DNA of 64,000 nt from Thiorhodovibrio frisius (GTDB lineage: Bacteria > Pseudomonadota > Gammaproteobacteria > Chromatiales > Chromatiaceae). A program made the position numbers and the translations under genes. The stretch covers positions 3,032,501 to 3,096,500 of the forward strand of contig NZ_CP121471.1 in assembly GCF_033954835.1 (NCBI RefSeq), written 5' to 3'. A model generated the notes under the pieces. The model searched no databases, was not told the origin of the DNA, and saw only the letters and a program-made list of their open reading frames with translations. Shown in pieces: positions 1 to 64,000 of this stretch (position 1 is the stretch's first letter; every line of letters starts with the position of its first letter).

Positions 1-638
1 TCGTCAGCAGCGCGACCATCGATCACGGCAACATACTCGACACCGACTCGCGCATTAGGCAGATGAAAAGTCGCTCTTAGTGCGGGAGACTTAGTTGGCG
101 GGCTTGCGCTGGAGGGAACTTGGCCAGGTTGGATTGCGTTTGGATCAGGTTGGCGTTCTGGCTCAGGATTTTTCTTGTTGGAGATATCTTGTGGCTTGTG
201 AGAGGTATCATTATCCGCATCTGATTCGTCCGGCTCCTCCATGATGGGAGGTAACCTGTGTTCGCTCTTAATGACAGAATTTTCTGGTGCCTGGTCTTTT
301 GGCGTTGAAACAAATTCTGAGATTTTTTTTGAATCCGGGTCAATAGAGTCTAATGGCTGTGTGGTTTGTGGCTCCATATCGTTTTTCCGCTCGATGCGTT
401 TGAGGGGAATATCTGGGTATAGCTGCTCCCAGGCTTTCGCGATAGCAAGCTGAAATTGGCAAGTCGCGTTGAAGGCTTCATCATTACAAACAAAAGCCTC
501 AATTTTTTCAGAAGATATCTTGCCGCGATCATAGATGGGCTGTCCGCGGTCCTCGAATAATCGCCAAACAAGATCTTCGACATAAGGGGTGAGTTTTTCG
601 CGTTTTTTCGCTGTCGACTTATTGGAAATCTCGGCCAT
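1..638 (-). CDS. Partial Ter-operon protein, 212 codons visible, C-terminus outside window
   Basis: On the minus strand an ATG at 638-636 lies three bases after the stop of the upstream VWA gene, and the frame stays open to the window edge. The visible part starts with about 75 residues of a compact, charged domain (MAEISNKSTAKKREKL, then a segment containing VEDLVWRLFED). A long low-complexity linker rich in P, S, E, D, N and Q follows, and then a segment containing FHLPNARVGVEY, which resembles the first strands of an Ig-like (He-PIG type) domain. In other Ter operons the gene after the zinc-ribbon VWA protein (TerY-C) often encodes a PP2C-type phosphatase of the VWA/phosphatase/kinase triad. 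That identity is inferred from position and cannot be checked here because the catalytic part would lie to the left of base 1. Confidence 0.55.
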   Translation of the reverse strand, partial: MAEISNKSTAKKREKLTPYVEDLVWRLFEDRGQPIYDRGKISSEKIEAFVCNDEAFNATCQFQLAIAKAWEQLYPDIPLKRIERKNDMEPQTTQPLDSIDPDSKKISEFVSTPKDQAPENSVIKSEHRLPPIMEEPDESDADNDTSHKPQDISNKKNPEPERQPDPNAIQPGQVPSSASPPTKSPALRATFHLPNARVGVEYVAVIDGRAAD

Positions 639-641
639 TTG

Positions 642-1694
642 CTAGCCCCGCCCACGGCCAACGTCAACGCCATGCCCTTCGCCCGACGCCCCAAGCTCGA
701 AGGAAACAGTTTTTTCACACCATGGACATACAGCATCGCCCGGCCCGTTCAGACACATGAGTTTTCCACAACCACAAACAGCGAAGGCGGTAGCATTGCC
801 GCAGTGCGGACAACTCGGCGAGCCAATCAGCTCGGATGTGTTGACCATCTCTCCCGTTGCACGCGGATCAGACCAGTCAAAATAGCTTTCATCGAGCGGA
901 TAGCACCCTGTAAGCCGGTACATGAAAAGCTTCAATTCGAATTCGCTGCTCTCGAGCTTCTGGCTTTTGCGCTCATATTTGAGCAAGTAAGGCTTGTGAT
1001 TATTCTGGCAGCGTCCGACTAAGGTCACACAGGAAGGATCGACAACGCTAGGCGGGGGATCTTTCACCAAACGCATGATGCGCTCATCGAACACCTCGCT
1101 GAGCGGTTGTTCGGAAAGCTCGCCGAGGCTCTTGCTGCGCCAGAGAACCGATCCGCTAATCCAGTCGACAAATTTTTTATAATCGCCGGGTCGGGACTCC
1201 TCAAATAGGAGCACCTGATCCGTCAGCCGTTTAAGCACCGAAAAGTCCGTATCCCGTCCCAGCCCCACCGCAACGATAGTGGCGGATCGGTCATATTCTT
1301 GGCGCCAACGCTGAATCGCGGCATCAGGGGCATCGGTTGGATGACCGTCAGTGAAGAGATAAACAATCGGCCTCCAGTCGCCCTTACGTTCCGGGCCACT
1401 GCGAACAACTGATCGGTCGATTTCGGACATCAAGGTATCGAGAGCGGCACCGAGACTGGTGCCTCCACCCAAGGGAAGTTTTGGCGGATAAAAGGAGAAA
1501 AGCTCAATGAGGGGGACAATCGTCTTGGCGAAACCCGCGAATGCAATGACGCTGACGTGGACTGTCTCAAGCGCATGGGGGTCCGAACGCAACGATTGCA
1601 CGACAGCATGCAGCCCTTCCTCCATCTTGCGGAGGTTATCTCCAGCCATGGATTCCGAACAATCCAACAGGAAGAAAACTGGAAGTCTACGCAT
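642..1694 (-). CDS. VWA-domain Ter protein with C-terminal zinc ribbon (TerY-C type)
   Basis: 350 residues. The first ~190 residues form a von Willebrand A domain with the MIDAS signature DCSES (D11-x-S-x-S), the Thr loop in GGGTSLGAAL and the distal TDGHPTD motif, so metal-dependent ligand binding should be intact. The C-terminal ~70 residues carry paired cysteines (CPHC, CGCGKLMC, CPWC), the metal-binding TerY-C extension. In the family such proteins are partners of a PP2C phosphatase and a kinase in chemical-stress signalling. It is the longest of three VWA proteins in this operon and the only one with the zinc ribbon. It starts 105 bp after the stop of the preceding VWA gene and ends three bases before the next start. 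Cytoplasmic, no signal peptide. Confidence 0.85.
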   Translation of the reverse strand: MRRLPVFFLLDCSESMAGDNLRKMEEGLHAVVQSLRSDPHALETVHVSVIAFAGFAKTIVPLIELFSFYPPKLPLGGGTSLGAALDTLMSEIDRSVVRSGPERKGDWRPIVYLFTDGHPTDAPDAAIQRWRQEYDRSATIVAVGLGRDTDFSVLKRLTDQVLLFEESRPGDYKKFVDWISGSVLWRSKSLGELSEQPLSEVFDERIMRLVKDPPPSVVDPSCVTLVGRCQNNHKPYLLKYERKSQKLESSEFELKLFMYRLTGCYPLDESYFDWSDPRATGEMVNTSELIGSPSCPHCGNATAFAVCGCGKLMCLNGPGDAVCPWCEKTVSFELGASGEGHGVDVGRGRG

Positions 1695-1799
1695 GATTTG
1701 CCCTCACGCTTATAGTCCCCGACACCCTTAAGAGAATGAAAGGCTCAGGTTTAACGGTAAATCTTTGCTCTCGCGGATAGGCGCCGAAACGACGCAATA

Positions 1800-2441
1800 C
1801 TAAAGCACCAATTGGACCTCGGCTGGTGGTGGTGGCAGATTCACCTGTTCCTCCAGCCCCGCGCTGCTCGAGCCGACCGAAACGCTCGCGGATACCCATT
1901 TGAAAAAGTTAGAAAACGCGGTCGAATCGAGCGTGTCGAGCTTGACAACCCGATCAGTTAGCTCGTGCAAGAGATCGAGTTTGACCTTAGGCCCCGCCGC
2001 ACAGGCAACAATGGTGCCAAAGTTCCGTTTCTTGATCGCTAAAATCGCCTCATGGTAAGCAAGAAGATCCGATGGGCTGCCGTCTGTCATGACAAAAAGA
2101 AGTGGCCGCCAGTCGCCTTTCGCATCGTCTGTGCTGCGGCGCACTTCCCGATCAACCTTGGTAATCAACAACTCCAGTGCGGCACCGAGAAAGGTAGCCC
2201 CAGAACCGGGAACCGAAATTTCTTCCAAGCGAACCTCATCCAAGGGGGTGAGCGGCAGGTATTCTCGCGCCTCAACGTCGAAGGTGACGATTGAAATGTG
2301 CACACTTTCCAAAGCATAAGGGTCTTGGCGCAGCGCACTCAGCATTGCCTGCAACCCAACATTGACTGAATGGATAGGCTCGCCACGCATCGACCCTGAC
2401 GTGTCGAGCAAAATATAAACTGGCAGCCTCCTCACGCTCAT
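1800..2441 (-). CDS. VWA-domain tellurium-resistance protein (TerY family)
   Basis: 213 residues, almost all one VWA domain. MIDAS motif DTSGS at residues 13-17, Thr in the GSGATFLGAA loop, and MTDGSPSD further on. The length fits plain TerY proteins without a zinc ribbon. It ends in a proline-rich tail (NLPPPPAEVQLVL) that is closely matched by the tail of the other short VWA protein at 3107-3745, which suggests the two arose by duplication within the operon. The gene starts 9 bp after the stop of the TerD-like gene and is surely cotranscribed. The role is inferred from the family: a scaffold or ligand-binding partner of TerD proteins in stress response. Confidence 0.85.
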   Translation of the reverse strand: MSVRRLPVYILLDTSGSMRGEPIHSVNVGLQAMLSALRQDPYALESVHISIVTFDVEAREYLPLTPLDEVRLEEISVPGSGATFLGAALELLITKVDREVRRSTDDAKGDWRPLLFVMTDGSPSDLLAYHEAILAIKKRNFGTIVACAAGPKVKLDLLHELTDRVVKLDTLDSTAFSNFFKWVSASVSVGSSSAGLEEQVNLPPPPAEVQLVL

Positions 2442-2450
2442 ACAGACACC

Positions 2451-3095
2451 TCAGGCATACTTTTTGAGCCAATCAACGAAAGAATCGGATTCCGAAGGAG
2501 TGCCAATCGCAGTTAACTTCCAGTTTTCGGCTTCGCGCTCCAATTCGGCAAACAGCATCGAGCGACAGCTTTGATATTCGACTCCGCCAGATAGATCGAA
2601 ACGCGCCATTTCTCGTCCCTTGGCGTCCTCGGCCCGGATAAATGCATTCCGGACTTGGCCAAAGCTCTGTTGATTCTCGATTCCCTTATAAATCTGTACC
2701 ACAAAAACGACCTTGGTAAATTGGCTGGGAAGATCATTGAGTCGAACGATGATCTGCTCGTCGTCTCCCTCGCCCTCGCCAGTGCGATTATCACCCGTAA
2801 GCCAGACGCACCCAGAGCCGTGATGCATGTTATTGAAGAATATGACATCGCTGTCGAGCAGCGTCGCCTTACCGTTCGCATCTCGACCCAAGTCCAATAC
2901 CTTGCCATCGCTTTGACACAGAAAGGCAACGACATCAAGGTCGTAATCTTCGGCTTTTTTTCCGAACAAATTACCAAGCAGACCTTTGCCCTTTTCTTCG
3001 TTAATATCCCATCCAAGGCCGATAGTGACTTGGGATAAGTCGTGCTCCGTCTTGCGAAGGCTAATGCCTTGGCCCTTTTTTAGCTTTACGCCCAT
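2451..3095 (-). CDS. TerD-family stress protein, divergent
   Basis: 214 residues. It opens with the family start MGVKLKKGQGISLRK and keeps the calcium-binding core: YDLDVVAFL, DVIFFNNMHHGSGC, TGDNRTGEGEGDDE and SFGQVRNAFIR. The usual ending 'WKF.AVGQG' is replaced by WKLTAIGTPSESDSF, and there is an insertion GKGLLGNLFGKKAED near residue 40, so it is a divergent member closer to TerX/TerZ-like paralogs than to canonical TerD. TerD domains bind Ca2+ and are thought to act near the membrane with TerC. The gene sits 11 bp after one VWA gene and 9 bp before another, alternating TerD and VWA along the operon. Confidence 0.85.
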   Translation of the reverse strand: MGVKLKKGQGISLRKTEHDLSQVTIGLGWDINEEKGKGLLGNLFGKKAEDYDLDVVAFLCQSDGKVLDLGRDANGKATLLDSDVIFFNNMHHGSGCVWLTGDNRTGEGEGDDEQIIVRLNDLPSQFTKVVFVVQIYKGIENQQSFGQVRNAFIRAEDAKGREMARFDLSGGVEYQSCRSMLFAELEREAENWKLTAIGTPSESDSFVDWLKKYA

Positions 3096-3106
3096 CGCGC
3101 ACCTCT

Positions 3107-3745
3107 TCAGATAACCAGATTGACTTCGGGCGGTGGCGGCGGCAAGTCGTCAAGGCCAGAAACTTCTTTATTGCCCTGCTCGACTTTTTGGCTGCCGGTT
3201 GAAATCGACGCCGAGACCCACTTGAAAAACGCCCGAATAGTATTCGCGTCAGCCGTATCTAGTGCGACTACCACCTCGGTGATCTGCTTGAGAATGGTCT
3301 GGTCGGCACCATGTCCAGCTGCACAAGCCACCACCACTCCAGTTCTCGCCAGCTTGAAACGGTCGAGGCCTTTGCGCCAATCGTCGGTCGGAGAACCATC
3401 GGTCATAATAAACACCAAGGGCTTCCAGTCACCTTTCGCATCGGCAGTGGTGCGAGCAACTTCTGCATCAATACGCTCAGCCAGCAACTCAAGCGCCTCA
3501 CCGAGAGCCGTTGTGCCGGTTGCATTAAGGGGCGGTGGCTGAAAGTTGCTGAGCTCCGTCAGTGGAATCGCTTGATGTGCGGTGCTGTCAAAGGTGATCA
3601 CCGACAGATAAGCGGTCTCAAGTGCATAGGGATCTTGGCGCAAGGTTGAGACCAACACTTGAACGCCATTCTTGACCGCTTCGATGGGCTCGCCACTCAT
3701 GGAACCCGAGGTATCGAGTAGCAGATATACAGGAAGTCTTCGCAT
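3107..3745 (-). CDS. VWA-domain tellurium-resistance protein (TerY family)
   Basis: 212 residues, single VWA domain. MIDAS DTSGS at residues 11-15, Thr in the NATGTTALGEAL loop, and MTDGSPTDDW. The tail GLDDLPPPPPEVNLVI parallels the tail of the VWA protein at 1800-2441. The start is supported by the closely matching MRRLPVYLLLDTSGSM opening seen in all three VWA proteins of the operon. It lies between two TerD genes (44 bp downstream of one, 11 bp upstream of the other). Cytoplasmic. Family role: stress-response scaffold that works with TerD-type proteins. The specific ligand is unknown. Confidence 0.87.
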   Translation of the reverse strand: MRRLPVYLLLDTSGSMSGEPIEAVKNGVQVLVSTLRQDPYALETAYLSVITFDSTAHQAIPLTELSNFQPPPLNATGTTALGEALELLAERIDAEVARTTADAKGDWKPLVFIMTDGSPTDDWRKGLDRFKLARTGVVVACAAGHGADQTILKQITEVVVALDTADANTIRAFFKWVSASISTGSQKVEQGNKEVSGLDDLPPPPPEVNLVI

Positions 3746-3789
3746 CTTTATCTCTCCCGTGCATTTACCAGTTACACTGGTCGCAATTA

Positions 3790-4368
3790 TTATGCAACAT
3801 CGACGCCAAACTGATGGCAGAGCCCTTCCAGCCCCCCAGAAAAGCCCTGTCCAACGGCCTTAAATTTCCACTCAGAATTTTGGCGATAAATCTCCCCAAA
3901 AATCATCGCCGTCTCAGTACTGTAATCTTCCGACAAATCAAACCGTGCAATCTCCCCATCAGTATCCAAATTGACGATCCGAATGAAGGCATCGGAGACC
4001 TGCCCAAAATTTTGCCGTTGAACTTCGGCATCATGAATTGTTACACAAATGACGATACGCTCTATTTTTTCGGGCACTTTTGTGAGTTCAATCTCAATCG
4101 CCTCATCATCGCCTTCGCCAGTGCCAACCTTGACATCACCAGTGTGCGTTACTGAGCCGCATAACGAAACGAGTTGATGATAAAAGACGAAGTCCTCGTC
4201 CCGACGCACCTTGCCGCTGCCCCCGAGAAGGAATGCACTTGCGTCAAGATCAAGCTCTTCTCCATTAGTTGCTCTTTCCTGCCAGCCAAGCCCGACAAGA
4301 ATCCGAGTAAGCCCGGGCTCAGTCTTCGATAATGAAAGGCTACCACCTTTCTTCAGAAGTACTGCCAT
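3790..4368 (-). CDS. terD: TerD-family tellurium-resistance / stress protein
   Basis: 192 residues, the standard TerD length. The whole consensus is visible: LDLDASAFLLGGSGKV, EDFVFYHQL, SVTHTGDVKVGTGEGDDE, FGQVSDAFIRIVN, IARFDLSEDYSTETAMIFGEIYR, and the end WKFKAVGQGFSGGLEGL with a Gly-Val close. The acidic GEGDDE loop is a calcium site in the family. It is the second gene of the operon, 45 bp after TerC. Known role of the family: Ca2+-binding proteins that give tellurite, phage and colicin resistance and help handle chemical stress at the membrane with TerC. The gene symbol is given by family; which ter paralog it is cannot be settled by eye. Confidence 0.9.
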   Translation of the reverse strand: MAVLLKKGGSLSLSKTEPGLTRILVGLGWQERATNGEELDLDASAFLLGGSGKVRRDEDFVFYHQLVSLCGSVTHTGDVKVGTGEGDDEAIEIELTKVPEKIERIVICVTIHDAEVQRQNFGQVSDAFIRIVNLDTDGEIARFDLSEDYSTETAMIFGEIYRQNSEWKFKAVGQGFSGGLEGLCHQFGVDVA

Positions 4369-4413
4369 AGATCACACCTCTTTCTTCTGGTCAAAAAACG
4401 TCTTCTAGGTTAG

Positions 4414-5433
4414 CTAGTCCCCATCCTGCGAAGGATTATCTTTCTCTGGGAAGAGTATGGAGGCGACAACACCAAGAGTAAGAGTGCCAAATACAATGCC
4501 CAGGCTTAAAGCTGGAGAGATATGCACACCAGTATCCCCAATAGCATGATTCCATGCCTGCAAAACCATTTTCCCCGCGATAAAAAAAAGCAGCCCGATG
4601 ACCGCCTTTTCCAAGTGAACAAGAAAGCGAGTCAACGCTGCCAGAACGAAATAAAGACTACGTAAACCGAGTATCGCGAAAATCATCGCTGCATAAACCA
4701 GAAGGGGCTCTTGGGTGACAGAGATGACGGCAGGAACAGAATCAAACGAGAATGCAATATCAGATGTCTCGATCGCGGCCAAACAGAGAAAAGCTGGCGT
4801 CGCATAAAGAGCACCATTGCGTGTGACCGACCTTTCCCCATCTGGAGAATCCAATAGCTCTCTGTGCTTGATAAAGAACCGATTCAAGTGCAGGCGCGTA
4901 TAGATAGGCATCATTTTTCCCGTCAACCTGACGCTCCAATGATCCGAGTAGTCCTCAATTTCTTCACCGCCTCCCCCAGCCTTGAGCATCTCTACCGCAC
5001 TCCAGGCAACCAGTGCTGCAAAAATAAACCCGACCCAAGGGCTTGCCATAAAGAGACTCGTGCCGATCAAAACGAAAATCGCGCGGAAAACCAGCGCCCC
5101 GAGAATTCCCCAATACAAAATCCGGTGTTGAAGTCCTGACCGAATGCTGAAGGAAGCGAAAATTGCCATGAATACCATGAGGTTATCAACAGATAGACTC
5201 TTCTCAAGAAAATATCCGGCAAGAAACAGATCCGCCCATTCTTTCGTAAATCGCCCCCACAAGTAAAGGTAGAAGCAGAGCGCCAAGGAAATCCAAAAAA
5301 CGGACCACTTCGCCGCATCAGTTACGCTAATTACAGTCGTTGAGCGATGGGAAAAAAGGTCAGCATAAAGCGAGACACCAATAACGATCAGGAAAATGAC
5401 TAATGCCTCGATAGGAAAACCGAAATGTTCCAT
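4414..5433 (-). CDS. terC: TerC-family integral membrane protein
   Basis: 339 residues with about nine hydrophobic segments. The family signature FLAGYFLEKSLSVDNLMVF is present near residue 90, and a second acidic membrane motif AIETSDIAFSFDSVPAV near residue 215. Both are the paired conserved acidic helices of TerC/Alx proteins, which are linked to metal (manganese) export and to docking of Ter complexes at the membrane. It is the first gene of the minus-strand operon and would anchor the TerD and VWA proteins encoded behind it. About 110 bp of AT-rich sequence separates it from the next upstream gene and should contain the operon promoter. No clear promoter hexamers were picked out. Confidence 0.9.
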   Translation of the reverse strand: MEHFGFPIEALVIFLIVIGVSLYADLFSHRSTTVISVTDAAKWSVFWISLALCFYLYLWGRFTKEWADLFLAGYFLEKSLSVDNLMVFMAIFASFSIRSGLQHRILYWGILGALVFRAIFVLIGTSLFMASPWVGFIFAALVAWSAVEMLKAGGGGEEIEDYSDHWSVRLTGKMMPIYTRLHLNRFFIKHRELLDSPDGERSVTRNGALYATPAFLCLAAIETSDIAFSFDSVPAVISVTQEPLLVYAAMIFAILGLRSLYFVLAALTRFLVHLEKAVIGLLFFIAGKMVLQAWNHAIGDTGVHISPALSLGIVFGTLTLGVVASILFPEKDNPSQDGD

Positions 5434-5543
5434 GTATACCCCAGGTTAACTCTTGATAAGCGGTGCTGTCTGCAAAAACAGTGACGTCGAAACTGTCGTA
5501 ACATGCATATTTAGCTTATTAAGCAAGTTTTAAATCACGACAC

Positions 5544-5942
5544 TTACTGCTCGTTCAGTCTTTGTGCCGCCCTATACGCCGACGCTGATTGTTTACCAGC
5601 GCAATGCTCATTAAAATAATTAATCATTTCTGAGTGACGAGAAATATTCCGATTGTATGCGTCGACTGACGCTTGGCTAGTTCGATCCACAAAAGATCTA
5701 CTAATATTTTCACTTAGCCATTTGGCTTCATTGTAAAGTTCTACGCATTGTTCCATGGCAGCATCAGAAATAACGGGAACATTTGCGCTAGTCGTACTAC
5801 TTGGTGGGACCTCATAATCTCTAGCATTAGCATTTATACTAAACAAGACGGCTAACAACACCAGAAAGTACCGACAAATATTGTTCTGGAGCTTTAAGCT
5901 TTTACGTTGGATTTTACCGGAAAGATGACATCTTTTCGCCAT
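5544..5942 (-). CDS. Small exported protein of unknown function
   Basis: 132 residues. A positively charged N-terminus (MAKRCHLSGKIQRKSLK) is followed by a hydrophobic stretch (YFLVLLAVLFSINANA) that ends in a good signal-peptidase site, ANA-RD. The mature ~95 residues are polar, with CVELYNEAKWL and a later Cys in NEHCAGK that could form one disulphide in the periplasm. The start is backed by GAGG about ten bases upstream of the ATG. I do not recognise the family. It is minus strand like the Ter operon but separated from it by 110 bp, and it marks the transition into AT-rich DNA. Confidence 0.6.
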   Translation of the reverse strand: MAKRCHLSGKIQRKSLKLQNNICRYFLVLLAVLFSINANARDYEVPPSSTTSANVPVISDAAMEQCVELYNEAKWLSENISRSFVDRTSQASVDAYNRNISRHSEMINYFNEHCAGKQSASAYRAAQRLNEQ

Positions 5943-6077
5943 TTCTATTTCCTCTATCTTAAAATATCAACCCACCACTTGGAGAGTTGTTTTGAGTATA
6001 CAGAAGTTCCGCATTTTTTAAATATTTAAAGGTTTTTCGATTGTTAGTTGATATACTTTGCTTTTTTTCAGGTATAT

Positions 6078-6293
6078 TCAATTTGCAAGAACAGTTTTTG
6101 TTCGCAAAGAAACATGAGCGTTTGACACATCGAAACTATCATCAGGTTTGATTTCTCGGGACTCTCTTGTTGTCATATTTACAAGAGTTGTTTTACCACC
6201 AGACACCGACACTTTTACATAATGACAAGATTTCACTTCTGGTATTTCGGAAACCTTTACGTCAGCGTCACTAGCACAACCAAATAGTACTGG
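6078..6293 (-). pseudogene. 5'-truncated lipoprotein gene cut at the edge of the direct repeat
   Basis: Reading the minus strand from 6293 gives an open frame of 71 residues ending at TGA 6080-6078. It begins PVLFGCASDADVKVSE, a textbook lipobox (L-F-G-C), so it should be the end of a lipoprotein signal peptide followed by the mature protein (later SCHYVKVSVSGGKTTLVN). The first part of the signal peptide is missing: an in-frame TAG sits at 6296-6294, and the next base that can be recognised belongs to the 1.2-kb repeat starting at 6301. The gene therefore looks truncated by whatever recombination placed the repeat here. It is too short for automatic calling, and the family is not recognised. 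Confidence 0.5.
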
Positions 6294-6300
6294 CTAGTCG

Positions 6301-7503
6301 CCAAGCGGAGTGCAAATAGGCTAAATTGTTGTTGCTTGGAAGGCTTTAGGATAACTTCTCGTTCGAGGAATCTTCGAGATTAGCCTCCTTCCGCGAAACG
6401 GTCAAGAGATATTATCCACTCCGTAATATTTTCTCTTTTCCGTGCATGGCCGCCCCGCAATTTCGGCTTCATGGCGCTAAATCTTGTAGGGAATTTTCCT
6501 ACAAACGTACTCGGAATATGGATTTGTATATGATTCGAGCACGCATCTTTGTTCATTTCGCGCTCTTCAATTTCTCGTAATAGGCAGAGAGTGTTTAGAT
6601 TACTCTGATAATGTGCTCACATTGAACCCAGGGCACTATCAAGCACGACAATCAAGAAAAATGCAGCATCAGCACCTTTGGTTTTCTTGATGCTGCCAGC
6701 GCTCTGCTTCCGAAGGGCTGACCTGGATCAGTCTCGTTCGACAGACGCGACTCGCTGCTGCCGGGGAGGCAGCATCGTCCGCTGAGGCATCAGAACGCCC
6801 CCGGCTTGACGATGCAGAACTGCGGCGATCCGACGGCTCGCTACTGTCGCTTGATTGACTGCGGGCAGTCATGTATTCATGCTTACCAATGCTTCATGAG
6901 GTTTGAATTGTGGCAAATGACGATGGCCACGAGGCTCTACTGATACCGGGTGAGGGGTTACTTGGCTACCAGGCTCCTCCTGCGGCCAATGCGCGTCAGC
7001 AGCTTGAGTTGCAAGACTCGGCGATGTCCGGCGGGGATCGCAAGCTGACTCTTGATCAGGTGGTCGAGGACTTGCTTGCCGATGGCCTGATTACAGCAGA
7101 GACTGCGAAAGACCTGTTGCGTCGCTGCGCGGGCGCAAAGAAAGATGGCCTGCATCTGCTTGAGCGCATCGCCGAGCAACATCCGATGAGCGCCCAGGTG
7201 CCGCTCCGGCAGCTCGATCTTGAGGCACTGACGGTCTGGCTGGCGGGGCGTTGCGGTCTGCCCTATCTGCGCATCGATCCGCTGAAGATCGATGTGGCCA
7301 CGATCGGCGAGTTGACCACCATCGCCTATGCGACCTGGAACCAGATCCTGCCGGTCGCATTAACTCCCGAGAAGGCCGTTTTTGCCACCTGCGAGCCTTA
7401 CCTGACCGATTGGATGGCAGAGCTTCAGCAGGTTCTGAAGCGCCGTATTGAGCGTGTCGTTGCCAATCCGCGCGATATTGAACGCTTCCGCCGCGAGTTT
7501 TTC
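6301..7503. repeat. Direct repeat copy A (leader plus 5' end of GspE-like gene)
   Basis: 1,203 bp matching 12171-13373 in the same orientation without any indel. Counting by eye gives 33 mismatches (about 97.3% identity): 26 in the 609-bp non-coding leader, 7 in the coding half. Both ends are abrupt: at 6300/12170 and at 7504/13374 the sequences become unrelated. Copy A lies at the left edge of the AT-rich segment 7504-12170, copy B at its right edge and continuous with the complete gene. Confidence 0.95.
6652..6696 (+). promoter_or_regulatory. Overlapping alternative hairpins in the GspE-like gene leader
   Basis: Two 9-bp inverted repeats overlap. TCAAGAAAA (6652-6660) can pair with TTTTCTTGA (6682-6690), and GCAGCATCA (6663-6671) can pair with TGATGCTGC (6688-6696). 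They share bases 6688-6690, so a transcript would have to choose or form a knot. The same layout is in copy B (around 12522-12566), where one base of the second stem is lost. It lies about 215 bp before the GTG start. A regulatory role is inference only. Confidence 0.3.
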
Positions 7504-7671
7504 TATGACGAACAAGAGCCGCAGCTGTTCGACGCCATACGCGAACTATTGCCGAACTATACCAACGAGCGCCTTGAAAGTACCACTTTCTTTTCGACAT
7601 TCATACCCGAAACGAATCGAGTCATCCGGTGCGACAAGCGCTACAGGAAGTGCATTATAATTTTCCGCTAG
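6910..7671 (+). pseudogene. Truncated GspE/PilB-type ATPase gene (N-terminal domain only)
   Basis: The GTG start and the first 198 codons match the intact gene at 12780 with one amino-acid change (SGGDRK instead of SGEDRK). After codon 198 (REFF) the frame enters unrelated sequence and stops 55 codons later. What remains is the N-terminal MshEN/GspE-N type region. The ATPase core with Walker A, Asp box, Walker B and the zinc motif is absent, so it cannot be a motor. The last 126 bp overlap the 3' end of the opposite-strand ion-channel gene. It could still make a soluble N-domain fragment that binds the partner of the intact protein. Six of the seven coding differences from the intact copy are silent. 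Confidence 0.85.
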
Positions 7672-10332
7672 ATATCGTTTAGTCCGAAAGAATATTTCCT
7701 CGGTAATCACTTCCCCGTTCTTTGGGTGGAAGAACGCAAAACGAAGGCAACGATTAACAAGGAAATCGTTATAGAGCTTCCTCACCTCCGGCTCATCAGC
7801 GATATGCACCATAAGCTGGGACATGATGTTATTAATAATAATTGTATTTCGAAACCTAAAAGGACTTCGCTCTAAAGCCGTTGCATACTGTCGCTCTTTA
7901 AATACAACGAGAATATTGTCGTTTATCCTTCTCTTTTCAGCGCTCGACAAGTCAAGATTCGTGTGAATTAAACTCAACAACTTCATCGTAACCAGATAGC
8001 TATCTTTGTCGGGCAAAGATAAAATAATACGATCATACTGCGTGATCTCCTCGACTAACAGGGCATCGAGATTATCGGCTACAGTAATATCACAATCTAA
8101 GAATGACCCACAATCAATCAGCTCCCGCCCGATTTGCAGAACCTTGTCAAAACTCCGATGAGATTGCATATAAAAATCCACTAATTCCTCGTGTCGAACC
8201 TTTCTAAATTGAGGTTGGGATATTGCACTTTCCAATTTAGCGCGGTCCGATATTACGATGAGATCTATCAACGGCACGTCTGCTTGCTCAATCGATATTC
8301 CGGGCTTTGGAAAAATCTCAGGCCTTAGATGTCCATCGTAATGATCTTTACTGGACACACCTATTACTGACCCCCAACATATTGAATCGATAACATCAAA
8401 AAAGTCCAAACCAACCAGCGCGTCGTCGTTTGAAAAGGTCCGCAAAGGAAAATATGTTATTTGATGATCCTGAGAAAAAAACAGTTCACGGTAAATCCAA
8501 AATATCTGTGGGTTCTTTATTGCCTCCGAAATGATTGGGCCCACATACTGTGAAGTATGTACGATAGAAAAAAAAGGTTCACGCGAAAGCGCCTTTTTTC
8601 GCGCTTGCGAGAGTTTTTTTGCCCGGAAATCATCTCGGACTTTGATAAAGAGACGTTGTGTAAAAGGACTTTGGAATACGGGATCTGAAACCTCATCAAA
8701 TGACTCAATCATTTTGCTCAAGGACAGCGCCATGACTTCTCTAAAAATTGAAATGCTATTCTCGTTTGACACCTCCAAAAGGCATATCTTTCTTTTCTCG
8801 AGGAGATATGCTTCGATCAGCTTCAAAACAAATGTTTTATCAGAGAAAAGAGCAGAAAATATTTGAAGATTATAGGTGTCTCCCATTTTGGAATCGCCAC
8901 CGTCTTGAGAAAATTCCAAATCAACAAAGATCAATATTTTATTAGCGTTATATACAAAATAACGATGCCGAAGGAACGGCTCGGAAATATCGGCTGTCTT
9001 AAATTGCAAAGACAATTTCCTTGTGCTGCGCAATATATTTTCGAAATCAGAATCTATATCCGATGTCTTTTTCCGAGTAAGAACCAATGCGTCCCTTTTG
9101 AACTTCGCCTTCTCACGTAAATCGAAAATTTCGATAATCCTGCGCAATTTTTCGTCAAAATTGATAAGAAGAATCGGCTCCTTTAAGTTGAATAGATTTC
9201 CGCCTCCGTCTAGATCCCGTAATTCATCGCGAACCTCCTGCTTCAGAAAGTTTTCCTTCGACTTTGCCATATTTTCAAGTATGACGGACGTAAAGAGGTT
9301 CAAAAAAACAAATACTGTCAGCACAATAAATGAGACAAAAAACATCCAGTGCAGTGGATGAATTTGCTGAGTAGCGTACATGACATCTGTCCAGTCCTCG
9401 AATGTCAAGACGCGAAAGAGAGTCAAAAATGCCGTCGGTACGTCGTGCCACAATTTTTCGGTTCCGGGAAAGCTTCCGTAAAGATGAACTCCAATGACGG
9501 CGTAAACATAAAATATGATAATCAACAACAAAATGATGCTCAGAATCGGCTTAATGGAGTCACCTAGTGCTGTTAAGATATTGCGCAGTGAAGAAATGCC
9601 TGAAAATAGCCTTACCACGCGGAACAGCCGGATAATTCTGGCTGTAGCTATTCCAATTGCTTGCTCAAATGGCAAAACGGTCAAAACAACAATTATAAAA
9701 TCGAAGAAATTCCATCCATCTGAAAGAAATTTTTGAAATGTTTTTTCACTAAGTATTCTGATAGATATTTCTGCAATAAAATAGACGATAATAAAATAGT
9801 TTATAGCGCGAAAATAATAATCCATTTGCGGCGTTAATTTTAAACTAGCCTCTAGTCCAGCTGCCAGAGCAAAAATGACAATTATGACGTTTGTTACAAG
9901 ATTAAAGAGTGGACTTCTTGCGACTATAAAAAAGTGATTACGTACTTTTTGGATAAGAGCAACCAATAATGTGAAACGAAGAGCACGTAGAACAATCAGA
10001 TAGTTTGAGCTAGTCGCTGGTATCACACTAAGTATGATAATTGTTGCATCAAGCCAGTTCGGCCAGTGCTTAAAGAAATTAGCACGCTCTTTGGAAGAAA
10101 CTAAACGCAGGAAAAAGTCTCCTGCGAAGAGAGCAGTTATAAGAATATTACTGTAATGTAGTGTTTCGGAAAGTAGCGCAAAATCGGGGAAATGAAAAGG
10201 GATACCAAGAAGGCAAATATATAAGTAAATAATTATCAAAAACGAAATATTGTAAGCGTCATGTGTTACTACGTTGGTCGCAGTTCGCTGAAAAATTAAA
10301 TCGTAATCCTTGACACTCCTCTTCAGTAGCAT
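7546..10332 (-). CDS. Voltage-sensor cation channel with large RCK-like cytoplasmic region
   Basis: 928 residues. Residues ~30-140 look like a first four-helix voltage-sensor-like unit (S4-like YLIVLRALRFTL with only two Arg). Residues ~145-245 form a second sensor with a full S4 ladder (ARIIRLFRVVRLF: R232, R235, R238, R241). S5, a pore loop with filter TFEDW at 310-314, and S6 end near 352. The filter resembles the Na+/Ca2+ type (NaChBac, Cav repeats), not the K+ filter GYG. The remaining ~570 soluble residues include FFDVIDSICWGSVIG and VPLIDLIVISD, close to the C-terminal domain of CASTOR/POLLUX channels, and a nucleotide-fold-like stretch YDRIILSLPDKDSYL. AT-rich compared with neighbours, which suggests transfer. 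The start ATG has AAGG 11 bases upstream. The end overlaps the truncated ATPase ORF. Confidence 0.85.
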   Translation of the reverse strand: MLLKRSVKDYDLIFQRTATNVVTHDAYNISFLIIIYLYICLLGIPFHFPDFALLSETLHYSNILITALFAGDFFLRLVSSKERANFFKHWPNWLDATIIILSVIPATSSNYLIVLRALRFTLLVALIQKVRNHFFIVARSPLFNLVTNVIIVIFALAAGLEASLKLTPQMDYYFRAINYFIIVYFIAEISIRILSEKTFQKFLSDGWNFFDFIIVVLTVLPFEQAIGIATARIIRLFRVVRLFSGISSLRNILTALGDSIKPILSIILLLIIIFYVYAVIGVHLYGSFPGTEKLWHDVPTAFLTLFRVLTFEDWTDVMYATQQIHPLHWMFFVSFIVLTVFVFLNLFTSVILENMAKSKENFLKQEVRDELRDLDGGGNLFNLKEPILLINFDEKLRRIIEIFDLREKAKFKRDALVLTRKKTSDIDSDFENILRSTRKLSLQFKTADISEPFLRHRYFVYNANKILIFVDLEFSQDGGDSKMGDTYNLQIFSALFSDKTFVLKLIEAYLLEKRKICLLEVSNENSISIFREVMALSLSKMIESFDEVSDPVFQSPFTQRLFIKVRDDFRAKKLSQARKKALSREPFFSIVHTSQYVGPIISEAIKNPQIFWIYRELFFSQDHQITYFPLRTFSNDDALVGLDFFDVIDSICWGSVIGVSSKDHYDGHLRPEIFPKPGISIEQADVPLIDLIVISDRAKLESAISQPQFRKVRHEELVDFYMQSHRSFDKVLQIGRELIDCGSFLDCDITVADNLDALLVEEITQYDRIILSLPDKDSYLVTMKLLSLIHTNLDLSSAEKRRINDNILVVFKERQYATALERSPFRFRNTIIINNIMSQLMVHIADEPEVRKLYNDFLVNRCLRFAFFHPKNGEVITEEIFFRTKRYLAENYNALPVALVAPDDSIRFGYECRKESGTFKALVGIVRQ

Positions 10333-10367
10333 GTTTTTTGCCTTGTTTATCGAAGCCTCGACTATAG

Positions 10368-10490
10368 TTAAACGTGGTCGTTTTGCGGAGAATCAAGCAG
10401 TGAGTACTTATCTCCTGCAATCACCATATGCTCCAGCGTTCTTGAGCTGGGCTCATAAACAATCAGAAAGCGACGCGCGTACGCACACAT
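10368..10490 (-). CDS. Possible 40-residue ORF upstream of the channel gene
   Basis: ATG at 10490, stop TAA 10370-10368, ending 35 bp before the channel start and on the same strand. The sequence starts MCAYARRFLIVYEPSSRT and looks like ordinary protein rather than random translation, and the frame is also open for about 26 codons upstream of the ATG. No ribosome site stands out. It may be a small leader gene or the 3' remnant of a lost gene. No family recognised. Confidence 0.22.
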   Translation of the reverse strand: MCAYARRFLIVYEPSSRTLEHMVIAGDKYSLLDSPQNDHV

Positions 10491-10756
10491 AATGTCTAGC
10501 CGCCATGAAATGGAGAAATTTGCGCTGTCGAGTTTTTGGTCCCCGCACAGACGAGTCAGTAAAATACTTTAGAAAACCGGCACTAGGGGATTGTGCTGCC
10601 GCAAATATATTTATTGTCAAAGAGGTATAGATTTTTTTTACACGAATTTCGACAAACTTGCATCAAACAGCAAATTCTGTCCAATATTTAGAGTGAACAG
10701 CGTATTCGGCCTTACCAGTGCACCTGCAATAGACGATTAATCCTTAGCAAGATCAA

Positions 10757-11149
10757 TTATGTAACTTGAGTAATTTTGCAATCAGTATCACTTGATCTGT
10801 CAGGATATTGTGAAAACTCGGCATATCCGCCTTTTTTTTGATTGTGTTTTCCTTTCTTTACGACATTAATGAAGTCTGCGGCTAATATAGACTCCGGGAT
10901 ATTCGGAGTTCCTGTTAAATCCCAAATGAACCAAGATAATCCGTAAACGCCATACTTTCCTTCCCTGCGGTCTCCATGACATCTTGCGCATGCTTCAATG
11001 TAAAGTACTTAACCGGTCAACCCAGAACTTTGCGGCGAATAGTCATCAACGTCGACACCACATGCTGTAAGGAGTATTGCCGTCAAGATGAGTGGTAAAC
11101 GGAAATATCGGATGACTGCGCCATCTTCCAAAGGATACGCCATTTCCAT
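10757..11149 (-). pseudogene. Cytochrome c-type lipoprotein gene interrupted by an in-frame stop
   Basis: From ATG 11149 the minus strand encodes a lipoprotein signal peptide (FRLPLILTAILLTACGVD, lipobox LTAC) and 46 codons in total before TAA at 11011-11009. The very same frame continues after this stop with VLYIEACARCHGDRREGKYG, a CxxCH haem-attachment motif, and runs to a second TAA at 10759-10757. The intact product would be a ~130-residue membrane-anchored monohaem protein. No Met follows the haem motif in the reading frame, so the usual Met axial ligand is missing. Either the gene has decayed, or the stop is read through, or it is a sequencing error (GGT TAA GTA). A short gene missed by length filters; its neighbours are other island genes on the same strand. 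Confidence 0.6.
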
Positions 11150-11471
11150 TTTTGAACCTCACGAAATTTAGATCTTTAAAAAAACGAAATGACTCGGTTG
11201 CACTTAAGCCGCTCTTTACGCGTCTATTAAACTAAGTAAACTCAGTTTTCCGGACATAAGACACATGCCGACAAACGGAAATCACCGCAATTGAAATGTA
11301 AACTAGCATTTAACGCGCCATAACGTCTTTTTCCAAATTTGCATGTAGGGAATTTAGACTCTTCTCCGGTTAACTGGAGACCCGGAAGTCTGAACTCACT
11401 CGTGTCTATAAGACAAGATTGCAGGAGTGGCTATTTTTACTACCCGGGGCAATTTAATAAAGTTGAGTGCT

Positions 11472-11756
11472 TTAGTATGTGCGTCTTCTTGAACCATTTA
11501 CGTATTCTTCAGTTCGACCGTTTGCAAGAGATACCGCTACCGTACCAGCAGACACTTGTACATTTACAGCGTTTGAACCGTAGGTCCTCTTTCGTGAACC
11601 GTTGACGTATTCCTCGACACGGCCATTCTTTGTTACGGCTGCTACCAAAGTTCCGTCAGTGCTCGCCGCTTTGACATTTAAACCATAAGACCTTTTCCGA
11701 GAACCATTTTCATACTCCTCGACTCTCCCATTATTAACCTTTACCACCATTGCCAT
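11472..11756 (-). CDS. 94-residue protein made of an exact 35-residue repeat
   Basis: The motif NGRxEEYxNGSRxRxY occurs at residues 9-24, 44-59 and 79-94, exactly 35 residues apart, with the last copy ending the protein. Spacers (GLNVKAASTDGTLVAAVTK and GSNAVNVQVSAGTVAVSLA) are alternating hydrophobic, as in beta strands, so each unit is probably a pair of beta hairpins. No signal peptide or membrane segment. The start is well supported by AAGGAG eight bases before the ATG. The net charge is strongly mixed with many Arg and Glu in the repeat. I do not know the function; it could be a small beta-repeat binding protein. AT-rich island gene. Confidence 0.7.
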   Translation of the reverse strand: MAMVVKVNNGRVEEYENGSRKRSYGLNVKAASTDGTLVAAVTKNGRVEEYVNGSRKRTYGSNAVNVQVSAGTVAVSLANGRTEEYVNGSRRRTY

Positions 11757-11958
11757 TTTTTAACTCCTTACTTGCTTAAGATGCGACCAATGTAAGATAG
11801 ATATCGTAGACTGTTTTTCTGTTGTAACTTTATACCAATGAGCATGAAACAGCTCACTTATAAAACAACCTGATTACAGCTGTTCATTATTATTGCTTCG
11901 CTTTAGTTCCTGCAATGATAATGTTTCTGCTCCTCTTGGCATTACGCCGCATTGCACC

Positions 11959-12087
11959 TTAGCTGCCGGACTTATGGGTAATGGTATGATCAAGACCTAC
12001 AACGCCGTACATAATGGCACTTCCTAGCCCTCCAATTGCCCCAAATACGAAAAAGTATATGTTCTTATTAGAAATCAAATTTTTCAT
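11959..12087 (-). CDS. Possible 42-residue single-span membrane protein
   Basis: ATG at 12087, stop at 11961-11959. MKNLISNKNIYFFVFGAIG opens a peptide with a Lys-rich start, one hydrophobic segment containing GAIGGLGSA, and a short polar tail ending SGS. This is a typical layout for a small membrane protein, but there is no strong ribosome site and no homology evidence. It is the gene closest to the right-hand repeat (83 bp away). Confidence 0.35.
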   Translation of the reverse strand: MKNLISNKNIYFFVFGAIGGLGSAIMYGVVGLDHTITHKSGS

Positions 12088-12170
12088 TAGTCACTCTATG
12101 TCTTGATTTAAATAAACCCGATCTGTACAAAGTATCAGCCTTCTTGAGTAAGTCAGACCACCTTGGGCCT

Positions 12171-13373
12171 CCAAGCGGAGTGCAGATAGGCTAAATTGTT
12201 GTTGCTTGGAAGGCTTTAGGATAACTTCTCGTGCGAGGAAACTGCGAGATTAGCCTCCGTCCGCGAAGCGGTCAAGAGATATTATCCACTCCGTAATATT
12301 TTCTCGTTTCCGTGCATGGCCGCCCCGCAATTTCGGCCTCATGGCGCCAAATCTTGTAGGAAATTTCCCTACAAACGTACTCGGAATATGGATTTGTATA
12401 TGATTCGAGCACGCATCTTTGTTCATGTCGAGCTCTTTAATTTCTCGTAATAGGCAGAGAGTGTTTAGATGACTCTGATAATGTGCTCACATTTAACCCA
12501 GAGCACTATCAAGCACGACAATCAAGAAAAATGCAGCATCAGCGCCTTTGGTTTTCTTGATGCTGTCAGCGCTCTGCTTCCGAAGGGCTGACCTGGATCA
12601 GTCTCGTTCGACAGACGTGACTCGCTGCTGCCGGGGAGGCAGCATCGTCTGCCAAGGCATCAGAACGCCCTCGGCTTGACGATGCAGAACTGCGGCGATC
12701 CGACGGCTCGCGACTGTCGCTTGATTGACTGCGGGCAGTCATGTATTCATCCTTACCAATGCTTCATGAGGTTTGAATTGTGGCAAATGACGATGGCCAC
12801 GAGGCTCTACTGATACCGGGTGAGGGGTTACTTGGCTACCAGGCTCCTCCTGCGGCCAATGCGCGTCAGCAGCTTGAGCTGCAAGACTCGGCGATGTCCG
12901 GCGAGGATCGCAAGCTGACTCTTGATCAGGTGGTCGAGGACTTGCTTGCCGATGGCCTGATTACAGCAGAGACTGCGAAAGACCTGTTGCGTCGCTGCGC
13001 GGGCGCAAAAAAGGATGGCCTGCATCTGCTTGAGCGCATCGCCGAGCAACATCCGATGAGCGCCCAGGTGCCGCTCCGGCAGCTCGATCTTGAGGCGCTG
13101 ACGGTCTGGCTGGCAGGGCGTTGCGGTCTGCCCTATCTGCGCATCGATCCGCTGAAGATCGATGTGGCCACGATCGGCGAGTTGACCACCATCGCCTATG
13201 CGACCTGGAACCAGATCCTGCCGGTCGCATTAACTCCCGAGAAGGCCGTTTTTGCCACCTGCGAGCCTTACCTGACCGATTGGATGGCAGAGCTTCAGCA
13301 GGTTCTGAAGCGCCGTATTGAGCGTGTCGTTGCCAATCCGCGCGATATTGAACGCTTCCGCCGCGAGTTCTTC
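12171..13373. repeat. Direct repeat copy B (leader plus 5' end of the intact GspE-like gene)
   Basis: Partner of 6301-7503 at a constant offset of 5,870 bp. It is continuous with the complete ATPase gene, so this is the original location of the coding part. The 609-bp leader carries no gene I can support. A short inverted repeat CCAAGC/GCTTGG sits at the very left end of both copies. Confidence 0.95.
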
Positions 13374-14663
13374 GGTGCGTCGACTTCCATGCGCGGCGCA
13401 CGCTCCAAGAACCAGGCCCAGCAGGTCGATCTGCAAAACCTCGAAGCCTTGGTGGAACTCGGCAAGGTTGGCACCCTGGAGGCGACGAATAGCCATATCG
13501 TGCACCTTGTTGATTGGCTGCTGCAATATGCTTTCGATCAGCGTGCCAGCGACATTCATCTGGAGCCACGCCGGGAGGCAGGCAATGTGCGCTTTCGCAT
13601 TGATGGCGTGATGCACCAGGTCTGCCAGATTCCGGCAGTAGTCATGACCGCCGTGACCAGCCGCATCAAGATTCTCGGGCGCATGGATGTGGCCGAAAAG
13701 CGCCGACCGCAGGACGGTCGCATCAAGACCCGCACCCAGGGGGGACTTGAGGCCGAGATGCGCCTGTCGACCATGCCGACTGCCTTCGGCGAGAAATTGG
13801 TCATTCGCATCTTCAATCCGGAGGCGCTGCGGGAGGACTTGAGCGTCCTCGGCTTCGAACCCGAGGAAGAATCGGCCTGGCAGCGCATGATCGGGCAGCC
13901 GCACGGCATCATCCTGGTGACCGGGCCGACCGGATCGGGCAAGACGACCACGCTCTACTCGACCCTGATCAGCCTGGCCACGCCAGACATCAATGTCTGC
14001 ACGGTCGAGGACCCGATCGAGAATCTGGTGCCGGCGCTCAACCAGATGCAGGTCAATCATGGCATCGGGCTCGACTTCGCCAGCGGTGTTCGCACCCTCT
14101 TGCGGCAGGACCCGGATGTGATCATGGTCGGCGAGATCCGCGATCTGGAAACCGCAGAGATGGCCGTGCAGGCGGCCCTGACCGGGCACCTGGTGCTCTC
14201 AACCCTGCACACCAACGACGCGCCCTCGGCCATCACCCGATTGCTTGATCTGGGCGTGCCGCATTATATGATCAACGCCACCCTGATTGGCGTGCTGGCG
14301 CAGCGACTGGTACGCACCCTTTGTCCGCACTGCAAGAGAAGCGCCGCGATCAATCCCACCCTATGGGAGTCCTTGGTCAATCCCTGGTCGCTCGCTCCGC
14401 CCGCGAGCATCGCCGTGTCCGATGGATGCGATGAATGCCGCCAGACGGGCTATCGCGGACGCACCGGACTCTATGAAATCCTGACGCTGACACCCGCGAT
14501 TCGCGCGCTGATCAGCGGCGCCATTGACGAACCTGCGCTGCGCGCTCGCGTCTATCAGGAGGGCATGCGTCCGTTGCGCATCAGCGGTGCCCGCAAGGTG
14601 GCGGCTGGCTTGACCAGTTTCGACGAGATCTTCCGCGTCCTGCCGGCTGCGCAAGACGTCTGA
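12780..14663 (+). CDS. GspE/PilB-family type II secretion or type IV pilus assembly ATPase
   Basis: 627 residues. N-terminal ~200 residues are the MshEN/GspE-N type region (LTLDQVVEDLLADGLI, then a segment containing CGLPYLRIDP). The motor core has Walker A GPTGSGKTTTLYSTL, the Asp box near EDPIEN, Walker B DPDVIMVGEIRD and the His box TGHLVLSTLHTND. A four-cysteine zinc site follows (LCPHCK and CDECRQTGYRGR). Such ATPases power assembly of pseudopili or pili at the inner membrane. No other secretion genes are nearby, so GspE versus PilB cannot be decided. GTG start chosen because GAGG lies ~11 bases upstream and the family N-terminus begins soon after. Its first 594 bases are duplicated at 6910. 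Confidence 0.9.
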   Translation: MANDDGHEALLIPGEGLLGYQAPPAANARQQLELQDSAMSGEDRKLTLDQVVEDLLADGLITAETAKDLLRRCAGAKKDGLHLLERIAEQHPMSAQVPLRQLDLEALTVWLAGRCGLPYLRIDPLKIDVATIGELTTIAYATWNQILPVALTPEKAVFATCEPYLTDWMAELQQVLKRRIERVVANPRDIERFRREFFGASTSMRGARSKNQAQQVDLQNLEALVELGKVGTLEATNSHIVHLVDWLLQYAFDQRASDIHLEPRREAGNVRFRIDGVMHQVCQIPAVVMTAVTSRIKILGRMDVAEKRRPQDGRIKTRTQGGLEAEMRLSTMPTAFGEKLVIRIFNPEALREDLSVLGFEPEEESAWQRMIGQPHGIILVTGPTGSGKTTTLYSTLISLATPDINVCTVEDPIENLVPALNQMQVNHGIGLDFASGVRTLLRQDPDVIMVGEIRDLETAEMAVQAALTGHLVLSTLHTNDAPSAITRLLDLGVPHYMINATLIGVLAQRLVRTLCPHCKRSAAINPTLWESLVNPWSLAPPASIAVSDGCDECRQTGYRGRTGLYEILTLTPAIRALISGAIDEPALRARVYQEGMRPLRISGARKVAAGLTSFDEIFRVLPAAQDV

Positions 14664-14803
14664 AATCGTGCCGCCATGTCTCTGCTTGCGCGGCCTGCTG
14701 CTGTTGATCAGTCCGGCTCATAGCCCAAAACGCCGTTCTGGCATGACAGGATGGGAGACCATGGAACCTGGTACTTCACATTTCAGAAAATGAGGCTAAC
14801 CAC

Positions 14804-15853
14804 TTGTCCGATCACAGGCCGTCGCATGCAACAGGTCGCATCACCACCGCCAGCTTCCGCCCGGCCTGGTGGCTACCGGGTGCGCATCTGCAAACCCTCT
14901 GGCCAAGCCTGACCCGCACTCGCCCCGGCTTAGTAGCACTGAACCGCCGGCGCATTGAGCTGACGGATGGGGATTTCATTGACCTGTCCGTCTCTTCCAG
15001 TAGCGGCCCCAAGGTGCTTATCATCCATGGACTTGAAGGCGACCTGAATTCCCATTACAGCGCGTCCCTAACGCTATCTCTGGCCGAAGCCGGATTCTGC
15101 CCCCTGTTCATGCACCTGCGCGGCTGCTCGGGTGAACCGAACCGACTGGCCCGCAGCTATCATTCGGGCTCCAGCGACGATTTGCACCAGGTGCTCCGCG
15201 ACTTGGCCCGCGACCCAGAGGATTTTCCAACAGCCGCCATCGGCATCTCCCTCGGAGCCAATCTGCTGCTGAAATATCTGGGGGAACGTGGGAGGGAACG
15301 CGGGGAGGAAGGTGACGGCAAGCACCACAGGATGCCGGATGATCAGCAGGCGGCCTTTCTCGACACCGCCATCGCCATCTCCCCGCCCTTCGTCCTGCGC
15401 GATGCGATGCTGCGGCTCAACCATGGCGTCTCACGGCTCTACCGGACGCATCTCCTGCGCCGACTCAAGCGCAATTTCAAGCGCAAGTTTGCCAGTCGCC
15501 ATTGCCCGCTCAACGTCAATCTCGACAACATCCGCGACTTCAATGCCCTCGACGAGCAGATCACCGCCCCGCTGTGCGGCTTTGCCGGTGTCTTCGACTA
15601 TTACAACCAAACCAGCTGCCGCAGCTACCTGCCCGCCATTACCACCCCGACTCTCATCCTGCACGCGCGCGACGATCCCTTTCTATACCCGGCCAGCATC
15701 CCGTTTGAATCCGAGCTTGGTCCCGGCGTGACTCTGGAGCTCAGCCCCCACGGCGGACATGTGGGTTTCGTCTCCGGCCCCTGGCCCTGGCAAGCTGAAT
15801 ACTGGCTTGAGAAGCGCATTCTCGAGCATCTCGAGTGCTATCGTACCGGCTGA
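14804..15853 (+). CDS. YheT-like alpha/beta hydrolase
   Basis: 349 residues, close to E. coli YheT (about 340). Family marks: FRPAWWLPGAHLQTLWPSL at the N-terminus, LIIHGLEGDLNSHY, HLRGCSGEPNRLARSYHSG, nucleophile elbow GISLGANLLLKYLGE (GxSxG), LHARDDPFLYP with the catalytic Asp, and SPHGGHVGF with the catalytic His. Probably an esterase-like cytoplasmic enzyme; the substrate is not known. A loop RGREEGDGKHHRMPDD after residue 165 looks like a local insertion. TTG start used: no ATG or GTG fits the frame upstream before a stop, and GAGG stands nine bases before it. Confidence 0.88.
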   Translation: MSDHRPSHATGRITTASFRPAWWLPGAHLQTLWPSLTRTRPGLVALNRRRIELTDGDFIDLSVSSSSGPKVLIIHGLEGDLNSHYSASLTLSLAEAGFCPLFMHLRGCSGEPNRLARSYHSGSSDDLHQVLRDLARDPEDFPTAAIGISLGANLLLKYLGERGRERGEEGDGKHHRMPDDQQAAFLDTAIAISPPFVLRDAMLRLNHGVSRLYRTHLLRRLKRNFKRKFASRHCPLNVNLDNIRDFNALDEQITAPLCGFAGVFDYYNQTSCRSYLPAITTPTLILHARDDPFLYPASIPFESELGPGVTLELSPHGGHVGFVSGPWPWQAEYWLEKRILEHLECYRTG

Positions 15854-16004
15854 ACCACAGTCGCAATGGGCAATAAAATTCCGTTACAACTGCTTGTCCC
15901 GCCACGCCGCCGTGGGATTGATCTCTGTCAGCATGGAGTGTCACCGTGATAGGTTTGAACGAGTACCATTTCAGCTGCAATCGGCTTGGTTGGAAATACT
16001 GTTT

Positions 16005-17777
16005 TTACCAAACACATCGCAGCAGTCCGATGCAGACCACCGCGTGAGTGCGCAGATTCAGGCGCTCGCCGTAGATGTCTTCCAATCGGCGGCGATAGAC
16101 CGTTAGTTGCGCCTCGGCCTCCGCTAGGAGCGGGGCGATCTCTGGGCGCGCGCGCAGTTGCTCGCGCGGCAGCTCGGCCAGGGTCTCGCTGTCGAGGCCG
16201 GGCAGATCAGCGAGCTTCAGATGCTTGAATTCAATCACCTGATCCAGAAAACCGTAGCGACGTGCATCCGGGCGCACAATCATCGACAGATCGCAGTAGC
16301 CGCGCCCGACGGCGGTCTCCGAGTCCATGATGTAGCCCAGATCGTCGAACAAGGTGACCAGGAAAGCGGTCTTGACCACCAGCTCGTTGGACCAGCGCAG
16401 ATCGCGATTATCGAACACCGGCAGGAAGCGCTGCTCGATGAAACGGCAGACCGGCTCCAAATCGCCCTCTGAATAAAAACGCACGCAGGCGGCGCGGCGC
16501 TCGCGGTCAAGTGTATAGCCCGGTAGCAAGGACTCCTGAATTCGCTCGACATAGAGCTTGCGCACCACCAGGTTGGGGATGACCAGCTCCAGGTGTCGCA
16601 ATAGCCCGCGCCCGCCATAGGTGAGTACGCCAAAAAAGTACAGCAGTGAGGCGAGAAAACCCTCGGTCTGCGGGGCATGAAGCATCCGATCAACGCCGAA
16701 GCGCCGCTCCAGTTGCTCGACGGTCAACGGCTCGCCGCGATCGAGCGCCGCCGTGACCACCGCTTCACCATTGGGTAAGCCGGCAATGTACTCGATGCGA
16801 TTGCGATCCATGGCCAGATTGTTGTCGAGCATTTCCTCAGGGTACGAGCACCGTTTCGCGAAATGCTTGAAAAAATACAGCGCGAGCGTCGGGTTGTAGA
16901 TCTGCCCGCCCTCCGGGCAGAGGGCGAAGTTGTAGCCGTTGTAGAAGCTGCGCATCATCGCCAGCGCCTCGGCGGTCTGTTCGGTCGGTAGCTTACACTC
17001 AGCAATGAGCTGCCCAAGCACAGCGGCGATCTCCGACTCGTGAAAGCCGCACAGATCGGCCAGCTCGGGTTCCAGCGAGATGTCCTCGACCACGTTGTAA
17101 CCGCTGGTGATGTCGGCCATCACCACCGGCGAGACCCCAGTGATAAACACCCGGTCGAGTCCGCGCCCCTCAGCGGCGGCCTTGATCGCTTTAAAGACCG
17201 TCTTGATTGCACCCTCGCCGCCGACCAGGGCGTTGTAGCGTTCCTCGCCGCGATCACGACTGACCAACACCTCATTGGCAAAGTTGTCGTATTCGTCGAT
17301 CAGCAAATAGAGCCGATGCGGGGTCTGGCTGACGGCTGCGAGCAGGGAGCGGAAGGAAGTCAGCGCATCGTCCTGAATCTCAACGGTGCCGGGGAGCCAA
17401 TCGCCATATTTTGAGATGGTCGAGGCAATCTCGGCGTTGATATGCCGATACAAAGCACCGCGAATTTCCTCGGCGTCGCCCATCGGATCGACGGTGGAGA
17501 AATTCCACTTCATGACGAAGTAGCTGTTGCGCCTAGCCGTCGGCGCCCGACCGATGGCCAGCGACCCGAAGAGCTGATCAAAGGACTCGGCGCAGGCCAA
17601 GTCGTAGTAGTTCTCCAGCGTCGACAGCCACAGCGACTTGCCGAAACGGCGCGGGCGCAGCAGCAGCAGTTGATCACCCGCCTCCTCGATCAGGGCGATT
17701 CGGTCGCTGCGATCAATATAGAAATAGCCTTGCGTGGCGATCTTATGGAAATTGCTAATGCCGTAGGGAAAACGCAT
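16005..17777 (-). CDS. AAA-ATPase-like protein with C-terminal PD-(D/E)XK nuclease domain
   Basis: About 590 residues from the ATG at 17777, which gives the usual family opening MRFPYGISNFHKIATQGYFYIDR; an upstream ATG at 17843 would add 22 residues. The N-terminal part is the AAA-ATPase_like domain (LLLRPRRFGKSLWLSTL as P-loop variant, RLYLLIDEYDNFAN as Walker B). The C-terminus has a PD-(D/E)XK-type signature (GYCDLSMIVRPD then QVIEFKHLKL, with D and ExK). The family is large, multi-copy and patchily spread. Its role is unproven, with mobile-element or toxin-like behaviour suspected. It lies 85 bp downstream of the Amt-GGDEF-EAL gene on the same strand. Both domains look intact. Confidence 0.85.
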   Translation of the reverse strand: MRFPYGISNFHKIATQGYFYIDRSDRIALIEEAGDQLLLLRPRRFGKSLWLSTLENYYDLACAESFDQLFGSLAIGRAPTARRNSYFVMKWNFSTVDPMGDAEEIRGALYRHINAEIASTISKYGDWLPGTVEIQDDALTSFRSLLAAVSQTPHRLYLLIDEYDNFANEVLVSRDRGEERYNALVGGEGAIKTVFKAIKAAAEGRGLDRVFITGVSPVVMADITSGYNVVEDISLEPELADLCGFHESEIAAVLGQLIAECKLPTEQTAEALAMMRSFYNGYNFALCPEGGQIYNPTLALYFFKHFAKRCSYPEEMLDNNLAMDRNRIEYIAGLPNGEAVVTAALDRGEPLTVEQLERRFGVDRMLHAPQTEGFLASLLYFFGVLTYGGRGLLRHLELVIPNLVVRKLYVERIQESLLPGYTLDRERRAACVRFYSEGDLEPVCRFIEQRFLPVFDNRDLRWSNELVVKTAFLVTLFDDLGYIMDSETAVGRGYCDLSMIVRPDARRYGFLDQVIEFKHLKLADLPGLDSETLAELPREQLRARPEIAPLLAEAEAQLTVYRRRLEDIYGERLNLRTHAVVCIGLLRCVW

Positions 17778-17862
17778 ACGCGCCTCGGTGTCGATCTGGG
17801 TTGGCTTGCCGGAAAAGGTACTGTCGAAGCAAAGCCCGCGCAAGCCTTGGCCGCGCTGATGA

Positions 17863-20800
17863 TCAATCCAGTTCCAGGTGCCTGATCAACTCGGCGACTG
17901 GCAGCGGCGGGGCTGCAATAAAGCCCTGGTAGCTATCACAGCCTTCTGTACGCAGAAAGTCGAGCTGTTCCGCGCGCTCGACGCCTTCGGCAAGGGTGCC
18001 GAGCCGCAGGCTGCGCGCGAGCGAGATGATGGCCGAGCAGATAGCGGCATCCTCGCCGTTGATATCGCATTCCCCGACAAAAGAGCGGTCGAGCTTGATG
18101 ACATCGACCGGGAAGCGCTTGAGGTAGCTGAGCGAGGAATAGCCGGTGCCAAAGTCGTCAATTGCGATGCCAATCCCCATCGTCTTAAGCTGGCGAAGCA
18201 CGTCGATGCACATCTGGTTGTTGGACGCCAGCACGGTCTCGGTGATTTCCAGTTCCAGGCTGCTCGCTGGGAGCCCTTCTTCGTGCAGAATGCTTGCGAC
18301 CAGTTCGGCAAAATTTGGCTTCAGGAATTGTTTGCCGGACACATTCACGGCCACACGCGGAATCGCGAGCCCCTGTGCCTGCCATTGGGCCTGCTGCCGG
18401 CAAGCGGTGCGCAGAACCCACTCGCCAACGGTCACGATCAGACCACTCTCTTCAAGAATTGGAATGAAAACACTCGGCTGAATCATGCCTTCGCGCCCGT
18501 GCTGCCAGCGCAGCAGTGCCTCGGTGCCGATTAGCGCGCCGCTAGTGAGGTCAAACTGGGGCTGATAGAAGAGCACGAATTCGCCTTGCGCCAGCGCGTC
18601 GCGCAGACTGTTCTCGCGGTCGAGGCGCTCGGCGTGCTCACGCGCGAGTGCAGGTGTGAAGAACTGAAAGTTGTTACGTCCGGCATCCTTGGCCTCGTAG
18701 AGCGCCAAATCCGCGTTGCGAATCAGCAGATCGGCGGTTTCGCCAGCCTCGGGATAACGCGCGATGCCGATGCTTGATGGTGCATGCACCGCTTTGTTGT
18801 CAAGCCGATGCGTCTCGGCAAGCCGGGCGATGAACTCGCTGCCTTTGTTGCGAACATCCTCCAGTCCACCGACGCCGAGCAGCGCGATGACGAATTCATC
18901 GCCACCCCAGCGCGAGACTAAGTCCTCCTTGCGGGTAAGTTCGCGCAGGCGCTCGGCGACACTGCGAAGGAGTTGATCACCCACATCGTGACCCAAACTG
19001 TCGTTGACCTGCTTGAAGCGATCAAGATCGAGAAAAAGCACTGCTACCCGCGCCGATGGGTCCGTCAGCAAAAAGTAATCAAGCTGCTGGCGGAAATGGC
19101 TGCGATTGGCCAGCCCGGTGAGAATGTCGAAATGCGCCAGCTGATGCAGGCGTTGCTGCACTTCGCGCTGGCGGGTGACGTCGCGGATGTGAAAGTTGTA
19201 TTCCAGCCTGGGTCCACCGCGCACCCGAGTGATGCTGAGTTCGGCCGGAAAGCTCTCGTGGGAAACGCGCGTTAGCACGAACTGGATGCGTCGATCGAGC
19301 ACAAAGCGCCCTTCGCCGCTAAAGCCGGCGTTTAGCGCGGCGTTGAAGGCTTCGCGCTGATCAGTTGGAATGGCAATCTCGCCCAGTTGGCGACCCAGAG
19401 CCATGCGCCGCGAGCAGCCGAAGGTGCGCTCCGCGGCCGGATTAAATTCCACCACTTGCCCGCGACCGTCGATGGTAATAATGCAGTCGAGCACCGCATC
19501 AAGAATGGCGCTCTTGCGGGTTTCGCTCGCAGCCAGATCGTGCAGCAGCTGTTCCCGACGGTGAATTTCGTCGTTCACCCGGGCGAGTACATGATTGTAC
19601 TGACGTGCGATCTGGCCAACCTCCGTGTGGGGCTCGCAACTGACGGGATGCGAAAAATCCCCGCGCCGGCTCTGTTGCTCCATCTCCCCGAGAAGATCGA
19701 GAATCTCGGTACTGGCACCATGCTCGGCGACATTGAGCCCCAGCCGTTCTTCCTCAAACGTGACGCGCAGCGGGTAAAAACGGTTAATGAGCCAGAGCGC
19801 CGCCAGACTCACCATGAAACTATAGGCGCCAATGCTCAGCACGCCGAGCGCCTGCACGCCGAGTTGCACAAGCCGGCCCCCAGTCGTGCCAAAGCTGTCC
19901 GCCGGCGCAAACAGCGCCACCGCCAGGGTACCCCAGACGCCGGCAAACAGATGCGCCGGAATGGCGCCCACGGCGTCATCGATGCGCCGGCGCTCGAGCC
20001 AACTCGTGCCCCAGGCGGCCAGCAGGCCGGCCACCAGCCCGATCAGGGCCGCAAAGGCTGGCGCCTGCAAGTGACAGGAGGCGGTGATGCCGACGAGACC
20101 GGCAATCACACCGTTTTGCAGATCCAACACCACCGGATAGCCGCGCCGAACATAGCTGTAGATCAGGCCACCGATACCACCGGCGGCACCGGACAGAAAG
20201 GTGTTGAACAGCACCAGAGGAACATCGGCATTCAGCCCTAAGGTGCTGCCGCCATTAAAGCCAAACCAGCCGAACCACAGCAGAATCACCCCCAGGGACG
20301 CAAGCGGCAAGTTGCCACCGGCAATGGCGCGGATGCCATGCTCGCTGAAGCGCCCACTGCGCGGGCCAAGCAGAAGCACCGCGACCAGGGCCGTCCAGCC
20401 GCCAACTGAGTGCACCACGGTGGAGCCGGCAAAGTCGATGAACCCAAGCTGAGCCAGCCAACCGCTCGCCTCGCCGCTGGCGGCACCACCCCAGGCCCAG
20501 TGCCCGGTGACGGGATAGATGAACGCCGAGAGCAAAATCGCAGTCAACCCATAGGCCAGGAAGCGCATGCGCTCGGCCACCGCTCCCGCGACAATGGTGG
20601 CCGCAGTGCTGCAGAACATCGCCTGGAAGAAGAAAAAACTCATCAGCCAGGGCGAGCCCGCGCCGTCGAACAGGAAACTGTCGCTGCCGACCAGCCCCGA
20701 GAGACTGGTGCCGAACATCAGCGCATAGCCGAACAGCCAGTAGACGAGCGCCGACAGGCACAGGTCCATCAGGTTCTTGACCGCAACATTGATGCTGTTT

Positions 20801-20919
20801 TTCGCCCGCACCAGGCCGGATTCAAGGCACAGAAAGCCGCCCTGCATCAAAAACACCAGGAAGGCGCACAGCAATATCCAGGCGATGTCTAATGCAGCGA
20901 AATTAGGCTCTGTGCTCAT
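17863..20919 (-). CDS. Ammonium transporter (Amt) fused to HAMP-like, PAS, GGDEF and EAL domains
   Basis: 1018 residues. Residues 1 to ~400 are a full Amt/Rh channel: FFQAMFCSTAATIVAGAVAER, the first pore His in GSTVVHSVGGW, the second in IPAHLFAGVWG, and the usual tail GLNVAEHGAS. A HAMP-like linker, a PAS domain (ILDAVLDCIITIDGRGQVVEF), GGDEF (RWGGDEFVIAL with an upstream RKED inhibitory site) and EAL (TEALLRW, DDFGTGYSSLSYLKRFPVD, AEGVE) follow. All catalytic motifs look intact, so it could make or degrade c-di-GMP under control of ammonium. Inner membrane. No glnK gene sits beside it, unlike ordinary amtB. Amt proteins fused to signalling domains are known; this five-part order deserves attention. 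Confidence 0.92.
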   Translation of the reverse strand: MSTEPNFAALDIAWILLCAFLVFLMQGGFLCLESGLVRAKNSINVAVKNLMDLCLSALVYWLFGYALMFGTSLSGLVGSDSFLFDGAGSPWLMSFFFFQAMFCSTAATIVAGAVAERMRFLAYGLTAILLSAFIYPVTGHWAWGGAASGEASGWLAQLGFIDFAGSTVVHSVGGWTALVAVLLLGPRSGRFSEHGIRAIAGGNLPLASLGVILLWFGWFGFNGGSTLGLNADVPLVLFNTFLSGAAGGIGGLIYSYVRRGYPVVLDLQNGVIAGLVGITASCHLQAPAFAALIGLVAGLLAAWGTSWLERRRIDDAVGAIPAHLFAGVWGTLAVALFAPADSFGTTGGRLVQLGVQALGVLSIGAYSFMVSLAALWLINRFYPLRVTFEEERLGLNVAEHGASTEILDLLGEMEQQSRRGDFSHPVSCEPHTEVGQIARQYNHVLARVNDEIHRREQLLHDLAASETRKSAILDAVLDCIITIDGRGQVVEFNPAAERTFGCSRRMALGRQLGEIAIPTDQREAFNAALNAGFSGEGRFVLDRRIQFVLTRVSHESFPAELSITRVRGGPRLEYNFHIRDVTRQREVQQRLHQLAHFDILTGLANRSHFRQQLDYFLLTDPSARVAVLFLDLDRFKQVNDSLGHDVGDQLLRSVAERLRELTRKEDLVSRWGGDEFVIALLGVGGLEDVRNKGSEFIARLAETHRLDNKAVHAPSSIGIARYPEAGETADLLIRNADLALYEAKDAGRNNFQFFTPALAREHAERLDRENSLRDALAQGEFVLFYQPQFDLTSGALIGTEALLRWQHGREGMIQPSVFIPILEESGLIVTVGEWVLRTACRQQAQWQAQGLAIPRVAVNVSGKQFLKPNFAELVASILHEEGLPASSLELEITETVLASNNQMCIDVLRQLKTMGIGIAIDDFGTGYSSLSYLKRFPVDVIKLDRSFVGECDINGEDAAICSAIISLARSLRLGTLAEGVERAEQLDFLRTEGCDSYQGFIAAPPLPVAELIRHLELD

Positions 20920-21080
20920 TGCTTAACTAGCCGCAATTGCGGGTCCGGCGGTAACAGCGGTGTATGATCGCGCCGCGCTCATTGCCATGCCGTCGGAATT
21001 GCGACCAGATTATGTTCGGCATTTGGCCAGTCTGTCGGCCCAGGCGCCGGGAGTGCGTCGCCGCTCGGCAGGTTCTCAGG

Positions 21081-21794
21081 TTAAAGGAATGTCACTTCCC
21101 CAGTGCTTAGATCGTGCATGGCTGGAACCACCAGCAGGTCGCCCTGATCCACCAGCGCTTTCAGGATTGGACTGCGGCGCAACACGTCGGCGACTTGCAT
21201 TTTGGCGTTTGCCTCGGTGACGGCCTCGACGAATTTTCGATTGGTTGCATTGCGCGCCGCATCGGCAGCGACCGGCGTTGCATCAACGGCAGGCATAATC
21301 TTGTCCAACAACCCAGTCAGGTGACCCATTTCTACCCCGTCGCAGGCACCCATGACAGCACCGCACGCGCTATGGCCCATGATAACGATGACCTTGGAGC
21401 CAGCAACCTTGGTCGCAAACTCGAAGCTACCGAGCATGTCATCGTTGATCACATTGCCCGCCACGCGCGCAACAAAGAGATCACCCACGCCCTGATCGAA
21501 AATAATCTCGGGGGCCGAGCGAGAATCGAGACAAGAAAGAACCACCGCAAAAGGATATTGACCGGAAGCCGTGCTTTCGGCCTGCGCTCTAAGGTCACGA
21601 TTGTGCGCATCCCCTTCAACAAACCGACGATTTCCCGCTTTAAGCTTTTCAATGGCCGAAGCCGGTGTCATCGCATCCTGCTTGGCGGCATCGAAGGTGA
21701 TATAGGAACGATCAGTTGGAAGCTCCGCCGCAAACACCAGGGTTGGAACAAGAAACAAAAGGGCAATCGAGGTAGAGAAAAACCGGTGTGTCAT
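21081..21794 (-). CDS. Beta-class carbonic anhydrase with signal peptide (periplasmic)
   Basis: 237 residues from ATG 21794, chosen because GGGAG lies about eight bases upstream and the product then begins with a clean signal peptide (MTHRFFSTSIALLFLV, then FAAEL). Zinc and catalytic motifs of beta carbonic anhydrases are present: SCLDSRSAPEIIFD (Cys, Asp-Arg pair), GHSACGAVMGA (His, Cys). It interconverts CO2 and bicarbonate. Most bacterial beta enzymes are cytoplasmic; export puts this one in the periplasm, where it could supply CO2 or bicarbonate for uptake by an autotroph. It is a single gene; neighbours on each side are unrelated. Confidence 0.9.
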   Translation of the reverse strand: MTHRFFSTSIALLFLVPTLVFAAELPTDRSYITFDAAKQDAMTPASAIEKLKAGNRRFVEGDAHNRDLRAQAESTASGQYPFAVVLSCLDSRSAPEIIFDQGVGDLFVARVAGNVINDDMLGSFEFATKVAGSKVIVIMGHSACGAVMGACDGVEMGHLTGLLDKIMPAVDATPVAADAARNATNRKFVEAVTEANAKMQVADVLRRSPILKALVDQGDLLVVPAMHDLSTGEVTFL

Positions 21795-21996
21795 ATTTAA
21801 ATCTCCCGCATGGCCAGAATGAATAAACTGCAACGCGTTACGCTGAAATCCCACACGCATGAAAGCGAGTGGCGCGCTTCGGTCAATGCGACTATAACAT
21901 CGCCAGAGTCTACGCATACCCATTCAATGACTGTGAAAAAGCAGACTCAATCTGCGAGGAGGCCGGGACGATGAAGCTTTCCGCAAAACAGCAGAT

Positions 21997-22623
21997 TCAT
22001 TCTTCAGAGTGGCTAGGGCCATGAGCGTTAGACCGGCTAATGATCGCTGGCATCATGGCAACGCTGAAGTCCCCGTAAAGATAGCCCTCGCGAAAGCTCA
22101 CCTCAGCACCGAGTTGCTCGGCCCATTGGCGGATTTCATCCGGGTGGCGGCAGTTGAATATCTCCGAGTCATCGGTCCCGCGCAGCAGGTTAAAGACAAA
22201 ACCCTGCTCACTTGCGGCGAAACAGCGCTCGATGAAGCAGAATGTCTCGTATTTCGTCAGGGTATTCATCGCCCCGCTGCACAGATAATAGTCGGCGGCT
22301 GGCAGCGGATCCGTGAGCGCATCAAGCAGGCGGATGTCCTCGCCGGTGCGTTCGCGCGCGACTGTCACCATGCTCTGAAGCGTGTCCAAGCCGATGTAAC
22401 GCCCAGGCAGGTCATTGTCTCGGGCGAGGTAGCGATGCAGGTCGCCAAATCCGCAACCAACGTCGACGAGCGTCAGCCTGCTGATATCCTCCGGCAGCAG
22501 CGCCCGCAGTGCCTCAAAGCGACACTCCTGGGTGTGGCGCGAGTTCCAGTGCACGCCCTCGGCCGTGGTTCCGTGTTGGTCGATGGCTTCTTGATAAAAT
22601 TCCTGGGTGTCAACGCGGGGCAT
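21997..22623 (-). CDS. Class I SAM-dependent methyltransferase
   Basis: 208 residues. SAM-binding motif I is LVDVGCGFGDLHRYLA, motif II acidic end is YIGLDTL, and ADYYLCSGAMNTL is a later motif in place of the common NPPY, so the substrate is probably a small molecule rather than nucleic acid. The N-terminus (EFYQEAIDQHGTTAEGVHWNS) is conserved in a group of uncharacterised proteobacterial methyltransferases. The gene is alone on the minus strand between the carbonic anhydrase and hemF, which is divergent. The opposite strand is also open here but shows no family motif, so the minus frame is preferred. Confidence 0.8.
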   Translation of the reverse strand: MPRVDTQEFYQEAIDQHGTTAEGVHWNSRHTQECRFEALRALLPEDISRLTLVDVGCGFGDLHRYLARDNDLPGRYIGLDTLQSMVTVARERTGEDIRLLDALTDPLPAADYYLCSGAMNTLTKYETFCFIERCFAASEQGFVFNLLRGTDDSEIFNCRHPDEIRQWAEQLGAEVSFREGYLYGDFSVAMMPAIISRSNAHGPSHSEE

Positions 22624-22761
22624 GGGTGAGCAAGGGCTGAACAGAGTGGATCATTAACAATGGATCAGTGAAACGGGCTCGATCATCGCGAACGCTGGCC
22701 TGATCCGGCTGGGCGCTATAGTACCATCGGTGTTTCCCCGAACTGCGAGAGCAAGACCGCC

Positions 22762-23712
22762 ATGATCGATCAACCCGAGGCCGAGGCCGTTGAACAGTAT
22801 TTGCTCAGCCTGCAGACACGTCTGTGCGATGCGCTCGCGCAGGCGGACGGCGGGGGCGTCTTTGGCGACGACCGCTGGACGCGAGCAGATGGCGGCGGCG
22901 GATGCAGCCGGGTGCTTGAGGAGGGCGCGCTGTTTGAAAAAGCCGGGGTTAATTTCTCCCATGTGCATGGCGCCGCCTTGCCAGCCAGTGCCAGCGCCGA
23001 CCGACCCGAGTTGGCCGGACGGGGGTTTTCTGCCATGGGCGTGTCCCTGGTGCTGCATCCGCGCAATCCCTATGTGCCCACCACCCATCTGAATGTGCGT
23101 TTTTTCAGCGCCGAGAAGCCGGGGACCGAGCCGCTGTGGTGGTTTGGCGGCGGCTTTGATCTGACGCCCTATTATGGCTTTGAGGAGGACGCGCGTCACT
23201 GGCATCGCAACGCGCGCGCCGCCTGTGCCGACTTTGGCGATGCTCTTTACCCCGAACTCAAGTCTGCCTGCGACCGCTATTTTTATCTTAAACACCGCGC
23301 CGAGGCGCGCGGCATTGGCGGGCTCTTTTTCGATGACTTCAACCGCTTCGGCTTCGCGCGCAGTTTTGCCTTCATGCAGTCTGTTGCCGAACACTTCCTG
23401 CCCGGCTATCTGCCCATTGTCGCGCGCCGCCGGGAGCATCCCTGGGGCGAGCGCGAGCGGGCTTTCCAGATGATGCGCCGGGGGCGTTATGTGGAATTTA
23501 ACCTAGTGCATGATCGCGGCACGCTGTTTGGGCTGCAATCCGGCGGACGGACCGAGTCCATTCTGATGTCCATGCCGCCAAGCGTGAGCTGGCGCTATAA
23601 CTGGCAACCGGAGCCCGGCAGCCCGGAGGCGCGGCTGATGGAGGTTTTTCTTGTTCCCCGGGACTGGCTGGCTGGCTCGCAGGCTGGGGACGACAGATGC
23701 CTGGACAAATAA
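22762..23712 (+). CDS. hemF: Oxygen-dependent coproporphyrinogen III oxidase
   Basis: 316 residues, normal for HemF. It converts coproporphyrinogen III to protoporphyrinogen IX using O2 in haem and bacteriochlorophyll synthesis; a soluble dimer. The family signatures are continuous: [74 protein letters not shown], and [18 protein letters not shown]. Its start follows a 138-bp divergent spacer shared with the methyltransferase. An oxygen-requiring enzyme shows that the host meets at least low oxygen even if it is a phototroph. Confidence 0.97.
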
Positions 23713-23772
23713 TTCTTGCTGCAAAACAGCCGCTTCATTCGGTCAGGATTTTCGCCGACATCCTCTTTGCCA

Positions 23773-24363
23773 TCATCGCCGGCAGGCTAGCGCGACTGTG
23801 TAGTGCGAGCCCTGCTTGAGCTTGTCGTAGTTGCCGAAGATGTCTTCCAGATAACGCTTGATGAACTGCCGCAGGCCATTAATGGTAACCACATAGAGCA
23901 TGCCACCCGGATTGAGCCGCGCACGCGCGTCGTGCAACCAGAGCGTGAGCAGCTCCTTGCCGACTTTTGCCGGAATGTTGCTGACAATCAGATCAAAACG
24001 ACGCTTGGGCTCGATCTGATCAAAACCATTGCTCAGGAGCACCTCGGCATTGTCCAATCCATTGAGCGCGATATTCTTGCGTGCAAACTCCACCGCGACA
24101 AAATCCTTATCCACCAGCAGCACGCGCCCCTGCGGGGCCAGACGCGCCAGGGTGAGGCCGATGGGACCATAGCCGCAGCCAAGATCGAGACAGTCGGCGT
24201 CGGGCGCCACCTCGATTCGCTCCAGCAGCAGTCGGGTTCCAGCATCAATTTCGCGCGGGGAAAACAGCCCCCAGGTTGACTGAAGATGCAGTGGCTGCCC
24301 TGCCAACTCGGCCTGAAAACTGATGGGACGCCGCAGACTGGCGAGCTGGGATGGATCGATCAT
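23773..24363 (-). CDS. RsmC-like (MTS-type) methyltransferase
   Basis: 196 residues. Motif I LDLGCGYGPIGLTLARL, an acidic VLLVDKDFVAVEFARKN, and FDLIVSNIPAKVGKELL in place of NPPFH/NPPI. This is the small MTS-domain type related to the catalytic half of RsmC/RlmG (rRNA guanine-N2 methyltransferases), without their N-terminal pseudo-catalytic half. Because the NPP motif has become SNIP, the target may differ from rRNA. Convergent with hemF (60 bp between stops) and divergent from phoB. Confidence 0.82.
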   Translation of the reverse strand: MIDPSQLASLRRPISFQAELAGQPLHLQSTWGLFSPREIDAGTRLLLERIEVAPDADCLDLGCGYGPIGLTLARLAPQGRVLLVDKDFVAVEFARKNIALNGLDNAEVLLSNGFDQIEPKRRFDLIVSNIPAKVGKELLTLWLHDARARLNPGGMLYVVTINGLRQFIKRYLEDIFGNYDKLKQGSHYTVALACRR

Positions 24364-24452
24364 GGCGTTTCCTGTTGGATGTGGATCACGGGCAGCTTGG
24401 AAAAGACAGGCGGAATTCTAACGCCTCGGCCCGCCTGACATGGCCTGAAAGA

Positions 24453-24470
24453 CTGTCACCATTCTTTAAC
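24453..24470 (+). promoter_or_regulatory. Candidate Pho box upstream of phoB
   Basis: CTGTCACCATTCTTTAAC: the first 7-mer CTGTCAC is one base from the PhoB half-site CTGTCAT, followed by a 4-base spacer and a weaker second half-site CTTTAAC. The site is 150 bp before the phoB start. PhoB autoregulation is known in many proteobacteria. The single weak half-site makes this tentative. Confidence 0.3.
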
Positions 24471-24620
24471 CAATCGGCCATAAACTAGCTGCCCCGGACT
24501 GCCTTGACACGCATTGCCTTGATACTGGCTGGCCCCCTAGCCCACCGCGCGGCTTGCGCCAGACCAGGGCCATCTTCGCAAGCAGTTGCTGACCCCAATT
24601 GTCGATCTTAAGGTGCCCCA

Positions 24621-25304
24621 ATGCCGACCGTTCTGATCGTAGACGACGAGCCCGACATTCGCGAACTCATTCGCTTCAGCCTCGAAGAAGCCGAATTTCG
24701 CGTCCTTGAGGCCGCGCACGCCGATGAAGCCCGCAAGCAGATTAGCGGCGATCCGCCAGACCTGCTTCTGCTCGATTGGATGCTGCCGGGCCGGTCAGGC
24801 CTTGAGTTAGCGACGCAACTCAAGCAGAGTGCGCGCACCAAGAACATCCCCATTATCATGATCAGCGCCCGGGGCGAAGAGGAAGACCGCGTCAAGGGCC
24901 TGGATACCGGGGCCGATGACTATATCGCCAAACCCTTCTCGCCGCGCGAAATGATCGCCCGCGTCAAGGCCGTGTTGCGCCGCAGCCAGAGTGAACAGCA
25001 ACAGGATGCGATCGAAATTGGCGGTCTGCGCATCGACCATATTGGCCATCGCATCAGTGCCGATGGCCAGCCCATCACCATCGCACCAACAGAATACAAG
25101 CTGCTGCATTTTTTCATGACCCATACTGATCGCGCCTTCAGCCGCTCGCAACTGCTTGATCATGTCTGGGGGGATCAGGTCTATGTGGAGGAGCGCACCG
25201 TCGACGTGCATGTCCGGCGCCTGCGCAAAGCGCTCGAAAGCACTGGTCATCAGCATCTGCTGCAAACCGTGCGAGGCGTTGGCTACCGGTTCTCGGACAA
25301 ATGA
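24621..25304 (+). CDS. phoB: Phosphate-regulon response regulator PhoB
   Basis: 227 residues. Receiver domain with acidic pair DDEPD (residues 8-12), phospho-acceptor in LLLLDWMLPG, Thr/Ser switch at MISARGEE and Lys in DYIAKPFSPRE. OmpR/PhoB winged helix with RAFSRSQLLDHVWGDQVYVEERTVDVHVRRLRKAL and the final LQTVRGVGYRFS. The exact GDQVYVEERTVDVH pattern is typical for PhoB rather than other OmpR-type regulators. It activates phosphate-starvation genes. Its stop overlaps the phoR start by four bases, a translationally coupled pair. Confidence 0.93.
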   Translation: MPTVLIVDDEPDIRELIRFSLEEAEFRVLEAAHADEARKQISGDPPDLLLLDWMLPGRSGLELATQLKQSARTKNIPIIMISARGEEEDRVKGLDTGADDYIAKPFSPREMIARVKAVLRRSQSEQQQDAIEIGGLRIDHIGHRISADGQPITIAPTEYKLLHFFMTHTDRAFSRSQLLDHVWGDQVYVEERTVDVHVRRLRKALESTGHQHLLQTVRGVGYRFSDK

Positions 25305-26743
25305 CCCAGCCAGAAGCAGAGGACACAAGACCGCCGGGGCCGATAACGCCGGCCACCAGCGGTTTTCGCCCCCCGCAGCCATGGTTGGATCACTGGTTAT
25401 CGCGATCCAGCAACAACCTGGCGCGAGACACACTCGCGGAAGTCGGCGCCTTGCTGCTGGTGCTAGGCGCTGCAGCTGGCCTGCAGCTGGCCGGCCTGCA
25501 CTGGGGCAGCGCCCTGGTCATCGCCCTGATGCCCTATCTGGGGCGTCATCTGCTGTTACTCGTGCGTCTGGTGCGATTGATCCGCAAGCAGCATCGGCTG
25601 ATCCCACCCTTTCCGCTTGGGCTCTGGGGCGAAGTTTATCGCACCATTGCCCGCTATCAGCAGCGCGGACGCAAGGGGCGCAAACGCCAGTTGCGCTTCA
25701 CACGACGCTTTCGCGAGGCGGCCAATTCGGTGCCCGATGCACTGGTCGTGCTAGACAAAAACAGGCGCGTGGAATGGGCCAATCCCGCCGCCGCCGCTCT
25801 GATGAACGTGCAATTCCCGCGCGATGAGGGCAGAGAGCTAACAGACGTCTTTCCGCACGAATCGCTCGAAGACTATATTTCCGCCGGCGACTACAGCCGC
25901 CCGATTGACATGACCCCTGAGCACAATCAGTCACTGATGCTGTCGGTGCGGCTCACGCCCTTTGGCGAGCGCAAAAAGCAGCGCCTGGTCGTTGGGCGTG
26001 ATATTACCAAGGTGTACCATCTAAACATGATCCGGCGCGACTTCGTCGCCAATGCATCGCACGAGCTGCGCACCCCCCTGACGGTCATCACCGGCTTTCT
26101 CGAACGCCTGAACGACTCGCCTCAGACACCGGCAGGCCACCGTCGCCCGCTCGCTCTGATGCGCGACCAGAGCGAGCGCATGCGCTCCATTATTGAAGAT
26201 TTGCTCGTACTTTCGCGCCTGGAGATGGACCATCGCACCACCCAGATCACCGCCGTTGACGTGACGGAACTGGTCAACGCTATTGTCTCCGAGGCACGTA
26301 TTCTGTGCAGCGAGAGCCATCCCTTCACGCTGGACATGGACCCGGAACTCAGCCTGCTTGGCAATCAGAACGAACTCTACAGCGCTTTTTCCAACCTAAT
26401 CTTTAACGCGGTCAAGCACACTCCAGCCGGCACTGAGGTGCAGATTCGCTGGAGGGAGATGGGCATCAGCCCGTGCTTTTCTGTGAGGGACAGTGGTCAG
26501 GGGATCGCGGCTGAGCATTTGCCGCGTTTGAGTGAGCGCTTTTATCGCGTCGACAAGGCACGCTCACGCGAGTCAGGGGGGACCGGGCTTGGCCTTGCGA
26601 TTGTCAAGCATGTGCTTAATCGCCACGACGCGCAGCTTAGAATTGCCAGCGAGCTTGGCGCTGGCAGTCTCTTCAGTTGCTATTTTCCGCCAGCCAGCCG
26701 TCTGCGTCAGGACTCGGCTGTCGCACTGGTAGCCACCAGGTAG
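25301..26743 (+). CDS. phoR: Phosphate-regulon sensor histidine kinase PhoR
   Basis: 480 residues. An N-terminal membrane hairpin (LLLVLGAAAGLQLAGL and a second segment containing GRHLLLLVRLVRLI), then a PAS domain (VPDALVVLDKNRRVEWANPAAA), HisKA with DFVANASHELRTPLTVI (phospho-His), and HATPase with NLIFNAVKHTPAG, DSGQGIAAEHLPRLSERFYR and GTGLGLAIVKHVL. The N-terminal ~40 residues are an additional proline-rich tail compared with E. coli PhoR (431 residues). No large periplasmic sensor domain, as usual for PhoR, which senses phosphate through PstSCAB/PhoU. Those genes are not in the window. Confidence 0.93.
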   Translation: MTQPEAEDTRPPGPITPATSGFRPPQPWLDHWLSRSSNNLARDTLAEVGALLLVLGAAAGLQLAGLHWGSALVIALMPYLGRHLLLLVRLVRLIRKQHRLIPPFPLGLWGEVYRTIARYQQRGRKGRKRQLRFTRRFREAANSVPDALVVLDKNRRVEWANPAAAALMNVQFPRDEGRELTDVFPHESLEDYISAGDYSRPIDMTPEHNQSLMLSVRLTPFGERKKQRLVVGRDITKVYHLNMIRRDFVANASHELRTPLTVITGFLERLNDSPQTPAGHRRPLALMRDQSERMRSIIEDLLVLSRLEMDHRTTQITAVDVTELVNAIVSEARILCSESHPFTLDMDPELSLLGNQNELYSAFSNLIFNAVKHTPAGTEVQIRWREMGISPCFSVRDSGQGIAAEHLPRLSERFYRVDKARSRESGGTGLGLAIVKHVLNRHDAQLRIASELGAGSLFSCYFPPASRLRQDSAVALVATR

Positions 26744-26772
26744 CGCTTTACCCAGAAAGAAACAGTGGATTT

Positions 26773-26792
26773 ACCCGCCAAGGTGAGCGGGT
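26773..26792. terminator. Possible bidirectional stem-loop between phoR and the next convergent gene
   Basis: ACCCGC (26773-26778) and GCGGGT (26787-26792) form a 6-bp stem with an 8-base loop, 30 bp after phoR and 16 bp after the stop of the convergent gene. There is no clear U-run on either side, so termination strength is doubtful. Confidence 0.3.
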
Positions 26793-26807
26793 CCGAAGCT
26801 TTGAGAG

Positions 26808-27056
26808 TTAGGCCATCAAATCAATCAGGGTGCCAACCATCTCATCGGCAGTGCGGATCACACTCGCCGAGGCCTCGGTTGCGCGCTCCCCAACACCAAG
26901 ATTGACCAGCGGCCCCGCCAAATCGGCACTCGAACTCTCACCGGCATTGACCGTGGTCTGCTGGGCGATGTTGTTCGCCGCGTTAGTCACCGTCTGATAG
27001 CCGCGTTGCATGCCGGTGAGGCCAGCGCCCATCATCCCAACACTCATGTCTGCCAT
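26808..27056 (-). CDS. Small flagellar-rod-like protein, function unknown
   Basis: 82 residues from ATG 27056, chosen because GAGGA stands seven bases upstream. The start MADMSVGMMGAGLTGMQRGY and the NAANNIAQQT stretch resemble the N-terminal D0 helix of flagellar rod and hook proteins (FlgB/FlgC/FlgE type: '..a..Gl.a.....aanNiAN..T'). The C-terminal EASASVIRTADEMVGTLIDLMA resembles their C-terminal helix. It would thus be only the D0 part of an axial protein. No other flagellar gene is near. It might be a pilus or secretion rod relative or a free-standing remnant. Confidence 0.65.
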   Translation of the reverse strand: MADMSVGMMGAGLTGMQRGYQTVTNAANNIAQQTTVNAGESSSADLAGPLVNLGVGERATEASASVIRTADEMVGTLIDLMA

Positions 27057-27375
27057 TGCTTCCTCGACTTGGTTGCTTGTGATTGGTGTTGCCTGACTCT
27101 CATGGTCCCGGTCACCCCAGAGCAACAATTCCTGCGACCCGTTGTAAAAGTCTAGTCCGCCAGAGGGCACTTAGCCCATACCCCGCCAAAAAATGCGACC
27201 CCAATCACAAAAATTGATCAGCCAAGACGCTTCCCATTGCGGTTTCATTCCAGAGCGGCGGCCCCCAAGTTCTCGACTTGAGCGAAACCGCCAGCTTCCC
27301 ATTGTGACCTTGTTGGTTAAGAGGTCGGGAGATTCGCGCAAAAAGCAACCGCATTCGAGCCGAGGCATGTTTTAA

Positions 27376-28884
27376 ATGATTTTCGCCTTCGACAACAGCT
27401 ATGCCCGTCTGCCTGATCGCTTCCACGCCCGGGTTATACCCACAGCGGTCGCACAGCCGGCCCTGCTGCAGGTCAACGAGGATTTTGCGCGGCAGCTTGG
27501 GCTCAACCCAAGCGAGTTGCACACCCAGGAGGCAACGGACATCTTCGCCGGCAACCGCCTGCCAGAAGGCGCCGAGCCCCTGGCGATGGCCTATGCCGGG
27601 CACCAGTTCGGAAGCTTTGTCCCTCAGCTTGGAGACGGTCGGGCGATCTTGCTTGGCGAACGGGTCACGCCGGATGGCGTGCGCGTCGACATTCAGCTCA
27701 AAGGCGCGGGGCGCACGCCCTTCTCGCGCTCCGGTGACGGGCGCGCCTGCCTCGGCCCGGTGCTGCGCGAATACTTGATCAGCGAGGCCATGCATGCGTT
27801 CGGCATCCCGACCACGCGCGGACTGGCCGCCGTCGCCACTGGCGAACCAGTCTATCGCGAGCATCCGCTACCGGGCGCCATCCTGACCCGTGTGGCGAGC
27901 AGCCATGTCCGTGTTGGTACCTTCGAGTACTTTCGCGCACGCCAAGACTCTGAGGCACTCAAAACCCTGGCTGACTATGTGATCGCCCGCCACTTCCCCG
28001 CACTGGCCGAAACGGATCAAACTTACTCCGGATTGCTGGACGCAGTCGCGACGCGGCAGGCGGATTTGATTGCCGCATGGATGAGCGTTGGCTTTATTCA
28101 TGGGGTGATGAACACCGACAACATGTCCATTGTCGGCGAGACCATCGACTACGGTCCCTGCGCCTTCATGGACAGCTATGATCCGACGACGGTTTTCAGC
28201 TCGATCGACTATCGCGGTCGCTATGCCTACGGCAACCAGGCGCGCATCGCCCACTGGAATCTCTCCAGCCTGGCGATGTCGCTCAAGCCGCTGCTAGAGC
28301 AGGAATCCGACCAGGCTGCGGCGCGTGCCACCGCCGCGCTCGATCATTTTCAGGCGCGCTTCGATCAAGCCTGGCTCGCACGCTTTGGATGCAAGCTGGG
28401 CCTAGCCGATGCGCAGTCAGAGGACCGGGCGCTGATTAAAGACTTTCTCGACCTGCTCGAACAACACCAGGCCGATTTCACCAACAGCTTCCGCGCCCTC
28501 AGCTCGGCGCTCGAGGATGGTGGCGACGCCCTCGCTCGGGAGGTTGGGCAGCGTGACCATGGGCAAGCCTGCTCCCCCTGGCTTGCACGCTGGCGCGAAC
28601 GCCTGGCTGGCGACCCGCTGACGGATGCCGAGCGCAGCCAAATGATGCGTCAGGCCAATCCGGCGGTGATACCGCGTAATCACCGCGTCGAACAGGCACT
28701 GGATGCCGCAGAGAAGGGGGATATGCAGCCCTTTGAGCGACTGCTCGCAGTGGTGCGAGAGCCCTGGGATGATGCCAAGAACAATACGGGCGACGATGCG
28801 CGAGATTATGCTGAGATCAGCGCCTTCTATCAGGCCCCACCAAAACCGCAGGAAGTGGTGCAATATACCTTTTGCGGAACCTGA
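27376..28884 (+). CDS. selO: SelO-family protein adenylyltransferase (YdiU)
   Basis: 502 residues, full length. Pseudokinase-fold AMPylase that transfers AMP to Ser, Thr or Tyr of redox proteins. Seen: AYAGHQFGSFVPQLGDGRA, DIQLKGAGRTPFSRSGDGRA, LREYLISEAMHAFGIPTTR, HGVMNTDNMSI and IDYGPCAFMDSYDP (active-site residues). The C-terminus is YTFCGT: a Cys is found where eukaryotic and some bacterial members have selenocysteine, and the frame ends right after it, so no UGA recoding is needed. The 205-bp upstream spacer has no gene I can support. Confidence 0.95.
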   Translation: MIFAFDNSYARLPDRFHARVIPTAVAQPALLQVNEDFARQLGLNPSELHTQEATDIFAGNRLPEGAEPLAMAYAGHQFGSFVPQLGDGRAILLGERVTPDGVRVDIQLKGAGRTPFSRSGDGRACLGPVLREYLISEAMHAFGIPTTRGLAAVATGEPVYREHPLPGAILTRVASSHVRVGTFEYFRARQDSEALKTLADYVIARHFPALAETDQTYSGLLDAVATRQADLIAAWMSVGFIHGVMNTDNMSIVGETIDYGPCAFMDSYDPTTVFSSIDYRGRYAYGNQARIAHWNLSSLAMSLKPLLEQESDQAAARATAALDHFQARFDQAWLARFGCKLGLADAQSEDRALIKDFLDLLEQHQADFTNSFRALSSALEDGGDALAREVGQRDHGQACSPWLARWRERLAGDPLTDAERSQMMRQANPAVIPRNHRVEQALDAAEKGDMQPFERLLAVVREPWDDAKNNTGDDARDYAEISAFYQAPPKPQEVVQYTFCGT

Positions 28885-29015
28885 GCGCGCCAGCCGGACG
28901 CTCGCAAACGACTGCCGCCAGCCGCCACATCTTGCTATGATTCGGGCTTCTCGGGACGAGCGGATCTGAAACAGGTCAAAATCCCCGTCCAGCATTTACC
29001 GGAGCCACGAACGCC

Positions 29016-29225
29016 ATGATCGACAAACGCCTGCTGGAAATCCTCGTCTGCCCCGTCACCAAGGGTCCGTTGGTCTTCGACAAGGACAAATCCGAGTTGA
29101 TTTCCATCTCCGGGCGGCTCGCTTATCCGATTCGCAACGACATCCCAGTGATGCTCGAGGACGAGGCCCGTCAGTTGAGCGAGGACGAGGCCGAGGCCCT
29201 GCGCAAAGGTGCAACCGCCAGCTAA
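29016..29225 (+). CDS. ycaR: Trm112/UPF0434 family protein YcaR
   Basis: 69 residues. [22 protein letters not shown] and the [14 protein letters not shown] ending are the family pattern. The usual zinc-site cysteines CxxC are reduced to a single Cys (CPVT), common in this family. In other proteobacteria ycaR lies next to lpxK/kdsB; here it stands alone 131 bp after selO. Its role is unclear, probably a small partner of a methyltransferase by analogy to Trm112. Confidence 0.9.
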
Positions 29226-29274
29226 GTCGCCCCAACAGACCCACCCGCCAATGCCGGGCAACACCTTTCCATGT

Positions 29275-29319
29275 GATCACTCAAGGGGCGATCACTTAAT
29301 GGGGGATCACTTAAGGCCC
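29275..29319 (+). repeat. Three tandem 15-bp repeats upstream of the antiporter operon
   Basis: GATCACTCAAGGGGC, GATCACTTAATGGGG and GATCACTTAAGGCCC follow each other without spacer, ending 96 bp before the mnhA start. Exactly 15 bp per unit, so sites lie about one and a half helical turns apart. Could be an iterated operator or simply a short tandem array. Confidence 0.7.
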
Positions 29320-29415
29320 CCTGCCTGCATCAATGGTCTGGTACCGGTGCTGCGATCAGGCCGCTGGTCTCGCTCATTGGGCGTGGTCGCTGCCTGAGCG
29401 TCTGATCCTCCTGCC

Positions 29416-32370
29416 ATGTTCCTCGCCTGGATTGTCCTGATCCCATTCATTGGCGCCCTGCTGCCGCCCTTCGCAGTGTGGTTGGCGCCAAAACCCTCCT
29501 GCGGAGCGGCGGCGGCCTTCGCTGCGGCATTGGTCAGTTCTGCTGCGCTGATCATTGCACTCAACCACACGCCGGATGTCTTTGCCGGCGGCGAGGTGCA
29601 TGTCGCCATCCCCTGGATTCCGCAAATCGGGCTGACGCTGGCGCTGCGCTTCGACGGCCTGGCCATGGTTTTTGTGCTGCTGATATTAGGCATCGGGCTG
29701 CTGGTCATTCTCTACGCCCGGTTTTATCTGGTGAAATCCGATCAGGTCGCGCGCTTCTTTTCCATTCTGCTGCTGTTTCAGGGCGCCATGCTCGGCATTG
29801 TGCTCTCGGATAATCTGCTGCTGCTGGTGGTGTTCTGGGAGCTAACCAGCCTGACCTCCTTTCTGCTGGTCGGTTTCGACCCGCGCTCCATTGAGGCAAG
29901 GCGCGGCGCGCTCATGGCTCTGGTCATTACCGCCGGCGGCGGACTCTGTCTACTTGCGGGCTTTCTACTGCTGGGTTCGGTCGCTGGCAGCTTTGCGCTG
30001 TCCGAGGTACTGGCCGCTGGCGAGCAAGTCCATCAGCATCCGCTCTATCTGCCCATCCTGATCCTCATTTTGCTGGGCGCCTTTACCAAATCAGCCCAGT
30101 TTCCTTTCCATTTCTGGCTGCCCTCTGCCATGTCGGCGCCCACCCCGGTGTCGGCCTATCTGCACTCGGCGACCATGGTCAAGGCGGGGATATTTCTGCT
30201 CGCGCGCTTCTTTCCCGTCTTTGCCGAGACCGATGTCTGGTTTTATCTGGTCGGCGGTGTGGGGCTGACCACCTTCTTGCTCGGCGCCTATTTCGCCATC
30301 TTCAAGCACGACATCAAGGGGCTGCTGGCCTATTCCACCATTAGCCATTTAGGGCTCATCACCTTTCTGTTCGGACTGGGCACGCCGCTTGGCGCGGTAG
30401 CCGGGCTCTTTCATGCCATGAACCATGCAGTGTTCAAAGCCTCGCTCTTCATGGCCGCTGGCATTATCGATCATGAAACCGGCACCCGGGATATGCGCCG
30501 CCTGTCGGGATTGTGGCACTTCATGCCCATCACCGGCACCCTGGCGATGGTCGCGGCGGCGGCTATGGCCGGCGTGCCGCTGCTCAATGGTTTCTTAAGC
30601 AAGGAAATGTTTTTTGCCGAAACGGTGCATCATGACTGGCTCGGCCATCTCGACTGGCTACTGCCGGTCGCCGCCACCGCCGGGGGTATCTTTGCCGTCG
30701 CCTACTCGGTGCGCTTTATTCACGATGTCTTCTTTGGCGGCCCTCCCCGCTATCTCGACCACGCCCCCCATGAGCCTGCGCGCTGGATGCGCATCCCGGT
30801 TGAGATTCTTGTCGCGCTCTGCCTGGTGGTGGGAATTTTTCCCGAGCAGACCGTGCGCCCATTGCTCGATATCGGCGTGCGCAGCATGCTGGGTTTCGAG
30901 CCGAAATACGATCTGGCCATCTGGCACGGCTTTTCCTTCCCACTGCTGATGAGCTTTATCGCGCTAATCGGCGGAATGCTGCTGTATCGGATGCGCGGGT
31001 GGCTGTTTAATCTGCACGATAAACTCTTCCCGCCGACCAGCGCTGCCTCGGCCTTTCAGCGCATCGCAGCCGGAATGCAGCGCTTCGCGCGCGCGCGCAT
31101 GCAACGCCCGGCTCGGGCATCGCTGCAAGGCTCCATTGCCTGGCTGTTGGCCACGGCACTGGTGGTAGCCATTCTGCCGGTGGTACCGGCACTGATGGGA
31201 ATCAAACTCGGCGCGCTGCTCGAGTTGCTCGGCACCTTCAAGCTCAGCCCGGTCGACCTGCCGAGCATTGGCGGTGCCGTTATTCTGGCGGTGGCCCTGG
31301 CTGGCGTGGTGGGTCTGCGCCGGCAGCGCCTGCAAGCCACCATTCTGATTGGCGTCATCGGTCTTGTCTTAAGCCTCGCCTTTGTGCACTTCTCAGCGCC
31401 CGACCTGGCGTTGACGCAACTCTCGGTCGAGGTGGTCACCACCATTTTGCTGCTGCTGGTGCTGTATTTTCTGCCCCAGGCAGATATTGCGCGGCTGTCG
31501 CGCTGGCGGCGCACGCGCGATCTACTCCTGGCCGTCGCCGCCGGCTCCGGCGCGGCAGCCCTGTCCTTCGCGATTATGAGCGCCGACTCACCAAAAATTG
31601 CCGGCTATTTTCTTGAAGCATCCAAGCCAGCCGCCGGTGCGGGCAATGTGGTCAACGGCATCCTGGTCGATTTTCGCGGCTTTGACACCCTGGGCGAGAT
31701 CACGGTGCTGGCCATCGCCGCCGCCGGTATCTTCGCCATGCTGCGCGGCATTCGCCTGCGCACGCCACCGCGCGATCTCCTTGGTCACACCTGGTCGCCC
31801 GACGCACATCCAGTCATTCTGGCCATGCTCTCGCGCCCGCTGCTGCCAATGGCGCTGCTGGTGGCGGTCTTTATGCTGCTGCGGGGGCACCATGAGCCGG
31901 GGGGCGGCTTCATTGCCGGATTGATTGCCAGTATCGCGCTGATTCTCCAGCAGCTGGCCAGCGGTCAGCAATGGTCAGCCGAGCGCCTGCGGCTGAATTA
32001 CACCCGGCTGATCGGCGCGGGCTTGATCCTGTCACTGGGCACGGGGCTCGCGGCCCTGGTCTTTGGCCGACCTTTCCTGACCAGCGCCTTCTGGCATGGC
32101 GAGCTGCCACTGATCGGCGAGCTGGAATTCGCCAGCGCCATGGCCTTTGATGCCGGCGTCTTTCTGGTGGTGCTGGGGACTGTGATGCTGATTCTCGACA
32201 ACCTTGGGCGGCTAAGTGGCCATCGTCAGCGTGGAAAAAGGGCGCGCCGGCAAGGTCCTGACGGTATCGATCAGGGATCAAAGGCCAAAGCGCCGGTTAT
32301 TGCGCCCGCCATTGCACCGGCCATCTCACCGGCCATCGCGCCTTCAAGGGGTGTCCCATGGAAGCCCTGA
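29416..32370 (+). CDS. mnhA: Mrp/Mnh Na+/H+ antiporter subunit A fused to subunit B
   Basis: 984 residues with about 20 membrane segments. The first ~500 residues are the NuoL/MrpA channel core (SFLLVGFDPRSIEARRGAL, FTKSAQFPFHFWLPSAM, HSATMVKAGIFLL, AYSTISHLGLIT, HAVFKASLFM). The middle part is the MrpA C-terminal MbhD/E-like region (FSAPDLALTQLSVEVVTTI, FRGFDTLGEITVLAIAA). The last ~150 residues are MnhB (RGHHEPGGGFIAGL). It exports Na+ in exchange for H+ as part of a six-protein membrane complex. It ends in an odd Pro-Ala-Ile repeat tail (APAIAPAISPAIAP) and overlaps the mnhC start by 13 bp. Confidence 0.95.
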   Translation: MFLAWIVLIPFIGALLPPFAVWLAPKPSCGAAAAFAAALVSSAALIIALNHTPDVFAGGEVHVAIPWIPQIGLTLALRFDGLAMVFVLLILGIGLLVILYARFYLVKSDQVARFFSILLLFQGAMLGIVLSDNLLLLVVFWELTSLTSFLLVGFDPRSIEARRGALMALVITAGGGLCLLAGFLLLGSVAGSFALSEVLAAGEQVHQHPLYLPILILILLGAFTKSAQFPFHFWLPSAMSAPTPVSAYLHSATMVKAGIFLLARFFPVFAETDVWFYLVGGVGLTTFLLGAYFAIFKHDIKGLLAYSTISHLGLITFLFGLGTPLGAVAGLFHAMNHAVFKASLFMAAGIIDHETGTRDMRRLSGLWHFMPITGTLAMVAAAAMAGVPLLNGFLSKEMFFAETVHHDWLGHLDWLLPVAATAGGIFAVAYSVRFIHDVFFGGPPRYLDHAPHEPARWMRIPVEILVALCLVVGIFPEQTVRPLLDIGVRSMLGFEPKYDLAIWHGFSFPLLMSFIALIGGMLLYRMRGWLFNLHDKLFPPTSAASAFQRIAAGMQRFARARMQRPARASLQGSIAWLLATALVVAILPVVPALMGIKLGALLELLGTFKLSPVDLPSIGGAVILAVALAGVVGLRRQRLQATILIGVIGLVLSLAFVHFSAPDLALTQLSVEVVTTILLLLVLYFLPQADIARLSRWRRTRDLLLAVAAGSGAAALSFAIMSADSPKIAGYFLEASKPAAGAGNVVNGILVDFRGFDTLGEITVLAIAAAGIFAMLRGIRLRTPPRDLLGHTWSPDAHPVILAMLSRPLLPMALLVAVFMLLRGHHEPGGGFIAGLIASIALILQQLASGQQWSAERLRLNYTRLIGAGLILSLGTGLAALVFGRPFLTSAFWHGELPLIGELEFASAMAFDAGVFLVVLGTVMLILDNLGRLSGHRQRGKRARRQGPDGIDQGSKAKAPVIAPAIAPAISPAIAPSRGVPWKP

Positions 32371-32693
32371 TTGCGGTTTGCATTGGACTCCTGGTTGGTG
32401 GCGGCGTCTATCTGCTGCTGCGCTCGCGCAGCTTTTCCGTCGTGCTCGGACTCACATTGCTGTCCTACGCAACCAATCTGTTGCTCTTTGCCTCTGGTGG
32501 ACTCAAGACCAACCAGGCGCCTCTCATCCACCAAGGCGGCCCCTTCGCCGACCCCTTGCCCCAGGCGCTGGTCCTCACCGCCATTGTGATCGGCTTTGCC
32601 ATGACAGCCTTTATGTTGGTGCTGGCCCTGCGTGCGCTCAATGACTTGGGCTCGGATCGCGTGGACGCCAGGCAGCGTGGGGAGGAGCGGTGA
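32358..32693 (+). CDS. mnhC: Mrp/Mnh antiporter subunit C (NuoK-like)
   Basis: 111 residues, three membrane helices. Conserved features: GLLVGGGVYLLLRSRSFSVVLGLTLLSYATNLL, the stretch after LFASGGLKTNQAPL, and DPLPQALVLTAIVIGFAMTAF, which carries the NuoK-type acidic and amphipathic elements. Start ATG lies inside the end of mnhA, and its own end overlaps mnhD by four bases, so translation is coupled. Confidence 0.95.
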   Translation: MEALIAVCIGLLVGGGVYLLLRSRSFSVVLGLTLLSYATNLLLFASGGLKTNQAPLIHQGGPFADPLPQALVLTAIVIGFAMTAFMLVLALRALNDLGSDRVDARQRGEER

Positions 32694-34210
32694 ATCACCT
32701 GCTGATCGCGCCAGTTGCCCTGCCGCTCACAGCGGGCGCGGCTCTCTTGATCCTGTGGCGCGCACCCCTGCGGCTGCAGCGGGCGCTGAGCCTGCTGGCC
32801 AGTCTGGGGCTGGTTGGCATTGCCACCGCGCTGCTATGGAGCGCCAGTCATCAGGGCATTCAGGTGTATCTGATCGGCGACTGGCCGGCGCCCTATGGGA
32901 TTTCTTTGGTGCTCGACCGCCTTGCGGCCCTGATGCTGGCGCTAACGGCGCTGCTTGCCCTCTTTGCGCTGGCCTATGCCATGACCGGTGGCGACCGCGC
33001 CGGGCGGCATTTTCATGCGTTGTTTCAGTTTCAACTGCTGGGCATCAACATTGCCTTTCTGACCGGCGATTTGTTCAATCTGTTTGTCGCCTTCGAGATC
33101 CTGCTGATCGCCTCATACGGCCTGCTGCTCCACGGCGGCGGTGCGGAGCGCACCCGCGCCGCGCTGCACTATGTGGCGCTCAATCTGGTCGGCTCGTTGC
33201 TGTTCCTGATCGGCTTGGGCACCCTTTATGCCGCCACCGGCAGTCTGAACATGGCCGATCTCGCCAGCCGCATTGCGACGCTACCAGCGGAGGACGCCAA
33301 GCTGGCCCGGGTCGCCGCCATGCTGCTGCTGAGCGTCTTCGGGCTCAAAGCGGCGCTAATCCCGCTGCATTTCTGGCTGCCAGGCACCTATGCCGCCGCC
33401 TCGGCAGCGGTGGCCGCCCTGTTCGCCATCATGACCAAGGTCGGCATTTACGCCATCATCCGCCTGACCACCCTCGTTTACGGCTCGGGTGAGACGCCGA
33501 TGCTCGAGTGGACGGCACCCTGGCTGCTGGTGGCGGGGCTGGCCACCATCGCCATCGGCACCCTGGGCGCCATGGCCAGTGACGATCTGCGCGAACTGAT
33601 CGCTTATCTGGTGGTGGTCTCAGTCGGCACTCTGGTGGCTGGCATCGCGCTGGCCACCCCGGCAGGCTTAAGCGCCAGCCTCTACTATCTGGTGCACAGC
33701 ACCCTGGTCACGGGCGGGCTGTTCCTGCTGGCCGAGCGCATTGCCAACGCGCGCGATGGCAGCGCGCGGCTCAGCGATGGCAAGCGTCCGCCGCCCTCGC
33801 ATCAGCTCAGCTGGGTGTTTTTTCTGGCCGCCATCGCCGTGGTTGGCATGCCGCCGCTCAGCGGTCTGATCGGCAAAGTGCTGCTGCTGAAGGCCGCACA
33901 GAACCAGAGCGCACTCATTCCGCTCTGGACCCTGGTGCTGCTATCCAGCCTTCTGCTAGTGCTGACCCTCACCCGCGCCGGTATTTTGCTGTTCTGGCGC
34001 GGCCCCATGGCCAGTCTGACCCAGCCAAGACCACTGCCCTGGCTGATCGCGACCGGACTGCTTGGCATGAGTCCGCTGTTGGTGATTCTGGGCGGGCCGA
34101 TTGTCAATTGGACTGAAGCCACGGCGGCACAGACACTCGATGCGCAGGCCTATGTGCGCGCCGTGGAAAAAAGCGCGCCTATTGTGCTGCGGGATTCTGG
34201 AGACCACTGA
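32690..34210 (+). CDS. mnhD: Mrp/Mnh antiporter subunit D (NuoN/NuoM-like)
   Basis: 506 residues with about 14 helices. Proton-antiporter core: GDLFNLFVAFEILLIASYGLL with the key Glu, VFGLKAALIPLHFWLPGTYA with the key Lys, LFAIMTKVGIYAIIRL, LIAYLVVVSVGTLVAG, and GMPPLSGLIGKVLLLKAA. It is the second proton channel of the Mrp complex. GTG start at 32690 overlapping the mnhC stop; ends overlapping mnhE by one base. Confidence 0.95.
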   Translation: MNHLLIAPVALPLTAGAALLILWRAPLRLQRALSLLASLGLVGIATALLWSASHQGIQVYLIGDWPAPYGISLVLDRLAALMLALTALLALFALAYAMTGGDRAGRHFHALFQFQLLGINIAFLTGDLFNLFVAFEILLIASYGLLLHGGGAERTRAALHYVALNLVGSLLFLIGLGTLYAATGSLNMADLASRIATLPAEDAKLARVAAMLLLSVFGLKAALIPLHFWLPGTYAAASAAVAALFAIMTKVGIYAIIRLTTLVYGSGETPMLEWTAPWLLVAGLATIAIGTLGAMASDDLRELIAYLVVVSVGTLVAGIALATPAGLSASLYYLVHSTLVTGGLFLLAERIANARDGSARLSDGKRPPPSHQLSWVFFLAAIAVVGMPPLSGLIGKVLLLKAAQNQSALIPLWTLVLLSSLLLVLTLTRAGILLFWRGPMASLTQPRPLPWLIATGLLGMSPLLVILGGPIVNWTEATAAQTLDAQAYVRAVEKSAPIVLRDSGDH

Positions 34211-34743
34211 TGCTGAGATCCCGACTGCGCACCTGGTTTCCCCATCCGCTGCTGAGTCTGACGCTGCTCGCCATTTGGCTACTGCTCAACAACAGCCTGA
34301 GCCCGGGCAACATTTTGCTGGGCGCGACCCTGGCTTTAATTCTCTCGCGCCTGACGGCCAATTTCTGGCCGGAGCGGCCACGGCTGCACAAACCGCTGAA
34401 GCTGCTCGCCTATCTGGTGCAGCTGTTTGGCGATATCCTCGTCGCCAATCTGCAAGTGGCGGTGCTGATTCTCGGGCCGCGCAAACGCCTGCGCCCGACC
34501 TTTGTCGAGTTGCCGCTGGAGCTGACCGACCCCTTCGCCATCACCGTGCTGGCCAGCGTGATATCACTGACACCGGGCACTGTGTCGGTCGATGTCATCG
34601 CCCCCTCGCCAGGTCACAAAGCCAGCCCTGCGAATACCCGCTCGACCCTGCTGGTGCATAGCCTGGATGCCGAGGACGCCGAGCGCCTGTGCCAACACCT
34701 GAAACAGCGCTACGAAGCCCCGCTGCTGGAGATTTTCCGATGA
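34210..34743 (+). CDS. mnhE: Mrp/Mnh antiporter subunit E
   Basis: 177 residues. Two or three helices near the N-terminus (HPLLSLTLLAIWLLLNNS, then SPGNILLGATLALIL), followed by the soluble domain with the family pattern LLAYLVQLFGDILVANLQVAVLIL, ITVLASVISLTPGTVSVDV and LLVHSLDAEDAE. Part of the six-gene operon, coupled to the genes before and after (1-bp and 4-bp overlaps). Confidence 0.95.
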   Translation: MLRSRLRTWFPHPLLSLTLLAIWLLLNNSLSPGNILLGATLALILSRLTANFWPERPRLHKPLKLLAYLVQLFGDILVANLQVAVLILGPRKRLRPTFVELPLELTDPFAITVLASVISLTPGTVSVDVIAPSPGHKASPANTRSTLLVHSLDAEDAERLCQHLKQRYEAPLLEIFR

Positions 34744-35012
34744 TACTGACCACCACGGTGCAGATCGCACTCGCCATGATGACCCTGGCGCTGCTGCTCA
34801 ACCTGTGGCGACTGATGCGCGGCCCGGATACCTCCGACCGCATCCTGGCGCTCGATACCCTTTACATCAACACCATCGCACTGCTGGTGCTGCTCGGCAT
34901 CCATTTTGACCGTCAGGCCTATTTCGAGGTCGCGCTCATCATTGCCATGATGGGCTTCGTCGGCACTGCGGCCCTGTGCAAGTATCAATTGCGCGGCGAC
35001 ATCATCGAGTAA
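34740..35012 (+). CDS. mnhF: Mrp/Mnh antiporter subunit F
   Basis: 90 residues from ATG 34740, which overlaps the mnhE stop by four bases. An upstream in-frame start is possible but would lie deep inside mnhE. Three helices; the conserved motif LWRLMRGPDTSDRILALDTLYIN after the first helix is the family hallmark, and AALCKYQLRGDIIE closes the protein. A small subunit needed for complex assembly, also linked to bile salt or cholate efflux in some species. Confidence 0.93.
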   Translation: MILTTTVQIALAMMTLALLLNLWRLMRGPDTSDRILALDTLYINTIALLVLLGIHFDRQAYFEVALIIAMMGFVGTAALCKYQLRGDIIE

Positions 35013-35053
35013 CACCTGAGCCTTCAAGCACACTAGCCCGAGCAACCAAGCCC

Positions 35054-35380
35054 ATGATGGTCGAAATTCTGATCTCCGCCTTCGTGCTCATTGGCGCCTC
35101 CTTCGCCCTGATCGGCTCCATCGGCCTGCTGCGCCTGCCCGACTTCTACACCCGCCTGCACGGCCCCACCAAGGCCACTACCCTGGGCATCAGCGGCATG
35201 TTGATCGCCTCCGGGCTCTACTTTAGTACCACCACCGAGGGCATCAGCCTGCACGAGGCTCTGGTGCTGCTGTTTTTGTTCATCACAGCCCCGGTCAGCG
35301 CCCATCTGCTCGCCAAGGCAGCCCTGCATCGGCGAGTTTATTCCATCGCCAAGCCACCGGAGAGCCGCCCCCGCGTTTGA
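35054..35380 (+). CDS. mnhG: Mrp/Mnh antiporter subunit G
   Basis: 108 residues, three helices. Family pattern LIGSIGLLRLPDFYTRLHGPTKATTLGISGMLIAS and LLFLFITAPVSAHLLAKAA. The start chosen is the ATG at 35054 (an ATG-ATG pair), 41 bp after mnhF; an earlier in-frame start would overlap mnhF but adds no family sequence. It is the last gene of the operon. A convergent gene (tex) begins 130 bp later and no strong terminator is evident between them. Confidence 0.93.
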   Translation: MMVEILISAFVLIGASFALIGSIGLLRLPDFYTRLHGPTKATTLGISGMLIASGLYFSTTTEGISLHEALVLLFLFITAPVSAHLLAKAALHRRVYSIAKPPESRPRV

Positions 35381-35509
35381 CCGACAGCCCTGTCCAGGCC
35401 AAAGAGGCGCATCAATTCACACCTATACCAAAACCCTTTGAGATTTCGGCTTATTCTGGGCCGAGTGACGGACACGGGGGCGCTGAGGCTTTTGTTGACA
35501 GAAATCCAG

Positions 35510-37864
35510 TTAAGGCTTACGCGCCTTCGCAAAAGCGGCGGCCATGGCGGCACTGGCTGGCGGTGTTTGCGATGGCATCTGCTCTCGGCCGCCGGGACCT
35601 GATGGACGCGAGGGGCCTTTGCGCTGATCGTTCCTGGAATCTGGCCGGCTCCTGCCGCTGTCGGCCTTAGCGCCAGCGGCACCGCGATTAAGCCCGGCGT
35701 CGCTGTTGTCCTGGCGCATGCTGAGTGCGATGCGCTTGCGCTCCAGATCGATTTCCAGCACCTGCACTTTCACCAACTGGCCAGAATGGACCACCTCGTG
35801 AGGGTCGCGGATGAAGCGATCAGCCAGCATGGAGATATGCACCAGGCCGTCTTGATGCACGCCAATGTCGACGAAGGCGCCGAAGTTCGTGACATTGGTG
35901 ACTGTTCCTTCCAGCACCATGCCGGGCTTAAGGTCGGCGAGGGTCTCGACGCCCTCCATAAAGCTCGCGGCGCGGAACTCCGGGCGCGGGTCGCGACCGG
36001 GCTTTTCCAGCTCGACCAGAATATCGCGCACCGTGGGCTCGCCGAAGCGCTCGTCGACAAAGTCCTTGGCCTTAAGGCCGCGCAGTGTGGCACTGTCGCC
36101 AATCAGGGACTTGATGTTCTTGCCGGCCTGCTCGGCGATACGCCGCGCGAGCGGATAGGCTTCGGGGTGCACCGCTGAGCCGTCGAGGGGATCATCGCTG
36201 TCGTTGATGCGTAAGAATCCGGCGCACTGCTCAAACGCCTTTGGCCCCAGACGCGGCACCTTGAGCAACTGCTTGCGGCTGGCGAAGGCACCGGCCTCCT
36301 CGCGGAAGCGAATGATGTTCTCGGCCAGACTGGCGTTCAAACCAGACACCCTTGAGAGCAGTGGGGCCGAGGCGGTGTTGAGCTCCACCCCGACGGCGTT
36401 CACACAGTCCTCCACCACCGCATCCAGACTGCGCGCAAGGCCGGTCTGATTGACATCGTGCTGGTACTGGCCCACGCCAATGGCTTTTGGGTCGATCTTG
36501 ACCAGCTCGGCCAGCGGGTCTTGCAGTCGTCGGGCGATGGACACCGCCCCACGCAGGGAGACATCCATGTCCGGCAGCTCGCGCGAGGCGAACTCTGAGG
36601 CCGAATAGACCGAAGCACCAGCCTCGCTCACCACCATGGAGCGCAGACCCAGTTCCGGGTGGCGTTTGATCAAATCTCGCACCAGGCGGTCGGTCTCGCG
36701 CGAGGCGGTGCCGTTGCCGATGCTGACCAGGGTGACCTGGAATTTCTTGGCCAGCTCCGCCAGGCTGGCGATGGACTGATCCCACTGCTGGCGCGGGGCG
36801 TGCGGATAGATGGTACCGGTCGCGGCCACCCGCCCAGTGTTGTCGATGACAGCCACCTTCACGCCCGTACGCAGGCCGGGGTCGAGTCCGATGGTGGCGA
36901 GGCGCCCGGCCGGGGCCGCCAGCAGCAGGTCTTTCAGGTTCATCGCGAAGACGCGAATGGCCTCGGCCTCGGCGGCTTCCAGCAACTGACCTTTCAGGTC
37001 CAGCTCCAGGCGCACCAACAGCTTGACACGCCAGGCCTTGCGCACGGTTTCCATCAGCCAGGCGTCGGCCGGGCGGCCGCGATCGGCAATACCAAAGCGC
37101 GAAGCGATCTGATGACGGCAATCGGCGTCGGGATCATCGCCCTCCCCCGCCAGCAGCTCCAGATTCAGAATGCCCTGATTGCGTCCGCGAAAGAGCGCCA
37201 GCGCGCGATGCGAGGGGATTTTCGCCATGGGCTCGCGGTATTCGAAGTAATCGGAGAACTTGGCGCCTTCGGCCTCCTTCCCGTCCATTACTCGGGAGAC
37301 CAAAATGCCCTGCTCCCACAATCGCTCGCGCAGGCGACCGGCGACTTCCGGCTCCTCGGCGAAGCGCTCCATCAGTATCTGGCGCGCACCTTCCAGCGCC
37401 GCTGCGGCATCCGCCACGCCCTTCTCGGCATCCACATAGGCTGCGGCCTCGGCGCTCGGGTCGCGCTCAGGCTCGGCGAGCAACACATCGGCCAGCGGCT
37501 CCAGTCCGGCCTCGCGCGCGATCTGCGCCTTGGTGCGCCGCTTGGGCTTATAGGGCAGATACAGGTCCTCAAGCTGCTGCTTGGTGGTGGCGGTCTCGAT
37601 CTGCTCGCGCAGCTCGTCGCTCAGCTTGCCCTGCTCATCGACGCTGTGCAGGATGGTGGCGCGGCGTTCTTCCAACTCGCGCAGATAGCCGAGGCGTTCC
37701 TCGAGCAGCCGGAGCTGGATATCGTCCAGTCCGCCAGTGACCTCCTTGCGGTAACGAGCGATGAAAGGCACGGTTGCGCCCTCGTCGAGCAAGGCCACGG
37801 CGGCCTGAACCTGGGACGGGTGGGCAGCCAGCTCTGCGGCCAGCCGGTCGGTAATGGACTGCAT
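35510..37864 (-). CDS. tex: Tex-family transcription accessory protein with S1 RNA-binding domain
   Basis: 784 residues, the normal Tex length. Order seen: N-terminal helical region ([20 protein letters not shown]), the YqgF/RuvC-like nuclease-fold domain ([19 protein letters not shown]), the HhH region ([37 protein letters not shown]), and S1 ([28 protein letters not shown]). A poorly conserved Gly/Ser/Arg/Pro tail follows. It binds nucleic acids and helps transcription or stress survival. Minus strand, convergent with the antiporter operon. A small gene lies 51 bp upstream on the same strand. Confidence 0.95.
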
Positions 37865-37915
37865 AGGATAGGTGGATTCCGATGGATGGATTCTGATAGG
37901 TGGATGTTTCTGAAG

Positions 37916-38200
37916 TCAGCCGACGCTGCAACGCTCGCCATAGACAGCCATGATGGCTTGCAGCTCCGCGAGCAACTGCTCGCGCTGCCGTGCATCGAGC
38001 CTCTTGGCCTCGGGCACTGTCTCGCCGCCTGCCAGACGCTCAATGTCGCGATGCACCTGACGGCAACCTTTCTGGCAAATCGCCTCGATGGCCGCATCCA
38101 GCGACAAGGCCGGCTGGGGTGATGACCCTGCCCCGCATGCACGGGACGAACCCCGAGCCTGGTCAGCCCCTGTCGATGAAGCATGAAAAGACGCCTTCAT
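37916..38200 (-). CDS. Small hypothetical protein upstream of tex
   Basis: 94 residues. The first ~30 are low-complexity (Ser, Ala, Gly), so the true start may be an internal codon. The rest is well formed: LDAAIEAICQKGCRQVHRDI, then a stretch around ERLAGGETVPEAKRLDARQ, and LLAELQAIMAVYGERC. Two Cys (QKGC and ERC) could bind metal or form a disulphide. It lies 51 bp before tex on the same strand, probably cotranscribed. Family not recognised. Confidence 0.55.
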   Translation of the reverse strand: MKASFHASSTGADQARGSSRACGAGSSPQPALSLDAAIEAICQKGCRQVHRDIERLAGGETVPEAKRLDARQREQLLAELQAIMAVYGERCSVG

Positions 38201-38257
38201 GGCCCGCCATTATCCCCGACCGCGCGGATCACGGACAGCCCTGGATAACATCACCGC

Positions 38258-39688
38258 TCAAAGCAGTGCATCCAGCGGGCTGCGCACCCCCTGACCGCCA
38301 CGGTTGAGCACATGGGTATAAATCATCGTGGTTGACACATCCGCGTGCCCCAACAACTCCTGCAGGGTACGAATATCGTAGCCAGCTTCCAGAAGATGTG
38401 TTGCAAAGGAGTGCCGCAGGCTGTGACAATTCGCCTTCTTCGCGATTCCAGCGCGCTGGCCCGCCGCCTTGACCGCCTTCTGCAACCCGTTTTCATGCAA
38501 ATGATGGCGGTGCATCTTGCCACTGCGCGGATCGACCGACAGCCGACCGCTCGGAAACACATACTGCCAGATCCACTCCTTTGCCGCATTGGGCGACTTG
38601 CGCGCCAGGGCATCCGGCAGAAATACCTCGCCGCACCCCTGAGCCAGATCCTGCTCATGCAGGACGCGGACCTTCCGCAACTGCTCCCTTAGGGGTTCCT
38701 CCAGGCTCACCGGCAAGGGCACCAACCGATCCTTCTGCCCCTTGCCATCCCGCACCAGGATCTGCTGGTACTGGAAATCCACATCCTGCACCCGTAGCCG
38801 CACGCATTCCATCAACCGCATCCCGGTACCGTACAGCAGCGCCGCCATCAAATGCTGCGTCCCTTCGATACCAGCCAAGAGCCGAGCGACCTCGGAGCGC
38901 TCCAACACCACAGGCAGCCGTTTCGGTCGCTTGGCCCGAACAAAGTCACCCAGTTCATCCAGCGACCGGCCAAGCACCTCCTTGAACAAGAACATGATCG
39001 CATTCAACGCCTGGCTTTGGGTACTGGCCGAGACATTGCCTCGAACCGCCAAATCCTCAAGAAAGGCACGGATGCGATCAGCTCCAATTTCAGTCGGATC
39101 GCGATTGTCGCAGAACAAGATAAAGCGGCATACCCAAGACTCGTAAGCCAGTTCGGTGCGGATCGAATAATTGCGCCGGCGAATCTCCGCTACCATGCGC
39201 TCGAGCAGTACCCGATGCGTCTCGCGCGCCTGATCCAGCGCCAATGGCGCGTTCTTCTTCTCCTTGAATCTGCCGCCCGACACCGTCGGATCCCGACTCC
39301 CGTCCGTCTGAACCGAATGCGCCTCCCGCGCAATCGTCGGATGACTCGGCTGCAGCGTGCGCGCCGAAGCCCGCCAAAACTCCCAGTCCACCTCTGTCGC
39401 AACCGGCGCTCTCGCGGTGACAAGCAAATTCTGTATAGCATCGACGATCTGGACGAACTGCCAGTCCACCATTCCGTCTAGCCTCCCGGCTTGCTCGAGG
39501 TAGCCGGTCACGTCGGCGACGGTATGCTGGTTAAGCCGCTTATCTAAAAATGCTTTTAAATAGGTCTCAGCACAACGCACATGCCACCGAATCGCATTCT
39601 CTTTGACGCCGTTTGTCCTGGCAAGCGCGATAAATCGCTCCCAGAAGCCTTCTGTTGCGGTTTCGGCCGTTGCTTGACGCTCAGGCAT
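38258..39688 (-). CDS. intI: Integron integrase with extra N-terminal domain
   Basis: 476 residues, about 140 longer than IntI1. Tyrosine-recombinase residues are present: Arg in [33 protein letters not shown] (H, R), [13 protein letters not shown] (His and Tyr nucleophile). The insertion [19 protein letters not shown] is the extra alpha-I2 helix region found only in integron integrases, which lets them fold single-stranded attC sites. Residues ~15-100 form an additional helical domain like a second core-binding domain ([20 protein letters not shown]), then a Ser/Asp-rich linker before the classic domain. It faces left, away from the cassettes, with attI between. It looks intact. Confidence 0.93.
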
Positions 39689-39768
39689 GTGCTAGTGTCC
39701 GAATCGAAAGACAGAAAGTGTTAGTACTCGTTGGCTCCATAGCGTCTGGCACAGATCCGCCAAGGGCG

Positions 39769-39850
39769 CTAGACAGAATCCATACTATCGGAAATAGGCC
39801 GAATCTGTCTAGCACACCCGACCGACATTCCGTCTAGTTAACTGTTGGAT
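39769..39850 (+). other. attI region of the integron with a 9-bp inverted repeat
   Basis: CTAGACAGA (39769-39777) is repeated inverted as TCTGTCTAG (39804-39812), and at 39844-39850 the sequence GTTGGAT fits the recombination core GTTRRRY. It sits between the integrase start (39688) and the first cassette, where attI must be. The exact limits of the site and the role of the inverted repeat (integrase binding or intI control) are inferred. Confidence 0.6.
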
Positions 39851-39890
39851 TCAAAACGTGTAATATTGATTCTCAAAGTGGCCGATGATT

Positions 39891-40034
39891 GTCCGCCTTG
39901 AAAAATGTCACTGAAAAATTCCAAAATGTATGATATCAAAAGCGAAAGCGGTTTCTGGATAACAAGAAGTTAATCCAGAAACCGCTTTCGCTTTTGAGGT
40001 GATAGGCATTTTTCAGTGGCGCTCACGGGCGGAC
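39891..40034. repeat. 144-bp nested palindrome in the first cassette
   Basis: Arms of 25 bp match perfectly (39936-39960 with 39973-39997) around a 12-base loop. Outside them CACTGAAAAATTCC (39909-39922) pairs with GGCATTTTTCAGTG (40005-40018, one mismatch), and GTCCGCC (39891-39897) pairs with GGCGGAC (40028-40034). All three pairs share one centre near 39966. No ORF lies in this cassette. It may be a MITE-like element, a strong terminator, or a second folded recombination substrate. Confidence 0.85.
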
Positions 40035-40073
40035 GTTTTCTGCAAGGGAAAGTTGTGACGGCAAGTCCGAAGA

Positions 40074-40146
40074 ATCCAACAAGTCGCTGAAGCAGAAATC
40101 GCCCTCGCTCTCGCTCGGACGATTCTGCTTAGCTCTAACGTTGAAC
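40074..40146 (+). other. attC site 1
   Basis: Starts with R'' ATCCAAC and ends with R' GTTGAAC, with an inner imperfect palindrome (AGCAGAAATCG versus CGATTCTGCT). 73 bp. It closes the first, ORF-less cassette that begins at the attI core GTTGGAT. Confidence 0.8.
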
Positions 40147-40242
40147 TAAACCGCCTTCGGCGGGGCTTGTTGCGAAGCCGATCAAGACGATGCGGGAAGG
40201 ACGGGCTGGTCAGCTCGACAGACGGGGGCCCCGTCGGATTCA

Positions 40243-40452
40243 ATGATGCAGTGTGATCGGTCACTTTGTTACAGAACGATGAAGATTATCAGTCGGAGAA
40301 TGCGAAAAGATGAATCTTTACAGAGATATAGCTGCACTGCGTCCGAATCAAAGAGCCGATACAATTTTCCTATAGCACGATCCTTGCCATCTCCAGTCCT
40401 GCCAGCTGGATCGGCCGCAGCGGAAACTCGCGCGGCGCTTAAGTCGGTTTAG
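40243..40452 (+). CDS. Possible 69-residue cassette ORF (member of a pair)
   Basis: Starts MMQCDRSLCYRTMKIISRR and ends just at attC site 2. Codon use is not convincing by itself. The cassette is homologous to the one at 41985-42386: the first 30 bases are identical, GTTACA followed by GATGAAG is shared in the middle, and the end (GGTTTAGTCCAAC versus GGTTCAGTCCAAC) is alike. In both the same reading frame is open for about 70 codons and contains alignable residues (DS at the start, LQ and RYN later). A diverged small protein is possible; so is a non-coding or regulatory cassette. Confidence 0.3.
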   Translation: MMQCDRSLCYRTMKIISRRMRKDESLQRYSCTASESKSRYNFPIARSLPSPVLPAGSAAAETRAALKSV

Positions 40453-40545
40453 TCCAACAGGCATTTATCCATCGGGCGCTCAACGTTCCGCGCGGAATCG
40501 GACTCACGGCTTAGCGCCCGATGGATAAATGCTTAATAGTTATGC
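40452..40545 (+). other. attC site 2
   Basis: R'' GTCCAAC (40452-40458), long inner arms GCATTTATCCATCGGGCGCT and AGCGCCCGATGGATAAATGC that are perfect complements (20 bp), and R' GTTATGC (40539-40545, one mismatch to GTTRRRY). 94 bp. Confidence 0.85.
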
Positions 40546-40568
40546 CAATATACTAGCGAGTCATCAAA

Positions 40569-41188
40569 ATGAAAAAGACTGGCAGTAAATCATTTGAGGA
40601 TTTTCCCTCAACTACTTTGTATCTAAATGATCTAAAAGATCTGATTAATGTTCTGGCTGAAAATTGTGAAGAAGTTAAAATTCGAACGGAGGGATATGAC
40701 GACATATCTCCTGATGAAATAGATGAACTGATAGAGAACTTAAATAAAGAAAAATTTGAAGATATTTTTATCTCAGCATACCGTCCATATATTACCGTAG
40801 ACCTACGTTCATTCGGTATTCGTGTCTATATCAGCGAAGACAATATAGTTGAACGGGGAGTGGTTTCAAAAATACGAGAAATTACTCATAAAAACGTAAG
40901 CATTTTGGCAAGATCTCGAATTTACTTCCCCTGATACCAGCATCAATAGTCGGTATCCTACTAGTTGAAGGCATATACGATATTTCTGCATTGATGACAG
41001 TTCTTACGCTGTTTATGATTTATCCGGTAGTTAAATACCAGATGAACAATAAAGTTATTGTTATTAGTAAAGACAAAGAACTAAGGCCATCATTTCTTGT
41101 TAGAAAAAAGGATGAATTAATTGTTGCTTTGGTGGCTGCTTTTGTAGGGGCATTGATTTCTTTTGTCTTACTTAAATATTTTGGGTGA
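40569..41188 (+). pseudogene. Cassette gene for a membrane-anchored protein, split by a frameshift
   Basis: The first frame (40569-40934) gives 121 soluble, acidic residues (MKKTGSKSFEDFPSTTLYL, then NVLAENCEEVKIRTEGYDD). A second frame, shifted by one base and open from 40892, continues to 41188 with NLLPLIPASIVGILLVEGIY, a second hydrophobic segment (TVLTLFMIYPVV) and a third (VALVAAFVGALISFVLLKYF). Joining them at the A5 run at 40890-40894 (one extra A) would give one ~206-residue protein: soluble N-domain plus membrane helices. As written it is broken: a real mutation, slippage at the A run, or a sequencing error. Strongly AT-rich. Family not recognised. Confidence 0.55.
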
Positions 41189-41244
41189 TGAAAGGGGCCA
41201 GGGTGGAATTATTTTCTAGACAGTAAATCAACGCGCAATCAATC

Positions 41245-41308
41245 GCCTAACGATGGCCTCCAGTCCGACCACTCGCTACGCTCGCGGCGGCTAAGGCTGG
41301 CGTTAGCT
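41245..41308 (+). other. attC site 3
   Basis: R'' GCCTAAC (41245-41251), an inner palindrome (CTCGCTACGCTCGCGG core, GGCCTCCAG versus CTAAGGCTGG arms), R' starting GTTAGC (41302). 64 bp and nearly identical to attC sites 4 and 6. Confidence 0.88.
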
Positions 41309-41336
41309 TTACAAACATAAAAAAGGAGACGACGGT

Positions 41337-41927
41337 GTGTGCTGGGGGTTCGTAGACTATGAAAACACTGGCAGTTTAGAAGGCATAAATGTTAAATCTT
41401 ATGAACGCTTACTTATATTTTGCGGACCTAATAACAGTAAACTCAAATTAGGTGAATTATCTACAACAGAATTCACAAAGATAGAGCTGATCGGCATTAA
41501 GACAAATGGTGCGAATAACCTAGATTTTCATTTAGCATTTTATCTAGGTCGATACCACGAAATAGCAGCTAATAATGTAGAGTTTCACATTATATCAAAT
41601 GATGATGGATTTAACGGAATTATAAACCATATCAAGAATATCGGACGCAAATGCAAGAAAGTACACACGAGAAAAAAGACCAATCAGCCAAAAACTAAAA
41701 AAACAAAAGCATCCACTTCACTCAGCGAGTGTGCTGAGTTGATAATATCAGGATTAAAGCAGATAAACTCAAAAAAACGTCCAAAGAAACAGAAGACCTT
41801 AACTAACTGGATAAAATCTCACTGCAATCATCTGAAACCAGAAACAAACGCAGAAGTAGTGTTTCGAGAATTATCCAATAACTCCATAATTTCAATAAAT
41901 GATTCAAATATAGAGTATAAAATTTGA
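41337..41927 (+). CDS. PIN-like nuclease-fold protein in an integron cassette
   Basis: 196 residues. The acidic residues of a PIN/NYN-like fold are visible: FVDYENTGSLEGI (D7, E9, N10), NLDFHLAFYLGRYHE (Asp in the middle) and FHIISNDDGFNGII (paired Asp). A Lys/Thr-rich linker (RKKTNQPKTKKTKAS) leads to a ~65-residue helical C-terminus that may bind nucleic acid. Likely an RNase in a defence or regulatory role; the substrate is unknown. GTG start with AAGGAG about eight bases upstream. AT-rich and flanked by attC sites 3 and 4, so it is a bona fide single-gene cassette. Confidence 0.75.
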   Translation: MCWGFVDYENTGSLEGINVKSYERLLIFCGPNNSKLKLGELSTTEFTKIELIGIKTNGANNLDFHLAFYLGRYHEIAANNVEFHIISNDDGFNGIINHIKNIGRKCKKVHTRKKTNQPKTKKTKASTSLSECAELIISGLKQINSKKRPKKQKTLTNWIKSHCNHLKPETNAEVVFRELSNNSIISINDSNIEYKI

Positions 41928-41991
41928 TGCTAACAAACGCCTCCAGTCCGACCGCTCGCTACGCTCGCGGCGGCTGAGTCTGGCGTTGAAC
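41928..41991 (+). other. attC site 4
   Basis: R'' TGCTAAC (41928-41934), the same central CTCGCTACGCTCGCGGCGGCT core as site 3, R' GTTGAAC (41985-41991). 64 bp; it follows the PIN-like gene stop directly. Confidence 0.85.
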
Positions 41992-42075
41992 TAAACCGCC
42001 TTCGGCGGGGCTTGGCGCCAAGCCGATAACGAGGAAATATGGATACTCGGCGAACCACTAAGATCGCAAGATGGC

Positions 42076-42288
42076 GTGTCTGATTCGATAGTGCGATGCA
42101 GATTAGCAGGATTGTTACAAAATGATGAAGGCTGCACCCTCAGGAGACAAGAAAATGCTTGTTTACAACAAGATAGAACCGCGCCGCCTGACCCAGACGG
42201 CCGATACAATACCCTCTTTAGCGTAATCTCTGCCAGATCCACTCTCGCCCGTCAGTTAGGCCGTTCCCGAAACTGGTACCGCGCATAA
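42076..42288 (+). CDS. Possible 70-residue cassette ORF (second member of the pair)
   Basis: GTG start, MSDSIVRCRLAGLLQND, ending RSRNWYRA shortly before attC site 5. Homologous cassette to 40140-40538 with the same frame open. No motif recognised, and no good ribosome site. See the entry at 40243 for the comparison. Could also be non-coding. Confidence 0.3.
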   Translation: MSDSIVRCRLAGLLQNDEGCTLRRQENACLQQDRTAPPDPDGRYNTLFSVISARSTLARQLGRSRNWYRA

Positions 42289-42297
42289 GGCGGTTCA

Positions 42298-42393
42298 GTC
42301 CAACAAACATTTATCTGCCGTGCGTTCAAAAATCGGTGCGTCAACTGCGAGAACTGTCTGGCGCACGCCGGATAAAATGCTTTTTCGTTAGGT
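42298..42393 (+). other. attC site 5
   Basis: R'' GTCCAAC (42298-42304), inner arms CATTTATC / GGATAAAATG, R' GTTAGGT (42387-42393). 96 bp, longest of the array and related to site 2. Confidence 0.8.
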
Positions 42394-42417
42394 GAAAGAC
42401 TAAACGCACAACATTTC

Positions 42418-42783
42418 ATGAATACAGAAAAGAAAGTTTCACAAATGATTCTGGATGTGGCCGCACAATTTATTGAGTTGGGTACAACTGAAGAAGAAAG
42501 ACAGACAAATCTCGATATAGCCTGCAAAGCATGGAATTTGTCAATTCTACCAAAAAGCAAACGAAATAAAGAATACAACAAGTATCTTGATGAAATGAGA
42601 TTACTAATAAATGACAAAGAAGTTATGAAGTGGTTAAAAGAAGATCTCAATGGATTAATGCAAGCAAAGGTAGAGCTTTATCCCAATGAAATTAGGCCAA
42701 TTGTTTCAGCGCATTTGAAAAATATTGAAACTGATCAGTATGAAGTGACAGCTTCATTTGCTAGACAAGGTCAATTGCATTGA
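42418..42783 (+). CDS. Cassette protein of unknown function
   Basis: 121 residues, soluble and largely helical: MNTEKKVSQMILDVAAQFIE, then a segment with TTEEERQTNLDIACKAWNLS, and NEIRPIVSAHLKNIE near the end. AT-rich, flanked by attC site 5 and a truncated attC beginning at 42791. No domain recognised. Similar short helical proteins are common as integron cassette products, but I cannot assign one. Confidence 0.65.
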   Translation: MNTEKKVSQMILDVAAQFIELGTTEEERQTNLDIACKAWNLSILPKSKRNKEYNKYLDEMRLLINDKEVMKWLKEDLNGLMQAKVELYPNEIRPIVSAHLKNIETDQYEVTASFARQGQLH

Positions 42784-42790
42784 ATAATTC

Positions 42791-42940
42791 ACCTAACAAG
42801 GCCGCTCCAGCCGAGAATCAAAGGGGCCATTAGGGTGGATTTTTTTCCCAGTAAGGTAAACAACACTGAATCAATCGCCTAACGATGGCCTCCAGTCCGC
42901 CCGCTCGCTTCGCTCGCGGCGGCTAAGGCTGGCGTTGGGC
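42791..42940 (+). other. Truncated attC followed by complete attC site 6
   Basis: ACCTAAC AAGGCCGCTCCAGCCG at 42791-42813 looks like the left half of an attC whose right half is missing. A 63-bp spacer resembling 41196-41244 follows (both contain GGGGCCA, AGGGTGGA and CAATCGCCTAAC), then a complete 64-bp attC with R'' GCCTAAC (42877-42883) and R' GTTGGGC (42934-42940). This suggests deletion or fusion of two former cassettes. Confidence 0.7.
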
Positions 42941-42970
42941 AGAAAGGTAGATCTGAATTCAATCGCAACA

Positions 42971-43432
42971 ATGAAACGTAGAATATATACAGACACATCA
43001 GTAATTGGCGGCTGCCTCGATGTTGAGTTCGAGGAGGGGTCTCTGTCGTTATTTCATACTTTCAAGTCAGGCTCAACGGTACTCGTAATTTCAAATCTTA
43101 CAATTGCCGAACTGGAATCGGCACCCCAAGCTGTTCGTGATGTCTTGCTTTCTGTGCCAAAGGATCATATCGAATTTATAGAATTTACTGAAGAAGCCAA
43201 CGATCTAGCAGATACATATTTGCAAGAAGGCGTTGTGTCTAAGAAAAGCCGAGTCGATGCGCAGCACATTGCAACGGCTACAATCAGTCGTGTGGATGTT
43301 CTTGTAAGTTGGAATTTCAAGCACATCGTGAACCTCGAAAGAATACACGGATACAATTCTGTGAACTTAAGACTCGGATATCCGATATTAGAGATTCGCA
43401 CTCCAATAGAGGTCATAGATTATGAAGATTAA
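42971..43432 (+). CDS. PIN-domain toxin-like protein (VapC-type) in a cassette
   Basis: 153 residues from ATG 42971 (MKRRIYTDTSVIGGCLD), preferred to the GTG at 42935 that lies inside attC. PIN residues: TDTS (first Asp), LTIAELE (Glu), DAQHIATATI (Asp pair region), LVSWNFKHI (usual 'SWN.KD' site). Likely a Mg2+-dependent RNase toxin. It overlaps the next small gene by 11 bp, the layout of a toxin-antitoxin pair, and lies in a cassette between attC sites 6 and 7. Confidence 0.82.
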   Translation: MKRRIYTDTSVIGGCLDVEFEEGSLSLFHTFKSGSTVLVISNLTIAELESAPQAVRDVLLSVPKDHIEFIEFTEEANDLADTYLQEGVVSKKSRVDAQHIATATISRVDVLVSWNFKHIVNLERIHGYNSVNLRLGYPILEIRTPIEVIDYED

Positions 43433-43625
43433 GTCTGTTGAGTTAATGAGAAATATCAGAGACAGGATGTCACAAGAAACCCAAGGTATGTCATGGGCAC
43501 AAGAAAAAGAATATCTCAAGGCGCATAGCGGCACTTTAGATGTCTTGCTTGAAAAGATGCCCAACAAGGCCATCCACCCGACTGCTACAGTCGCTAGCGC
43601 TCCTTCCGCGTCGGGTGATGGCTAA
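43422..43625 (+). CDS. Small partner (probable antitoxin) of the PIN toxin
   Basis: 67 residues, MKIKSVELMRNIRDRMSQE, with a WAQEKEYLKAHSG stretch. Such short helical proteins with an 'IRD.....' motif follow PIN toxins of this type. The last ~22 codons (from PNKAIHPTA) are translated attC sequence, so the natural protein may have been shorter before cassette formation. It starts inside the toxin gene, so translation is coupled. Confidence 0.65.
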   Translation: MKIKSVELMRNIRDRMSQETQGMSWAQEKEYLKAHSGTLDVLLEKMPNKAIHPTATVASAPSASGDG

Positions 43626-43633
43626 CGTCAGCA
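43559..43633 (+). other. attC site 7
   Basis: R'' GCCCAAC (43559-43565), arms GGCCATCCACCCGAC / GTCGGGTGATGGC, R' GTCAGCA (43627-43633). The same R' starts the intact hicB cassette at 48534. Confidence 0.8.
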
Positions 43634-43741
43634 CCAATGGAAGTTTTTTCCATCAAACCACCTCAGGTGCCACATGAAATACAAAGTCGCTCTCCGAAAA
43701 ACAGATGAAGGCTTTAGCGTATCCTGCCCAGGTCTACCTGG
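43626..43741. repeat. 116-bp direct repeat, left copy (start of the hicB cassette)
   Basis: Identical by eye to 48533-48648: from CGTCAGCACCAATGG to GGTCTACCTGG. It contains the cassette core, the leader and the first 22 codons of hicB. The two copies enclose 4,791 bp of foreign sequence. Confidence 0.95.
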
Positions 43742-43787
43742 CCGCGGATACCGTGGTAATTGTAGTACCCGCGCAGCTTCGCATTGA
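43674..43787 (+). pseudogene. Truncated hicB (first 22 codons plus unrelated tail)
   Basis: Begins MKYKVALRKTDEGFSVSCPG exactly like the intact hicB at 48581. After codon 22 the frame runs into reverse-transcriptase fragment DNA and stops after 15 foreign codons. It cannot fold as an antitoxin. It is a by-product of the insertion in the cassette array. Confidence 0.85.
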
Positions 43788-43862
43788 GAGCCGCGAAGAA
43801 CTTGTCCTTGTGCATCCGGCAGTGTGCCCGACACCAGTCTCGAAAGCGAATCGTTGTCCGCA
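43742..43862 (-). pseudogene. Group II intron reverse transcriptase fragment (C-terminal part)
   Basis: The minus strand encodes FRDWCRAHCRMHKDKFFAAL and LNAKLRGYYNYHGIRG, the conserved end of group II intron RT/maturases ('..L..KLRGYYNYYG..'). Only about 40 residues remain, with no start or stop. Its ends coincide with the hicB break (43741/43742) on one side and a transposase fragment on the other. Confidence 0.75.
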
Positions 43863-44123
43863 GGCGTCCATGAGGCTGGGATTGCGCGCAAGCTCGCGTA
43901 ACAGCGACTCGGGACTCTGATGCTGAAACACGATGCCGGCGAGCAGCGAATTCCACATCGCCCGCGCCGGATAGTCATCACGCCCGTGCCCACGCATGAC
44001 CTCAAGGTATTGCACCAGACGCTCATCGGGGAGATGATCAATCGCCAACGTCAGCCGCGAGAGGTCGCTGCGCGCCTCGACGGCATCCCAGGAAAAGAGG
44101 TTCGCTTGCACCATGGCCGCCAT
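43863..44123 (-). pseudogene. Transposase fragment (N-terminal ~87 residues)
   Basis: MAAMVQANLFSWDAVEARSD and a following stretch with LDHLPDERL... DDYPARAMWNSLLAGIVFQHQSPE match the N-terminal region of IS1182/ISNCY-type transposases ('GR.DYP.RAMWN.LLAG.VF.H.S...L.REL.RN'). The catalytic part is absent; after CG at 43863 the sequence switches to the RT fragment. Start ATG at 44123. Clearly a dead scrap. Confidence 0.75.
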
Positions 44124-44222
44124 GGGGTTCTCCTTCTCTAAAGGTCGTCTCGACAGCGACTATGATCCCTTGGCGGCCGCCCTTTTTCATCCCCCTTTAG
44201 CGGCTTTTACGAGGTACAAACC

Positions 44223-44639
44223 ATGACCGATCTGCAACAAAAAGACTGGTGGGGGCGCAACTGGAAGTGGGTTGTACCCTCTGGCTGTGCCGGGTGCCTC
44301 GTCGTCTTCATCGCGTTTTTCTTGATCGTGTTCGGCGCCGTGATCACGTTACTCAAGGAATCACCGGTCTCCCAGGAAGCACTCGGCCAGTTGCAGGCCA
44401 GCCCGGTGGTCACGGCAGCGCTCGGCGCGCCCATCGAAATCGGCGGCGGCATACCTTCCGGAAACGTCAGCACAAGCGGCGGCTCCGGCGAAGCCGACTT
44501 GGCCATCCCGGTCCAGGGCCCCAACGCTAAGGGTACCCTCTATCTCAAGGCCACCAAGAACGCGGGCCGCTGGTCCTTCTCCCTGCTCGAGCTCGCCATC
44601 GAAGAAACCGGAGAACGGATCAATCTCCTTAGCCCCTGA
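44223..44639 (+). CDS. Coa1-family (cytochrome oxidase assembly factor-like) membrane protein
   Basis: 138 residues. One N-terminal membrane helix (CLVVFIAFFLIVFGAVITLL) after a Trp-rich start (DWWGRNWKWVVPSGCAGC), then the Coa1-type domain: a segment containing ASPVVTAALGAPIE, SGNVSTSGGSGEADLAIPV, and GPNAKGTLYLKATKNAGRW. The family is named for a mitochondrial factor but bacterial members have no proven role. No oxidase genes nearby. It is the first intact gene after the scrap at 43742-44123 and lies in the insert that splits the integron. Higher GC than the cassettes. Confidence 0.82.
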   Translation: MTDLQQKDWWGRNWKWVVPSGCAGCLVVFIAFFLIVFGAVITLLKESPVSQEALGQLQASPVVTAALGAPIEIGGGIPSGNVSTSGGSGEADLAIPVQGPNAKGTLYLKATKNAGRWSFSLLELAIEETGERINLLSP

Positions 44640-44702
44640 CCCTCTGGCTCATGGCAAGTCGACTGATGCGGAAAGCCAACCCCCTGCCTGTTACCCAAAC
44701 AG

Positions 44703-46103
44703 CTAGGAACTCGGGGTGGGCAAGAACTTGCTGATCCACAGTCCGAACTGCCTGGCCATTCGGGTCTGCACCAGTATCTTGCCTGGCCCCGTGAAGCGGC
44801 ACACGATAGCTTCTCCCGAGGTCAGTGCCGCGACGATGCCGATATTGGCTGCCTCCAGGCGATAACCCATATTCTTGGACCAGGCGACCAAATAGCCGTT
44901 GTCGACGATCTTCTGCTCCCCTGGCCCCAGATTGAACTCATGGATAGCCCCGTAGGACTCCAGGAACAACAGGCCACGTCCCTCGGCGCCCACCACGAAA
45001 AAACCCTCGCCGCTGAACAATCCCTGGGCCAGGTTCTGTAACTGGGTGTTCACCTGCACTTCCTCGGTGCAGGCCAGGAAACCATCCTTCTGGATGATCA
45101 TCGCCTCGTTGTTCAACTCCACCACCGCGATATCCCCCGGTGACGATGGCGCGAAGTACACCGAGCCCGCTCCCCGGGTAGCGCTGAGGGTCTGGAGAAA
45201 CAAACTCTCGCCGGAAACCATCCGCCCCAGGCCACCGAGGATACCCCCCTCCATCTTGCCCGCCACCTCCACCGTGGGACTCATGGCAACCATGGCGTCG
45301 GACTGGGCTCGGAGTTGACGCCCGGCCGGAAGATCCACCCGGGCCAGGGCATAGGCGCCCCGGTAGAGGATCTCGTAAGTGAGCCCAGCGACACTGGATT
45401 GAACTGGCTGGCTGCCGGTGGGAAGCACCCCGGTGGTGGGGGCCTTGGCCATGGACAGCACTCCCACGGCTCCTACCGCCGAAGCCCTCGACACGGGTGT
45501 GGCTGGCGGTGTCTTTGCTTGATTGGGGGGTGCTTGACTGGGCGATGCTTGACTGGGGGGGTCATCGTCCGCGATATCCACACCGAAGTTTCGCGCCAGT
45601 GGCCCCAGCCCCCCGGCGAAGCCCTGCCCCACGGCCCGGAATTTCCACTGGTTATTGCGCCGGTAGACCTCACCGAGAATCGAGGCCGCGTCCCTCATCT
45701 GGCTAGTGGGGGGGCGAAAGCTCGCCAGCTCCTGACCTTCAGGGTCAAGCACGCGGATATGAAGGCTGCTGGCCGCAGCCAGGGAAACCCGGCCGAACAA
45801 GGTCAGACAAAAGGCGATCTTGTGAACCCGCGCCGGCACCGTGCCTAGACGAATCTGAAACCCCTGACGATCCGGGGCTTGGCCTTGACTGAGTTGCAAC
45901 GAACCACAGCTCGAGCGGGGATTGTTGTAAAAGACGAAATCCTCATCCCCTCCCACCCGCTCGTCCTGGCCCAGCAGAAAAGCGCTGGGGTCGGCATCCT
46001 GGCCACCGGGATGCTCCGGCTCCCAGCCCACCCCTAGGGTGATGCTTTCCACAGCGGGCAGGAGGATGTTAGCTCCCTGCTGTAGTTCCTGGCTCATACT
46101 CAA
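44703..46103 (-). CDS. TerD domain fused to AIM24 domain
   Basis: 466 residues. Residues ~1-180 are a TerD domain (ADPSAFLLGQDERVGGDEDFVFYNN, spread over residues 37-61, then ILGEVYRRNNQWKFRAVGQGF). The acidic GEGDDE calcium loop is altered here (SQGQAPDRQG). A Pro/Ser/Gln/Ala linker (SQASPSQAPPNQAK) leads to an AIM24 domain from ~240: YRGAYALARVDLPAGRQL, KMEGGILGGLGRMVSGESLF, LFSGEGFFVVGAEGRGLLF. AIM24 is a beta-helical fold seen with TerD in stress gene clusters. The start overlaps the upstream AIM24 gene stop by four bases. It links this insert to the Ter operon at the left end of the window. Confidence 0.9.
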   Translation of the reverse strand: MSMSQELQQGANILLPAVESITLGVGWEPEHPGGQDADPSAFLLGQDERVGGDEDFVFYNNPRSSCGSLQLSQGQAPDRQGFQIRLGTVPARVHKIAFCLTLFGRVSLAAASSLHIRVLDPEGQELASFRPPTSQMRDAASILGEVYRRNNQWKFRAVGQGFAGGLGPLARNFGVDIADDDPPSQASPSQAPPNQAKTPPATPVSRASAVGAVGVLSMAKAPTTGVLPTGSQPVQSSVAGLTYEILYRGAYALARVDLPAGRQLRAQSDAMVAMSPTVEVAGKMEGGILGGLGRMVSGESLFLQTLSATRGAGSVYFAPSSPGDIAVVELNNEAMIIQKDGFLACTEEVQVNTQLQNLAQGLFSGEGFFVVGAEGRGLLFLESYGAIHEFNLGPGEQKIVDNGYLVAWSKNMGYRLEAANIGIVAALTSGEAIVCRFTGPGKILVQTRMARQFGLWISKFLPTPSS

Positions 46104-46831
46104 CCACTCCGTCGGTTGGGGATCAGCGGACGCACCCAGGCACCGAAGGCCGAGGGGTTACGGCTCTGGATATAGACCTTGCCCGGCCCCTTGAAGCGAC
46201 ACACCAGCCCCTCCCCGGAGGTGAAGCTGGAGATCCAGCCGCTGCTGGCCTTCTCTAGCTTGTATTGCATGGTCTCTGGCCAGGCCACCAAATGGCCGTT
46301 GTCGATGATCATCTCCTCCCCGGAGGGAATGTCGATCTCATGCACCGCGCCATAGCTCTCGACGAACAGCATGCCCCGTCCTCGGGCCTTGAGAACGAAG
46401 AAACCCTCGCCGCTGAACAAGCCCTTGGTGAGATTCTGGGCGGTGGTGGAGATATCCACGCTCTCGCTGGCAGCCAGGAAGCCATCCTTCTGGATCACAT
46501 AGGGCACCGAGCCATCCAGTTCCACGGGTAACAGATCGCCGGGCTGGGCCGGGGCCAGATGGGCCACCCCAGGGCCACGAGAAGCCCTCAGCGTCTGGAA
46601 GAAGAAGCTCTCGCCGCTCAGCATCCGCCCCAAACCGCCCAGTAGACCACCCTCCATTTTGCCATCCACATCCACCGTGGCATCCATGGCCACCATGGCA
46701 TCGGACTGGGCCTTAACGCTCTGACTCGCCCGGAGGTGAACCTCCAGCATGGCGAAGGCGCCGCGATACAGGACCCGGAAGGTCAGATCCTGCAAGGTTT
46801 GCAGATCGGATGAAGGTGCGGTCATGGCCAT
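46100..46831 (-). CDS. AIM24-family protein
   Basis: About 243 residues from an ATG at 46831 (46825 is equally possible; an earlier ATG at 46882 adds 17 residues without family sequence). AIM24 features closely match the C-terminal half of the next gene: LYRGAFAMLEVHLRASQSV, KAQSDAMVAMDATVDVDGKM, GGLLGGLGRMLSGESFFFQ and LFSGEGFFVLKARGRGMLF. So the two genes arose by duplication. Soluble, no signal peptide. The role is unknown; TerD-associated stress response is inferred from the neighbour. Confidence 0.88.
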   Translation of the reverse strand: MAMTAPSSDLQTLQDLTFRVLYRGAFAMLEVHLRASQSVKAQSDAMVAMDATVDVDGKMEGGLLGGLGRMLSGESFFFQTLRASRGPGVAHLAPAQPGDLLPVELDGSVPYVIQKDGFLAASESVDISTTAQNLTKGLFSGEGFFVLKARGRGMLFVESYGAVHEIDIPSGEEMIIDNGHLVAWPETMQYKLEKASSGWISSFTSGEGLVCRFKGPGKVYIQSRNPSAFGAWVRPLIPNRRSG

Positions 46832-46898
46832 TGCCTGGAATGAAGTGAGGGGACGGGACAGATACCTGGCTGCGCGGTCCACTTTTGGTCAGCATGTT

Positions 46899-47261
46899 CT
46901 ACTTTCCCGCCAAGGGATCGGGGCCGTACTTATTTTCGCCCTCCGTCCCCTTTTTGAAAAGCAAAACCAGACCAAAATAGATGTTGTAGATTGGGATCAA
47001 CAAAAGCCAGTAGTGCGTGCCAGGACGATCCATATCATGGAGTCGTTTGACGGCTTGGAACGCGGCAACGACAGCAATTCCAATTGCCACGATAAGGGCA
47101 ATCGTGAGACTGGTCACGAATGCTGTTTGGGGATCGCTGACAAAGTTACTGACAGCCATGCCGATGCCCGTGCTGACGAGTTGTCCGACGAGTACGATCA
47201 CGAGCACGACCCAGAAGTACTTCGCTCTGTTGTAACGACCTTGCATTGAGAAAAGATCCAT
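46899..47261 (-). CDS. DUF805 family membrane protein
   Basis: 120 residues. Family opening QGRYNRAKYFW, then three or four helices (VVLVIVLVGQLVSTGI, then IALIVAIGIAVVAAF), the conserved RLHDMDRPG motif and the GTEGENKYGPDP tail. DUF805 proteins are common inner-membrane proteins of unknown role, often near stress genes. It lies on the same strand as the AIM24 genes, 68 bp upstream. Confidence 0.93.
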   Translation of the reverse strand: MDLFSMQGRYNRAKYFWVVLVIVLVGQLVSTGIGMAVSNFVSDPQTAFVTSLTIALIVAIGIAVVAAFQAVKRLHDMDRPGTHYWLLLIPIYNIYFGLVLLFKKGTEGENKYGPDPLAGK

Positions 47262-47449
47262 AACTCACTCCGTTCGCTTTGCCACTGTGTTTTTTTCGCT
47301 GGACGTCCGAGGCAGTGGCGCTCCTCAGTTGCCAACCGTCAACCAATCGGCGTGTCGGTCGCGTGCGCGAAGTAAATACTGGTGAGTATTGTTAAAACAG
47401 GCCCGCTCCGGCACCTTGGCCACGGAGCGGACCACTGATAGCTGTGTGC

Positions 47450-47914
47450 TTACTTGATGACGATGGATTCCATAACGGACTGTATTTTTGGATCGTTCTG
47501 ATGATCCTTGCCCATAAGGGAGATGGTAATTTTGGAGCCGTCCTTGAGCGCAGAGTACTGGGACTGGCTTCTGCCGTTGGCCTCATAGGTGGTCTTGTAA
47601 AAGGTCAGACCCTGCATTTCCACCTTCTCGGGTTCCGTGCCTTCGTATCTTTTAACCAGACCGGCCATGGAGTCGAGCAGGTTCTGTTCGGTCATGTTCA
47701 TGCCAGCCTTCTCGATCTGAACCATATAGGTGCCGGCTCCATTATAGGTCTGGATGGTTCCGTTGTTGAAGTCGCTGAATTTCCAACCATCGGGAACCAT
47801 GATGGAAAAGTCAGCCGTTTCCTTCATGGTTCCCTCGGCCGAAGCGTTGCTTATGGTGAAAAAAGACAGGGCTACCAGACACATCGCCATGGAGAATAGG
47901 GTCACTCGCTTCAT
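47450..47914 (-). CDS. Exported DcrB/PsbP-like protein
   Basis: 154 residues. Signal peptide MKRVTLFSMAMCLVALSFF with cleavage near ASA-EG. The mature part has the DcrB/PsbP-like pattern: DFSIMVPDGWKFSDFNNGTI at its start and the final DPKIQSVMESIVIK helix. GKDHQNDPK near the end. A periplasmic or lipoprotein-like fold is inferred; the role is unknown. The ribosome site AGGAGGT (minus strand, ~8 bases before the ATG at 47914) is strong. It is the first gene of the minus-strand group 47914-44703. Confidence 0.75.
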   Translation of the reverse strand: MKRVTLFSMAMCLVALSFFTISNASAEGTMKETADFSIMVPDGWKFSDFNNGTIQTYNGAGTYMVQIEKAGMNMTEQNLLDSMAGLVKRYEGTEPEKVEMQGLTFYKTTYEANGRSQSQYSALKDGSKITISLMGKDHQNDPKIQSVMESIVIK

Positions 47915-48479
47915 AAATACCTCCTGATATTGGTTGACTGCCTAAATTCCGGCCAGGAGAGCTGTAGGCCATCCTGGGAGTTGGAGAAAGGCGCCGTTTG
48001 CTTAGGTGCGGCACTTGCGCGATTGCCGAAACACCAAGCGGGGGCAATTTTATCCTCGGCATGAGCAAATGTCTAACTTTGTCTCGTGAAAGGAAAGCGA
48101 CGGCTCGAGGTGTTCGAGTACATGGAGACATGGTCGGACAATTTTTGGCAGCGCTGATAATGCGGGGTGGTGGGGGATCTCAGCTCGCGGAGAATCGTGA
48201 GTGCTTGCCCGAGGGTGTCGGGGCGGGCGCGGGGGCGCGCCGACGCAGGCGGTCAGTGCCCGGGCGGCGGATTTACAGAGGAAGTTATCGCATTAGGCCC
48301 CGATTACTTGAAGATCACCGTATCAAAGGTCAGGGACGCGCTGGTTTCATAAATATCTTCGAATCAAACGGGTCAGGATGTTGCACTCTACACATCATGA
48401 AGAACAACAAGGTTGGCTAATGGATTTGACAGCGTTTACGAATCTTGTTATGAGGCGGCAGGTAGATCATGGATAAATG
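47915..48479. other. 565 bp without a supportable gene
   Basis: Mixed composition: moderately GC-rich to about 48300, then AT-rich DNA resembling the end of an integron cassette (short frames such as [18 protein letters not shown] at 48421-48477 directly before attC site 8). Short open frames exist on both strands but none has a ribosome site plus a recognisable domain. Probably the right edge of the insert plus a cassette remnant. Confidence 0.5.
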
Positions 48480-48540
48480 CTCTGACAAGCCCATCCAGCC
48501 GACGCCCAAAAAGCGGCGCGGCTGATGGGTGTCGTCAGCA
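48480..48540 (+). other. attC site 8 before the intact hicBA cassette
   Basis: CTCTGAC at 48480 (weak R''), arms CCCATCCAGCCGACGCC / GGCGCGGCTGATGGG, R' GTCAGCA (48534-48540). It resembles attC site 7 in its layout. Confidence 0.65.
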
Positions 48541-48648
48541 CCAATGGAAGTTTTTTCCATCAAACCACCTCAGGTGCCACATGAAATACAAAGTCGCTCT
48601 CCGAAAAACAGATGAAGGCTTTAGCGTATCCTGCCCAGGTCTACCTGG
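48533..48648. repeat. 116-bp direct repeat, right copy
   Basis: Partner of 43626-43741. This copy is continuous with the complete hicB gene and is therefore the original. Confidence 0.95.
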
Positions 48649-48784
48649 ATGCTGGTCACAGGGGAAGACAGAACAGGAAGCTTTAGAAAACATTGCGGAT
48701 GCAATCAATAATTATGTTGCTGTTTCGGCAGAATTGGCCGCAATGGAAGATACTGAACTGCGGGAAGTTGAAGTGGCTGCATAA
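48581..48784 (+). CDS. hicB: HicB-type antitoxin
   Basis: 67 residues: MKYKVALRKTDEGFSVSCPG, then LPGCWSQGKTEQEALENI and NYVAVSAELA. This is the partial RNase-H-like fold of HicB antitoxins ('..eGg.....PgLpGc.sqGdT.eEAl.ni.eAi'). It neutralises HicA and represses the operon in the family. The order hicB-hicA with a 2-bp gap is one of the two usual layouts. Start shown by the identical truncated copy at 43674. It is in a cassette between attC sites 8 and 9. Lacks the extra DNA-binding C-terminus of long HicB forms. Confidence 0.9.
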   Translation: MKYKVALRKTDEGFSVSCPGLPGCWSQGKTEQEALENIADAINNYVAVSAELAAMEDTELREVEVAA

Positions 48785-48786
48785 AG

Positions 48787-48999
48787 ATGCCAAAAATCCC
48801 AGGTGTAAATCACCGCGATGCTGTTCGGGCTTTACGAAAGGCCGGATTCCGCGTGATCCGGGAAAGCAAGCACATCATAATGTCTGATGGCACGCGAATC
48901 CTAACCATTCCGAGGGGAAATCCTGTTGATGCTTTTACACTTGGCGGAATCGCTAAGGATGCAGGCTTGACTGCAGAGCAATTCAAGAAATTTCTTTGA
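48787..48999 (+). CDS. hicA: HicA-type mRNA interferase toxin
   Basis: 70 residues, dsRBD-like fold: HRDAVRALRKAGFRVIRESK, catalytic His in KHIIMSDGTR, then LTIPRGNPVDAFTLGGIAKD and AGLTAEQFKKFL. Cleaves mRNA when not bound by HicB. All parts look intact. The stop is 10 bp before attC site 9. Toxin-antitoxin cassettes are often found in chromosomal arrays, where they may prevent loss of cassettes. Confidence 0.9.
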   Translation: MPKIPGVNHRDAVRALRKAGFRVIRESKHIIMSDGTRILTIPRGNPVDAFTLGGIAKDAGLTAEQFKKFL

Positions 49000-49009
49000 T
49001 GCGAAAAGC

Positions 49010-49076
49010 CGCTAACGCGGTGCTCCAGCCAAAGCCGGTTTCGCTCTCGCTTAACCGGCTGGGCGTGGCGTTTTAC
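49010..49076 (+). other. attC site 9, last of the array
   Basis: R'' CGCTAAC (49010-49016), arms GCTCCAGCCAAAGCCGGTT / AACCGGCTGGGCG, R' GTTTTAC (weak). 67 bp. After it no further attC is evident, so the array ends here. Confidence 0.7.
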
Positions 49077-49252
49077 GAGAAGGTTAGATTGTCCAACGAC
49101 GCGTTTTGCTGGCAAGGCAAGAAGCCTCAGATGCAATTCCCGTTGTTTTCCCATGGCGAGATGCTCATTGCCGATATGTTGGCCTGCGCTTGGAGCCTGA
49201 ATTTGACCAGGGCTTTGGACCGGCGGCACGATTTCACCGACAATCCCGACCC

Positions 49253-50098
49253 ATGATGGACCAAGCACCACCGCTGATTGTCTGGCGCACCGACTGGAAT
49301 GACGACTCGCACGCCGGAAACTCGCTTATGGCGCGCAGTGGCGCTGCGCTCCCGCCGCCGCGCCCCGGCGACCTGCATCTGTGGCGCATTCATGCCGATG
49401 CCGAGTTGCCTGATCTTCAGGCGCGCTGCCAAAGAACCCTGTCAGCAGCGGAACTTGCGCGCGGACAGCGGCTACGCATGCCAAATCTACGCCGGCGGTT
49501 TCTACTCTCGCATTATGCCTGCCGTCGGATTTTTGGCGCTTATCTGGGCTGCGCGCCAGAGGCTATCGATTTTTCCTATTCAGCCACCGGTAAGCCGCGC
49601 ATCAGCGCCCCAGTGATTCGGGCTGGATCTGAGATCGGGTCCGGAGCTGGATCAGGGATTGAATTCAATCTCAGCACCACCGGAGATTTGACACTGCTGG
49701 CTCTGCGCTGGCAGGAGCCTCTTGGCGTCGATGCTGAAATCTTGTGTGAGCGCGGTGATACGCTCGGAATCGCCCGGCGCATGTTTGGCGAGGCGGAAGC
49801 CGAACGCCTGAGCCGACTGCAAGGTGAGGCGCGTCTGCTGGCCTTTTATGCGGCCTGGACGGCGCTGGAGGCGCGGGTCAAGCGCGATGGACGCGGGCTA
49901 CCCGGACATCGTCAGGCGGATGCACCGGAGATTACGGTGGCCCATGCCCGGCCGCGCGGGGATGCCATCTGCGCCATCGCCGGTCGCGCTCTGCCGCCGC
50001 TTGGCGACTGGATCACGCGCGAGTGGATTGCACAGGATTGGCCGGATTTGCAGGACTGGCCGACCATCAGCGGTCGGCCAGCTTTGGAGGTTTATTAG
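49253..50098 (+). CDS. 4'-phosphopantetheinyl transferase, Sfp type
   Basis: 281 residues from the ATG at 49253; earlier in-frame sequence overlaps former attC DNA and is not family-like. Signature residues: GVDAEIL (GVDxE, Mg2+ site) and AWTALEARVKRDGRGL (WxxxEAxxK). The N-terminal HLWRIHADAELPDLQARC and RRRFLLSHYACRRIFGAYLG stretches match the Gsp/Sfp group. It attaches phosphopantetheine to carrier proteins of fatty-acid, polyketide or peptide synthesis. No such synthase is in the window. Convergent with, and overlapping by four bases, the diguanylate cyclase. Confidence 0.92.
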   Translation: MMDQAPPLIVWRTDWNDDSHAGNSLMARSGAALPPPRPGDLHLWRIHADAELPDLQARCQRTLSAAELARGQRLRMPNLRRRFLLSHYACRRIFGAYLGCAPEAIDFSYSATGKPRISAPVIRAGSEIGSGAGSGIEFNLSTTGDLTLLALRWQEPLGVDAEILCERGDTLGIARRMFGEAEAERLSRLQGEARLLAFYAAWTALEARVKRDGRGLPGHRQADAPEITVAHARPRGDAICAIAGRALPPLGDWITREWIAQDWPDLQDWPTISGRPALEVY

Positions 50099-51057
50099 CT
50101 GGCAGCGATGCGCAGCTCGGGCTTGGCGACGGAACTGCGGCCTCCAGCGAGCACCCGGTTGCTACCGGCATGCTTGGCAGCGTACAGGGCGCTATCGGCC
50201 TGATTGTAGAGCTGATCCAGGGTCATGCCCTCGTGATGCATGGCAAGGCCGATGCTGGCACTGACGCGCACCCCGGCTGCCTCTGGCGCCGAGAGTTCAA
50301 TCTCCCCGATCGCCTGGCGAATGCGCTCGGCGCAGTCCATGGCGCTGGTCACATCGGCGCCCGGCACCAGCACGACGAATTCATCGCCGCCCATGCGCAC
50401 GCAGACATCGGACGGGCGGGTGCTTTCGCGCAGCACGCGCGCCACTTGGCACAGCAGGCGGTCGCCCTCGGGATGACCGAACCGATCGTTGATCGGCTTG
50501 AAGCGGTCCAGATCAAGCGCCAGCATGGTCAGCGGACGATGCTGCCGCTCGCTATCAGACAACCAGCGTTCGCCTTGGGTGTGGAGCGCGCGACGGTTGC
50601 CGAGGCCGGTCATGGGGTCGGTCTCGAGTTGCAGGCTCAGTTCGTTAAAGCGCAGCGCGTTGCGCAGAGCTGGCGCTGCCAGTCCGAGCAGGCTTTCGAT
50701 CTTCTCCTGCTCTTGTTCTGAGAAGCGACGGCCGCGAGTCAGGGTGAGGTGGCCCATGGGCTGACCGGCCGAGCCAAGGGTATATTCCACCTGGTGGCGG
50801 TCGACCTTGCCATCGCTCAACTGGCACAGCGGCGCCTCGAATTCGGCAGACTGGTATCTATACTCCCAGGAGCGCAGCGCAACCAACTCGCTCAGGTAAC
50901 CCATGGCGGTACGCACCACATGGTCCAGTTCGAGCGAGGCGGTGATGGCCTGCAAGAACTCGACGCCGTCGATGCTCTCGCGCGGCTGCATTTGCGGCGC
51001 GGCATTAGAGGCAACGAGCGTAAGGTTCGGAGTTTCAGCTTGGATGGCAGCGCTCAT
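50095..51057 (-). CDS. Diguanylate cyclase with N-terminal GAF-like sensor domain
   Basis: 320 residues from ATG 51057 (GAGGG eight bases upstream; an ATG at 51081 would add eight residues). C-terminal GGDEF domain: DPMTGLGNRRALHTQGERW, FKPINDRFGHPEGDRLL, RMGGDEFVVLVPGAD, and an RPSD inhibitory site before GGDEF, all typical of active enzymes with product feedback. Residues ~25-155 show a GAF-like sensor fold without membrane helices, so it senses a cytoplasmic signal. It makes c-di-GMP. Convergent to the phosphopantetheinyl transferase. Confidence 0.92.
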   Translation of the reverse strand: MSAAIQAETPNLTLVASNAAPQMQPRESIDGVEFLQAITASLELDHVVRTAMGYLSELVALRSWEYRYQSAEFEAPLCQLSDGKVDRHQVEYTLGSAGQPMGHLTLTRGRRFSEQEQEKIESLLGLAAPALRNALRFNELSLQLETDPMTGLGNRRALHTQGERWLSDSERQHRPLTMLALDLDRFKPINDRFGHPEGDRLLCQVARVLRESTRPSDVCVRMGGDEFVVLVPGADVTSAMDCAERIRQAIGEIELSAPEAAGVRVSASIGLAMHHEGMTLDQLYNQADSALYAAKHAGSNRVLAGGRSSVAKPELRIAAS

Positions 51058-51234
51058 GATGTTTCCCTCGATGTCTGGCAATTTCGGATTTGCCAGCAGG
51101 GAAGCGATTAGCGTGCCAACTTTATTTATTATTTATAATCAACGTCTTACAAAATTTTACCGAGGAGCGCGTCGAAATTCCGGCAGACGCTTGCCAGATG
51201 TGGCAACCGATTGCCGTCAAAAATTCGGCGGAAT

Positions 51235-52119
51235 TCAGGGCTTCTGTCGAACTGTCGGCCGCTCGAGCACGAACATGGGTTTGCTCTTGGGGCCGATCTG
51301 ATGCGCGCGCGGATCGAGCGCGTGCTTTGACAGTGGACTGGTCACCCAGGTCGGTTCAAGGCGCAACCTGAGCCGCGAGACTTTGCGGTTCACCGCTTGG
51401 ATGCTCGAAGAGGAAGAGCTAGCCCGCGCCATCGCCGGCGTCAGCCGAATACCCGTCAGTTTTTGTGCTTCTGGCGAATAGGGCTCAATGCCTTTTCCGC
51501 GCAGGTAGGTTGTCAAGACCCGGTGGGTATAGACCTGGGTTTCCGGGTAGGTGACATAGCCGTTGCTGCGCTCAAGCGCTCCTTCGCCCGCGTTGTAGGC
51601 CATCACAGCCTTGCCGATGCTGTATTTGCCGAGCAGGCGCTTGAGGTGGCGAGCGCCTGTTTGCGCATTAATGGTGGGATCGAACAGCTTCCCGGCATCA
51701 GTCACGCCATAATCGGCGCCGGTTTTCGGCATGACCTGCATCAGCCCGACGGCGCCAACACGAGAGACAGCATGCGGGTTGTAGTTCGACTCGGCGCGCA
51801 CAATGGCATGCACCAACGCCGGCTCGAGCCCATATTTGGCAGCCGTGCTGTCGATAAGCTTGACCAGCTCGGCGCGGCTCGGCACCGGCGTGGCGGGCGG
51901 TTTTGGCAAGGCAGCTGGCTCAGCCGTTGCCTTGGTTTCTGGTGCCTTGGTTTCTGGTGCCTTGGTCTCTGGTGCCTTGGTCTCTGGCGACTTGGTTGTT
52001 GGCTCTGGGGCCTTGGTTGCCGCCGCATCTGCCAGCGCCGCTTCGGTCAGGCCAACCGCCACCAATACAGCCACCAGCACATGGCGGCCGACCCGAGCTT
52101 GAACAATTCTGTTAGACAT
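51235..52119 (-). CDS. Lytic transglycosylase (SLT-type) with an ETKAP repeat linker
   Basis: 294 residues. Signal peptide (LVAVLVAVGLTEAALADA), a linker of repeated PETKA units (residues ~38-62), then an SLT domain: Glu in VHAIVRAESNYNPHAVS, GAVGLMQVMPKTGADYGV, AYNAGEGALERSNGY. It cuts peptidoglycan in the periplasm. The last ~80 residues (from GIEPYSPEAQ) are an unusual Ser/Arg-rich tail with no known domain. It starts divergently from the interrupted gene at 52389. Confidence 0.9.
   Translation of the reverse strand: MSNRIVQARVGRHVLVAVLVAVGLTEAALADAAATKAPEPTTKSPETKAPETKAPETKAPETKATAEPAALPKPPATPVPSRAELVKLIDSTAAKYGLEPALVHAIVRAESNYNPHAVSRVGAVGLMQVMPKTGADYGVTDAGKLFDPTINAQTGARHLKRLLGKYSIGKAVMAYNAGEGALERSNGYVTYPETQVYTHRVLTTYLRGKGIEPYSPEAQKLTGIRLTPAMARASSSSSSIQAVNRKVSRLRLRLEPTWVTSPLSKHALDPRAHQIGPKSKPMFVLERPTVRQKP
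51929..51990. repeat. 15-bp tandem repeats coding for the ETKAP linker
   Basis: Units of the type GGTGCCTTGGTTTCT repeat about four times with C/T changes. Being a multiple of three, they alter linker length without frame loss and could vary between strains. Confidence 0.8.
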
Positions 52120-52451
52120 TCAATCACCTGTGCTGTTTGGCTTGGTTGAAACTCTGCCATACGACCGGGCTCAAATAGGTGGCAACGACAGCCACAATCA
52201 TCATTTGACTTGCATTCGCCCGAGCGACGCGCAGACAATGCCTGGGTTGTCGCTGAAACCCTAACCGCGAACCAGGCTAAGGCTCATGGTCCCAACCAAC
52301 CCGGCCAAAAAATTCTCGGTCATTCACGCAAACCGCGAATCCACCAAACCCGGCCTTTCGCCTTGCCCTTGAGAGTTGTTGCCCGTCCATGAGCCAGGCT
52401 ATCAGCAACGGAACCATCGCGGAAATCGACAACCGCACCTGTATCTACTAT

Positions 52452-54127
52452 CTCACGTTTCGGAGTTCAAAAAAGCCATACTGGCCGGCTCAAGCCTCGA
52501 TAGAACCGGGCTCCACGCCTTCTAACCGAAGGGTAAACTCATCGAGTTGCAATGCCTGGACAAAGAATCGCTGCACCCGCTCATCGATGGCGCTCATCAC
52601 CAGCGTGCCGGCCGGCCCGAGCGTCTTCTGGAGTCCATCGACGGCCTCGGCGATCAAGGCGCGGAAAAAGCCCCACAGGCGTTTGGCGAAATCGAGCTCA
52701 CTGAGCTGCGTGCCGACGGCCGTGCGGACTTCGCAGACCCGCGTCCCGGCGCCTTGGATCTGGGCGAACGCCAGCAGGCAATAGCGCACGGCGGTTAAGT
52801 GGATCGAGGCCAGATGCGAGGCAAAGGTCTCGGTTTGCTCCCAGAGCAAGCCCAGAGACTGCTTGGCTTCCTTGAAGTACACCTCAATGCTCCAGCGCAA
52901 GGCATAGGTTTCCAAGATCGCCGCCGGGGAGAGACCGCGGTCGGTGCTCAGAAACAGCGCCCAGGATTTCGCCCCAGCAGGACTGTCGGCGTCTTGGTTG
53001 ATGCCCCGGACAAAGAGCAGGCGCACCGGAATCCACTGCACCTCGCCGTTGTTCTCAAGGCTCAGCTCCACGTCCAAACACTGGCACTGATAGGGCAAGC
53101 CGCTGAGGGTCTTCCAGTGCTTGCGCACGCTCGTCTGATACAAGCCGTTCGCATCGAGCATCGCGGTGTGCGCCTCGCCATTCTTCCAGGTCGTCAGGCG
53201 GTACTTCATGGCGTTTTTCTTCATGCGCAAGATCGCCGTGAGGTTGAGGTCCAAGGCGGTGCTGATCATGGTCTTGGTGCCAAACCAGGCATCGGCGAGC
53301 AGGACATCGGCCTCGATGCCCTGACGCAGCGCGCGGCGCAACATGTCCGCAGCCAATTCTGGCTTGGTGCGATCACGTGCCTCAGCATAGCGGCGCGCCT
53401 CGACGCTGCGGCCATCGTGAAAGTCCGCCTTCAGCGGGTGCGCCCCGACGTTGCTGATAAAGATGTCGCTATCTAGGGGCAGGAAGGCCTCTTGCGTGGC
53501 CAATCCCAAGGTGAGGACCTGCTGGCCTTTGACGGTGCGCCCACTGAGATGATCGAAGTGCCGCGAGACGCCTTCCAACCGTTTGCCGCGGCGCGTCTTC
53601 ACGGAATCGTCCAAAACGTAGGCGCGTACGGGACTGTTCTTCAACTGACCGGCGCGATAGACCTTGAGCGCGACGGCCCCATGAAAGGCGCGCCAATTGA
53701 GATCTTCGCGGGCCAGCACATCATACAGGGCGTCCTTGTGGGCATCGGCGAAACTGCGCAGCGATTGACGGGCGAACAGCGCGATACTCTCGCGCCCAAC
53801 CCACACCCAGATCAACAGCAGATAGACGATCCGCGGTGCTTCCAGACCACTGCGCTTGTGAAACCCGAGCTTGGTGAGCAGCCTGGAGAGCCCCAGGCTG
53901 CGCCACAGGTCGGCGAACAGGTTATCGGCTAGGGTCCGTGTGTCGCTCAGCAAGGATGCGGTCAGACTTGGCAAGGATAGGTCGGATGTGGGAGTCTTCA
54001 TCAGTGGCCTCTTGGGTGGATGTCTTGTTTCAACTGCTTGACATTATACCATCCATGAGGCCGCTTTTGCTTAATAAACAGAGACTTGATTTAACAAAAG
54101 CGCGATTTTTGAACTCCGAAACGTGAG
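52452..54127. mobile_element. Insertion sequence, IS4-like, 1,676 bp, with perfect 22-bp inverted repeats
   Basis: Ends are CTCACGTTTCGGAG... (52452-52473) and its perfect inverted copy (54106-54127). Directly outside lies the 7-bp duplication CTACTAT (52445-52451 and 54128-54134). One transposase gene fills the element, on the minus strand. Perfect repeats, an intact transposase and an exact duplication point to recent transposition. No second copy is in this window. Confidence 0.95.
52490..54001 (-). CDS. IS4-superfamily DDE transposase
   Basis: 503 residues, full length. Recognisable parts: AYVLDDSVKTRRGKRLEGVS (first Asp), VLLADAWFGTKTMISTALD (second Asp), YALRWSIEVYFKEAKQSLGL (the Y-(2)-R-(3)-E-(6)-K signature of IS4-type enzymes with the catalytic Glu). 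The N-terminal RSLGLSRLLTKLGFHKRSG region matches this branch of IS4 transposases. The start ATG at 54001 lies 105 bp inside the right end. Appears active. Confidence 0.93.
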   Translation of the reverse strand: MKTPTSDLSLPSLTASLLSDTRTLADNLFADLWRSLGLSRLLTKLGFHKRSGLEAPRIVYLLLIWVWVGRESIALFARQSLRSFADAHKDALYDVLAREDLNWRAFHGAVALKVYRAGQLKNSPVRAYVLDDSVKTRRGKRLEGVSRHFDHLSGRTVKGQQVLTLGLATQEAFLPLDSDIFISNVGAHPLKADFHDGRSVEARRYAEARDRTKPELAADMLRRALRQGIEADVLLADAWFGTKTMISTALDLNLTAILRMKKNAMKYRLTTWKNGEAHTAMLDANGLYQTSVRKHWKTLSGLPYQCQCLDVELSLENNGEVQWIPVRLLFVRGINQDADSPAGAKSWALFLSTDRGLSPAAILETYALRWSIEVYFKEAKQSLGLLWEQTETFASHLASIHLTAVRYCLLAFAQIQGAGTRVCEVRTAVGTQLSELDFAKRLWGFFRALIAEAVDGLQKTLGPAGTLVMSAIDERVQRFFVQALQLDEFTLRLEGVEPGSIEA

Positions 54128-55015
54128 CTACTATGACGGATACTGGGTCAAGCACTACGAGCCCCCGCCCGAGAGCCTGGAAGCCAAAAAGGCGCTAATC
54201 GAGGCGCTGACGCGACGGCTGTTCAACCACGTCGAGCACGGGGTTAATATCCCCGGCATCCGTCTGGCCGAGGCGCGCGAGGCCTATCAGCGCGAGAACG
54301 ACCCGGAACGCAAGCGCGTCAATGGCGCCATGCTGGCCGGCGCCCTGTTCAACCGCGCTGCGGCCATTTTTACCAAACTGGTCGAGCTCCAGGCCGACGG
54401 CGTTGAAATTGAACCCGACAATGCGCTAATGCGCGAATGCGGCGATTATCTGCTCGAGGCATTGGACCTTGGCCAGATGGTGCGCCACCGTGGCGGGGAT
54501 GAAGGCATCGACGAGCTGTGGGGCGAGCCCTTCAAGGCATTTAGCCAGCCGATCGCCGCTTTCTACGAGAGCCGTTATATCAAGATCGCCCAGACCATGC
54601 GCGATGTTGATCGTATCACTGCCACCCTGACAGCGACCTTTGAGGGTAGCACGCAGATGCCCGACATCAAGCCGCTGCTGCTTGAGTTTGGCGAGGCCGC
54701 CAAGCGCAAGACCGAGATCTTGCGCACCGATCCGGCCATTTTCAAGGTCTGGCCGGCTTTTGTCGTGGCACGCGATCGGCTGCAGAACATTCAGCCGCGA
54801 CTCTCTCCGGCGCCCTCACTCAAGGAAATTCACGAGGCTCAGGAGGGTAACCGCATTCTAAATGCCGGCACTGCGCTAGTGACCAATATCGTTCGCGCCC
54901 GGGTGCCCATGCCCAAAAGTGCGCGCGACCTGCTCGGCAAATGCGATCAATTCCGCCGCACCTTCCTTGACTCGCGCGCGCCAGCGCTTTGAAACGGGTC
55001 TATTTTCGATATCTG

Positions 55016-56122
55016 TTATTTCTGACGCTCGGCCTGACGCTCTCGCACGCCAACTTCGCGGTCGTGCATTTTCATCATCAGCCGCACATCGTTGCGCGAT
55101 TCGGCATGGTTCAGGGCTTCATCCATCGACACGCGTCCATCACGATAGAGCTGGAACAAGCTGTTATCGAAGGTTGACATACCCTGATCGAAATTCCTGA
55201 GCATGATCTCCTTCAGGGAGTCGAAATCATCGCGCCGGATGGTCTCGGCCACCAGCGGGGTGTTCACCAGAATCTCGAACGCTGGCAACACACCGCCATC
55301 GTCCTTGCAAGGCACCAGCATTTGCCCGACGATCCCCACCAGATTCAGCCCCAGTTCCGACAATATCTGCCGGCGGGAATCCTCGGGAAAGAGATTAACC
55401 ATGCGATCAAGCGCCTGCCGGTAATTTTGCGCATGGATGCTCGAGAGCACCAGATGCCCGGCCTCGACGAAAGAGATCACCTCTTCCAACGCCCGGCGGC
55501 TGCGAATCTCGCCAATCATGACCACATCCGGTGCCTGACGCAGCGAATGATGCAGGGCGACCTCAACCGCATCGGTATCTACACCAACCTCCCTCTGAGT
55601 AACAATACATCCATCATGTTCATGGAGAAATTCAATCGGGTCTTCGATGGTGATGATGTGCCCATTCGTATGGCGGTTGCGGTGCCCAATCAGCGCCGCC
55701 AACGAAGTTGATTTGCCGGACGAATTGCCGCCAACCAGCAGCAACAGTCCGCGACTGGCGTTGGAAAGCTCCACCAGCATCGGGGGCAGGTTGAGTTCCT
55801 CGACCGTCGGCACGCGCGACTCAATGCGTCGCAGCACCATACCCGGACGGTCGCGCTCCATGAAGGCGCTGACCCGAAAGCGCCCGACGCCTTCTACTAC
55901 AAGCGCAAACTGGCATTCGTGGCTTTCCTCGAACTCAGCGCGCTGTTTATCGCTCATCACCCCAAACACCAGGGTGCGGACATCCGCCCCTGCCAAGGGC
56001 GCGGCATTCTCAACCGGCTTGATGACACCCTCGATCTTCAAGCTCGGCGGCAGATGCGCTGTAATGAATAGGTCGGATGCCTGTTGCGCGACCATGGTTG
56101 CAAGTAATTGCTTAAAGTCCAA
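55016..56122 (-). CDS. pilU: PilT/PilU-type retraction ATPase
   Basis: 368 residues from the TTG at 56122, which has GTGAGG about ten bases upstream and makes the usual opening DFKQLLATMVAQQASDLFIT. Motifs: LLLLVGGNSSGKSTSLAALI (Walker A, Ser in place of a second Thr), HIITIEDPIEFLHEHDGCIV (Asp box), QAPDVVMIGEIRSRRALEE (Walker B), GHLVLSSIHAQNYRQALDRM (His box). The length and the C-terminal tail are PilU-like rather than PilT. It powers type IV pilus retraction together with PilT. No other pilus gene is adjacent; convergent with the interrupted gene. Confidence 0.88.
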   Translation of the reverse strand: MDFKQLLATMVAQQASDLFITAHLPPSLKIEGVIKPVENAAPLAGADVRTLVFGVMSDKQRAEFEESHECQFALVVEGVGRFRVSAFMERDRPGMVLRRIESRVPTVEELNLPPMLVELSNASRGLLLLVGGNSSGKSTSLAALIGHRNRHTNGHIITIEDPIEFLHEHDGCIVTQREVGVDTDAVEVALHHSLRQAPDVVMIGEIRSRRALEEVISFVEAGHLVLSSIHAQNYRQALDRMVNLFPEDSRRQILSELGLNLVGIVGQMLVPCKDDGGVLPAFEILVNTPLVAETIRRDDFDSLKEIMLRNFDQGMSTFDNSLFQLYRDGRVSMDEALNHAESRNDVRLMMKMHDREVGVRERQAERQK

Positions 56123-56232
56123 AGGATTATCCTCACAGGTAAAAGGCGGCCCAAGCACGCCCGTACAGGGACTCGAACAGGGTGGCAAAGCAACGCCCGC
56201 TTGTCGCGGCGACGCGCGAAGACCATAACGCA

Positions 56233-57342
56233 TCAGCCAGGCACTGTCGGAAATCCGGCGCGTGGTCCCATCTCGTAGCGATCACGGGCGTAAAGCGGTG
56301 GGCTCTGCATGTAAATGGCGACCAGTTCGGCGAGGGATTCCAGGGCGTCCTGATGGATACGCTCATATCCATGGGAGGCATCAATACCAAAGGTAACCAG
56401 CGCTGTACGCACGTCATTGCCCGCCTCAAGCGCGGCGGCACTGTCGGAGCGATAGTAGCGGAAAATGTCGCGCTGGTGAGGGATATAAAACTCCTGACAA
56501 ATCTGAATGATACGATGGGTCAGGTGGTAATCGAAGGGACCGCCCATGTCGGCCATGCAAATGGTGACGCCAAATTCACTGGAGTTCTGACCCGGTGCCG
56601 TGGTGCCGTTATCAATCGTCAGCATCTCGGCGACGTCCTTGTGCAGCGCAGCGGAGGCGCCCGAGCCGACTTCCTCTGAGATGGTGAACAGCGGATGGCA
56701 GTTCACCGGCAAGCGCGCGTCCTGCTCGACCACGGCCTTGACCGCCGCCAGCAGCACGGCGGCGCCGGCCTTGTCGTCGAGATGGCGCGAATTGATAAAT
56801 CCCGTCGCGGTGATCTCGGGCTGGGTATCGATCGCGACGAAGTCTCCAACATGCACACCAAGTTGCAGCAAATCGGCCAGGGTGGAGACGCGCTCGTCGA
56901 TGCGAAACTCGACGTTCTGCCAGCCGCCGGGCTGGTTGTCAATCTCGGGGCCAAAGGTGTGGCCGGAGGCTTTCAACGGCAAAATGGTGCCGCGATGCTG
57001 GCCGATGTCGGTGAACAGCGTACAGCGCGCGCCCTCGGCGAAGCGGGAATTCCAGTGACCGACAGCCACCAACTCCAGTCGTCCATTGGGCTTGAGCGCC
57101 TTGACCATGGCGCCCAGGGTGTCGATGTGCGCCACCACGGCTTTGTTGGGCCGCTCCATCTCACCTTTCAGGGTGGCGCGAATGGCACCGCGGCGGGTCA
57201 GCTCAAAAGGAACGCCAAGGCGCTCCAGCTCCTCGCACACCAAGTGCACCACTCTGTCGGTATAGCCGGCTGGACTGGGGGTGAACAGAAGCTTAAACAG
57301 AATATCTTGCAGATACTCGAGATCAATCGAAAGCTGCTTCAA
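56233..57342 (-). CDS. M42-family peptidase of the NAGGN osmolyte system
   Basis: 369 residues. Metal-binding positions of M42 aminopeptidases: VVAHIDTLGAMV (His-x-Asp), NSRHLDDKAGAAVLL (Asp-Asp), FTISEEVGSGASA (Glu-Glu), ADMGGPFDY (Asp) and SDSAAALEAGNDVR. Members beside ngg and asnO are called the NAGGN-system peptidase; the exact role (turnover or processing of the dipeptide) is unproven. Its ATG overlaps the end of ngg by four bases. Confidence 0.9.
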   Translation of the reverse strand: MKQLSIDLEYLQDILFKLLFTPSPAGYTDRVVHLVCEELERLGVPFELTRRGAIRATLKGEMERPNKAVVAHIDTLGAMVKALKPNGRLELVAVGHWNSRFAEGARCTLFTDIGQHRGTILPLKASGHTFGPEIDNQPGGWQNVEFRIDERVSTLADLLQLGVHVGDFVAIDTQPEITATGFINSRHLDDKAGAAVLLAAVKAVVEQDARLPVNCHPLFTISEEVGSGASAALHKDVAEMLTIDNGTTAPGQNSSEFGVTICMADMGGPFDYHLTHRIIQICQEFYIPHQRDIFRYYRSDSAAALEAGNDVRTALVTFGIDASHGYERIHQDALESLAELVAIYMQSPPLYARDRYEMGPRAGFPTVPG

Positions 57343-59132
57343 ACGGGTACCTCACGCGGAATAGTTTGCGGGAACAGCAGATCGACAAAACGCTCCGCTG
57401 TCGGCTGGGGCTCGTGATTGGCCAGCCCCGGCCGTTCGTTGGCCTCAATGATGACATACTCCGGCTCGGCTACCGAGGGCACGATGAAATCCAGCCCGGT
57501 GACCGGGATATCCAGCGCCCGCGCCGCCGCCTTGGCGGCTTTTTTCAGCTCTGGGTGCAGCTTGGCAGTCACATCATGAATGGTGCCACCGGTGTGTAAA
57601 TTAGCCGTTTTGCGCACCTGTAGCACTTCGCCATAAGGCAGCATGGCGTCCATTCGATACCCGGCCTGTTGCACGCAGCGCTCGGTCTCATCATCGAGCG
57701 GGATAGCACTCTCGCCACCGGTCGCGGCGCGCCGGCGGCGGCTTTGCAGATGAATCAACTCGCCCACCTTGTGCCGCCCGGTGCCAACGACCTGCGCCGG
57801 CTTGCGGATAGCGGCGGCCACCACTTCAAAGTTGATGACAATGATACGCAAATCATCGCCGCTAACGAATTCTTCCAGAATCACAGTGTCGGAAATCCGC
57901 CGCGCGCGCTTAATCGCCCGTTCCAGCTCGGCGGCATCGCGCACATCCACGCTGATCCCGGCCCCCTGCTCGCCCCGGGTCGGCTTGACCACCACACTGC
58001 CCTGCTTGGACAAGAAGGCCTCAGCCTGGTCGAGCGCCTCGACCTTGATCTGCTCTGGCACCCGCAAGCCAACCCGATGCAGCAGACGATGAGTAACGGC
58101 CTTGTCATCACAACGGCTCATGGCCACGGCCGTGGTCAGTTCGCTTAAGGATTCGCGACAAACGATGCGCCGACCGCCGAGGCTGAGCGCGAAATAGCCA
58201 CCCTCGGCATCGATGACCTCGGTGCCAATGCCGCGCCGGCGTGCCTCGTTGACGATAATGGCGGCGTAAATATTGAGATCGGCCACCGGCTGACGGCCAA
58301 TAAACAACGGCTCGTTAAAGGCGTTTTTGTTCTTGAGCGCGAAGACCGGCACCCGCTCGAAACCAAGTTTCTCGTACAGACGGATGGCCTGTTTGTTGTC
58401 GTGCATCACCGACAAATCGAGAAATGACCGCCCGCGCGCCTGGAAAAACTCCGCCACTTGTCGCACCAGAGTCTCGCCGATACCGGGATAGGGTGCCTGC
58501 GAGTCCACCGCCAGCGCCCACAGGCTGGCACCGTTTTCCTGATCGCCAAAGGCCTCGACATGATCGACGCCATTGACCGCGCCCAGAATAGAACCGTCCT
58601 GTTCATCCTCGGCCACCCAAAAGTGCAGCACCTTGGAGGCATGATTCTCCCAGATAAACTCCGGCGGCGGCGGCACCATGCGCCGGGCGCAATACAGCCG
58701 ATGGATTGCCTCGGCATCGCTGCGGCTGTTGAGCAGGCGCACCACAAAGCCCTTGGGCCGGCGCGAAGAATAATGATAACGCTCCAGCCACAGCCGAAAG
58801 GTATGGGAGGGGTCAAGAAACAAATCCTGGGGCGCAAAAGAAAGCACCACGTGCGGGTCGCGCAGATAAAGCGCCACATCGCGCTTGCCGGGGCGCTCTT
58901 CCTGCAGCGAACGCGCCAGTTGCGCCAGATCGGAGAAGGTCTGGCCGAAAATCAGCCGGCCCCAGCCACAATCGACCACCTTGTCGTTAGCTGGCACATG
59001 CTGCTCGCGTTCCCGCGCTTTCGGCTGCCAGTTGGTCAGGGTTGGCGCATTCTTGCGCGCGAGCCGATGATGGGTGCGGTCTCTGATCGCCATAAATACT
59101 CCCGCGTTCCTAACGCTCATGGTCCCGACCAC
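57339..59132 (-). CDS. ngg: N-acetylglutaminylglutamine synthetase
   Basis: 597 residues, two domains. The N-terminal ~290 residues contain a GNAT acetyltransferase (GSILGAVNGVDHVEAFGD, then PYPGIGETLVRQVAEFFQ, DLSVMHDNKQAIRLYEKLGF). The C-terminal ~300 form an ATP-grasp ligase (GSVVVKPTRGEQGAGISVDV, EEFVSGDDLRIIVIN, TGLDFIVPSVAEPEYVIIEANE). The fusion condenses and acetylates two glutamines, the first steps of NAGGN, a dipeptide osmoprotectant. It follows asnO on the same strand (101 bp) and overlaps the peptidase. Marks the organism as salt-tolerant. Confidence 0.93.
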   Translation of the reverse strand: MVGTMSVRNAGVFMAIRDRTHHRLARKNAPTLTNWQPKAREREQHVPANDKVVDCGWGRLIFGQTFSDLAQLARSLQEERPGKRDVALYLRDPHVVLSFAPQDLFLDPSHTFRLWLERYHYSSRRPKGFVVRLLNSRSDAEAIHRLYCARRMVPPPPEFIWENHASKVLHFWVAEDEQDGSILGAVNGVDHVEAFGDQENGASLWALAVDSQAPYPGIGETLVRQVAEFFQARGRSFLDLSVMHDNKQAIRLYEKLGFERVPVFALKNKNAFNEPLFIGRQPVADLNIYAAIIVNEARRRGIGTEVIDAEGGYFALSLGGRRIVCRESLSELTTAVAMSRCDDKAVTHRLLHRVGLRVPEQIKVEALDQAEAFLSKQGSVVVKPTRGEQGAGISVDVRDAAELERAIKRARRISDTVILEEFVSGDDLRIIVINFEVVAAAIRKPAQVVGTGRHKVGELIHLQSRRRRAATGGESAIPLDDETERCVQQAGYRMDAMLPYGEVLQVRKTANLHTGGTIHDVTAKLHPELKKAAKAAARALDIPVTGLDFIVPSVAEPEYVIIEANERPGLANHEPQPTAERFVDLLFPQTIPREVPV

Positions 59133-59233
59133 CCCGGATAATGCATCCGTGTGATTCGCAGTAATGGGAGGGGGCAGATGGATTCTCGCCCCGTCAGGAC
59201 CGGCCAGGCGGTCCGCCGTGATTCGGAAATGGG

Positions 59234-61009
59234 CTAAAGCCCCTGCTCATCCAACCACAAATTCAGCAGCGCCACCTGCCACAGCTTGGAGCCACGCAAG
59301 GGTGTGATGTGCTCCTCAGGCGCCGCCAGCAGCTGATCGACATAGTCCGGCTGAAACAGCTCGCGCTCGCGGGCGCGCGGCGAGGTCACCACGCCGCGCA
59401 CCATCTCCAGCACCTCACCACGCAGATATTTCAGCGCCGGCACCGGAAAATAGCCCTTGGGCCTGTCGATTACCTCGGACGGGATCACCTTGCGGCCAAT
59501 GGCTTTGAGGATGCCCTTGCCCTCATCGGCCAGCTTGAGCCCATCTGGCACCCGCGCCGCCAGCTCGACCAGTTCGTGGTCAAGGAAAGGCACCCGCGCC
59601 TCCAGCCCCCAGGCCATGGTCATGTTATCCACGCGCTTGACCGGGTCATCGACCAGCATGATGGTCTGATCGATGCGCAGTGCCTTATCGACCGGCGCCT
59701 CGGCTCCGGACTTGGCGAAGTTCATGCGGATGAAATCCCGGCTGTGATCATCGTCATGAAAACGCGGATGCACTGCCTGGCAGAACTCCGCATGATCGCG
59801 ATCGCAGAAGGCACGCGCGTAATCCCCCAGAGGATCGGCACTGCCCACCATGGGCGGATACCAGTGATAGCCACCGAAGACTTCATCGGCGCCCTGCCCG
59901 CTCTGCACCACCTTCACATGCTTGGCCACTTCTTGTGAGAGCAGATAAAAGCCGATCACGTCATGGCTGACCATGGGCTCGGCCATGGCGCGCACGCAGC
60001 CAGGCAGATTTGGCAGCAGCCGGGAGTTGGAATCGACCTGAATCTTGTGATGCTTGGTGCCGTAGTGCTTGGCGATAATGTCCGAGTACTGGAACTCATC
60101 GCCCACCTCGCTGCCGACCGTCTCGAAGCCGACCGAGAAGGTATTGAGCCCGGTCTGCCCCTGCTCGGCCAGCAGGCCAACGATGAGGCTGGAATCGAGC
60201 CCTCCGGAGAGCAGCACGCCGACATCCACATCTGCCACCAACCGGCGGTCGACCGCGGTGCGCAAAGACTCTAGCACCAGCGCCTGCCAGTCCTGCTCGC
60301 TGCGCTCGGCGTCTCCGGTCTGAGCTTCAAATTGCGGCTCCCAGTAGCAGTGCTCGCGCGAGCGGCCATCTGCCTCGATGACACGGATGCTCGCTGGCGG
60401 CAGCTTACGCACCCCGCGCAAAATGGTGTAAGGCGCCGGCACCACGGAATGAAAATGCATGTAATAGTGCAGCGCAACCGGGTCGAGATCGGTCTCGATG
60501 CCGCCGCCGGCGAGCAGCGCCGGCAGGCTGGAGGCAAAGCGCAGACCGCCCGGTACCTCGGCCAAATACAGCGGCTTGATTCCTAAGCGATCGCGCACCA
60601 GGGTCAGCCGGCCGCTGTCACGCTCCGCCACCGCAAAGGCGAACATGCCATGAAAGCGCTCCACACAGCGCTCGCCCCAGGCGTGAAAGGCCTTAAGCAC
60701 CACCTCGGTGTCGCCATGGGAGAAGAACTGATAACCCTTGCCGATGAGCTCTTCGCGCAAAGATTGGTAGTTGTAGATGCAGCCGTTGAAGGCCACGCTC
60801 AGCCCCAGGGTGTTATCGACCATGGGCTGGGCGGCATGGGTGCTGAGATCGATAATGCTCAGACGCCGGTGACCAAGGGCCAGCGCACCCTGCTGAAACA
60901 GCCCGCGGCCATCCGGCCCGCGCGGCGCCATCTGGTCATTGATTGCAGCCAGGGCGGCGAGATCAATGGGTTTGTTATCGAAGCGGATTTCTCCGCAAAT
61001 TCCACACAT
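59234..61009 (-). CDS. asnO: N-acetylglutaminylglutamine amidotransferase (asparagine-synthase-like)
   Basis: 591 residues. Class II glutamine amidotransferase with catalytic Cys2 (MCGICGEIRFD), PRGPDGRGLFQQGALALGHR and NGCIYNYQSLREEL. The synthase domain has the PP-loop VLLSGGLDSSLIVGLLAEQG, MAEPMVSHDVIGFYLLSQ and KVVQSGQGADEVFGGYHW. It amidates the dipeptide in the last step of NAGGN synthesis. It is the first gene of the three-gene cluster. The 600-bp region upstream should contain an osmoregulated promoter. Confidence 0.93.
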   Translation of the reverse strand: MCGICGEIRFDNKPIDLAALAAINDQMAPRGPDGRGLFQQGALALGHRRLSIIDLSTHAAQPMVDNTLGLSVAFNGCIYNYQSLREELIGKGYQFFSHGDTEVVLKAFHAWGERCVERFHGMFAFAVAERDSGRLTLVRDRLGIKPLYLAEVPGGLRFASSLPALLAGGGIETDLDPVALHYYMHFHSVVPAPYTILRGVRKLPPASIRVIEADGRSREHCYWEPQFEAQTGDAERSEQDWQALVLESLRTAVDRRLVADVDVGVLLSGGLDSSLIVGLLAEQGQTGLNTFSVGFETVGSEVGDEFQYSDIIAKHYGTKHHKIQVDSNSRLLPNLPGCVRAMAEPMVSHDVIGFYLLSQEVAKHVKVVQSGQGADEVFGGYHWYPPMVGSADPLGDYARAFCDRDHAEFCQAVHPRFHDDDHSRDFIRMNFAKSGAEAPVDKALRIDQTIMLVDDPVKRVDNMTMAWGLEARVPFLDHELVELAARVPDGLKLADEGKGILKAIGRKVIPSEVIDRPKGYFPVPALKYLRGEVLEMVRGVVTSPRARERELFQPDYVDQLLAAPEEHITPLRGSKLWQVALLNLWLDEQGL

Positions 61010-61609
61010 CTGAGGTTACTCCCTGCCGCTGTCGCGCGCGTGCCGTTGAGATTTGCTGTCACGCCCAAGTCGGGCGGCGAATGAGTCTGAGGACCAAAGT
61101 CCGGACGCAAGATGGTCGCTGGCGCGATGGCATTGCTGTTTGATTGACCTTAGATTAACCAGGGAGCGCAAACGACCGGCCAATGCACCCTTGACGCGCA
61201 CCCTTGCACTATCGCGCGCACCATCGCGGAGCATGTTGATCAATGAGCGGTCCGGGCGCTTTTTGGGCGCCATGAGTTAAAAACGGATCACGAAAAGTTT
61301 TATAATATATCGGGAAGATTTCGCATTCTATAAGGCCACGCAAGTATCCGTAGACTTCTCCGTCCTTGCCATGCCATTCTAACTGATGCGCTCACACACT
61401 TCCAGCATGCATCCCCGGCACCCGGGTTCTGGTATGCCGGGCGCCATGGTTCGCTCTCCAAAGCCCCAAACAGGCATGATGCCGAGCAATCTTCGCTGTC
61501 AGCCCTCTGATTTCTGTAATCTAATCCGAAAAATAAGCATGTTCGATGCCACCCTAACGCCCAGAGTCCCGGCCACTCCGGTGCCGGCATCAAGCCCAAA
61601 CCGCCGCCA
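61010..61609. promoter_or_regulatory. 600-bp divergent intergenic region between asnO and tmcA
   Basis: Contains no gene I can support on either strand; short frames lack ribosome sites and domains. Around 61290-61310 an AT-rich block with TTTTATAATATAT could hold a -10 element for either direction. It is unusually long for this genome, consistent with a regulated promoter for the osmolyte cluster. Confidence 0.4.
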
Positions 61610-63850
61610 ATGAAGGTCCCCACGCCGGACAAGACCATCAACACCGCCCTGGCCCTGCGCCAGCAGGCGCGCGTCTACCACCAGCGCCGGCTGCTGCTAC
61701 TTGAGGGCGAGGCTGACTGGACGCTGGCAACCGCGCAGAACATTGTTGCCGCCTTGACGGCGGATCAGCGCTCGCAATGGCCGGTTCACTGGCTCGGCCG
61801 CCATCCCTCGGGCCAAGGCCAACTGATCACAGCCGCCCAGAGACTGCTCGGCAGCGAGTCCGAGCTAATCATTTACGACCTCTTCGCTGGCCTGGACGCC
61901 GACGCCCTGGCCGCTGCGGCTGGCGCCCTGCGCGGCGGCGGTCTGCTGCTGCTGCTCGGCCCACCACTGGACCAGTGGTCTAAATTTCCCGATCCCGCCG
62001 CTGCGCGCATCGCAACCCATCCCTACCGGCCCGAGGATGTCGGGCATGGCTTCCTCACCCGCATGGCCGCTCTGCTGGAAGATGCCCCTGGGAGCCGGCG
62101 CATCGCCCAACTCCCGACTACGGGCTCAGACAATGCCTCCGAACAAGCCCGTGGGCATTCCCCCTGCACAGACGAACGGATTCGCCGAGTCGGGATCAGC
62201 TCGATCACCCCCGAACAGCAGCAGGTCATCGCCGCCATCCGTGCGCTGATGACCGCGACCGACCCGCGCCCGCTGGTTATCAGCGCCGGGCGCGGGCGCG
62301 GCAAATCGACCGCACTCGGCCTGGCTGCAGCCGCATTGTGCGACACAGAGCAAACGCGTGTGCTGGTCACGGCCCCCCGCTATCGCGCCGCCCGCACTCT
62401 GCTCGAGCAAGCCGGGGCTGGCGAAAAACACCAGCAAGACCCACCATGCCCGCACTTCCTGCCGCCCGACCAAATCTGTCGCGACCAGCCCGCGACCGAC
62501 CTGCTTCTGGTCGATGAGGCCGCCGGCATCCCCGCACCGCTGCTGCGGGAACTGGTCGTACGCTATCCGCGCATCGTCTTTGCCACCACCACCCAAGGCT
62601 ACGAGGGCACCGGTCGCGGCTTCGCGCTGCGCTTCCTCCCGCTGCTTGACCAGAGCAGACCCGGCTGGCGCCATCTCATACTCAAGCAACCGGTGCGCTT
62701 CGCTGCCAGCGACCCGCTGGAAGCCTTGATCGACCGCCTGCTGCTGCTCGACGCCGAGCCAGCCACAGATGATCAGATCAAAGCCAGCTCCAATCAGCCG
62801 CTGCGCGCAGAACTCATCGAGCGCACGGAATTGAGCCGACAGGAAGAGCGCCTGCGCCAGCTCTTCGGCCTGCTGATGCTCGCGCACTACCAGACCCGCC
62901 CGAACGATCTGCGCCATCTGCTCGATGGGCCAAATCTGAGTCTGACCATCCTCAGGCGCGGAGACACCCTACTCGCCACCGCCCTGGTTGCCAAAGAAGG
63001 CGCATTCGATGACGCCTTGAGCGCCGCCATTTTCGCCGGCGAGCGCCGCCCGCGCGGGCATCTACTGCCCCAGACCCTCTCCGCGCACGCCGGTCTGATG
63101 GGCGCACCCCGGCTCCAATACGCCCGCATTGTGCGCATCGCCGTGCATCCGGCGGCAGAGCGTCAGGGCCATGGCCGCGCGCTCCTGCATCAGATGATCG
63201 ATCAGGCCAGCGCCGACGGCTGCGACCTGATCGGCGCCAGCTTCGGCGCCACCCCGGAGCTACTCGCCTTCTGGCACGCCTGCGACTTCATCCCGGTGCA
63301 GCTCGGCAGTCACCGCAATGCCGCCACCGGCGCCCATGCCGCCGTGGTCCTGCGCGCACTCAGCCCGCCCGGCCAAGAACTGCTCGCCCAAGCCCGCGCC
63401 CAGTTCACCGACCGCCTGCCACGTCTGCTACCCGGTCGGCTGCGCGAGCTTGATCCAGCCCTGGTGGTCGAACTGCTGCGCGCCGGCAGCGCTGATCAGC
63501 CTGATTGCGCGCAAAAAGCGCGGCTGCCGGCTCAAATTAAAGCCGAGCTGCACAGCTTCGCCCACCACCAGCGCAGCCTCGAAGCCGCCCTCCCCGCACT
63601 CGCCCAACTGGCTCCCCATCCCTTGGCCCGGGCGCTTGCACAGTGTCGCCTTGGCGTGAATCACAGGGCTTCATTCTCTGAGGTGGCCGACACCATAAGC
63701 CTGAGCCAACCCCAAGCCGAGTGCTTCATCGCCGCCGCGCTCCAGCAACATCCGCCCGAACAGATCGCCCCCCGCTGCGGCCAATCCGGGCGCGCCGCTG
63801 TGATTAAACAGCTCCGTCAAATCACCGCGACCCTTCTGGACGCGCTTTGA
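61610..63850 (+). CDS. tmcA: tRNA(Met) cytidine acetyltransferase
   Basis: 746 residues, the normal TmcA length. It acetylates N4 of C34 in elongator tRNA-Met using acetyl-CoA and ATP. Seen: N-terminal DUF1726-like region (HWLGRHPSGQGQLITAA), RNA-helicase/ATPase part with Walker A VISAGRGRGKSTALGLAAAAL and Walker B DLLLVDEAAGIPAPLL, GNAT part with YARIVRIAVHPAAERQGHGR and GASFGATPELLAFWHACDF, and a helical tRNA-binding tail. ATG start. No operon partner; transcribed away from the osmolyte genes. Confidence 0.95.
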   Translation: MKVPTPDKTINTALALRQQARVYHQRRLLLLEGEADWTLATAQNIVAALTADQRSQWPVHWLGRHPSGQGQLITAAQRLLGSESELIIYDLFAGLDADALAAAAGALRGGGLLLLLGPPLDQWSKFPDPAAARIATHPYRPEDVGHGFLTRMAALLEDAPGSRRIAQLPTTGSDNASEQARGHSPCTDERIRRVGISSITPEQQQVIAAIRALMTATDPRPLVISAGRGRGKSTALGLAAAALCDTEQTRVLVTAPRYRAARTLLEQAGAGEKHQQDPPCPHFLPPDQICRDQPATDLLLVDEAAGIPAPLLRELVVRYPRIVFATTTQGYEGTGRGFALRFLPLLDQSRPGWRHLILKQPVRFAASDPLEALIDRLLLLDAEPATDDQIKASSNQPLRAELIERTELSRQEERLRQLFGLLMLAHYQTRPNDLRHLLDGPNLSLTILRRGDTLLATALVAKEGAFDDALSAAIFAGERRPRGHLLPQTLSAHAGLMGAPRLQYARIVRIAVHPAAERQGHGRALLHQMIDQASADGCDLIGASFGATPELLAFWHACDFIPVQLGSHRNAATGAHAAVVLRALSPPGQELLAQARAQFTDRLPRLLPGRLRELDPALVVELLRAGSADQPDCAQKARLPAQIKAELHSFAHHQRSLEAALPALAQLAPHPLARALAQCRLGVNHRASFSEVADTISLSQPQAECFIAAALQQHPPEQIAPRCGQSGRAAVIKQLRQITATLLDAL

Positions 63851-64000
63851 TGCGCTTTGAACTGTAATATGCTATGAGCAGAAGATTGATGTCAGCGTCG
63901 GGATTTCAGCAACGGGCTCTCAGCCTTGGCGTCGTCGCCCTTCACCAGTTGCAATGGGCCTGATGTCAAAATCCAGCATCACGCGCCAAGAGCCGCCATG
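63851..64000. other. Right window edge, no supported gene
   Basis: 150 bp after tmcA. On the minus strand a frame open from the edge to about 63927 reads GGSWRVMLDFDIRPIATGEG and could be the C-terminal end of a gene lying further right. It is too short to judge. Confidence 0.25.

Follow-up and report, generated by a model that had tools for sequence, protein, structure and literature searches.

Rings of RCK domains occur on K+ channels and on channels of the CASTOR group, and the pore of BK (Slo1) is a K+ pore with a K+ filter. BK has one sensor and an extra S0 helix (PMC13095418). CASTOR carries an RCK ring and is selective for Ca2+, and CASTOR/POLLUX channels have two helices ahead of the pore, with four predicted in all (PMC6697748). 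The AnclNav channels are ancestor-like BacNaV channels such as NavPp and CavMr, and the NavPp filter is TLEDWTD (PMC7041947).

The Thiorhodovibrio frisius channel described here shares a voltage sensor (VSD1) and pore with the AnclNav group, with the filter TFEDWTD in place of the TLEDWTD of NavPp. The AnclNav relatives examined are mostly open frames of ~270-340 residues with a single sensor and a short tail, whereas this channel adds a sensor and ~550 soluble residues. The soluble part resembles, in order and size, the tandem RCK1-RCK2 of CASTOR/POLLUX/DMI1 and of bacterial PF06241 homologues. In contrast to our channel, CASTOR/POLLUX have helices instead of sensors before the pore; the CASTOR and AnclNav pore profiles do not match significantly (P 0.034), and the channel's pore is of the AnclNav kind. 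In BK, a sensor and a tandem-RCK ring act on one gate, as we propose here, but BK differs in its one sensor, its S0 helix and its K+ pore. In functional terms, the channel would best be read as an analogue of BK built on a pore of the NaV/CaV type. The original prediction held that sodium/calcium-type filters and RCK-like gating parts normally belong to different families, which needs one qualification: with CASTOR, a Ca2+-permeable pore that bears an RCK ring is already known (PMC6697748). What is new is a NaV/CaV-type pore with its sensors on an RCK-type ring.

Gene, sensors and pore

In the window (the whole stretch of 64,000 nucleotides that was analysed), the channel gene occupies 7546..10332 on the minus strand, with its ATG at 10332 and 928 codons plus stop, all 928 intact; AAGG lies ~8 nt 5' of the ATG as a plausible ribosome-binding site. 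The frame agrees with the one originally proposed, which had been given without a strand. From the N-terminus, the protein comprises an extra voltage-sensor-like domain (VSD0, residues 27-140 with a start at about 20-27, 9913..10254), a second voltage sensor (VSD1, residues 141-258, 9559..9912) and an S5-P-S6 pore (residues 260-374, 9211..9555), in which the selectivity filter TFEDWTD occupies residues 310-316 (9385..9405) and S6 is a long helix reaching residue 374. By profile alignment, these are followed by an RCK1-like region with N-lobe, insert and C-lobe (residues ~380-690, 8263..9195) and an RCK2-like region (residues ~700-928, 7549..8235), all features being on the minus strand. This domain order is established at the level of the sequence, with the RCK ring part supported but unproven.

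Both of the sensor-like units foreseen in the original prediction were recovered by PF00520, which matched the whole protein with E 9.8e-46 (best stretch, residues 148-360) and residues 1-148 alone with E 2.3e-9. The pore matched the AnclNav pore profile with P 8.9e-35, its blocks had pLDDT values of 79-97, and the sensor-pore model looks like NavAb/NavMs. The filter context is LTFEDWTDV (residues 309-317), as expected for one pore with a TFEDW filter. The PF00520 match, the AnclNav pore profile and the tree placement given below all bear out the proposed Nav/Cav-like pore, and homology shows VSD1 and the pore to be of AnclNav descent, that is, of NaV/CaV type.

VSD0 matched the AnclNav sensor profile with P 2.4e-9 over 87 columns, and its sequence likewise marks it as a descendant of an AnclNav-type sensor. 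It retains D72, R76, N92, D95, R116 and R119. In the alignment to AnclNav sensors, R116 and R119 are equivalent to R232 and R235, the first two of the four S4 arginines of VSD1 (R232, R235, R238 and R241); L122 and A125 stand at the third and fourth gating positions, equivalences that were read by eye beyond the end of that alignment. The suggested loss of most S4 arginines from the first sensor therefore applies to the third and fourth positions but not to the first two, and VSD0 appears weakened, not empty, since two arginines remain in S4 along with the acids of S2 and S3 (D72 and D95). It was modelled as four helices with block pLDDT of just 41-63 ahead of residue 111 (82-94 for VSD1). Its role is most likely structural or modulatory, at the side of VSD1.

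The gene is carried by a low-GC insert of 4.67 kb (7504..12170) between two plus-strand direct repeats of 1203 bp that are 97.3% identical. The left copy (6301..7503) covers the 5' portion of a gene for a T2SSE/MshEN (PilB-like) ATPase together with sequence upstream of it, and the right copy (12171..13373) lies partly inside the intact ATPase gene (12780-14663). GC content is 39-41% across 8-12 kb versus ~60% from 14 kb onward, GC3 is 0.40 in the channel gene versus 0.75 and 0.73 in two right-hand genes (0.51 in the left TerC gene), and the channel gene has no match at E <= 0.001 in the two sister genomes. Base composition, GC3, the missing sister-genome match and the flanking repeats together support the transferred island that had been suggested and mark the insert as foreign in character. 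At its edge, a short gene remnant (7486..7547, plus strand) terminates at the channel stop codon; it shares 82% identity with a segment of a gene that lies 6.9 kb ahead of the window and looks like egtD. Truncation of the channel C-terminus by this junction was tentatively set aside, as the remnant only touches the stop codon and, in our reading of the alignment, the three closing strands of RCK2 are apparently present.

A soluble region resembling CASTOR/POLLUX

Residues ~380-928 gave no significant match in Pfam, NCBIfam or PDB sequence searches, and PF06241 (Castor_Poll_mid), for which a bacterial homologue (P0002) scores 2.8e-35, found no match in the soluble part. Of the checks originally proposed, family profiles thus recovered residues 1-148 and 148-360 (PF00520) but not 380-928, and structure prediction of the soluble part alone, an AlphaFold single-sequence model with a mean pLDDT of 33.4, returned no usable fold.

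The predicted resemblance to CASTOR/POLLUX, for which these family searches gave no match, was nevertheless apparent in profile scores that beat the controls. When compared with a profile of 15 CASTOR/POLLUX homologues from bacteria, the soluble region showed three stretches that outscored all unrelated-protein controls. The whole region scored 29.9, compared with maxima of 27.4 in 300 shuffles and 27.8 in 77 unrelated ORF translations. The RCK1 part scored 28.4 (reached by 1/500 shuffles, and by 0/500 at that position), the RCK2 part 29.9 (0/500) and residues 361-505 27.6 (1/300, at a different position). For each of the three pieces, 0/150 unrelated translations, drawn from a pool of 157, scored as high, bearing in mind that control ORFs are six-frame translations of flanking DNA, some perhaps unreal proteins, and that shuffling destroys local order. 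Residues 383-471 align to an RCK N-lobe, beginning with a strand near 383 shortly after the modelled S6 helix stops at 374. Residues 586-664 align to the Castor_Poll_mid part, and this match to the middle domain of CASTOR includes FFDVIDSICWGSVIG, singled out in the original prediction. RCK2 of the profile is matched by residues 743-861. The RCK1 and RCK2 stretches are collinear with the profile and consistently spaced. Residues 361-505, however, align to the paralogous RCK2 N-lobe of the profile instead of the RCK1 N-lobe, and the RCK2 N-lobe is seemingly ~50 residues shorter than that of CASTOR.

The corresponding P-values are just ~0.004-0.009, compared with 8e-7 to 1.5e-10 on the identical profile for RCK K+ channels and another two-sensor family, both preselected with similar profiles. 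Ordinary CASTOR homologues gave P 0.0097 and 0.0087 against the ring, a 4-row CASTOR profile gave P 0.12, and genome searches with this profile and with a 7-row profile of the two-sensor family did not report the channel gene itself. In 11 named genomes, the soluble part had a single match at E <= 0.1, to a Sulfurospirillum K+ channel within its RCK domain. The E-value was 0.012 in the search of that genome, and blastp with 7 translations as subjects and no composition correction gave E 4e-6 (26% over 121 residues). One alignment of low identity pairs CASTOR Ca2+ ligand D553 with D, whereas E493 corresponds to Q624 and D554 to R, so that two of the three placeable ligands are not kept and Ca2+ is an unsafe guess for the ligand. 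Overall, the identification of the soluble region as a divergent, CASTOR/POLLUX-like tandem-RCK gating ring is supported but not proven.

A second two-sensor family, competing readings and proposed gating

A second family of ~940-1000 residues (loci L124-L130, L137 and L144-L173), carried by a class that we read as Zetaproteobacteria, shares the order sensor-sensor-pore-RCK-RCK with the channel and its putative ring. Its pore is of CASTOR type, with a TDPG filter, and matches CASTOR with P 1.4e-7 but neither AnclNav (P 0.44) nor the channel's pore (P 0.15). Its sensors are apparently different: VSD0 fails to match the first (P 0.17), with P 0.0083 over 31 columns against the second. An 8-row profile of the family gave P 0.0033 against the whole channel protein and 0.014 against the soluble part; given 31 rows, it gave P 0.071 against the ring, and its divergent branch 0.087. 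Locally, residues 747-822 match L129/L130 (E 0.001 among 18 subjects). Since the second family has another pore and apparently other sensors, the five-part layout probably arose twice.

Equal domain order and similar length could also mean that a member of the second family kept its sensors and ring and exchanged its pore for an AnclNav pore. The L129/L130 match, the 8-row profile match in the same place and the partial match of VSD0 to the second sensor fit such a swap, but VSD0 is far closer to AnclNav sensors than to the family's first sensor, and with the larger profile the ring is nearer to ordinary CASTOR homologues than to the second family; we consider a swap very unlikely. Alternatively, the soluble region may be another alpha/beta domain fused to an AnclNav channel, its CASTOR likeness reflecting a generic nucleotide fold. 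The missing family match, weak profile P-values, unusable fold model, seemingly shortened RCK2 N-lobe and alignment of the first N-lobe to the wrong repeat fit such a domain. It is nonetheless unlikely, as two stretches match in order and at consistent spacing with none of the 150 translations scoring as high, the match extends past the Rossmann N-lobes into the RCK1 C-lobe and the start of the RCK2 C-lobe, and the independent weak match in Sulfurospirillum is likewise an RCK domain. That the gene is a passenger on a recombination scar, no longer expressed or used, is suggested by the low-GC insert, the stop codon at the remnant edge, a partial gene duplicate nearby and its occurrence in one genome only. 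With 928 codons intact, VSD1 and pore residues conserved, a plausible ribosome-binding site and the final three RCK2 strands apparently there, this too seems quite unlikely.

We regard the protein as likely to be a horizontally acquired and probably homotetrameric voltage- and ligand-gated cation channel, each subunit having a weakened sensor, a full sensor, an AnclNav pore and a putative RCK ring part. Its tetramer, ion, ligand and gating we infer as follows. The TFEDWTD filter would be expected to conduct Na+ and to interact to some degree with Ca2+, and a tandem-RCK ring, most like that of CASTOR/POLLUX, would lie below the membrane, tied to the S6 helices via a short link. Depolarisation would shift the four-arginine S4 of VSD1 and pull on the S4-S5 linker in BacNaV style, the ring with a cytosolic ligand bound would pull on S6 in BK/CASTOR style, and both inputs would sum on one gate. 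On balance, we lean towards a sodium-channel counterpart of BK, gated by voltage and by ligand via a tandem-RCK ring, with a second sensor and assembled independently of the second family. If true, RCK rings would be a portable gating module across the K+/Na+/Ca2+ pore divide; a natural fusion of this kind would show the ring able to gate a NaV/CaV-type pore and would offer a ready-made test, in a small homotetramer, of ring and sensor pulling on one gate. Together with the second family, two lines would have reached one five-part layout with different pores.

Searches for further copies and relatives of the pore

The combination of a NaV/CaV pore, a spare sensor and an RCK-like ring was found in no other genome searched, although the order itself also occurs in the second family. 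Single-sequence searches with the soluble part, which detect close relatives only, returned its own gene alone in overlapping samples of genomes from the class (369), the phylum (398) and the family (194), and no match in plasmids or phages. A pattern scan of genome contigs for the soluble part gave 25 fitting stretches and a search of viral contigs with the whole protein 20, with none confirmed in either; among loci L002-L101, no open frame besides its own copy matched the soluble part (blastp, E <= 1). PF06241 matched 0/51 relatives and likewise 0/14 control genomes, so this search is uninformative.

An alignment-based scan of genome contigs yielded at least 594 stretches and at least 532 relatives, of which the best 80 were used; the absence of other fused channels holds for this coverage and is not exhaustive. 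TFEDWTDV or TFEDWTDI was extracted for 70 of the 80, the script having picked up other or non-filter strings for the remaining 10. The channel protein and 39 relatives selected from the best 80 share 38 invariant columns in VSD1 and pore. In a tree built from 71 of 116 rows after thinning, the channel groups with 6 TxEDWT rows from Campylobacterota (100/92), whereas the 7 rows of canonical TLESW BacNaVs form a group of their own (100/99). The channel sits on a very long branch (3.59), and its exact placement is unsure. A further 6 TxEDWT rows sit closer to the TLESW group, and TxEDWT is not a single clade in this tree.

Domain order and genomic setting of the channel gene

The channel gene is an open reading frame of 928 codons on the minus strand (7546-10332). 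Its product, P0001, matches the Ion_trans family (PF00520, E 9.8e-46) over two stretches, the better one at residues 148-360, where a weaker PKD_channel match (E 1.2e-8) also lies; no other Pfam family was found in the whole protein. When searched alone, residues 1-148 were again assigned to PF00520 (E 2.3e-9) and residues 354-928 had no Pfam match, so P0001 is laid out as an extra N-terminal sensor (VSD0, residues 27-140), a second sensor (VSD1, 141-258), a pore (260-374) and a long soluble part (about 380-928). The sequence establishes these parts and their order, the kinship of sensors and pore, and the foreign character of the gene.

The gene lies in a 4.67 kb low-GC insert (7504-12170) between direct repeats of 1203 bp each and 97.3% identity. 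The duplicated sequence is the 5' part of a T2SSE/MshEN (PilB-like) ATPase gene together with the region upstream of it. GC content is 39-41% across 8-12 kb as against about 60% beyond 14 kb, while GC3 is 0.40 in the channel gene as compared with 0.75 and 0.73 for two genes on its right; the TerC gene on its left has a GC3 of 0.51. In two sister genomes, a protein search gave no match to P0001, and a DNA search with window positions 1-16000 gave none to the channel gene except for a remnant adjoining its stop codon, which shares 82% identity with a portion of a gene lying 6.9 kb ahead of the window. The insert also encodes a 94-residue IceA2 family protein (11472-11756, minus strand; PF05862, E 5.6e-35). 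A stretch of about 48 bp (11942-11990) has near-identical copies elsewhere in one sister genome (G002), a pair with 98% identity and a third with 88%, and is perhaps the end of a mobile element. A tellurite-resistance-type gene group (TerY_C/VWA, VWA, TerD and TerC) occupies 642-5433 on the minus strand.

Pore and sensors

By sequence, the solved structures closest to P0001 are eukaryotic T-type calcium channels and other calcium and sodium channels, followed by BacNaV. Among the matches listed, its closest prokaryotic relatives in pore and VSD1 have a single sensor and open frames mostly of 270-340 residues; 39 of them aligned with P0001 at 33-42% identity. The filter TFEDWTD was printed for 70 of the best 80 of 532 relatives. 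After thinning from 116 to 71 rows, a tree placed P0001 with 6 Campylobacterota members (support 100/92) and apart from the 7 canonical TLESW rows, and put 6 further TxEDWT rows closer to the TLESW group. Because the P0001 branch is 3.59 changes per column long, its exact position is unsure. From the filter and this tree, whose rows include neither NavPp nor CavMr, we file the pore under AnclNav, the ancestor-like BacNaV group of PMC7041947. According to that paper, NavPp (filter TLEDWTD) passes Na+ and is inhibited by Ca2+, whereas CavMr, with glycine at filter position 4, is Ca2+-selective (PMC7041947). P0001 carries aspartate at this position and should thus behave like NavPp.

An AlphaFold model of 375 residues, built with the 39 relatives, had an overall mean pLDDT of 79.1, with block values of 79-97 from residue 141 onward, and Foldseek ranked NavAb and NavMs first. 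VSD0 was modeled as four helices with block pLDDT of 41-63 before residue 111, S4 being its only confident helix. Residues 20-142 matched the AnclNav sensor profile over 87 columns (P 2.4e-9). In this alignment, R116 and R119 of VSD0 occupy the positions of VSD1 R232 and R235, and D72, R76, N92 and D95 correspond to E188, R192, N208 and D211; read beyond the alignment's end, L122 and A125 stand at the positions of R238 and R241. VSD0 reads as a weakened duplicate of the sensor, and VSD1 carries a full S4.

The soluble part and CASTOR/POLLUX

A plant CASTOR sequence served as the starting bait. It retrieved PDB chains of CASTOR and DMI1 and led to bacterial homologues on plasmids of Deinococcus, Nonomuraea and Streptomyces; PF06241 is present in two of the bacterial CASTOR-type proteins (P0002 and P0003). 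A profile of 11, then 15 plasmid and genome homologues was compared with the soluble part by hhalign. The whole part scored 29.9 in a single alignment of 242 columns (residues 586-861), a value that neither the 300 shuffles (maximum 27.4) nor the 77 unrelated ORF translations (maximum 27.8) attained. Taken separately, residues 586-664 aligned with the RCK1 C-lobe (28.4; 1 of 500 shuffles equally high, elsewhere), residues 743-861 with RCK2 (29.9; 0/500) and residues 383-471 with an RCK N-lobe, that of RCK2 and not RCK1 (27.6; 1/300 equally high, elsewhere); none of 150 unrelated translations, from a pool of 157, attained any of the three values. Against the ring reading, scores of 59-84 with the same profile were reached by three K+ channels with RCK domains and by two proteins from a second family, all five having been selected beforehand by similar profiles. 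A search of 11 named genomes with the soluble part gave one match at E <= 0.1, to a Sulfurospirillum K+ channel in its RCK domain (26% identity over 121 residues; E 0.012 for its genome). Read by eye, this Sulfurospirillum arcachonense locus (L210) encodes a sensor-like part, a TVGYGD filter and an RCK domain.

The gating region, likened to CASTOR/POLLUX in the original prediction, is best read as a divergent tandem RCK, a reading that is not proven. The published CASTOR ring comprises RCK1 (320-552) and RCK2 (581-853), about equal in size to the soluble part, and its Ca2+ ligands include D442, E493, D553 and D554, with D444 as a Mg2+ ligand (PMC6697748). In a single alignment of low identity, E493 corresponds to Q624 of P0001, D554 to R and D553 to D, and D442 and D444 have no safe placement; Ca2+ would therefore be an unsafe assignment as the ring's ligand. 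In the AlphaFold model S6 is one helix reaching residue 374, and the first RCK-aligned strand begins near 383, so that the connection between them is short, like those by which rings pull on S6. We infer the ring fold, tetramer, ion, ligand and gating of P0001: voltage and ligand may have additive effects on the gating of a single NaV/CaV-type pore, to which VSD0 would be peripheral. The listings from full-text literature, mostly without subscription journals, showed neither an RCK ring on a BacNaV or AnclNav channel nor a two-sensor single-pore RCK channel, which is no proof that either is new.

A second family with the same domain order

Of 249 genomes from the phylum searched with a 4-row CASTOR profile, 17 gave matches, and eight of the matching loci (L124-L130, L137) hold open frames of 946-1002 residues with two sensors ahead of the pore. 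In one class, a profile from seven of the eight (A3) had matches at E <= 0.01 in 56 of the 78 genomes; the best of them cover almost the full length of the model, and others cover part of it. The class includes Ghiorsea, since an AnclNav protein encoded by one of its genomes (G554) has the same sequence as its counterpart in a named Ghiorsea MAG, and we therefore call it Zetaproteobacteria. A3 matched 6 of 274 genomes in the window's own class, and the sensor-sensor-pore-RCK-RCK layout was absent from the five of them that were read. P0001 itself had matches at E <= 0.01 in 42 of the 78 Zetaproteobacteria-class genomes, the strong ones lying in its sensor and pore, and the open frames concerned were at most 396 residues long; this search of the 78 showed no protein that joins an AnclNav channel to a ring.

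In profile comparisons, the two sensors of the second family matched AnclNav sensors (P 6.1e-6 and 7.7e-7) and each other (2.5e-9), its ring matched CASTOR (P 6.4e-12), and its pore matched CASTOR (P 1.4e-7) and not AnclNav (P 0.44). VSD0 did not match the family's first sensor (P 0.17) and matched its second weakly (P 0.0083, 31 columns). The order is thus common to P0001 and the second family, whereas the pore and the source of the sensors appear to differ, as far as testable, and the simplest reading is that both reached this order by convergence.

The second family is widespread and uncharacterised (L124-L130, L137, L144-L173), with open frames of roughly 890-1000 residues in the order sensor, sensor, CASTOR-type pore, RCK, RCK. 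Loci L134, L136 and L194-L203 hold more divergent frames, about 930-1715 residues long and in some cases truncated by the end of the locus.
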